Part shown: one piece after another, positions 1 to 27,958 of the stretch | Layout: every line of letters begins with the position of its first letter | How positions within the stretch are numbered: the first letter of the stretch is position 1 | NCBI GenBank assembly: GCA_023212695.1 | Contig: JALCCG010000273.1 | Location: forward strand, 1 to 27,958 | Length of the DNA: 27,958 bases | Direction of reading: 5' to 3' | Origin: Sporisorium sorghi | Lineage: Eukaryota; Basidiomycota; Ustilaginomycetes; Ustilaginales; Ustilaginaceae | Made by a program: the position numbers and the translations under genes | The notes under the pieces: model-generated | What the model was told of the DNA's origin: nothing | The model's database searches: none | What the model saw: only the letters and a program-made list of their open reading frames with translations

Positions 1-53
1 TCCCAATCTTCTTCAACAACAGGCCTTAATGTTACTCGTTGTCCGTATAGCAT
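1..53 (-). CDS. GNAT-family N-acetyltransferase, N-terminus only
   Basis: The gene starts with ATG at 51-53 on the minus strand, preceded by a GGAGGGG ribosome site (58-64), and leaves the window after 17 codons. The visible peptide MLYGQRVTLRPVVEEDW fits the usual opening of small GNAT acetyltransferases (a 'G..V.LRP...ED' start), which move an acetyl group from acetyl-CoA to an amine. No acetyl-CoA binding motif is in view, so substrate and completeness are unknown. It sits upstream of, and faces away from, repeat R1, as the other cassette genes do relative to their right-hand site. GNAT genes are frequent cassette cargo. Confidence 0.55.
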   Translation of the reverse strand, partial: MLYGQRVTLRPVVEEDW

Positions 54-130
54 ATTTCCCCTCCGTGTACTTAGATAGGTAATTATTTTAGCCCACAATT
101 ATAATAATAGATTTTATCTAGCAGTATGTC

Positions 131-302
131 ATATAACGTTTATGTGTTCCTGACGCCCCACCACCTTAGAGGAGTAAAGCGACTGGCCGCGATGCGGTTG
201 GGTGGTGCGGGTGTGACCGGCTGAATTTACCCTCGTCTCTTCCTCATCGGTCCGGACCAAGGATTGGCGAAGCCGATCCGCAGTGTGAATATGGTGTTAT
301 AT
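131..302. repeat. attC-like site R1
   Basis: Left box ATATAAC (131-137), right box GTTATAT (296-302), 172 bp. Inside are an H1 hairpin (arms around CCCCACCACC and GGTGGTGCGGG), a GACCGG-type H2 followed by the conserved CCAAGG, and H3, where GGAT.GGC pairs with GCC.ATCC around 261-280. The outer stem is the TGTGTTC-type left arm against GTGAATA. This is the longest of the repeats. Confidence 0.8.
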
Positions 303-328
303 GTTGTCGGGGGCCTTCCATGAGCTAC

Positions 329-790
329 TCACAAAATATTCTCCAACATCTTTCGATATTTATTAATTATCGGTTTGTCTGGAGGGCTTATTTCTTTTGG
401 TAGATCTTCAATATTAAAGAACTTTAAGTCAGTCACTTCCGTTTCTTCAATATTAATCTCTCCTCCGTATTCATTGCATAAATACACGGCAACAACATTA
501 TAAACTTCATCTCCATGGGGGTATTGATAATAAAGTTCTTTACCTGAAAAGACATCTAACAATCTAAGCTCTTTAGCTTTCAATCCTGTTTCCTCAAACA
601 ATTCTCTTCTTGCTACTTCTTCCATTGACTCACCAGGTTCAAGCGATCCTCCAGGCAATCCCCATAGTTCATTATCTTTTCTTAGCTGCATTAGAAGCCT
701 ATTTTGTTTATCAACTAATATAACGCAGGCTCCAGCCATAATTAACGGTCTGGTTCCTACGATTTTTCTTAAATCCATTATGTATCCCAT
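329..790 (-). CDS. Nudix hydrolase (cassette gene)
   Basis: A 153-residue member of the Nudix superfamily, which cleaves nucleoside diphosphates linked to another moiety, often as housecleaning enzymes. The Nudix box is complete at about residues 48-70: GGSLEPGE, then RRELFEETGL, which gives G-x5-E-x7-R-E-x2-E-E-x-G. I chose the ATG at 790 because AAGGGAGA lies 9 nt upstream. An in-frame ATG at 859 would add 23 residues but lies inside repeat R2, so it is probably a shadow. The gene is alone in its cassette between R1 and R2 and is AT-rich. It is intact. The substrate cannot be told from sequence. Confidence 0.9.
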   Translation of the reverse strand: MGYIMDLRKIVGTRPLIMAGACVILVDKQNRLLMQLRKDNELWGLPGGSLEPGESMEEVARRELFEETGLKAKELRLLDVFSGKELYYQYPHGDEVYNVVAVYLCNEYGGEINIEETEVTDLKFFNIEDLPKEISPPDKPIINKYRKMLENIL

Positions 791-838
791 GGATGTTCTC
801 TCCCTTGTCTTTTTAATTTTTGAATTTGCACCGATTGC

Positions 839-957
839 ATCTAACGTTCCTGTATTCATGAACCCCGAAGGGGTTGTCTGCTGAAATTCCTCCTCGAAAA
901 TCCATCTCGCAGACCCAGGCTCCGTTAAGGAGCCGCAGCTTGAATATTATGTTATAT
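839..957. repeat. attC-like site R2
   Basis: Boxes ATCTAAC (839-845) and GTTATAT (951-957), 119 bp. H1 is a short AACCCC/GGGGTT hairpin, H2 pairs GTCTGC with GCAGAC, and H3 pairs GGCTCC with GGAGCC. The outer stem is GTATTCA against TTGAATA. R9 and R11 have nearly the same layout and length, with different bases in the H3 loop. Confidence 0.85.
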
Positions 958-971
958 GTTGTTGGGGAACA

Positions 972-1502
972 TCATTGAATTAACTTACTAAGTTCTTCTC
1001 TAATCTCATAATTCAAACCATTCTTTTTCAATAAGTTTCTTATTAAATGTTTATCTACAATTTCTTTATATGTTTGTAAGTGACCTAAAATTAAATTCGA
1101 TTTCTCTTCTCTTCCCATTAAATAGTAGGCCACATACCAGATTTCAGGACTTGATATCTTTATTCCATCCCATGTTCTATTTCGAATATGAGATGTAGGT
1201 AAATGAACTACTTCTCCTTCATTGTAAAAAGCAAATCCACCAATTATATCTATTCTTAATGAAGTAATATGTATTCTATATTTACTTGCAAAAGGGTAGT
1301 CTCCACTATCCTGTTCTAGCCAATCATATCCATCTATAGCTTTAAGCAATATGTCTTTTGGACACTCAACCATGAAATCCCAATCATTCACTAAATCTGT
1401 TAACTTCAAATAATATAACATGCCACTTCCACCAAGAGAATAAGTTAACTTATTCTCTTCAAATCTTCTGATAATTGGTAAAATTTCTTGATGATCTATC
1501 AT
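972..1502 (-). CDS. Nucleotidyltransferase-like protein (cassette gene)
   Basis: A 176-residue protein with the marks of the minimal nucleotidyltransferase fold. GGSG at about residues 24-27 is followed after some 13 residues by DWDF (the paired aspartates), and LRIDIIG at about 82-88 supplies a possible third carboxylate. This resembles aminoglycoside/AbiEii-type nucleotidyltransferases, which transfer an NMP to a small molecule or to RNA or protein. The ATG at 1502 has a very strong AGGAGGGGG site just upstream. It is the only gene between R2 and R3 and is intact. No partner antitoxin gene sits in the cassette. The family call is by motif only; the substrate is unknown. Confidence 0.65.
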   Translation of the reverse strand: MIDHQEILPIIRRFEENKLTYSLGGSGMLYYLKLTDLVNDWDFMVECPKDILLKAIDGYDWLEQDSGDYPFASKYRIHITSLRIDIIGGFAFYNEGEVVHLPTSHIRNRTWDGIKISSPEIWYVAYYLMGREEKSNLILGHLQTYKEIVDKHLIRNLLKKNGLNYEIREELSKLIQ

Positions 1503-1535
1503 TGTTCCCCCTCCTAATATGTTTGCCCCAATTAC

Positions 1536-1618
1536 TTATAACGTTTCGACCCAGCTTATGCTGAGTGTCCGGCGAATGCGGACCAAGGGATGCCCGCACC
1601 GTGAATATATTGTTAACT
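1536..1618. repeat. attC-like site R3 (short form)
   Basis: Boxes TTATAAC (1536-1542) and GTTAACT (1612-1618), only 83 bp. It still keeps three small hairpins: CAGC/GCTG, GTCCG/CGGAC and GGG/CCC, plus the CCAAGG motif between the second and third. The right outer arm GTGAATAT is kept and the left arm is degenerate. It may show the minimum needed for a working site. Confidence 0.8.
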
Positions 1619-1632
1619 GATGTACTTGCCTT

Positions 1633-2208
1633 TTATTTAACTTTCATAAAATTAATAATTTCTATTAGGTCTCCCGCAGATGATCCTGAAATGTCTATAC
1701 TAGTTTGCTTTGTGCAAAGATCATCAAGTATCTGTGAGAAAGGTATCAATCCTACTCCTTGTTGAGATATATGTATAAGTTCTCTTTGATCTTTTACATT
1801 TCCATGAACTAGAATGTGTTTCCAGTTCGCATTAAGCATGAATCTATTACGCAATTTCACTTTTTTATCTGTTTCATATTTATTTCGAACCCAAGCAATA
1901 GCGCATTCTTTAATTTGTTGCTCATTTCTTAACTTGGCACTAGTTTTTGTGAGTGCTTTTAAATCTTCCATTAACTCTTTAGTAAGCTTGCTTATGTAAC
2001 CCACAGGTCTGACACTGACCTGTACTTCACAATGAATACAATCCCATGTATTTATATCTGTATTTTTAATTGCAAGAATATCAATTTCATCGATGTTTTC
2101 TTTAATACCACGGATCGTAAAATAACCATTTCTATTAAACCACTCTTCTACAAGTGTTTCTGCTTGCACTGCCATGTCATCACTCGTTTCATTTTTTTGA
2201 TCTTGCAA
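1633..2208 (-). CDS. PD-(D/E)XK-like hypothetical protein (cassette gene)
   Basis: 191 residues from a TTG start at 2208, or 180 from an ATG at 2175. Neither has a good ribosome site. The TTG lies only 8 bases from the cassette's core box, so the start is uncertain and translation may depend on sequence outside the cassette. The N-terminal half reads EEWFNRNGYFTIRG, then DEIDILAI, then HCEVQVS. The spacing of the D and the ExQ residues after an early Glu fits a PD-(D/E)XK nuclease-type fold with Q in place of K. The C-terminal half has no motif I recognise. It is intact and alone between R3 and R4. The nuclease role is inferred. Confidence 0.55.
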   Translation of the reverse strand: MQDQKNETSDDMAVQAETLVEEWFNRNGYFTIRGIKENIDEIDILAIKNTDINTWDCIHCEVQVSVRPVGYISKLTKELMEDLKALTKTSAKLRNEQQIKECAIAWVRNKYETDKKVKLRNRFMLNANWKHILVHGNVKDQRELIHISQQGVGLIPFSQILDDLCTKQTSIDISGSSAGDLIEIINFMKVK

Positions 2209-2215
2209 GTATTTC

Positions 2216-2376
2216 AGTTAACGTTAATGTATCTGCGAACCCGAGAGGCTTAAGGGAGCGTATGCGACCGGGTCCGAAGGACTTAGACTCGCAGGGTTGT
2301 TCGCAGAAACCACTTCCCTGCTTACCTCTTCTTGCGAACCAAGGGTAATGCCCGCAGCGTAGATACGATGTTATAT
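2216..2376. repeat. attC-like site R4
   Basis: Boxes AGTTAAC (2216-2222) and GTTATAT (2370-2376), 161 bp. A large H1 runs from AACCCGAGAGGCTTAAG to CTTAGACTCGCAGGGTT. H2 pairs TTCGCA with TGCGAA where other sites use GTCTGC/GCAGAC, a clear compensatory change. H3 pairs GGG with CCC around 2342-2353. The left box is the exact complement of the right box of R3, across the gene between them. Confidence 0.85.
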
Positions 2377-2424
2377 GCTGTCAGGTGCTTCTTGAAATAC
2401 CATAATAAAAATTTTCAATCTTTT

Positions 2425-3103
2425 TTATGACATTATAATTCCTTCAATTCCTCTAACTTTCTCAACTTCATCTTTATTCTCTGTCATAATGGCTCCCATT
2501 CCTTCATGTGCTACAGTAGATAACCACACTTGCCCATTCTTTAAGAAACATATATCTTCAAGTAATTCAGGTGTTAACCATTGGTATAAGCGCTCTGTTT
2601 TTCTTATTAAGATTTCTTTTAATTCTTGATTACAATCAAAATAATAAACATCTGCGTAATGTCCAAGTAAAGTTGTTCCCGGCCATTCGTCTTGTCTTCT
2701 TATTTATTTTACATATGGCTTTATCTCTCCAATAAATTTTTTATCGTTTTCATTTAGATCATGTTGGTCTCTTTTAACTAATAGAAGCTCATCACATATG
2801 CTAAATGCTACATTTAATAATTCTTTATATGTAGTCCCTTTTGGCTCTTCAAGAAATTCTTTCATAAGTTCTCCTTTTATGACTGGAGTTATTATTACAT
2901 GAGTAATTGCAGAATAAATACTTTTGATTTTCAATACCTTTTTTTCCTTTTCTGCATCATTATCATCAAAATAATCATGAAAATAACCTTGACCTAAATA
3001 GCGTGCCAAGGGAACGTTCAATCTAGCTAATGGATATATTGAAAAATATAGTGGAGTATAAGAATCACTATGTTTTTCTCTCCAATATACATGAACAAAG
3101 TAG
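2425..3103 (-). pseudogene. Cassette gene cut by IS and by an in-frame TAA
   Basis: One reading frame runs from the IS boundary at 3103 to a stop at 2425-2427, broken by a single TAA at 2704-2706. After the stop the same frame goes on for 93 codons with coding-like content, including DEWPGTTLL and, later, VWLSTVAHEG. I believe these belong to a family of small Bacillales proteins, but I cannot name it with confidence. A CAA-to-TAA change would explain the stop. The 5' end is lost: residues upstream of 3104 come from the IS, so any start codon around 3195 is false. The missing start is not found on the other side of the IS, so material was also deleted. No function is assigned. Confidence 0.65.
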
Positions 3104-4016
3104 ATCCTGGATTCCCGCTGAAGCATAACGAGTGAATACAAACAAGCATCCTGACCCCTCGTAAACACTGGGTTTTTGGTGTTTTTTCTTGTCAATATTC
3201 TCGCTACGCGTTGTAATAATACGTAACGAGGTGAGGCGAATATGGCGATTATCGTCTATCAAAAAGACAAACGTTCTGGAATTACTTATGCGTACGAATC
3301 CGTTTCATACTGGGACAAAGAGAAGAAGCAATCTCGCGCTAAACGCACGCTCATTGGGCGCGTCGATCCACATACCGGGGAGATCGTCCCGACAAACGAC
3401 AGGGGACGAAAAAAAATCTGCTTCAACTGTCGAAAAACGTGAGCCTATCCCATCTACCCATTGGCCAGGAAGTTTTATGGGGCTACCTATCTTTTCGATG
3501 CCATTAGAGAAATGCTTGGCATCATTCAAGATCTGAAGCAGTGCTTCCCTGCGCTAGCACAACAGATTCTTTCTACCGTCTATTACCTCATTCTTGAGGA
3601 GCACAACCCGCTTTACCGCTTTGAGATTACTACAACATTGATAAAGCTGCAGAGGATGAAAAAGCCTTTGATCGTCAATTGATCGGACTACGCAAGGAAC
3701 TGGAGTCTGGACATAGAGTTCCCGAGCATGAGTCGCTATACAAGAAATACTTTGAGGTGAAGACTACGCCTAAACGTGGAGCTCGTGAAGGTCAAGGAGG
3801 ATGCCGTCGCGAAAGCCAAACGTTATTACTTGCTATTTCGCTCTGGTGACATGAAACGAAGCAGGGCATTTTAGATAAGCTTGATGTCATTGAATGCTTT
3901 GAAGCACCCGGAGAGAAATGGCGTGCAGGCGAGCTTCTGGAGAAGCAAAAGGACATCTACATCAGTATGGGGGTTGAACCGCCTTCCTCGTTATGTGTTG
4001 GCGGGAATCCAGGATT
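3104..4016 (+). mobile_element. Degenerate IS element, IS1634-like
   Basis: Imperfect terminal inverted repeats mark the ends. ATCCTGGATTCCCGC at 3104-3118 is matched by the complement of GCGGGAATCCAGGAT near 4001-4015, and the pairing goes on inward through a CATAACG / CGTTATG block. The length, about 0.9 kb, is roughly half that of an intact element of this type. No clear target duplication is visible, which together with the missing 5' part of the neighbouring gene suggests that a deletion followed insertion. Confidence 0.8.
3242..4015 (+). pseudogene. IS1634-family transposase remnant
   Basis: The ATG at 3242 opens a typical transposase N-terminus (MAIIVYQKDKRSGITYAYES) that breaks by frameshift after about 60 codons. 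The next piece, around 3461-3640, includes GRKFYGATYLF-like residues and LSTVYYLILEEHNPLYRF. The catalytic middle is then missing, and C-terminal fragments occur around 3650-4000 in shifting frames (for example EDEKAFDRQLIGL and LDKLDVIECFE). At least two frameshifts, one large internal deletion and one stop make it inactive. It reads opposite to the cassettes. The family is named from the N-terminal resemblance; a wider IS4-type assignment is possible. Confidence 0.75.
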
Positions 4017-4026
4017 AACGTGGTTC

Positions 4027-4054
4027 GTTGAACTATCGCGTCCGATAGTTCAAC
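4027..4054. other. Perfect 12-bp hairpin beside the IS
   Basis: GTTGAACTATCG (4027-4038) and CGATAGTTCAAC (4043-4054) form a perfect stem with a 4-base loop. No T-run follows on either strand, so it is a poor intrinsic terminator. It lies between the IS right end and the 3' end of the broken epimerase gene. Confidence 0.6.
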
Positions 4055-4100
4055 AATCTACATCCGTAGGCAGTTCATGATGATACATTTAGCGAAGTAC

Positions 4101-4960
4101 TTATAGCTTATTCAGACTATCGGTAAAACCCGTCCGCCAAGTCGGGTATAGCGGTTTCCAGCCATATTCCTGACGGACCTTCCTGTTCGATGCCCCACGC
4201 TCCCATTCGTTGCTGTTCGAAAGAATTTCAGGAATAGGCGCCCCTATGGCTTGTGCATAAACCGGGAGCCAGTCTATTCCTCTCGCTGGTTCGTCATCTA
4301 CGATGTTCACTGGTCCAGAAGGCCATTGCAAAGCCAAAAGTGCTGCCTCAGCGGCATCCTCCACATGAAGAAAAGAAGTGACCCCTTCGGTTGCAGGAAC
4401 CTGCCTTTGATGAATTTGTTTTGCCATGTATCCATTAGGCTCGTACCAAGTGCCCGGACCATAGAACATTCCACACCTTAAAATTACTATTGCGGTATTT
4501 TCGTCACAGCACTTTCCAATGCTAATATGCCATCAATTGTCGATTTCCGGGGTTCTTCGGCAACTACATGTAAGGATACATCTTCGGTTGCCGGTCCCTC
4601 TCCCGGTTCATATGCCCAAGAAATGCTTTGGGCGATGATGCGTTTGACACCAGCCGAAAGGGCGGCATCTACTAAATTTTGTGTTCCTTCTTTACGTATC
4701 CTTGTATTGTCTGAAAAATTACGACTACTCAAAGAAGTCAATTGATGAATAACAACCTCGGGTTGAGATTCATCTAATGCTGACCGTATGGCCTCGCGAT
4801 CAAAGACATCAGCGATTAATGCTTTTGCTCTCGTATTCTCGATGATGGATTTTTTACTCTGACTTTGCGTAATTCCAATTACTTCATGACCTGCGCGAAT
4901 CAGTTTTGGAAGCAAGAAATATCCGACAGCTCCAGTAGCTCCAGCAACAAAAATTCTCAT
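4101..4960 (-). pseudogene. NAD-dependent epimerase/dehydratase, frameshifted
   Basis: An extended SDR of about 286 residues in two frames. The first half (4487-4960) starts at an ATG with a GGGAGGAGAGG site and has the Rossmann motif GATGAVG at residues 7-13. It ends falsely at ALESAVTKIPQ. The second half continues in another frame as NTAIVILRCGMFYGPGTWY..., with the usual late SDR region FLHVEDAAEAALLAL. One missing A in the run near 4502-4506 accounts for the break, so it could be a true mutation or a homopolymer sequencing error. The usual YxxxK active site is not obvious near the break. The role would be a sugar-nucleotide or small-molecule oxidoreductase. It is the last gene of the minus-strand block, 229 bp after its upstream neighbour, and a TATAAT-like box lies at 4999-5004. 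Confidence 0.8.
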
Positions 4961-5189
4961 GAACCTCTCCTCCCAATAATTTTGTATGATTAGGAAAGAT
5001 TATATACTATATCAAAATACAATAAATACTTGTTCATGTTTCCTGGCTTTTACGACTGCCATTGGCTCACTTCTTTATAATTCTAGGAACGTAATACGAC
5101 TGCTGATCCATGTCAGCAGCCGCGCATTAGATATTTATTCAGCAATCGTATTCGATTGGTTTAAAATACGCCTCACCCTGTCTTGTTAA

Positions 5190-5573
5190 TCAGCTGTAAT
5201 CTTCAATCAGACATATTTTCCCGTCTTCAATTCTAAATACCGATTTTCCTTTCAGTTGCATCTTGTCTCCTGTTTTAAATCCGTTCGGCAAATCAACGGC
5301 CAGTATCCCTTCATAATCAATGATCACTTCTATTTTGTCATCTATAGCACTGCATTCTATTATTGTCTGGCGACGACTAGAGAAAATCTCAGTTGACTTT
5401 TTAGCGAGCTTTTTAAACTCTTGGATGCCATTGGTCTCCATATTCATTTCACCGTTCGAAAAATTTCTGAACAGTATATCCTTATTTAAGAGTTTGATCA
5501 TCCCCGGGACATCCAACGAATTATAGGCCTCAACGTAATTATCAATGATTTCTTTGGTCTCTGAACAAATCAA
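5190..5573 (-). CDS. NTF2-like / SnoaL-like protein
   Basis: 127 residues, with the pattern of the NTF2-like superfamily (small cone-shaped alpha+beta proteins that act as isomerases, cyclases or ligand binders). The start has ETKEIIDNYVEAYNSLDVPGM, then LLNKDILFRNF, and late beta strands end in SVFRIEDGKICLIEDYS. I prefer a TTG start at 5573, since GGGGTGAT lies 7 nt upstream. An ATG at 5609 in frame adds 12 unusual residues and has no clear ribosome site. The gene follows the ABC pair by about 50 bp and is probably cotranscribed with it. No catalytic residues can be assigned. Confidence 0.65.
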   Translation of the reverse strand: MICSETKEIIDNYVEAYNSLDVPGMIKLLNKDILFRNFSNGEMNMETNGIQEFKKLAKKSTEIFSSRRQTIIECSAIDDKIEVIIDYEGILAVDLPNGFKTGDKMQLKGKSVFRIEDGKICLIEDYS

Positions 5574-5624
5574 AGTAATTATCACCCCGTATTGAAAAGA
5601 ATAGGTCATTAGCTTCTATAGCAT

Positions 5625-7367
5625 TCACTGCGTCATCCGCCACTCTCCTGCATCATGCTGCCTTCTCCACAGCCGGGCATACAGGCCATTAGTCGAAAGC
5701 AATTCGTCATGGCAACCTTGCTCCACGATCCGCCCATGATCCAGTACAACAATCTGATCTGCTTGCTGCACCGTCTTGAGCCGATGAGCGACAACGATGA
5801 CGGTTCGGCCTCGAACAAGCCGGTCGATCGCTTTCTGAATATCCGCTTCGTTCTCGGGATCGAGAGAAGCCGTTGCTTCATCTAGTAGAATGATCGGCGC
5901 ATTTTTCAGTATCGCCCTGGCAATGGAAATCCGCTGTTTTTCACCACCCGACAGTGTACTTCCTCCTTCGCCTACCATTGTGTTGTAACCGCCCGGCAAC
6001 TTCATAATAAAATCATGACAACAAGCAAGGCGCGCCGCTTCCTCGATTTCCTCGCGTGTTGCGTCACTTCGTCCGAACCGGATATTGCCTGCAATCGTAT
6101 CCTGAAAGAGGTATACATCCTGAAACACCATGGATACTTTGTGCAGCAACGTTTCCGGGTCCATATCACCAATATCCTCCCCGCCCATCGTCACCCTCCC
6201 CTTTTCCGGGTCGTAAAACCGGGCAATGAGCCGTAGAACGGTACTTTTGCCGCTGCCCGAAGGGCCGACCAATGCGGTGAAGGAACCTGCCGGCATGCTT
6301 ATGCTCACGTCTCTCAGGACCGGTTGATCCAGATAGCCAAACGTAACCTGTTTCAATTCGACATCATGATCTAAAGGCGGCTGCCCCTCTCCTTGCATGA
6401 CCGGCTCCCGTAAAAGCTGCACGATGCGTTCGCCCGATTGCTCAAGATAGCGAAACTCTGTATAGCCGGCGAGAGCTGTCGTCAGCGGATCGAATATTCG
6501 GGTTCCGATGATCAGGAACGCCACGAATGTGATGACATCCAGGCTTCCGCCGAGCAGCAGATGAACGCCAGCTATGACCATCAGGGTAAGACCGGCACGA
6601 ACACAGGCAACCGCGCTCAGTACAATCGGCCCCAGCATTCCTTCGAGGCGGATGCTCTGCCGCATCAATTCCTTAAATGACCCTTCTAGCCGGGTGAAAC
6701 GTTCTCCAGTCAAGTTATAAGCTTTGATCACACGGATTCCGTTCAAATATTCTTGAAGCCGACTTCCGGCGTCAATCTTGGCTCGCATATGCTGTGACCC
6801 GAGTTTGCGCTGGATGCTCGAAGTCAAGAGCACCAGCAGAATGGCCACTGGCAGCGCCGCGAACAGAGAAAGCGCCAAACGCCAGTCGAGGAAAAATAGG
6901 CCAGTCAAGGCCAGAACCAGCATGACGGCGGCCCCGAACATCTGTGGAACCAAATGGGAGATGCCGTGTTCCAGTACCGCAAAATCGCCTACCATCATAT
7001 TGGCCAGATCACCCGGATCTCGCTTGTTCAGGTACCCTAACGACAACTTGCGCACATGCTCAGCCAGTTGCGACCGTCCATCCGCCGCAGCGCTGTATGC
7101 ATCACGGTATTGGGCACGGTAGGCGGGAACTTCGCATGCGAACAAGAGAAGGAGCGAAACCGCCAGAGCTCCGCACACCCACCAGAGCCGTGCTATATCG
7201 AGCGGTATCTCGGGATAGACAAACGGGTTAAAGATTAATCTCGCCGCTTCCACCAACAGCACAAAAGGGATAACGCCTGCCAGATTGGCTGCGGTCGTAT
7301 AAAAAACAGGTTTGACAAGCGATCGCGGATTATCCGCCGTAATGTTGCGCAGCATGTTCATAATCAT
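5625..7367 (-). CDS. ABC transporter, permease-ATPase fusion, second subunit
   Basis: A half-size exporter of 580 residues: six predicted membrane segments in about 1-310, then an ATPase domain. Walker A GPSGSGKST is near residue 375, followed by the Q-loop in VFQDVYLF, the signature LSGGEKQ, Walker B IILLDEATASLDPE with its catalytic Glu, and the H-loop VAHRLKT. All key residues are present. The ATG at 7367 (or 7361) follows a G-rich site, AAGGGGGGGCGG, and lies inside the 3' end of the upstream ABC gene, so translation is probably coupled. An ATG at 7463 is unlikely. With its partner it should form a heterodimer in the cytoplasmic membrane. Overall style recalls the YbtPQ/IrtAB group of metallophore transporters, but the substrate is not shown. 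Confidence 0.88.
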   Translation of the reverse strand: MIMNMLRNITADNPRSLVKPVFYTTAANLAGVIPFVLLVEAARLIFNPFVYPEIPLDIARLWWVCGALAVSLLLLFACEVPAYRAQYRDAYSAAADGRSQLAEHVRKLSLGYLNKRDPGDLANMMVGDFAVLEHGISHLVPQMFGAAVMLVLALTGLFFLDWRLALSLFAALPVAILLVLLTSSIQRKLGSQHMRAKIDAGSRLQEYLNGIRVIKAYNLTGERFTRLEGSFKELMRQSIRLEGMLGPIVLSAVACVRAGLTLMVIAGVHLLLGGSLDVITFVAFLIIGTRIFDPLTTALAGYTEFRYLEQSGERIVQLLREPVMQGEGQPPLDHDVELKQVTFGYLDQPVLRDVSISMPAGSFTALVGPSGSGKSTVLRLIARFYDPEKGRVTMGGEDIGDMDPETLLHKVSMVFQDVYLFQDTIAGNIRFGRSDATREEIEEAARLACCHDFIMKLPGGYNTMVGEGGSTLSGGEKQRISIARAILKNAPIILLDEATASLDPENEADIQKAIDRLVRGRTVIVVAHRLKTVQQADQIVVLDHGRIVEQGCHDELLSTNGLYARLWRRQHDAGEWRMTQ

Positions 7368-9162
7368 CGTCCGCCCCCCCTTTGCCCATATGCCACCCTG
7401 TCGCATGGCGATAAGAACGCCACATGCGTCCGTACAAGCCGTTAGCCGAGAGAAGGTGTTCATGCCTTCCCCGCTCGACGATTTTCCCGTTTTCCATCAC
7501 GAGAATTTGCTCCGCATCCTGAATGGTGGACAGACGATGAGCAATGACGATGACCGTCTTGTTTTTCATCAAAGCTCTCAACGCCAACTGCATCTCATGC
7601 TCATTTTCCGGATCGGCAAACGCCGTCGCTTCATCTAGCACGAGGATGGGAGCATTTTTCAAGATCGCTCTAGCTACAGAGATTCGCTGCTCTTCCCCGC
7701 CGGACAAATAGACTCCTCCTTCTCCAATCAACGTGTCATACCCAAGCGGAAGGGGTTCGATGAACGCATGACACTGCGCAGCCTTCGCTGCGGCGTATAC
7801 TTCTTCCGGCGATGCGTCCGGCCGACCGACTGCAATATTGTTGTACACCGTATCGTAAAACAAAAACGAATCCTGAAACACGAATGCGACGGTGTTCATT
7901 AGATCAGAGGTCGCGATTTCGCGGATATCCACACCGCCGATGCGGATCGCTCCCATGTTCACATTCCAGAAACGAGGCACCAAATTGGCCACGCTTGATT
8001 TGCCCGCTCCAGACGGGCCGACGAGAGCCGTCACTTCCCCTTGGCGAGCGGTAAAGGAAATATCCGCAAGCGCATTGCGATCGGAAGGATCCGTTCCATA
8101 TGCAAAAAAGACAGATTCGAATGAAACATCGAATGAAGTCGGCACCCTCGGACGCTCAGGCTCCGGCACTTCTCCTTCCGCTAATATGAGATCGATGCGC
8201 TCTGCGCCTTCATTAATATCTCTGAGTGTTTCGGCCAGGAACATAATTTTGAACATCGGGGTGGATATACCCGGCGCCATGACTAGGAAAAAGAGCAGAA
8301 CGGAGGCAAAGGCGACATTGCCCGGATCGCGGCTCAATAAAAACACGCCGACAGGCAGTACAAATGCGGCAAGCGAGCCGAGAATCACCTTAAAGATCAA
8401 GGACCCGTGTTGAAACAGATCCGTTACTTTCATAGCATAGTCACGGTAGCGAAACATATCCTGATAAAATTGGCGAAACGACTGCACGGTTTGCCCGAAT
8501 ACCTTGACAGCTGGCATCCCCCGCACATACTGGACAGCAGAAGCATTCATCCGTTCCATTGAATCATGAAGAAGTTTGAAATTTTCTTTCGTCGCAGGTC
8601 CGCTGATCATCGCGATCTGAACCGCAAAAGCGACGACAATCGGCACGAAGCATGCAAGCGCCAGCCAAACATTCAACGTAAACATCACAACGATCATCAG
8701 AACCGTGGTCACAGCGGCATGGACGAGATCGGGCAAATGATGGGCAATGAACGTTTCCACTTTCTCCACGTTTTGTTCCAGCGTTTTCTTGACGGCTCCC
8801 GTCGACGTACCGTTCAGCCAGCCAAGCGGAAGCTTGCCGATATGACCGGCAAGCTTGACCCTGAGACCGTAAAGAATACGAAAAGCGGCGATATGAGCAA
8901 CCATTCCTCCCGCATACATCGTGGCAAGGCCTGCCGCCAAGCCGATTAAAGCAATAACGCCAAAGCGGATCATTTTCGCTCCATCTGCCAATGCCGGCGA
9001 CGCTGCATGTTCCAACAACTCTTTCAAAATGATATAGACAGAAGCGTAAGGCACTAGCATACCAACGGCGCTAAGCGAAGATAACAGGCTGGAGACAATC
9101 ATCAATCCACGCTTCTCTCCTGCAATTTCCAGTAATCTGGTTATCCCTGTTTTATTTTTCAT
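7330..9162 (-). CDS. ABC transporter, permease-ATPase fusion, first subunit
   Basis: 610 residues: an N-terminal membrane domain (about 1-320), then an ATPase domain with Walker A GPSGAGKSS near 380, the Q-loop in VFQDSFLF, the signature LSGGEEQ, Walker B ILVLDEATAFADPE and the H-loop IAHRLST. The FADPENE after Walker B differs from the usual SLDP form and is also what I recall from IrtA/YbtP-like transporters, which suggests a siderophore or antibiotic substrate; this is inference. The ATG at 9162 has GGGGGAGA just upstream and starts 28 bp after the esterase stop. It overlaps the next ABC gene by 38 bp. The operon order on the minus strand is esterase, this subunit, second subunit, NTF2-like. 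Confidence 0.88.
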   Translation of the reverse strand: MKNKTGITRLLEIAGEKRGLMIVSSLLSSLSAVGMLVPYASVYIILKELLEHAASPALADGAKMIRFGVIALIGLAAGLATMYAGGMVAHIAAFRILYGLRVKLAGHIGKLPLGWLNGTSTGAVKKTLEQNVEKVETFIAHHLPDLVHAAVTTVLMIVVMFTLNVWLALACFVPIVVAFAVQIAMISGPATKENFKLLHDSMERMNASAVQYVRGMPAVKVFGQTVQSFRQFYQDMFRYRDYAMKVTDLFQHGSLIFKVILGSLAAFVLPVGVFLLSRDPGNVAFASVLLFFLVMAPGISTPMFKIMFLAETLRDINEGAERIDLILAEGEVPEPERPRVPTSFDVSFESVFFAYGTDPSDRNALADISFTARQGEVTALVGPSGAGKSSVANLVPRFWNVNMGAIRIGGVDIREIATSDLMNTVAFVFQDSFLFYDTVYNNIAVGRPDASPEEVYAAAKAAQCHAFIEPLPLGYDTLIGEGGVYLSGGEEQRISVARAILKNAPILVLDEATAFADPENEHEMQLALRALMKNKTVIVIAHRLSTIQDAEQILVMENGKIVERGRHEHLLSANGLYGRMWRSYRHATGWHMGKGGADDDYEHAAQHYGG

Positions 9163-9190
9163 TACTCTCCCCCATGTCTGTCCCCTCTCT

Positions 9191-10681
9191 CTAATGTGTA
9201 AAGAAACGATTTATTCCAGCTAAGTCACCTACAGCGCCAATAACAGATGCATATCGCATCGTTTGTCTCTGATCCGGCTCATAAGACGGCCATGGGACGG
9301 AAACGCCGGGATTGACGGTTTGTATAAACCCGATCCATGCACTTCGAATAGCAGTTGTTAAACCAGCAACAACCTCTAGATTAGCCCCTCGCAATATCGG
9401 TACATCCTTATACGCTTCGAAATTCCCGAATATAAACGGCAGTTCTATGCCATGGCAAGCTTTAAAAGGAGATCCTAGCGGTGCCCAATCCAACTGATAT
9501 ACCCAAGTACGCGAGCCCGCTTTATGAACTGCTTCTGCTAACCGTAGAGAGGGGAGCAGGAACGTATAGTCCGTAATCAAGTCAGATACTAGATCAATCG
9601 TTGTGCCACCTGGTCGCCGCCGGCGGTATCGCTCGATTGTTTCTTCTTTCCCGGTCAAGGCAACAAAACGCTCGTTAACCATCGCTGGATCGACGGCTTT
9701 TATGTTCCCCAAAAGAATGTTTGCTTCCTCTCTATTGGTACCTATAATGAGATCAATACCTGCTTCACCAGCACCTTTTGCAGCCATCTCAATAAAACGA
9801 TCCGGCGTAGAAAGAGAATCAAGAACAGGCATGAAAGGAAGAGTAATTTGACCAAAACGTGCAATTTCCTGAGCCAATTTTCCTGATGCTTGTATGATCT
9901 GGGTAGGCGACATCGTATTCAATTGAACGGTAATTTCTTGTGGTTCCCTCTGATTCACATTCAAGATATCCAGCAGCCGGCTTCCGTTTTCAAATGCTTT
10001 TGCTTCTGATAAGGGAGCAAGACTAGCGGGCACACTCTGTAGAATTGCTCTTTGGAAAAGACCTCGCGCCTCTCTCAAGGCCAATAGGCACATAATCGCA
10101 TGGGCTCCTGCGGATTGCCCCATGACTGTGACTTGATCAGGATCGCCGCCAAACTGCGCAATATGATCTTGAACCCATTTTAGAGCGGCGAGGATATCTA
10201 AAATCCCCATTTTTCCGTCGCTAACCCCCGGATAATGCAGGAATCCAAAAGCGCCGAGCCGGTAATTGACGCCTACAGTAACTAGATTTCCGTCCTTCGA
10301 AAGTTCCGCTCCATCGTACCAGTCTAGCGACCCGGCTCCGGTCATATAATGCCCGCCATGCAACCAGACGACAACAGGGCGTTTTTCCTGATTAATGGCA
10401 GGGGTTGAAATGGTGAGCGATAAACAATCTTCCCCTTGAGGCGGTTCAGAAGATTCTCCGATCGCTTGACTTAATGGGGAAGGAGGTTGCGGCGCAATAT
10501 AGCCATGGCTGCTTGCATCCCGGATTCCTGTCCAAGCAGAGACGGGACGCGGCGGAGAAAAGCGAAATTCCCCCTCGGGTGCGTCCGCATATGGAACACC
10601 ACAAAACTGAATGACATCATTCCTTCGGATCCCTTGAAGTGAGCCAAGAGAGGTTTGTACGATACAAGATTCATTTCTCAT
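9191..10681 (-). CDS. Type-B carboxylesterase
   Basis: 496 residues, full length for the carboxylesterase/para-nitrobenzyl esterase family (alpha/beta hydrolases that cleave carboxylic esters). The EDCL-type motif GEDCLSL is near 83-89, the oxyanion-hole region WLHGGHYMTG near 106, and the nucleophile Ser190 in GQSAGAH. A Glu in GTNREEA (about 317) and the His in KACHGIELPF (about 410) complete the triad. There is no signal peptide, so it is probably cytoplasmic. The ATG at 10681 follows an AAAGGAGT site. It opens the esterase/ABC operon, and the leader holds an inverted repeat. Being next to an exporter pair, it might open or detoxify an ester such as a lactone siderophore or antibiotic, which is a guess. 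Confidence 0.92.
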   Translation of the reverse strand: MRNESCIVQTSLGSLQGIRRNDVIQFCGVPYADAPEGEFRFSPPRPVSAWTGIRDASSHGYIAPQPPSPLSQAIGESSEPPQGEDCLSLTISTPAINQEKRPVVVWLHGGHYMTGAGSLDWYDGAELSKDGNLVTVGVNYRLGAFGFLHYPGVSDGKMGILDILAALKWVQDHIAQFGGDPDQVTVMGQSAGAHAIMCLLALREARGLFQRAILQSVPASLAPLSEAKAFENGSRLLDILNVNQREPQEITVQLNTMSPTQIIQASGKLAQEIARFGQITLPFMPVLDSLSTPDRFIEMAAKGAGEAGIDLIIGTNREEANILLGNIKAVDPAMVNERFVALTGKEETIERYRRRRPGGTTIDLVSDLITDYTFLLPSLRLAEAVHKAGSRTWVYQLDWAPLGSPFKACHGIELPFIFGNFEAYKDVPILRGANLEVVAGLTTAIRSAWIGFIQTVNPGVSVPWPSYEPDQRQTMRYASVIGAVGDLAGINRFFTH

Positions 10682-10720
10682 AGAAAGTAACTCCTTTACT
10701 TAACATGATATAGTCGTTCC

Positions 10721-10756
10721 GGAGATCCCAGTAAGTTCTCGTAGATGGGAATCTCC
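10721..10756. promoter_or_regulatory. Inverted repeat in the leader of the esterase operon
   Basis: GGAGAT.CCCA (from 10721) and TGGGA.ATCTCC (to 10756) form an imperfect 10-bp stem 40 bp before the esterase start, inside the 199-bp gap after the kinase gene. No T-run follows, so an operator or mRNA leader structure is more likely than a terminator. The rest of 10682-10880 shows no gene. Confidence 0.4.
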
Positions 10757-10880
10757 TTTCGCAATCGATACTACGCACCCTATGTGAACGTAATATGAAC
10801 CAAATGGGAATAAATGTAATGAATGAATAAATGGATCGTTTACCTTTTCGCTCGCTCGGGTTTCGATTGTATGGATGGAG

Positions 10881-12233
10881 TCACATGGCTGGCAGAAAAA
10901 CGGTAACCGCCGTTCCTTTTCCGGCAGTGCTGTCTATCTCGACCCGGCCGCCGTGCAATTCGACAACGCGCTTTACGATCGCGAGTCCAAGTCCGCTTCC
11001 CCCTGCTTCGCGGTTGCGTGATTGATCAGCCTTGAAGAAGCGTTCGAAGATGCGCATGCGGTCTTCTTCGGTAATTCCGATTCCCGTATCCCGCAAGACA
11101 ACTCCGATTTCACGATTTCTGGATTGGAGCTCGATGGAGATGTCGCCGCCCTCTGGCGTAAATTTGATGCTGTTGCTGAAAATATTTAGCCATACCTGGC
11201 TCAGCAGGTCTTCGTCCGCGTAAATCGCCGTATTTAGGAGTTCAAGGTGAATATTTAATCGTTTGGCCCCCCATTGCGGCTCTGTGGCTACGACAATACG
11301 GCGGAGCTGTCTGTCAAGCCGAACGAGCGACGGATGGAAGGGATGATGCTCCGAATCAATCGTGGCCAGTCGAAGCATGTTCTCGCTGAGCCGGGATAGA
11401 CGCATGCTTTCGTGCCGGATAATGTTCAGACAGCGCCGATGCTCGACTTCATCAAGACCACTCCTTTGCAGGATCGAGACAAAACCCGAAATGGACGCCA
11501 GAGGGGTCTGAATTTCGTGGGACACGTTGGAAACAAATTCCTGACGCATCTTTTCAACTTGGCTCAACTCGTGGGCCATTAGTTGAAATTGCTCCGACAA
11601 GACGCCCAATTCATCTTTGCTCTTTGTCTGAAGATTGATGCTATAATCTCCTTTGGCAATTTTTCTGGTTGCGGCTGTCAATGCTTTTAAGGGCTTTATC
11701 ACTACGCTGGTAAAGAGAATGAACTTGGTGTTGGCGATCACAATCGCAATTAAAATCACAACTCCCAAAATCTTAAGCAGTTGAGAGATATTAGAACCTT
11801 CCGGATGGATTATGAGTGCCATCTGTTCGTCGGCTGTTTGTAAAGGGAACCCCATAAGCAGGCTCGTCGGTAGGGGAAGAACGGACGTGCGCCTCACGAC
11901 TTCGGCACCGCCCTGAATCCGGCGGATATCCTCGCCTGTAAGGTTAGGCTTACTTGCCTGGCCATAAGCGTAGCGAAGCCCGTTCCGATCGTATACCCAT
12001 AGGGATATCTTCTGCTTTTCGGACAACTGTTTTAGAAAAAGGTCGCGTTCGGTTGGCGCCAATCGGGAGAAAGCTTCCGATATCAACCCGTTTCGCATCG
12101 CATACTCGTGTTGTATGGATTGCGTGATCTGGTCTTTAAACAAATAAACAGTGATCGGAATCGCGCTTCCGAGACCTATCGCTACTGCGACGAAAAATAA
12201 CAATACTATTTTTAAATATAAGCTCTTAATCAT
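10881..12233 (-). CDS. Sensor histidine kinase
   Basis: 450 residues. TM1 spans about 5-33, an extracytoplasmic sensor loop about 34-152, and TM2 about 153-178. A HAMP domain follows (PLKALTAATRKIAKGDY, about 181-230), then HisKA with the phosphorylated His239 in NVSHEIQTPLASI. The ATPase domain has an N-box (WLNIFSNSIKFTPEGG), G1 (LRDTGIGI), an F-box region (IFERFFKAD) and G2 (GGSGLGLAI). Everything needed for autophosphorylation is present. It overlaps the response regulator stop by 8 bp, so the pair is translationally coupled. The sensor loop is small and has no fold I recognise. Given the adjacent serine hydrolase and ABC genes, a cell-envelope or antimicrobial stress signal is plausible. 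Confidence 0.93.
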   Translation of the reverse strand: MIKSLYLKIVLLFFVAVAIGLGSAIPITVYLFKDQITQSIQHEYAMRNGLISEAFSRLAPTERDLFLKQLSEKQKISLWVYDRNGLRYAYGQASKPNLTGEDIRRIQGGAEVVRRTSVLPLPTSLLMGFPLQTADEQMALIIHPEGSNISQLLKILGVVILIAIVIANTKFILFTSVVIKPLKALTAATRKIAKGDYSINLQTKSKDELGVLSEQFQLMAHELSQVEKMRQEFVSNVSHEIQTPLASISGFVSILQRSGLDEVEHRRCLNIIRHESMRLSRLSENMLRLATIDSEHHPFHPSLVRLDRQLRRIVVATEPQWGAKRLNIHLELLNTAIYADEDLLSQVWLNIFSNSIKFTPEGGDISIELQSRNREIGVVLRDTGIGITEEDRMRIFERFFKADQSRNREAGGSGLGLAIVKRVVELHGGRVEIDSTAGKGTAVTVFLPAM

Positions 12234-12909
12234 AGCATCCCGTCTCTAACCGGTATCCGAGACCGCGAACCGTTATAATTCGAAAAAGATGGGTATAGGC
12301 GGCAAACCGCTCCCGCAGCCGCTTGATATGAACATCGACCGTCCGCTCGTCTCCTTCGTGGTCGAATCCCCATACCGTTTCAATAATCTGATCTCGCATA
12401 AAGATTTGGCCGGGGTAGCTTGCAAGCTGATATAATAGCTCGAATTCCTTTAACGGCAAATTCCAATTCACGTTGCCGTCCGAAACGATCCCCCGAAGCC
12501 GATCCAGCTTAAAGCTTCCTAATTTAACCACTTTTTCGGCCGTAATTCGGTAACGGCGCAGCACTGCTTTAACTCGGACCACCAGCTCCTGCGGATCAAA
12601 AGGCTTGACAAGGTAATCATCGGCACCTAAGCTGAATCCCTTCACCTTCTGACTCGTTTCATGCTTGGCCGTAATCATGATTATTGGTAGTTCGGGGTTC
12701 AAAAGCCGCAGTTCACGGCATAAATCCCACCCGTCCATGACAGGCATCATGACATCAAGCACAACCAAATCTGCAGGCGAGCTTTCCATTTCTGCGAGCG
12801 CTTCCCGGCCGTTGACCGCTCCCCAGACACGATACCCTTCGCGGCTTAATACAATTAAAATCATTTCCAGCATATGCGCATCATCTTCAACTACAAGAAC
12901 ACTTGTCAT
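12226..12909 (-). CDS. OmpR/PhoB-family response regulator
   Basis: 227 residues. The receiver domain has acidic residues Asp9/Asp10, phospho-acceptor Asp52 in LVVLDVMMP, Thr80 and Lys102 (YLVKPF). The C-terminal winged helix is about 135-225 (LPLKEFELLYQLASYPG, then TVDVHIKRLRERF, ending GLGYRLE). It should bind tandem DNA sites when phosphorylated by the overlapping kinase. The ATG at 12909 follows AAGGAGG. It begins 30 bp after the serine hydrolase stop, so hydrolase, regulator and kinase are probably one transcript. Confidence 0.94.
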   Translation of the reverse strand: MTSVLVVEDDAHMLEMILIVLSREGYRVWGAVNGREALAEMESSPADLVVLDVMMPVMDGWDLCRELRLLNPELPIIMITAKHETSQKVKGFSLGADDYLVKPFDPQELVVRVKAVLRRYRITAEKVVKLGSFKLDRLRGIVSDGNVNWNLPLKEFELLYQLASYPGQIFMRDQIIETVWGFDHEGDERTVDVHIKRLRERFAAYTHLFRIITVRGLGYRLETGCYD

Positions 12910-12939
12910 TGCTTATGCCTCCTTACTAATTCAGCCCAA

Positions 12940-14490
12940 TCATTTCTTAATCGTTCGAGTTTGATGTTTTTCAAACTTGATCGACCGAACCAACCGAATA
13001 ATTTCCATGCTTCCCTTCAGTGCCATAAGTACAGTCATCAACTTCAGCCAAAGGATTAAATCCGGCTGATAGATGGTTGCAATATGCCATATCGCTACAA
13101 CTTGAGTCATGCTCAACAACAGGATAATAAACAGGCCTGCAAAATTCAGAACAATTCTTGATATTAACTTCATGGATATTTTAGTATAGCCGGAATTGTC
13201 AGGGCTCCACCGCCCAAGGCAGCGCTTCGCAGTTCTAACGATCGTATATAATAACCATGCGCTGAGTATGAACATTAGTCCATTTACGATCCAGTATTTC
13301 TGCGACATGCTTAGACCCGAGCTTCCAATCGGTTTTTCATTCAGTATGTTTATGACTCCGGAGGCTATGTGGGTAGTGGTAATGACGTGCGTTTTGTTGG
13401 GCCAGGTGGCATCGATCATGTCAAGTACGTTAGCGAAGACGATAACTCCTAGTTGTTGTTCGGGAACGATGTAAGTTTGGGCTTGAAACCCAACTGAACC
13501 GCCCGGCTGACCGATAACCGGCCAGTCGTTAATGCGGCCTGTCATCCAACCCATGGCGTACGTTCCTGGAACAGGTTCGGTCTGCATCAGTCGAATGCCG
13601 TCCGAAGAGAGCACGGAATGATCTTCATATCGGCCGCCGTTTATTTGGGCAATCAAGTAATGGCTCATGTCCACCGTGCTGGTATAGAAATAGCCCGCCG
13701 GCGCATCTCCTGGAATAAAAACATAAGGGCCGTCGTAGGGAACATTGTATCCGAATATCCGACGATAGGGCGTAGCTAGTCCGTGTACGTCTGCATCATC
13801 GAGCGTCACGAAGCTGTTATGCATAGACAGAGGATTGAAAATATGCTCCTTCACATAGTCGCCATAGGACTGGCCGGATACTTGTTGCACAATATAGCCG
13901 AGCAATACATAATTGGCGTTCGAATACCTGTAGGGATGTTCGGATAACGTAGCTTGCTTTAAAAACTTTTCCGCGTATGACATGGCATTTTTTTCTATCG
14001 CATCTTGATATTGATCGTTGATACTTGACAGCGTGTTACTAAAAGTTGAGATCTGGGAGAACCCGCTTGTTTGGTTAAGCAACTGACGTACAGTAATAAA
14101 ATCTGCACCGTTATATTTGGTGGGGATATAGCGTTGTATAGGCGCATCCAAGTCGATTTCTCCTGCTTCTGCAAGTTGCAGAACGGCCGTAGCCGTTATT
14201 GACTTGCCGATCGAACCTATACCGAAAGGTGTTTCCGGTGTTACAGGACGACCCGATGAATCGGCCTGGCCATATCCCTTAAGGTAAAGAATGCGATCGC
14301 CCTGAACAATCCCGAGAGACAGCCCCGGAAGACGCTGTCGTCTCATTTCGCGAGCAATATACGCATCCACCTCGGAGAAGACTGAAGTTCCAGATCGCTC
14401 TACTTGCGTATTTCCATCACTTCGCGCTGAGATGAATAGGGGGAAGACGAACAGACCACATAAGATGATTGCTATAATTCTCTTTCTCAA
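12940..14490 (-). CDS. Membrane-anchored serine hydrolase, beta-lactamase/PBP4-type
   Basis: 516 residues. A signal segment (about 4-21) precedes a beta-lactamase/D-peptidase-type domain with the SxxK nucleophile Ser93-Lys96 (SIGK) and the YxN motif Tyr189-Asn191 (YSN). The third motif appears as GQPGGSVGF, in place of KTG or HxG. Three hydrophobic helices (about 395-500) end the protein. It fits class C-like serine hydrolases of the envelope (esterase, D-aminopeptidase or PBP-like); a true beta-lactamase is less likely. The start is TTG at 14490 with AAGGAGTG upstream. A TetR-type palindrome lies 20 bp before the start, so the TetR protein upstream probably controls the hydrolase/two-component operon. 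Confidence 0.85.
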   Translation of the reverse strand: MRKRIIAIILCGLFVFPLFISARSDGNTQVERSGTSVFSEVDAYIAREMRRQRLPGLSLGIVQGDRILYLKGYGQADSSGRPVTPETPFGIGSIGKSITATAVLQLAEAGEIDLDAPIQRYIPTKYNGADFITVRQLLNQTSGFSQISTFSNTLSSINDQYQDAIEKNAMSYAEKFLKQATLSEHPYRYSNANYVLLGYIVQQVSGQSYGDYVKEHIFNPLSMHNSFVTLDDADVHGLATPYRRIFGYNVPYDGPYVFIPGDAPAGYFYTSTVDMSHYLIAQINGGRYEDHSVLSSDGIRLMQTEPVPGTYAMGWMTGRINDWPVIGQPGGSVGFQAQTYIVPEQQLGVIVFANVLDMIDATWPNKTHVITTTHIASGVINILNEKPIGSSGLSMSQKYWIVNGLMFILSAWLLYTIVRTAKRCLGRWSPDNSGYTKISMKLISRIVLNFAGLFIILLLSMTQVVAIWHIATIYQPDLILWLKLMTVLMALKGSMEIIRLVRSIKFEKHQTRTIKK

Positions 14491-14509
14491 TTTCAGTCCA
14501 CTCCTTATC

Positions 14510-14537
14510 GTGAATGAATATTTTTAAATTCATTCAC
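14510..14537. promoter_or_regulatory. Likely TetR operator before the serine hydrolase
   Basis: A perfect palindrome: GTGAATGAAT (14510-14519), 8-bp spacer, ATTCATTCAC (14528-14537). The same motif with the same spacing lies upstream of the TetR gene at 15161-15188. Confidence 0.75.
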
Positions 14538-14570
14538 ATGTAATTAAAAAAAAAGGCCCACTTGAATCAT

Positions 14571-15146
14571 TTATGATGATTTGTTAGTTAGGCCTTGCAT
14601 GATGAATTCTGCTAAATATTGAATAATTTGGGGGAAATGTTGAATGCCAATTTCATCTTTATGAGTATCGATGTAGACCAAAGAATCAATGAAAACTGGC
14701 AAAAGATCCTCGTCGATATCTTCTCTGATTTTCCCCTCAGCCTTCCATTTTTTGAATAAATCCATGTAAAAATCACGAAAGGAATCAATATTTTTGCTGC
14801 CTTCATTTCGATAGTAATGTTCAAGTTTCTTATAGAAATCCTGACTATACCATTCTTTCAAAATGGGGTTTGCATGAATAGCCTCGACATTCCCTATGAT
14901 CAGTTGATTAATTACTTTCACCGGCTCCTGATCCAAATCAATCGATTCCATGAGCCATTTCTTGAGGTTCTCATTTTCTTGAATATAGATTTCCAAAAAC
15001 AACTGCTCTTTAGATGTATAATAGTTGTAAAAAGTCCCAACACCAATACCAACTGATTCGGCTATTTCTTTAATATTCGTTTTCTTGAATCCCTTTGTAC
15101 TGAACAAAGCCTTTCCGCATATAAAAATGTCGGTTTTTATATCCAT
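14571..15146 (-). CDS. TetR-family transcriptional regulator
   Basis: 191 residues. The N-terminal helix-turn-helix is at about 23-50 (TNIKEIAESVGIGVGTFYNY, then TSKEQLF), typical of TetR repressors. The rest is an all-alpha ligand-binding and dimer domain ending in FIMQGLTNKSS. The ATG at 15146 follows a GAGG site. Palindromes 80 bp before the next gene and just upstream of its own start suggest that it represses itself and the serine hydrolase operon. The inducing ligand is unknown. Confidence 0.92.
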   Translation of the reverse strand: MDIKTDIFICGKALFSTKGFKKTNIKEIAESVGIGVGTFYNYYTSKEQLFLEIYIQENENLKKWLMESIDLDQEPVKVINQLIIGNVEAIHANPILKEWYSQDFYKKLEHYYRNEGSKNIDSFRDFYMDLFKKWKAEGKIREDIDEDLLPVFIDSLVYIDTHKDEIGIQHFPQIIQYLAEFIMQGLTNKSS

Positions 15147-15160
15147 ATGCCCTCAACCTT

Positions 15161-15188
15161 CAAAATGAATATTTTATAATTCATTCAC
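15161..15188. promoter_or_regulatory. Likely TetR operator before the tetR-like gene
   Basis: CAAAATGAAT, 8-bp spacer, ATTCATTCAC. The right arm is identical to the site at 14528-14537 and 7 of 10 left-arm bases match. It is placed 15 bp before the regulator's start, which suggests autoregulation. Confidence 0.7.
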
Positions 15189-15417
15189 ATTAAATCACAC
15201 AGCTTAGCGCATTGTCAAACAAACAAAAAAAGCCCAGAGAAACGAATAAAGCGCCGTAAAAGAAACACTACCTATTCAATATGTCTATTTTTTATCACAC
15301 TCGAAATTTGTAGCCAATGTCTTGGTTGTAACTAGAGAACTACGAAAACTAAACAAGCTGGCTCCTGTTAAATACAGGAACCCCCTAGAGTTTTTTTATT
15401 TTGTTGCGGGACTTTCG
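15189..15417. other. Non-coding junction between TetR block and cassette array
   Basis: No credible gene in about 230 bp. A small hairpin (TCCTGT/ACAGGA near 15362-15378) is followed, after a C-rich stretch, by a T-run at 15391-15397, a weak terminator candidate on the plus strand. Repeat R5 begins at the right end with no cassette gene on its left side, so this is an array break point. Confidence 0.5.
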
Positions 15418-15563
15418 TCTAAACATTCTTGTATTCACGAGCCCGAGAGGCTTAAGGTCGAGCTAGCGACCTCGCAGGGTTATCTGCCTGACTTAACTTC
15501 CCCGAAATGTCTCGGGCAGATCAAGGACCCGCAAGGATATGCAGCGTGAATACGTAGTTATGT
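15418..15563. repeat. attC-like site R5
   Basis: Left box TCTAAAC (15418-15424, one base longer than the usual CTAAC form, so degenerate), right box GTTATGT (15557-15563), 146 bp. H1 runs from CCCGAGAGGCTTAAGG to CTCGCAGGG, and H2 pairs ATCTGCC with GGCAGAT. The outer stem TGTATTCACG / CGTGAATACG is nearly perfect. It is the first site after the non-cassette block. Confidence 0.8.
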
Positions 15564-15597
15564 GATTTCGAAGTCCTCTTCGATCAACTCAAATACT

Positions 15598-16158
15598 CTA
15601 TTCTTTCCAAAGTCTTGTTACTTCTTCTAATACTAGGTCTTTAAATTTTATTTTATAGATGTCTGGTTTCTTTGTTTGATTCATGAAGTCCAATCCGTAA
15701 TTCGAATTAAAATAATTCATCATCAATGTCATTACATTCCCGTGTGTTCCCATAGCAACTTTCTTTCCCTTGTGCTCTTCTAAGATATTTTTCAGCACTA
15801 CAACTGATCTATTCTGGCAAACAGTGTTAGACTCTCCTCTCCTGGCAATGCATAGGCAGGGTCATCAAACATCTTCTTCATAGCGGGCACAAATTCTTCA
15901 TTAGTAATAATATAGTCTGAAAAGTGCCTTTCCCTAAGATTCTCAAATATCTGAATATTCAATTCTAACTCTTTGGCCAACCCCTCCAATTGCTCGAGCA
16001 TAAGGACTTGATATAATAATATTTATTCCTTCATCCTTTAATATTTCTGTTATTTTTTCTGCGTTCATCTTTCCCTCTAGGGTAAGCCCTCTAGTTCTTT
16101 CATTTCCTTCTGTGTATGGTGACTCGGCATGCCTAACCATATAAATAATGGTCTTCAT
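15598..16158 (-). pseudogene. Histidine phosphatase (phosphoglycerate-mutase-like), two frameshifts
   Basis: The protein is spread over three frames. The first piece (from ATG 16158, ribosome site GGGAGGG) has the catalytic RHAES motif in MVRHAESPY and then SSPYARAI. A small deletion after that shifts to LEGLAKELELNIQIFENLRE. A second shift near 15828-15836 (GAGAGGAGAG, apparently two extra bases) leads to ESNTVCQNRSVVVLKNILEEH, and the second catalytic His follows in THGNVMTLMM. The family removes phosphate through a phosphohistidine intermediate. With both breaks a full enzyme cannot be made. It sits alone in its cassette between R5 and R6. Confidence 0.85.
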
Positions 16159-16204
16159 ATAACCCTCCCTGAATTGCTTTCATTATTACAATTACTGTGA
16201 TTTC

Positions 16205-16365
16205 ACATAACGTCTTTGTATTCACGAACCCTCACTGGCTTAAGGGGCGAATGCCCCGGGTCCGACGGACTTAGCCAGTGCAGGTTGTCCGGCTGTAACC
16301 GCCTCCCGAAATCCGTCTGCCGGACCGAGGGCCGAATGGCCCGATGCATTAATATGGTGTTAGGC
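16205..16365. repeat. attC-like site R6
   Basis: Boxes ACATAAC (16205-16211) and GTTAGGC (16359-16365, a perfect GTTRRRY), 161 bp. H1 pairs CACTGGCTTAAG with CTTAGCCAGTG and contains a GGGGC/GCCCC sub-hairpin. H2 pairs GTCCGGC with GCCGGAC and H3 pairs GGGCC with GGCCC. This is one of the clearest examples of the three-hairpin plan. Confidence 0.88.
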
Positions 16366-16992
16366 GAAGTCGTTGTCTTCCATGATTAATCTTGCATACT
16401 CATTCCAATCCTTATTATCTGTGTTGATTTCACTGGTTGGTACTACTGACTTTGCTGCTTGTATTCTAAGACTGTTTTGGGTTTCAATTAATTCTTTACA
16501 TGACTGCTCGATATACTCATTAGACTTATTGATCCAATCCTCTGGATTTCTGCTCTTAATTCTTTCTTCTACCTTATCGTTTGAAATAGTAAGCAAAATG
16601 CATTTAGCACCAAGTACATATAATTGTCTTTCTAATTCTGTTATTTCAATATTATTCGAGTCGGGGAATGCAACTCGATGATTTAAATGAAATCTTTCAA
16701 ATATAAATAAGAGACCCCTTGATTTCCTTCAACCCGGACCTAAAAAAGTTGCCCAGTCATTTAATTGCTTTATCGTGTCTACTCGGTTTCCTAACAATTC
16801 AATATGCTGTTCTCGAGATAACCGTACGAACTTTCCATGGACATTATTCAATATTTGAGAGTAATGTTCTCCGAGTATAACTACACTTAATTCTGATGTT
16901 TCATCTTGTGCTTGATATTGTTTTATTGCTTTAAGAAGAGATGTTTTTCCTGCATTTGAGTATCCCTCAAGAATGATTTCTCTAATATTCAT
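16360..16992 (-). pseudogene. P-loop kinase-like protein with an in-frame TGA
   Basis: About 210 codons in one frame. The Walker A motif GYSNAGKTSLL is at residues 10-20. The frame stops at TGA (16729-16731) after ATFLGPG, yet continues in the same frame as RKSRGLLFIFERFHLNHRVAF and LYVLGAKCILLTIS, content that looks like the rest of a deoxynucleoside/thymidylate-kinase-type P-loop fold. A single CGA- or GGA-to-TGA change would explain it. A programmed readthrough is possible but nothing in the sequence argues for it. The start has AAGGAGG 12 nt upstream. The true stop codon (16360-16362) lies inside the core box of R6, so the gene fills its cassette completely. Confidence 0.75.
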
Positions 16993-17022
16993 TCAGTAGT
17001 TGTTCCTCCTTACATTGATTTC

Positions 17023-17188
17023 GCCTAACGTTCTCTGTGTTCACGAACCCGAAATGCTTAAGATAGCGTAGCTACCGGGTGGCTCGCCACTTAGCTTTGC
17101 AGGGTTGATCGCCTGATTCCGCTTCCTAGCTTCTTACTTCTAGCGATCCAAGGACCTACAGGACCGCCACGTGAACACGTTGATAAGT
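17023..17188. repeat. attC-like site R7
   Basis: Left box GCCTAAC (17023-17029), right box GATAAGT (17182-17188, one change from GTTAAGT), 166 bp. H1 runs from CCCGAAATGCTTAAG to CTTAGCTTTGCAGGG, with a GGTGGC/GCCACT-like inner hairpin. H2 pairs GATCGC with GCGATC. The outer stem is TGTGTTCACG against CGTGAACACG. The mutated core may reduce its activity. Confidence 0.85.
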
Positions 17189-17198
17189 GATGTTGCTT

Positions 17199-17753
17199 CT
17201 ACTTGAGACGACTCTCAAAATAATTAAATATTTCTTGCCCTTTATAGTCTCTTAATTTTTTATATTGATTACGATAATTACAATTCCAATAACTTATCAT
17301 TCTGGCTTTAGTCTTCTCATAATATACTGGGTTGTCTGTAATAAATCTCAAATAATTATTCATGTTCAAATATTTCATGTGATCATATATAACTTCTAGG
17401 ATCTCATATACATATTCACCAACTAATTGAATAACAAATGGCACGACAAAAGGTTGGTCTATCATTATTATTTCTTTTATCTTCCGTTCTCTTATATAGC
17501 CATCACAATGTCTTGTGAAAAAACAATTCACTATTCCAACTTGTTCAGCGTCCAACTGGCTAATCAATTCGTTATCTGGCTCTTGAAGATAGATTCTATA
17601 GGGTATTCTTAATAATTCATTGTTCAATGTAACCTCAAAACACTCTGAATGAGGCCAATCACTTCGAAATAATATAGATCTATTAATCTTGGAAATCTTG
17701 TCTCCTTGACTTAATGGAAACGAAGTGTGAGTTATTATCTGATTTCGCATCAT
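17199..17753 (-). CDS. Hypothetical protein (cassette gene)
   Basis: 184 residues if it starts at the ATG at 17753, chosen because AGAAGG lies 8 nt upstream. A TTG at 17792 in the same frame overlaps the core box of R8 and is less likely. I do not recognise the family. Features are a polar N-terminal half with FRSDWPHSECFEV, RIPYRIYLQEPDNE and CFFTRHCDGYIRE, and an aromatic, basic C-terminal half (YWNCNYRNQYKKLRDYKGQE). It has no signal peptide or clear membrane segment, though PFVVPFVIQLVGEYVYEIL is fairly hydrophobic. It is intact, AT-rich, and alone between R7 and R8. Confidence 0.75.
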   Translation of the reverse strand: MMRNQIITHTSFPLSQGDKISKINRSILFRSDWPHSECFEVTLNNELLRIPYRIYLQEPDNELISQLDAEQVGIVNCFFTRHCDGYIRERKIKEIIMIDQPFVVPFVIQLVGEYVYEILEVIYDHMKYLNMNNYLRFITDNPVYYEKTKARMISYWNCNYRNQYKKLRDYKGQEIFNYFESRLK

Positions 17754-17790
17754 TGATTCGACCTTCTTAAATATGTATTTAGGCAATTTC

Positions 17791-17936
17791 AATTAACGTT
17801 CGGGTATTCACGAAACGCCCCAGCCTTAGATAGCTCTTATCTTAGGCTGGGGTGTTTGTTGTCTGAGCTTTCTTCCATGATTATACATCTGACAACCAAA
17901 GGGCGATAGTCATGAAGCTTGAATACGGTGTTAGAT
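17791..17936. repeat. attC-like site R8
   Basis: Boxes AATTAAC (17791-17797) and GTTAGAT (17930-17936), 146 bp. H1 is a long hairpin, CGCCCCAGCCT pairing with AGGCTGGGGTG, unlike H1 of its neighbours in sequence but in the same place. H2 pairs TTGTC with GACAA and is followed by CCAAAGG, close to the conserved CCAAGG. The left box does not match the R7 core across the gene (5/7). Confidence 0.8.
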
Positions 17937-17962
17937 GAAGTATTTGACCTCTCTGAATTAAC

Positions 17963-18445
17963 TTATAAATTTGCTTGTATTGTTATTTTCTTAATCCAGT
18001 TTAAATCCTTTCCAAACCTTTTCTCGACATGTACATAGTACACATCTAGAACAGTTATCTCTCTAAAATCATCAATTTTATATATTGTGAATTTAGTCTT
18101 GTATTCTCCTTTTGGAGTGGGAATTGTAAAGCCCATTGTATCCGTATCAATTTCTTCTGCAATACTGTCTTTTAATATTTCTTCTGATTCCCACCAACTT
18201 CCAATAGCCCCTGGAGTATAGTATCCTTCATCTTCTATAAAACTCATATTCCCTAAACCATCAGCGATTGGGTAAACGTAATGGTCTGCTAATTCTTCTT
18301 TCAGTCTCACCATATCAAGTTCTACAAGAAATCTGTTTTCATCGTATGTAGTAATTTTGCCTTCTATTTGAATATCATCTGAATTTATTGAAGGAGAAAG
18401 ATTATTGTAATAGACAATTGATACCACAATAAGTAGTACTAACAC
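17963..18445 (-). CDS. Membrane-anchored hypothetical protein (cassette gene)
   Basis: 160 residues from a GTG at 18445. The frame is open further upstream and encodes TIIYLGTCVLVLLIVVSIVYY, a clear N-terminal membrane segment, so the natural start is probably the ATG at 18475-18477, which has AGGA 10 nt upstream. That ATG is out of frame by one base: an A-run (18469-18474) seems to have lost one A. So the gene is either slightly broken at its start, or starts at GTG or another non-ATG codon. The remaining about 135 residues are extracytoplasmic, with YVYPIADGLGNMSFIEDEGYY and repeated acidic stretches. I do not recognise the family. Confidence 0.6.
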   Translation of the reverse strand: MLVLLIVVSIVYYNNLSPSINSDDIQIEGKITTYDENRFLVELDMVRLKEELADHYVYPIADGLGNMSFIEDEGYYTPGAIGSWWESEEILKDSIAEEIDTDTMGFTIPTPKGEYKTKFTIYKIDDFREITVLDVYYVHVEKRFGKDLNWIKKITIQANL

Positions 18446-18503
18446 ACAAGTGCCTAAGTAAATTATTGTTTTTTCATTTTTTCATCATCCTTTCGGATAT
18501 TTC

Positions 18504-18619
18504 ATCTAACGTTCCTGTATTCACGAACCCCAAAGGGGTTGTCTGCTGAAATCCCTCTTCGAAATTCTTCCCGCAGACCAAGGCTCCAACGGAGCCGCTG
18601 CTTGAATATTATGTTATGA
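18504..18619. repeat. attC-like site R9
   Basis: Boxes ATCTAAC (18504-18510) and GTTATGA (18613-18619), 116 bp. H1 is AACCCC/GGGGTT, H2 GTCTGC/GCAGAC and H3 GGCTCC/GGAGCC, with CCAAGG between H2 and H3. The outer stem is GTATTCACG against CTTGAATAT. It is nearly the same as R2 and R11. Confidence 0.87.
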
Positions 18620-18640
18620 GATGTCATTGGCTTCTGCGAA

Positions 18641-18973
18641 CTATCCCCAAAACATTCCGTTGTGTCCTTCATCCACGATCTTTAACTGTGTTTCAAAATC
18701 TTCATTCGGTTCTATGTCATCTATGAAATGCCATTTCCCTTTACTGTCTTGCCAATATATTTTCCATTCATTCTCACCTAATCTAAACTGAGCTACTGGC
18801 ATCTGCACCCATTGATCACTTTTGAATCCTTGTCTTTCTTCAATTAATGTCACGTGATTTCCTCTGATCTTGTAACTAATTTTAATTTGGCTTTTCACAT
18901 GTTCCGGCACTGCATTTTCGGTGTACTTGTCCATAATCTTCATAATCCGCTTCTTCGTAAAATCATCCATCAA
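18641..18973 (-). CDS. DUF3024 family protein (cassette gene)
   Basis: 110 residues. The C-terminal part has the pattern I associate with DUF3024: ITLIEERQGFKSDQWVQ-like, then MPVAQFRLGENEWKIYW and DSKGKWHFIDDIEPNED. The function of this small soluble family is unknown. Start ATG at 18973 or 18970 with AAGGAAGG upstream. It is intact and is the only gene between R9 and R10. Confidence 0.75.
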   Translation of the reverse strand: MMDDFTKKRIMKIMDKYTENAVPEHVKSQIKISYKIRGNHVTLIEERQGFKSDQWVQMPVAQFRLGENEWKIYWQDSKGKWHFIDDIEPNEDFETQLKIVDEGHNGMFWG

Positions 18974-19025
18974 TTAGTCTCGCCTTCCTTATTCTCTTTT
19001 GCCTTGATTATATCACGATGATTTC

Positions 19026-19187
19026 TCATAACGTTTGTGTGTTCCTGAACCCGAGAGGCTTAAAGGAGTGTAGCGACTCGGTGGCTCCGCCACTTAGCCT
19101 TGCAGGGTTGTCTGCTTAAACAACTTCTTCGAAAACCCTCGGGCAGACCAAGGAGCAACGCGACGCAGCAGGAAAACGGTGTTAACT
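19026..19187. repeat. attC-like site R10
   Basis: Boxes TCATAAC (19026-19032) and GTTAACT (19181-19187), 162 bp. H1 runs from ACCCGAGAGGCTTAA to TTAGCCTTGCAGGGT, with a GTGGC/GCCAC inner hairpin. H2 pairs GTCTGC with GCAGAC, followed by CCAAGG. The right outer arm is poorly kept (GGAAAACGG in place of GTGAATACGG), so this site may fold less well. Confidence 0.82.
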
Positions 19188-19188
19188 G

Positions 19189-19476
19189 ATGTCAACGACC
19201 TCCTCGAAATACCTCAAAAAAGTCCTCCAACCTACTTCACTGAATTGCCTTCAAAACACCGCTCTTAAATCTACTTCACCGAATTCCCTTCAAGACACAG
19301 CTCTTCAATCTACTTCACCGAATTGCCTTCAAAACACTGCTCTTCAATCTACTTCATCGAATTGCCTTCAAAACACTGCTCTTCAATCTACTTCACCGAA
19401 TTGCCTTCAAAACACCATTCTTCATCCTACTTCACCGATTCACCTTCAAAACACCAATCTTCAACTGCTTCATTGA
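19189..19476 (+). CDS. Doubtful ORF of 13-residue repeats
   Basis: 95 codons on the plus strand, opposite to all other cassette genes, with a repeating LQNTALQSTSPNC unit. The ATG lies just after the core box of R10 and has no ribosome site. It is open because a 39-bp repeat has no stop in this frame. On the minus strand each frame is broken by stops. I think it is more likely a by-product of the repeat than a gene, but it is the only sizeable ORF in this cassette. Confidence 0.2.
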   Translation: MSTTSSKYLKKVLQPTSLNCLQNTALKSTSPNSLQDTALQSTSPNCLQNTALQSTSSNCLQNTALQSTSPNCLQNTILHPTSPIHLQNTNLQLLH

Positions 19477-19525
19477 AATGTCTTCAAACCACCGTTCTTC
19501 AACCTACTTCATTGAACTGCATTCG
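19225..19525. repeat. 39-bp tandem repeat filling one cassette
   Basis: About eight units. Unit starts fall at 19225, 19264, 19303, 19342, 19381, 19420, 19459 and 19497, a 39-bp period with one 38-bp step. A unit reads roughly CTTCAATCTACTTCACCG + AATTGCCTTCAAAACACTGCT with a few changes per copy. The repeats fill nearly the whole cassette between R10 and R11, which has perfect terminal boxes but no convincing gene. Confidence 0.9.
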
Positions 19526-19544
19526 ATACAATCCCGTTGATTTC

Positions 19545-19663
19545 AGTTAACGTTTCTGTATTCATGAACCCCGCTAGGGGTTGTCTGCTAAAATGCCGCC
19601 TCGAAAAATCCATCTAGCAGACCAAGGCTCCACAAGAGCCGCTGCTTGAATATGATGTTAAGT
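19545..19663. repeat. attC-like site R11
   Basis: Boxes AGTTAAC (19545-19551) and GTTAAGT (19657-19663, a perfect GTTRRRY), 119 bp. H1 is AACCCC/GGGGTT, H2 GTCTGCT/AGCAGAC, and H3 GGCTC/GAGCC, with CCAAGG in place. The outer stem is GTATTCATG against CTTGAATATG. It is the site nearest the recombinase. Confidence 0.87.
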
Positions 19664-19715
19664 GATGTTCCAGTCTTCCTCGAATCACCACTCAATCTCT
19701 TACGTCTTTTATCTT

Positions 19716-20093
19716 TTATGAACGAAGTAATTTAAATTTCTTTAGATCAATATCAAATTCTCCTTCCGTCAGTACATCGAGTCCCAAAAGTCCGTTAATG
19801 TTGTGATATTTAAATGATGTAAAATCTATGTATACATCTTTTAAAATGAAATCCCCTACCTGTATACCGTCGATTCGCTTACTGAAGGCATGCTCTTTAC
19901 CTCCGATTCCGTAGCTGGTTATGATTTCATCGTCCATACTCACTAATATCCCAATCTCATCCACTTCATCTTGTGAAATCAAGCTATGACTGGCTCCTGT
20001 ATCGATCACGATGTTCGATATCACTTTCTTCTGCTTATTAAAATGGACTGTTATTTCCGTGAATAACAGCCCATCTCTATATTCAATATTCAT
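19716..20093 (-). CDS. Retropepsin-like aspartyl protease (cassette gene)
   Basis: 125 residues. The single-domain aspartyl protease pattern is clear: the active-site motif IDTGASHS at about residues 30-37, a flap-like region (TSYGIGGKEH), and the late NGLLGLDVL motif. Such proteins act as homodimers, each giving one Asp. The start ATG (20093) directly follows the TAA stop of the 81-residue gene upstream, so the two are coupled and share the first cassette. The protein is soluble. Its target is unknown. It is intact and probably driven by the promoter at 20366-20374. Confidence 0.85.
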   Translation of the reverse strand: MNIEYRDGLLFTEITVHFNKQKKVISNIVIDTGASHSLISQDEVDEIGILVSMDDEIITSYGIGGKEHAFSKRIDGIQVGDFILKDVYIDFTSFKYHNINGLLGLDVLTEGEFDIDLKKFKLLRS

Positions 20094-20339
20094 TTAAAGA
20101 TTTCTCCTTAATCCTATATTTTTCCGTACCTTCACAACGATTTGATCTTTGGAAGTATGGTAAACCAGAGTCTTGTCTCTACTGTTCAATAATTCGCGAG
20201 TCGCTTCTTCATCACTGATCGGGCCAATCACGGCCACATCATCAATAATCTCTTGATTGTCTGTTTCTTCAGAATGAAGAACTTCGAATTTTACGAATTG
20301 ATTCGGAAAAATCTGTTGAACTTCTTGCCATTTCATCAT
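20094..20339 (-). CDS. Small partner of the retropepsin-like protein
   Basis: 81 residues, opening MMKWQEVQQIFPNQFVKFEVL and including DDVAVIGPISDEEATRELL and VVKVRK. Similar small proteins often occur beside retropepsin-like genes in bacteria, so a functional pair is likely; no biochemical role is known to me. The ATG at 20339 (or 20336) follows a perfect AGGAGGG site. It is the first gene of the first cassette next to the attI-like core. Confidence 0.75.
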   Translation of the reverse strand: MMKWQEVQQIFPNQFVKFEVLHSEETDNQEIIDDVAVIGPISDEEATRELLNSRDKTLVYHTSKDQIVVKVRKNIGLRRNL

Positions 20340-20365
20340 TGTCCCTCCTATGTTTTGTTGGTTAT

Positions 20366-20374
20366 ATTATACCA
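20366..20374 (-). promoter_or_regulatory. Extended -10 promoter inside the first cassette
   Basis: On the minus strand TGGTATAAT gives a perfect TATAAT with a TGn extension, 27 bp before the first cassette gene and about 33 bp inside the cassette from its core. No good -35 box is seen, which is common for extended -10 promoters. It could drive the two-gene cassette and perhaps later cassettes. Confidence 0.6.
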
Positions 20375-20406
20375 TTTCACAAGCCTATAGCTCTCACTGG
20401 AATTTC

Positions 20407-20492
20407 ACTTAACATCTTTTTCACGAACTTCACAAAAATAGCATCTCTTGAGGTGTTTACGTACTTCTTGAACACACCTTCAACAACCAAGT
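20407..20492. other. attI-like insertion site
   Basis: The core ACTTAAC (20407-20413; GTTAAGT on the minus strand, a perfect GTTRRRY) is the exact partner of the far end of the first cassette at 19657. To its right the sequence has no three-hairpin attC body. It has a single TTTTCACGAACTTCAC piece like a half outer arm, then AGGTGT/ACACCT as an imperfect inverted repeat (20455-20482), then CAAGTTCACGAC. It ends at the recombinase stop codon (20493). This is what an attI site beside the integrase would look like. Confidence 0.7.
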
Positions 20493-21605
20493 TCACGACT
20501 CCTCTTTCAATTGATCTAACGGACTTTTAATCCTTCTTATGTCCTTCACACTCACATGTGTGTACTTTTCGGTGGTACGTACACTTTGATGACCGAGCAA
20601 CTCTTGAATGAAGCGAATGTCAATTCCACCTTCCAATAGATGTGTAGCGAATGAATGGCGTAAGGCGTGAATACTAACCTTTTTCTGGATTCCAGAGACA
20701 GTACGTGCTTGTTCGAACACTTTTTGAACCGTTCGTTCAGTTATATGGCGCTCTGGGTGTTGACCTGGGAACATCCACATCTCAGGCTCTTCTTGTCGTA
20801 AATACGGTTGAACAATATCCATAGCTGTATCGGATAATAGCGTAAGACGATCCTTTCGACCTTTGCCTTGAGAAACTCGAAGCGTATTTCGCTCGAAATC
20901 AATGTCTTGAGTTTTCAACCGGACCACTTCCCCTACCCGTAATCCTGAGGAATAGGTAAGGTATAGGATCGCACGATGTTTTAAATTATGGAGTGCTTTT
21001 AAGATCAACATCACTTCGTTCATCGATAACACATTCGGCAACTTCTTTTCTTTCTTTGGGCGAACATAAGAGACTGTTTCCTCATGCAATAATACTTTAT
21101 GAGCGTAGAATTTGATCGCGCTAAGCGCTTGATTAACATAGGAATGCGAACATTTCCTGTGAAGCAAGTGTAAGGAATAACTCTGAATCATGTTCTCATG
21201 ACCCATCCCATTATTTTGCTGCTGTACAAAAGCATGAAATCGATGGACTTGACTACAATAAGCTTTTATCGTTTTTTTACTATAACCTCGAAGCTGCAGT
21301 GCATGAACCAAGGACCTTTTTATCGACTCATTCCAAGAATAGATTGGAGTTGTATCCTGCATATTAACTTCATTGTTAAACAAGCTGCACTCTTTCATCA
21401 ACACGCTATCAACATAAATCTTCGTTCCTTCAAAAAGTGTATATAACTGTTGAATGGATTCGGTTGTAAATGGAATCATCCAGATCTTTTTATCACTGAC
21501 CCATTTCCTTCCTGAAATTTCTCGAATCTTCATCACCATTTGTTCATCATAGTTAAAACGAACATACAAGGAACCTTCCTCATTCCGAGACACCCATATA
21601 CTCAC
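20493..21605 (-). CDS. Tyrosine recombinase of the cassette array (integron-integrase-like)
   Basis: 370 residues from the GTG at 21605 (AGGG 8 nt upstream); a GTG at 21614 would add three, and the numbering here counts from that one. Residues 1-85 form an extra N-terminal domain (GRKWVSDKKIWMIPF). The core-binding domain is about 95-180 and the catalytic domain about 190-360. All catalytic residues are present: Arg226 (SGLRVGE), Lys251 (QGKGRKDR), His316 and Arg319 (HALRHSF), His342 (LLGHQS) and Tyr351 (EKYTHV). The tail RIKSPLDQL resembles the SPLD tail of IntI proteins, but the extra stretch that marks true IntI between the Lys and the HxxR box is missing. It should cut and rejoin the G/TT cores. 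I infer that it moves the cassettes, from its position beside the array and the attI-like core. Confidence 0.9.
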   Translation of the reverse strand: MSIWVSRNEEGSLYVRFNYDEQMVMKIREISGRKWVSDKKIWMIPFTTESIQQLYTLFEGTKIYVDSVLMKECSLFNNEVNMQDTTPIYSWNESIKRSLVHALQLRGYSKKTIKAYCSQVHRFHAFVQQQNNGMGHENMIQSYSLHLLHRKCSHSYVNQALSAIKFYAHKVLLHEETVSYVRPKKEKKLPNVLSMNEVMLILKALHNLKHRAILYLTYSSGLRVGEVVRLKTQDIDFERNTLRVSQGKGRKDRLTLLSDTAMDIVQPYLRQEEPEMWMFPGQHPERHITERTVQKVFEQARTVSGIQKKVSIHALRHSFATHLLEGGIDIRFIQELLGHQSVRTTEKYTHVSVKDIRRIKSPLDQLKEES

Positions 21606-21620
21606 GTTCCCCACCCTCTC

Positions 21621-21649
21621 ATTATAACAGCAACCTAATTATTGGAAAG
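21621..21649 (-). promoter_or_regulatory. Putative promoter of the recombinase
   Basis: TATAAT (21621-21626) with a TG extension (TGTTATAAT on the minus strand) and a weak TTTCC-type -35 region around 21642-21649. The start site would fall at about the GTG codons, which implies a leaderless or very short 5' end. No LexA-type GAACnnnnGTTC box is seen nearby. Confidence 0.5.
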
Positions 21650-21650
21650 C

Positions 21651-21690
21651 AAAAAGAGCTCACAATCGCCGTAATCGACGTTGTAAGCTC
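21651..21690 (-). terminator. Intrinsic terminator upstream of the recombinase
   Basis: GAGCTTACAA pairs with TTGTGAGCTC (one mismatch) and is followed on the minus strand by TTTTTGC. No gene on the minus strand lies directly upstream, so it would protect the recombinase from readthrough from the right. Confidence 0.6.
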
Positions 21691-22210
21691 CCGATATTTT
21701 CGGTGCTGTCCATCCTTTATAATCCAACCGCAATCCATTCAGTAATATTACGTTTTAGGTTTTAAAATTCTTATAGCCATTAAATAGATTAAACCATAAT
21801 CAAGGTAGCCATGGCTACTTCATTTCTCACCTTACTTCAAGCACGAAGATGCAGTGCAAGCGAAATCGCAGTACTGCACTTTCCGTGTAACCTGATAACG
21901 AGTAGCGCAGCGAATCGGTTTTGATGTTACACGCCGTCTTCGAATAACTCACAACTAGATATATATCCATCTGCGTTCAGTGGCATTCTTACCTAAAGAA
22001 TAGAGTATGCGTGATTGTTACTGCAGCTCCTCGTTTCACGAGACCATCTTGTGGTGGATGTTAATGGGGGATCCCTACACTCCATGGGAAATGACGGCCA
22101 TGGTATTACAATTGTCCATTAACGTACCCTACCAATTCTAGAAATCAGAAGGAATATTTGTCCATTTCATCGAAATACAATGTACTAATACGAAATCGAT
22201 AGAAAGTGAT
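21691..22210. other. Non-coding, structured spacer between recombinase and MraY-like gene
   Basis: There is no credible ORF in 520 bp. It holds a perfect 14-bp palindrome (GTAGCC/GGCTAC, 21805-21818). A branched fold spans 21844-21942: outer stem CGAAGA/TCTTCG around two hairpins, TGCAGT/ACTGCA (21850-21878) and GTGTAAC/GTTACAC (21885-21932). There is also a GTTAATGG/CCATTAAC pair at 22060-22123. It could be an RNA, an old recombination site or a regulatory region. Confidence 0.5.
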
Positions 22211-22219
22211 GTGTATCTT

Positions 22220-23170
22220 ATGAACGGAATTCTGGGCGTATCCGGACTATCATTCCTGCTGGTTACACTCTTTACGCCACTGCTCATTTGGGCATTACGC
22301 ACCTTAAAGCTTACACAGCCGATACGGACCGAGCTGCCTCCCGATCATCAGGCCAAACGAGGGACGCCGTTAATGGCTGGGCTTATTCTGCTGGTTGGCG
22401 TGGCCATGTCACTGCAGTTCCATCCTGCGCCACTCACGGTTTTTTTGTGCTCATCCTTTCTCTTGTTCAGCTCCATCGGGTTTATGGATGATTTCAAAAA
22501 AGCAGCCTGGCAGGACCCCTCCGGTATTTCCGGACGCATGAAACTCGTGCTCCAGTTCCTGTTTACCGGTATACTGCTGTATGTGCTGTTCCAGTCCTTC
22601 TCGCTGACAACTGAGATCACGCTATTCCATGGATTTCAGCTTCATCTGCCTGTCAGCGTATACATCATCGTCATGCTATTATTCATTGTAGGATCGGCTA
22701 ATGCCATCAACTTTACCGATGGTTTGGACGGGCTGTTAATCAATGTGGCGATACCTACCTACTTTTTCTTCTTTCTGATCTCCGATAAACCCGAGGTGCA
22801 GATGTTTTCGCTGGTCATGATTGGCTGTCTACTCGGCCTGCTGCTCTATAATATTTATCCTGCTCGAGCGTTCATGGGCGATACCGGATCACTGGCCATT
22901 GGCGGGTCCCTGTCGTTTCTGGCCGTCATCGAGAAGGTCGAAATTCTGATTCCGCTTCTGTTCTTCATCTATTTGGCTGAACAGCTTTCCGTCATCCTGC
23001 AGGTATGGTACTACAAGCGCACCAAGCTGCGGCTGTTCCGGATGACGCCTATCCATTACCACTTTAGTCTCAAGTATGGCTGGAGCGAGAACAAAATCGT
23101 GATGGTATTCGGGTTTGTTTCTTGGTTTATGGCTCTGCTCTGTTGGGTGCTTGTAAAATATGTAATGTAG
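22220..23170 (+). CDS. MraY-family phospho-sugar transferase paralogue
   Basis: 316 residues, polytopic membrane protein of the MraY/WecA superfamily, which transfers a phospho-sugar from a nucleotide to undecaprenyl phosphate. Family motifs in order: PDHQAKRGTPLMAG (MraY-like, about 42-55), GFMDDFKK with the Asp pair (about 87-94), NAINFTDGLDGL (about 161), FMGDTGSLAIGG (about 222), and the MraY-type late motif MTPIHYHFSLKYGWSE (about 276). The last motif favours MraY over WecA. The true mraY normally lies in the dcw cluster, so this is a stand-alone paralogue. The ATG at 22220 has GTGAT 9 nt upstream; a GTG at 22211 is in frame. Confidence 0.85.
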   Translation: MNGILGVSGLSFLLVTLFTPLLIWALRTLKLTQPIRTELPPDHQAKRGTPLMAGLILLVGVAMSLQFHPAPLTVFLCSSFLLFSSIGFMDDFKKAAWQDPSGISGRMKLVLQFLFTGILLYVLFQSFSLTTEITLFHGFQLHLPVSVYIIVMLLFIVGSANAINFTDGLDGLLINVAIPTYFFFFLISDKPEVQMFSLVMIGCLLGLLLYNIYPARAFMGDTGSLAIGGSLSFLAVIEKVEILIPLLFFIYLAEQLSVILQVWYYKRTKLRLFRMTPIHYHFSLKYGWSENKIVMVFGFVSWFMALLCWVLVKYVM

Positions 23171-23198
23171 GGACTCTGAAATAGGCCAACCAGAAAAC

Positions 23199-23239
23199 AA
23201 AAGCCTGCGCGGCAGGAAACATGCTGCCACGCAGGCTTT
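23199..23239. terminator. Bidirectional terminator between convergent genes
   Basis: AAAGCCTGCG.GGCAG and CTGCC.CGCAGGCTTT form a long GC-rich stem with an 8-base loop and A/T flanks on both sides. It separates the plus-strand MraY-like gene from the minus-strand kinase gene. Confidence 0.9.
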
Positions 23240-23259
23240 GTTGCATATGGACATCCATC

Positions 23260-24201
23260 TCAAACCTCTCGCGCAATCTCTTCCAGCTCTTTTCTCAAAC
23301 TGTTGAGTGTTGACACTCGTTCATGTTCCTCTTGATCATCAAAGAGCAGCTGCTCCATGAACTCCCAGACGTCTTCCAATTTGCGCCTGCCCTGATAAAA
23401 CTGCAGCGCTTCGGAGTTTATCTCATAATGAGGGTGCGTCTGCTGATAGATAGCCATGAATTGAGCAAAATACGACTCATCTACAAAGAACCTCATATCC
23501 GCTTCGACCGGTGCCAGCTTCAATCCCTCCCAATCAATCAGCTTCATCTGGTGATCGGCGGACATCAGATTCCAATGATGAACATCGGTATGGCATAACG
23601 CCATCCGCAGATCGCGATTCATCAGAGCCTCGGACAAAACTTCCACTTCAAACATTAATGTTCTTAAGCTCTCGATATGATCAGCCAACAAGTTCCCCGT
23701 GTAATCGGGCATCTCCGTGTCCAAGGCGCTCCTTAACTGTTGAATAAACGGTACCTCGAAGTTTTCCTTCATGGCGCTTGTCACGAGTGGCATCTCTTCT
23801 CCATATCGATGAAGCTCCGTGATCATCTCTGCCAGTTGTTTCACCTGATCCCCTGTCAGCTCATTATCGGCAATCGTGTCACCAACGATATACTCATACA
23901 GCAGATAAATCCCCTCATCGTCCTGGCATTGATAATGGCCATCTGTCGTGAGCACGGGAATCGGAATCTTGCCTTTTAAACGACTGTGCTCCTCAAGCCA
24001 TAGCAATATAGGCACGTAATCATCAATAAGCGCAGTCCATTTGGGGGTGGAAGCCCGGCTTTTCTCGTATTCTTTCAGGAAATAGGTATGGCTATCACTT
24101 CGTACTCTATACGCGAGCGCGGCCCAACCGCCCTGCTGCGAGATAATGTCGGGATTCACCATACCGAAATGATTTTTCAACATGCCTTTTAAACGCTCCA
24201 T
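23260..24201 (-). CDS. Aminoglycoside phosphotransferase-fold kinase (CotS-like)
   Basis: 313 residues of the APH/choline-kinase fold. The Brenner motif CHTDVHHWN gives catalytic Asp206 and Asn211, and LIDWEGLKL gives the metal-binding Asp223. A Lys in YFLKEYEKS is the likely ATP anchor. The start is the ATG at 24201 with AGGAGGG upstream; an ATG at 24228 would place that ribosome site inside the gene. Relatives include spore coat CotS-type proteins and antibiotic kinases; with no resistance context, a spore or housekeeping small-molecule kinase is more likely. Confidence 0.85.
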   Translation of the reverse strand: MERLKGMLKNHFGMVNPDIISQQGGWAALAYRVRSDSHTYFLKEYEKSRASTPKWTALIDDYVPILLWLEEHSRLKGKIPIPVLTTDGHYQCQDDEGIYLLYEYIVGDTIADNELTGDQVKQLAEMITELHRYGEEMPLVTSAMKENFEVPFIQQLRSALDTEMPDYTGNLLADHIESLRTLMFEVEVLSEALMNRDLRMALCHTDVHHWNLMSADHQMKLIDWEGLKLAPVEADMRFFVDESYFAQFMAIYQQTHPHYEINSEALQFYQGRRKLEDVWEFMEQLLFDDQEEHERVSTLNSLRKELEEIAREV

Positions 24202-24430
24202 TAGCCCTCCTATACCGCCGCTGATCATTGCACGATTGTTCTTTCACTTTATCATAACGGAACTGAAGACAAGACATAAAGCCCATGAGTCATTTCATGA
24301 TGCTTTTCTACTTGAACGTTAGCTTGAAGTGTGACTGTCGTTGGAAACTTGCCCGGTTTAATATTAACGGGAAACCAAGGACGGTACGTATCAATGCCTT
24401 GCTAACTTGGTTTTGAAGTAATTCACAAAA

Positions 24431-24465
24431 CTAAAGGATCAGACCGCTAGGGCCTGATCCTTTAG
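24431..24465 (-). terminator. Terminator of the surface-protein gene
   Basis: A perfect 12-bp stem, CTAAAGGATCAG / CTGATCCTTTAG, with an 11-base loop, just after the stop codon, followed on the minus strand by TTTTG. The rest of 24202-24430 holds no gene. Confidence 0.85.
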
Positions 24466-24475
24466 TTTTCTTAAA

Positions 24476-27400
24476 TTATTGAATCAAATCCGACTTCCTG
24501 AGTAATTTCTGAAGTAGTGTAGCAACTTCAGCACGAGTGATTTTGCTCTTTGGTTGAATGGTATTGGTTGTTCTACCATTTATAATATTCAGGTCTAAAC
24601 CTGCGGCTATATGATCTCGAGCATAGCTTGAAATCGATGCTGCATCTTTATAGCCATCTAGCAGTCTGTTTACTCGCTCAGGAGATAAGTCAGGATTGAT
24701 GCCCGTGATATTCATTGCTTTGGCAATGATAGTCATAGCTTGTTCTCGAGTAATCGTGTCCATGGGTGCGAACCGAGAACCACTATAACCCTCAATTAAC
24801 TGATAATCATGAGCAGTTTGGATATAATCAGCAAACCAATCGGACTTATTTACATCCACAAACGAAATTTCGCCATTTGCCGGCATCAAACCAAGTGCCC
24901 GTACAACCATAGCCACGAACTCTGCACGCGTAATATCCCTATTCGGTTCGAATAAATTCTGGCCCATCCCAGTAACAATCATTCGTGATCCCATGTCATT
25001 GATTGCATGCTGTGCCCAATGATCTGTCACATCAGCAAACTCGACTGGATGCCAGACCAAGGTGTACATACTATTGGTCAAGCTGTTAACCACTGCATAA
25101 TAACGATTGTCTTTTTTCTGTACATATGTCGGTACATGATGAGTGGAACCATCCAATCCTACAACAATCCCTGTCGTGATTTGATTCGGATCCACTGTCT
25201 CTGGAATAGGAATAACCCGTTCAACATAACGAGTGAAGCGATTTAATTCTATTTTTGCACCGTTAAACTCAGCCATTAAGGTAAAATGAACAGGCTCCAC
25301 TAAAAGTGAAACTCCTTTTCGATTCAACACACTTTGGGCAAGGCTTGTTTCTGATGATAGGGCTTTAGACATCATGATTTCAATTGTCACTTCAGATAAC
25401 GAAGCATCTGCCCCAAGTTGGTCCGCTATAGCTACAATTGGGAATTGATCCGCATGTATTCTGTAAGAAGCCATTGGGGTAACCAGCTCCAATACGGCTG
25501 ATTGATCTGCCATCCTTTTAACAACATTAGCTGTCAGCAGTCCCACAATGGAGTCAGATGAAACATCAACTGGAATAGTAACAACGGCATTTTTACCTTC
25601 TCTCTCTAACCACTCTATCAGTTTATCAGAGTCAGGAGTAACGGTTGTTATTTTTCGATGGTCAACGACCTTCGTTTCCAGCTTGCCGATATTCTCTGAC
25701 TTGCCATTGATCATTACAGGCACACCACCTGGATCCGGTTGTGACGGATTCGGAGACGGTGTTCCGCTACCTTGAGAACCACCAGCGCTACCGTTATTGC
25801 CTGAATTTCCTGGATTCTCCCCACCGCCTGAGCTGCTTGGAGGATTTACGGTCAACACCAGGTTAGCAGTTGCTATCTCTCCATTCCCATAAACAGCCGT
25901 TATTACTGAAGAATGGGTTCCTGCTGGTAAGCCTGTCACAGGACGTACCGTCCAACTGTCGATACTTTCACCTGCAGCTACAATTCCTCCATTCCCCTCA
26001 ACGATAAATTTGCCGGGTTCACTGGATGTAAGACTGTTGATCGTAGTATCGACCATCCCTGTATTCCTGATGATCAATTTCTTTGCTGGAGGCTGTTCGT
26101 AACCAACTGTTACAGGCGTAAAGGAAGGTGCAACAATACTCAATACAGGCAAACTTTCTGATATATCCTCAAACTCAGCACTAATGGTTACATCCCCACT
26201 TGGCATGACGAAGCTTCCATCTGTGATGGGGAAGTCCGTGGAATTGAAAGTGTATTTCAGTGATCCAACTTTCAGTCTCTTACCAAAATCCGGTACAATG
26301 TTCAAGCTGATAACACTGCCTGCTGAAGCAACAGAAGGGGTAGCTGTTATATGGCCGCCATTCAAATGGCTTATCGTTACCGTATACACATCAATATCAC
26401 TGACTACTGTAATCGTGGCACTGCCGGACTTCGTGCTGTCCACGGTCGAAGTTGCCGTAACCGTATACTGGCCCGGGGCGGTGTTAGGAGCCACACTCAC
26501 CATTCCATTCCCATCCACGGTCACATTGCCACTCGAGTCACTACTGGTCCACGTTACTGTTTGCGCCGCGCCGCCGCTGACATCCACTGTTGCAGTCAGC
26601 TGTTCCGTTCCTCCCTGCACCACAGTTGCATTGGCCGGGCTAACCGTCACGCTGTTTACCACTGGCGCCGCGGTGACTGTAATCGTGGCGCTGCCGGACT
26701 TCGTGCTGTCCACGGTCGAAGTTGCCGTAACCGTGTACTGACCCGGCACGGTGTTAGGAGCCACACTCACCATTCCATTCCCATCCACGGTCACATTGCC
26801 ACTCGAGTCACTGCTGCTCCATGTTACCGTTTGGGCTGCACCCCGGCTGACATCCACCGTTGCAGTCAGCTGTTCCGTTCCTCCTTGCACCACAGTTACA
26901 TTGGCCGGAGAAACCGTCACGCTGTTTACCACTGGCGCTGCGGTGACTGTAATCGTAGCGCTGCCGGACTTCGTGCTGTCCACGGTCGAAGTTGCCGTAA
27001 CCGTGTACTGGCCCGGCACGGTGTTAGAAGCCACACTCACCAATCCGTTCCCATCCACGGTCACATTGCCACTCGAGTCACTACTGGTCCACGTTACTGT
27101 TTGCGCTGCACCGCCGCTGACATCCACCGTTGCAGTCAGCTGTTCCGTTCCTCCCTGCACCACAGTTGCATTGGCCGGAGAAACCGTCACGCTGTTTACC
27201 ACTGGCGCTGCGGTGACTGTAATCGTGGCGCTGCCGGACTTACTGCTGTCCACGGTTGATGTTGCCGTAACCGTATACGTGCCCGGGGTTGTGTTAGAAG
27301 CCACACTCACCAATCCGTTTGCATCCACGGTCACATTGCCGCTCGAGTCACTGCTGCTCCACGTTACCGTTTGCACCGCGCCGCCGCTGACATCCACCGT

Positions 27401-27958
27401 TACAGTCAGCTGTTCCGTTCCTCCCTGCACCACAGTTGCATTGGCCGGAGAAACTGTCACGCTGTTTACCACTGCCGCCGCGGTGACTGTAATCGTGGCG
27501 CTGCCGGACTTACTGCTGTCCACGGTTGATGTTGCCGTAACCGTATACGTGCCCGGGGTTGTGTTAGAAGCCACACTCACCAATCCGTTTGCATCCACGG
27601 TCACGTTCCCGCTAAGGTCACTGCTGGTCCACGTTACCGTTTGGGCTGCACCGCCGCTGACATTCACCGTTGCAGTCAGCTGTTCCGTTCCTCCCTGCAC
27701 GACGGTTGCATTGGCCGGAGAAACTGTCACGCTGTTTACCACTGGCGCCGCAGTGACTGTAATCGTAGCGCTGCCGGACTTCGTGTTGTCCACGGTTGAG
27801 GTTGCCGTAACCGTATACTGGCCCGGGGCGGTGTTAGGAGCCACACTCACCTTTCCATTCCCATCCACGGTCACATTGCCACTCGAGTCACTGCTGCTCC
27901 ACGTTACCGTTTGCGCCGCGCCGCCGCTGACATCCACCGTTGCAGTCAGCTGTTCCGT
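24476..27958 (-). CDS. SLH-anchored surface protein with Ig-like repeats, 5' end outside window
   Basis: 1160 residues are visible; the frame is open to the right edge, so the start and signal peptide are missing. From N to C: about six 90-residue Ig-like (BIG-type) repeats, with NSVTVSPANATVVQGG and SGSATITVTAAP as landmarks; a divergent repeat region (about 520-600) with GGHITATPSVASAG; another beta-rich part (IVAPSFTPVTVGYEQ); a Gly/Ser/Pro linker (SGGGENPGNSGNNG) near 730; an unassigned domain; and three SLH domains at about 970-1150 (the first with DVTDHWAQHAI, the second with FVDVNKSDWFADYI). SLH domains bind pyruvylated cell-wall polymer, so the protein sits on the outer surface. The repeats are likely stalk or adhesion modules. 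Confidence 0.92.
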   Translation of the reverse strand, partial: TEQLTATVDVSGGAAQTVTWSSSDSSGNVTVDGNGKVSVAPNTAPGQYTVTATSTVDNTKSGSATITVTAAPVVNSVTVSPANATVVQGGTEQLTATVNVSGGAAQTVTWTSSDLSGNVTVDANGLVSVASNTTPGTYTVTATSTVDSSKSGSATITVTAAAVVNSVTVSPANATVVQGGTEQLTVTVDVSGGAVQTVTWSSSDSSGNVTVDANGLVSVASNTTPGTYTVTATSTVDSSKSGSATITVTAAPVVNSVTVSPANATVVQGGTEQLTATVDVSGGAAQTVTWTSSDSSGNVTVDGNGLVSVASNTVPGQYTVTATSTVDSTKSGSATITVTAAPVVNSVTVSPANVTVVQGGTEQLTATVDVSRGAAQTVTWSSSDSSGNVTVDGNGMVSVAPNTVPGQYTVTATSTVDSTKSGSATITVTAAPVVNSVTVSPANATVVQGGTEQLTATVDVSGGAAQTVTWTSSDSSGNVTVDGNGMVSVAPNTAPGQYTVTATSTVDSTKSGSATITVVSDIDVYTVTISHLNGGHITATPSVASAGSVISLNIVPDFGKRLKVGSLKYTFNSTDFPITDGSFVMPSGDVTISAEFEDISESLPVLSIVAPSFTPVTVGYEQPPAKKLIIRNTGMVDTTINSLTSSEPGKFIVEGNGGIVAAGESIDSWTVRPVTGLPAGTHSSVITAVYGNGEIATANLVLTVNPPSSSGGGENPGNSGNNGSAGGSQGSGTPSPNPSQPDPGGVPVMINGKSENIGKLETKVVDHRKITTVTPDSDKLIEWLEREGKNAVVTIPVDVSSDSIVGLLTANVVKRMADQSAVLELVTPMASYRIHADQFPIVAIADQLGADASLSEVTIEIMMSKALSSETSLAQSVLNRKGVSLLVEPVHFTLMAEFNGAKIELNRFTRYVERVIPIPETVDPNQITTGIVVGLDGSTHHVPTYVQKKDNRYYAVVNSLTNSMYTLVWHPVEFADVTDHWAQHAINDMGSRMIVTGMGQNLFEPNRDITRAEFVAMVVRALGLMPANGEISFVDVNKSDWFADYIQTAHDYQLIEGYSGSRFAPMDTITREQAMTIIAKAMNITGINPDLSPERVNRLLDGYKDAASISSYARDHIAAGLDLNIINGRTTNTIQPKSKITRAEVATLLQKLLRKSDLIQ
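26401..27958. repeat. 270-bp tandem repeats inside the surface-protein gene
   Basis: The same landmark (CTGCCGGACT) recurs at 26421, 26691, 26961, 27231, 27501 and 27771, exactly 270 bp apart (90 codons). Copies are nearly identical, which suggests recent copying or gene conversion. The array goes on past the window edge, so the copy number is unknown and assembly across it may be unreliable. Confidence 0.95.

Follow-up and report, generated by a model that had tools for sequence, protein, structure and literature searches.

The window, by which we mean the whole stretch of 27,958 nucleotides analysed, is DNA of a Paenibacillus glucanolyticus-like strain, a soil bacterium, and it very probably carries an integron-like cassette system that is chromosomal and that a tyrosine recombinase other than IntI operates. 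At the sequence level, this reading is indicated by the anatomy of the array, the covariation of its end boxes, shared cassettes that mostly start at the core, a breakpoint at attI and a recombinase gene linked to the array. The features of the window are collected in Table 1.

Table 1. Repeats, cassettes, attI-like site and recombinase gene of the window
Feature	Positions	Strand	Basis
Next cassette, start only, cut by contig end	1..137	-	comparison with P. glucanolyticus NBRC 15330
R1 attC-like repeat	131..302	-	covariance model, box comparison
Cassette R1-R2: NUDIX-like ORF 329-859, named by eye	296..845	-	ORFs, boxes
R2 attC-like repeat	839..957	-	covariance model, box comparison
Cassette R2-R3: ORF 972-1502, 176 aa	951..1542	-	ORFs, boxes
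R3 attC-like repeat, short, 83 nt	1536..1618	-	nhmmer, box comparison; absent from covariance-model matches
Cassette R3-R4: ORF 1633-2208, 191 aa	1612..2222	-	ORFs, boxes
R4 attC-like repeat	2216..2376	-	covariance model, box comparison
R5 attC-like repeat, final one ahead of 13-kb gap	15418..15563	-	covariance model, box comparison
Cassette R5-R6: histidine-phosphatase-like gene, 3 open frames, apparently broken	15557..16211	-	ORFs, boxes
R6 attC-like repeat	16205..16365	-	covariance model, box comparison
Cassette R6-R7: short frames 16360-16596 and 16729-16992, by eye seemingly parts of a single broken gene	16359..17029	-	ORFs, boxes
R7 attC-like repeat, outer box degenerate (5/7)	17023..17188	-	covariance model, box comparison
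Cassette R7-R8: ORF 17199-17792, 197 aa, without Pfam match	17182..17797	-	Pfam, boxes
R8 attC-like repeat	17791..17936	-	covariance model, box comparison
Cassette R8-R9: ORF 17963-18445, 160 aa, without Pfam match	17930..18510	-	Pfam, boxes
R9 attC-like repeat	18504..18619	-	covariance model, box comparison
Cassette R9-R10: DUF3024 gene 18641-18973	18613..19032	-	domain match, boxes
R10 attC-like repeat	19026..19187	-	covariance model, box comparison
Cassette R10-R11: tandem repeats of 39 bp; + strand only for ORFs of at least 60 aa	19181..19551	-	ORFs, boxes
R11 attC-like repeat	19545..19663	-	covariance model, box comparison
First cassette R11-attI: aspartyl-protease-like ORF 19716-20093 and 81-aa ORF 20094-20339	19657..20413	-	ORFs, boxes
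attI-like site, directly after recombinase stop	20407..20492	-	flank break, box comparison
Tyrosine recombinase, open frame of 373 aa with GTG start	20493..21614	-	ORF, profile/structure comparisons

All eleven structured repeats claimed in the preliminary description of this DNA were found again, ten by a covariance model (R3 was missed) and eleven by nhmmer; that description had placed them within 15418..21614, which holds for the seven at 15418-19663 (R5-R11) and not for R1-R4, which lie outside at 131-2376. Rfam gave no match to the window at gathering scores. The 7-base end boxes matched 7/7 across the gene for R3-R4, R5-R6, R6-R7, R8-R9, R9-R10, R10-R11 and R11-attI, 6/7 for R1-R2 and R2-R3 and 5/7 for R7-R8, exactly as had been described, and a 7/7 match was seen in 6 of 121 non-partner pairs of the window. 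The two boxes of one and the same repeat rarely matched, as also claimed, with 7/7 in one of the eleven (R1 only). The R4-R5 interval spans 13,055 bp with boxes matching 3/7 and is thus not a cassette. R4-R5 and R7-R8 are the exceptions to the box rule.

The same covariation was found on a larger scale. Among 14 arrays searched with nhmmer, 329 usable repeats formed 303 neighbouring pairs (100-3000 bp apart), and 268 were scored after removal of the 35 without exact GTT/AAC ends. All four variable box positions agreed across the gene in 181 of these 268 units, whereas 2000 within-array shuffles averaged 22.4 matches and never exceeded 38. The box match across genes is hereby confirmed, and the match extends beyond the 7 nt first seen, to about 18 nt with positions 10-11 mostly mismatched. 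In the predicted folds the outer stem was present at 223 of 252 sites when the cassette's own boxes were used and at 87 of 252 as integrated. The interior stems also covaried, with 92.6% of cells paired versus 82.0% when shuffled, a value that none of 500 shuffles reached, the alignment having been fitted to the model. Mean predicted fold energy was -37.1 kcal/mol for the non-gene strand and -34.5 kcal/mol for the gene strand, which was the lower one in 30 of 252 cases; this bias toward the non-gene strand is only suggestive as regards the folded bottom strand as recombination substrate. In 216 of 252 cassettes the ORFs had the orientation of the array.

Comparison with other genomes brought the breakpoint to the attI core (20407-20413, its AAC at 20411-20413 being GTT on the minus strand). 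The flank shared with the close genome P. glucanolyticus NBRC 15330 (98.3% identity) ended at 20410, in this core, and the attI-proximal cassettes of the two differed; homology to four other genomes stopped at 20399-20402, beside the core. At the other end, positions 1-154 of the window were 99.35% identical to NBRC 15330. Cassettes were common to different species, their ends mostly at the core. The 22 homologous cassette pairs compared belong to 13 families and are not independent, six of them coming from a single family. Seventeen began at the core (-29 to -2), none of the 22 ran more than 20 nt beyond the far core, and only seven were core-bounded at both ends. Four extended upstream beyond -40, and 11 ended 91-209 nt short of the far core, close to the onset of the terminal repeat, one of these on one side only; in these 11 the gene is shared and the terminal repeat differs or has diverged. 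In a set of 20 start pairs, which excluded pairs with starts more than 1 nt apart or identity below 80% (the count of 22 had no start filter), mean identity was 0.95 at +4 to +6 versus 0.33-0.51, the background level, outside the core. By genome comparison the crossover maps to the GTT core, at a resolution of AACGTTA and not of a single base.

It is conceivable, though extremely improbable in our judgement, that the repeats arose by MITE-like or REP-like insertion and that ordinary homologous recombination between them shuffled the genes. The repeats (median length 165 nt) are indeed alike enough for recombination, and the four pairs with common sequence upstream of the core and the 11 that end near the terminal-repeat start would suit such a process, but neither insertion nor homologous recombination explains boxes that pair across genes and not inside repeats, and the break in the flank common to five genomes lies at the attI core instead of being spread over the repeats. 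The box pairing and the attI break led us to reject MITE/REP insertion plus simple homologous recombination as the main cause, the evidence of the cassette pairs being partly mixed; the preliminary description had ruled out simple MITE insertion as well.

The recombinase of the window possesses all of the residues R226, H316, R319, H342 and Y351, and in its N-terminal region of about 95 aa roughly 75 residues make up a folded domain. The protein scored 224.1 bits with the XerA model NF040815, above the cut-off of 220, and the solved XerA chains 4A8E and 5HXY aligned from query residue 96-105 onward only. In a small tree the Paenibacillus array recombinases grouped together (support 93). The N-terminus of L010, a relative from Spirochaetia, gave 17.4 bits with the HARP domain PF07443, for which the gathering score is 25; PF07443 was not listed for the window recombinase, L006 or L012, and the N-terminal domain by itself had no Foldseek match at E 0.001. 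Whether Paenibacillus has simply acquired a canonical integron, with a divergent IntI and ordinary attC sites, must be weighed here. The layout is alike, the best solved-structure match by sequence and by Foldseek is IntI4 2A3V (the full model having a pTM of only 0.48), a C-terminal SPLD motif is shared with IntI (by eye), and IntI together with all N-domain recombinases stood apart from the Xer-like proteins with a support of 97 in the small tree. Against this, TIGR02249 gave 203.2 bits, below its cut-off of 265; the IntI-specific insert, about 40 aa between both IntI4 alignment blocks, is missing in the window protein and in all 13 aligned Paenibacillus array recombinases and present in IntI1 and a Vibrio IntI, two proteins that in turn lack the N-terminal domain; a split with a support of 83 puts the Paenibacillus and distant N-domain recombinases on one side and IntI and Xer on the other; strict GTTRRRY occurred in just 65 of 301 boxes, position 5 being T in 65%; and recombinase and cassettes share one orientation. 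We therefore consider a canonical integron unlikely, and a canonical IntI is not supported given the TIGR02249 score and the missing insert. A TIGR02249 search of genomes was positive in 0 of 100, and it is uninformative, since its control was positive in 0 of 14 genomes.

The search of relatives for repeats and recombinase, as suggested earlier, was productive. Of 295 sampled genomes of the family Paenibacillaceae, 199 had repeats, and in a genus sample of 100 the recombinase was found in 24, all with repeats, and repeats in 41 of the 76 others, so that 41 of 65 repeat-positive genomes had no recombinase at E 1e-60. One array gave 66 profile matches. At 28 of 30 recombinase loci the repeats lay downstream on the same strand, with none in the available upstream sequence, and the other two were at contig edges. 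Each of the 26 Paenibacillus arrays examined had an attI-like first-cassette box, which lay 22-156 bp past the recombinase stop and matched at 13-17 of 18 positions. Palindrome-like half-sites were noticed by eye in the attI-like site of the window. In plasmid blastn the repeats themselves were matched by Cohnella herbarum and by Paenibacillus pJ45TS6, and the matches of the other four records lay outside the repeats of the query; an attI-like box was looked for in the Cohnella plasmid array and none was found. The phage collection yielded a single 47-base fragment match, in Paenibacillus phage phiBP. Among 90 ORFs sampled as cargo, 14 matched the GNAT acetyltransferase family PF00583, and TIR, SIR2 and CDI-immunity were matched once each.

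These distributions bear on the view that host XerC/D or another recombinase moves the cassettes in trans, the adjacent recombinase being a passenger. Arrays do persist with a recombinase that is broken or was not detected: it was interrupted or partial in many relatives (including G001, G002, G004, G012, G036, G069 and G072), as a result of which many arrays may be frozen, and it was not found in the four array stretches G040, G098, G099 and G100; the Cohnella plasmid repeats adjoin only distant tyrosine recombinases (23-26% identity). Mobilisation in trans is nevertheless very unlikely when the fixed order and orientation with which the recombinase heads the array at 28 loci, the attI next to its gene in all 26 Paenibacillus arrays examined and the repeats in all 24 recombinase-positive genomes are taken into account.

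The integron-like reading is thereby upheld by the same recombinase-attI-array layout in relatives, by shared cassettes and by flanks ending at the attI core; integron identity in the narrower sense did not stand. Because the recombinase is not a canonical IntI, the system is correctly termed integron-like but is no integron if that word is taken strictly to require IntI. An attI-like site beside the recombinase, an array of cassettes each with a gene and an attC-like site, and complementary cassette boxes are present, and genome comparison places the crossover in the GTT core; the IntI-specific additional domain around patch III and the canonical GTTRRRY consensus are lacking. For a non-IntI recombinase acting on such cassettes, we infer the following. 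A circular cassette would carry one attC-like site, and when one strand folds, both end boxes would pair over about 18 nt, interrupted by an internal loop of 2 nt, in a branched hairpin. The adjacent recombinase, the probable catalyst, would join this folded single strand, its probable substrate, to the attI that adjoins its gene, the exchange taking place inside the AACGTTA core, and the N-terminal domain may aid recognition of the branched DNA. New cassettes would therefore enter beside the recombinase, and the split site would leave matching boxes on either side of each cassette's gene.

Like the sedentary chromosomal integrons (superintegrons) of the Vibrio type, the Paenibacillus system has a recombinase, an attI and a cassette array with mostly one-way ORFs, a split attC with boxes paired within the cassette, tens of cassettes and a varied cargo including GNAT acetyltransferases. 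Unlike them, its recombinase lacks the IntI additional domain and has an N-terminal domain, its site is multi-branched with a pairing of about 18 nt, its box is mostly GTTANNNGA instead of GTTRRRY, and its cassettes follow the 3' end of the recombinase gene and share its orientation. In the classical integron layout, recombinase and cassettes are divergent. The catalytic core is like that of XerA-type recombinases (NF040815), whose solved chains match only beyond the N-terminal region of the window protein. XerA proteins are known for dif-type resolution and are not known to act on cassette arrays. The N-domain recombinases of Spirochaetia and Bacteroidota (L010-L013 and Chryseobacterium L123) are 34-39% identical, share the W-IP motif in the N-terminus and fall on the same side of the IntI/Xer split as the Paenibacillus ones (support 83). 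Unlike the Paenibacillus arrays, L010-L013 had no adjoining attC-like repeats; the repeat profile found none in L010-L014, and a direct-repeat search in L010, L012 and L013 found two-copy families only, not attC-like in appearance.

In the parts of the literature consulted, surveys define integrons by IntI and report nearly none in Firmicutes (IntegronFinder 2.0, PMC9024848), in agreement with the rarity stated in the preliminary description; the only complete Firmicutes integron there is that of Limnochorda pilosa, besides a few unnamed integrase-less clusters. Firmicutes are listed among integron phyla in PMC8618304, and the survey in PMC11089894 includes Bacillales among plant isolates; from these mentions and that of IntegronFinder 2.0, single Firmicutes sites could have been counted in earlier surveys. 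The study of archaeal integrons (PMC9668308) describes arrays and putative attI sites beyond the classical hosts, similar to ours, with IntIs that are reported to retain the IntI-specific additional domain, which the Paenibacillus recombinases lack. No open-access report of integrons in Paenibacillus was found in the accessible text of sources including PMC9024848, PMC9668308, PMC8618304, PMC9892861, PMC4909258, PMC11089894 (main article) and PMC8946536.

Our more far-reaching proposal is tentative, and we hold it at somewhat less than even chances: a XerA-like recombinase without the IntI insert, whose N-terminal domain, possibly HARP/UvsW/XPB-DRD-like, would read branched, folded single-stranded attC, may define a second, IntI-independent integron lineage, with arrays of superintegron size across most Paenibacillaceae and cassettes exchanged between species. 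With IntI-less cassette capture, and repeats in roughly two of every three genomes sampled from this large Gram-positive family, searches based on IntI would miss a major reservoir of mobile genes. The system would offer a natural test of what a recombinase requires to act on folded single-stranded sites, it might serve as a DNA-assembly tool for Bacillales, and it supplies hundreds of unexplored cassettes.

As judged by comparison of sequences, the system appears to work like an integron, and to that extent the integron-like reading of the preliminary description stands; it is not a member of the integrons by the IntI criterion or the strict box consensus. The odds we give to this reading come mainly from the covariation of the cassette-end boxes, the attI-like site and the strain comparison. 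All box matches listed earlier for the repeats R1 to R11 were reproduced, and the range then assigned to the array (15418-21614) holds R5-R11 and leaves R1-R4 outside. The boxes matched at 7/7 in 7 of 11 neighbouring pairs across a gene versus 6 of 121 non-partner pairs of the window. Fourteen arrays were then compared, with 329 nhmmer repeats and 303 adjacent pairs; 268 of these pairs had GTT and AAC ends without deviation and entered the comparison. The four variable box positions matched fully across the gene in 181 of 268 pairs and inside single repeats in 32 of 288, and 2000 within-array shuffles as control gave a mean of 22.4 and a maximum of 38. The across-gene agreement reached 18 nt and was at background beyond; by position it was 0.81-0.95 at 4-9, 0.32 at 10, 0.04 at 11, and 0.90 falling to 0.51 at 12-18.

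A covariance model built from seven repeats, R5-R11, gave 49 matches at E 0.01 (16 sequences, 223 kb) and 324 matches in 25 sequences of 456 kb. Inside the outer stem the repeats branch, and compensatory changes support this structure; one of the alignments concerned was fitted to the model itself. The outer stem was present in 223/252 predicted folds when the cassette's own boxes were joined, as in the free circle, and in 87/252 for the sites as integrated. The predicted folds were on average more stable on the non-gene strand, the gene strand lying lower in 30/252; this is compatible with, and no proof of, use of the bottom strand, which passages of PMC8946536 describe for integrons.

The attI-like site was scanned in 26 Paenibacillus arrays with a readable recombinase 3' end and first repeat. 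The best match to the end box of the first cassette lay 22-156 bp past the recombinase stop codon in all 26, scoring 13-17/18 versus 9-12 at the next best place. The attI half-sites are of the CGAAGTTCGTGAA type in close relatives, and attC sites mostly have TTCGTGAATAC preceding the same ACGTT.

The strongest of the mobility comparisons is that with Paenibacillus glucanolyticus NBRC 15330, which is near-identical to the window from 26506 down to 20410 and carries unrelated cassettes beyond. Homology was lost at 20399-20402 in four further genomes (G002, G073, G036, G069), and because the adjoining MraY-like gene is 92-99.7% identical in all five, the chromosomal site is common to them. Window 1-154 is 99.35% identical to a distal cassette of NBRC 15330; a shared distal cassette with differing attI-proximal ones is as would be expected if cassettes enter at attI.

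Among 262 flanked cassettes, 22 homologous pairs in 13 families passed the limits of 80% identity and, for each of the two cassettes, 70% coverage (80.3-97.6% identity; two pairs within one genome). Homology began at the core (-29 to -2) in 17/22 pairs, further upstream (-49 to -150) in four and inside in one. The far end lay 4-20 nt beyond the core in 11 pairs, none further, and 91-209 nt short of it in 11 (for one of these on a single side), near the start of the terminal repeat; the short-stopping pairs share the gene and have repeats that differ or have diverged. Both ends were clean at the core in 7/22. In 20 start pairs, which share part of their content and so are no independent cases, mean identity was 0.95 at +4 to +6 and outside the core equalled the background of unrelated sites, which places the crossovers in AACGTTA. 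The arrays of G012, G055, G069 and G073 (L092, L083, L089, L087) share one cassette gene at 94-97% identity, with terminal repeats that differ or have diverged among them.

The longest ATG ORF ran with the array direction in 216/252 cassettes and against it in 18, and was <50 aa in 18. Of 228 ORFs of at least 80 aa, 206 were of 90-330 aa and 90 of these were sampled. Among the best 25 of 49 matched families, GNAT acetyltransferase (PF00583) occurred in 14/90, NUDIX and LprI in three each, and TIR, SIR2, CdiI immunity and others once. PADLOC matched 28 families among cassette ORFs, mostly with one member each among the best 25. Tandem repeats of 39 bp make up most of a cassette at window 19189-19551, in which ORFs of at least 60 aa occur only against the array direction.

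The layout of the window is listed below.

Features of the array on contig JALCCG010000273.1
Feature	Coordinates	Strand	Order
Recombinase gene	21614-20493	-	first on the minus strand
attI-like site	core 20413-20407	-	next after recombinase gene
Seven cassettes with repeats R11 to R5	down to 15418	-	next after attI
13-kb block of other genes	2377-15417		between R5 and R4
Repeats R4 to R1 and their cassettes	2376-131	-	then contig end

The ends of the 13-kb block form no cassette (R4-R5 boxes 3/7). The block could have inserted into the array, or it could mark the join of two arrays. By eye, its ORF translations include two ABC transporters, an esterase, a two-component pair, a beta-lactamase-like protein and a TetR regulator, and transposase-like fragments lie at 3189-3690, near its edge. 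The right-hand flank is 98.3% identical to NBRC 15330 over 6.1 kb, so the DNA comes from a close relative of that strain. Near the contig end (24476-27937) lies a gene for a large protein. It contains repeats at a spacing of 270 bp, and its product is 98.5% identical to that of NBRC 15330 over 676 residues. The window is an entire contig (27,958 bp) of an assembly of 469 contigs and 23 Mb, versus 3-9 Mb for the family genomes searched, and this assembly is probably mixed or contaminated.

The preliminary description had proposed looking for both components in relatives, and among 100 Paenibacillus genomes the recombinase (E 1e-60) was found in 24 and the repeats (E 1e-8) in 65, including all 24. 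Repeats, whose counts per genome are lower bounds, occurred in 199/295 genomes drawn from the family and in 38/398 drawn from the class (360 negative); nine of the 38 were genomes not met before, and their membership of the family is uncertain. In the G055 array the profile matched 66 times within 63 kb, and 65 of these matches were on the same strand. Thirty recombinase loci were compared, those of the 24 genomes (two in G039), the window, G003, G045, G064 and G077, leaving out three distant recombinases (23-26%) beside Cohnella repeats. Same-strand repeats lay downstream at 28/30, the nearest 311-1702 bp from the closest recombinase piece, and the other two (G005, G015) end at contig edges; no upstream repeats were found at 28/30, within often only 2-3 kb of sequence. 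The recombinase was not found in four other array stretches (G040, G098, G099, G100).

Recombinases of Spirochaetia and Bacteroidota (L010-L013, L123) have the same N-terminal motif, and no attC-like array was found beside L010-L013. The window copy is an open frame, unlike many relatives, in which the recombinase is broken or split (G001, G002, G004, G012, G069, G072; L066, L051, L060, L049, L061, L063); the broken copies suggest that part of the arrays is now immobile. Repeats of the same family lie on a Cohnella herbarum plasmid (L015 717-16658), where no attI-like box near a recombinase was found, and on the Paenibacillus plasmid pJ45TS6 (L016 7986-8134), with no close recombinase within the stretch read of either. 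These plasmids are possible carriers between cells.
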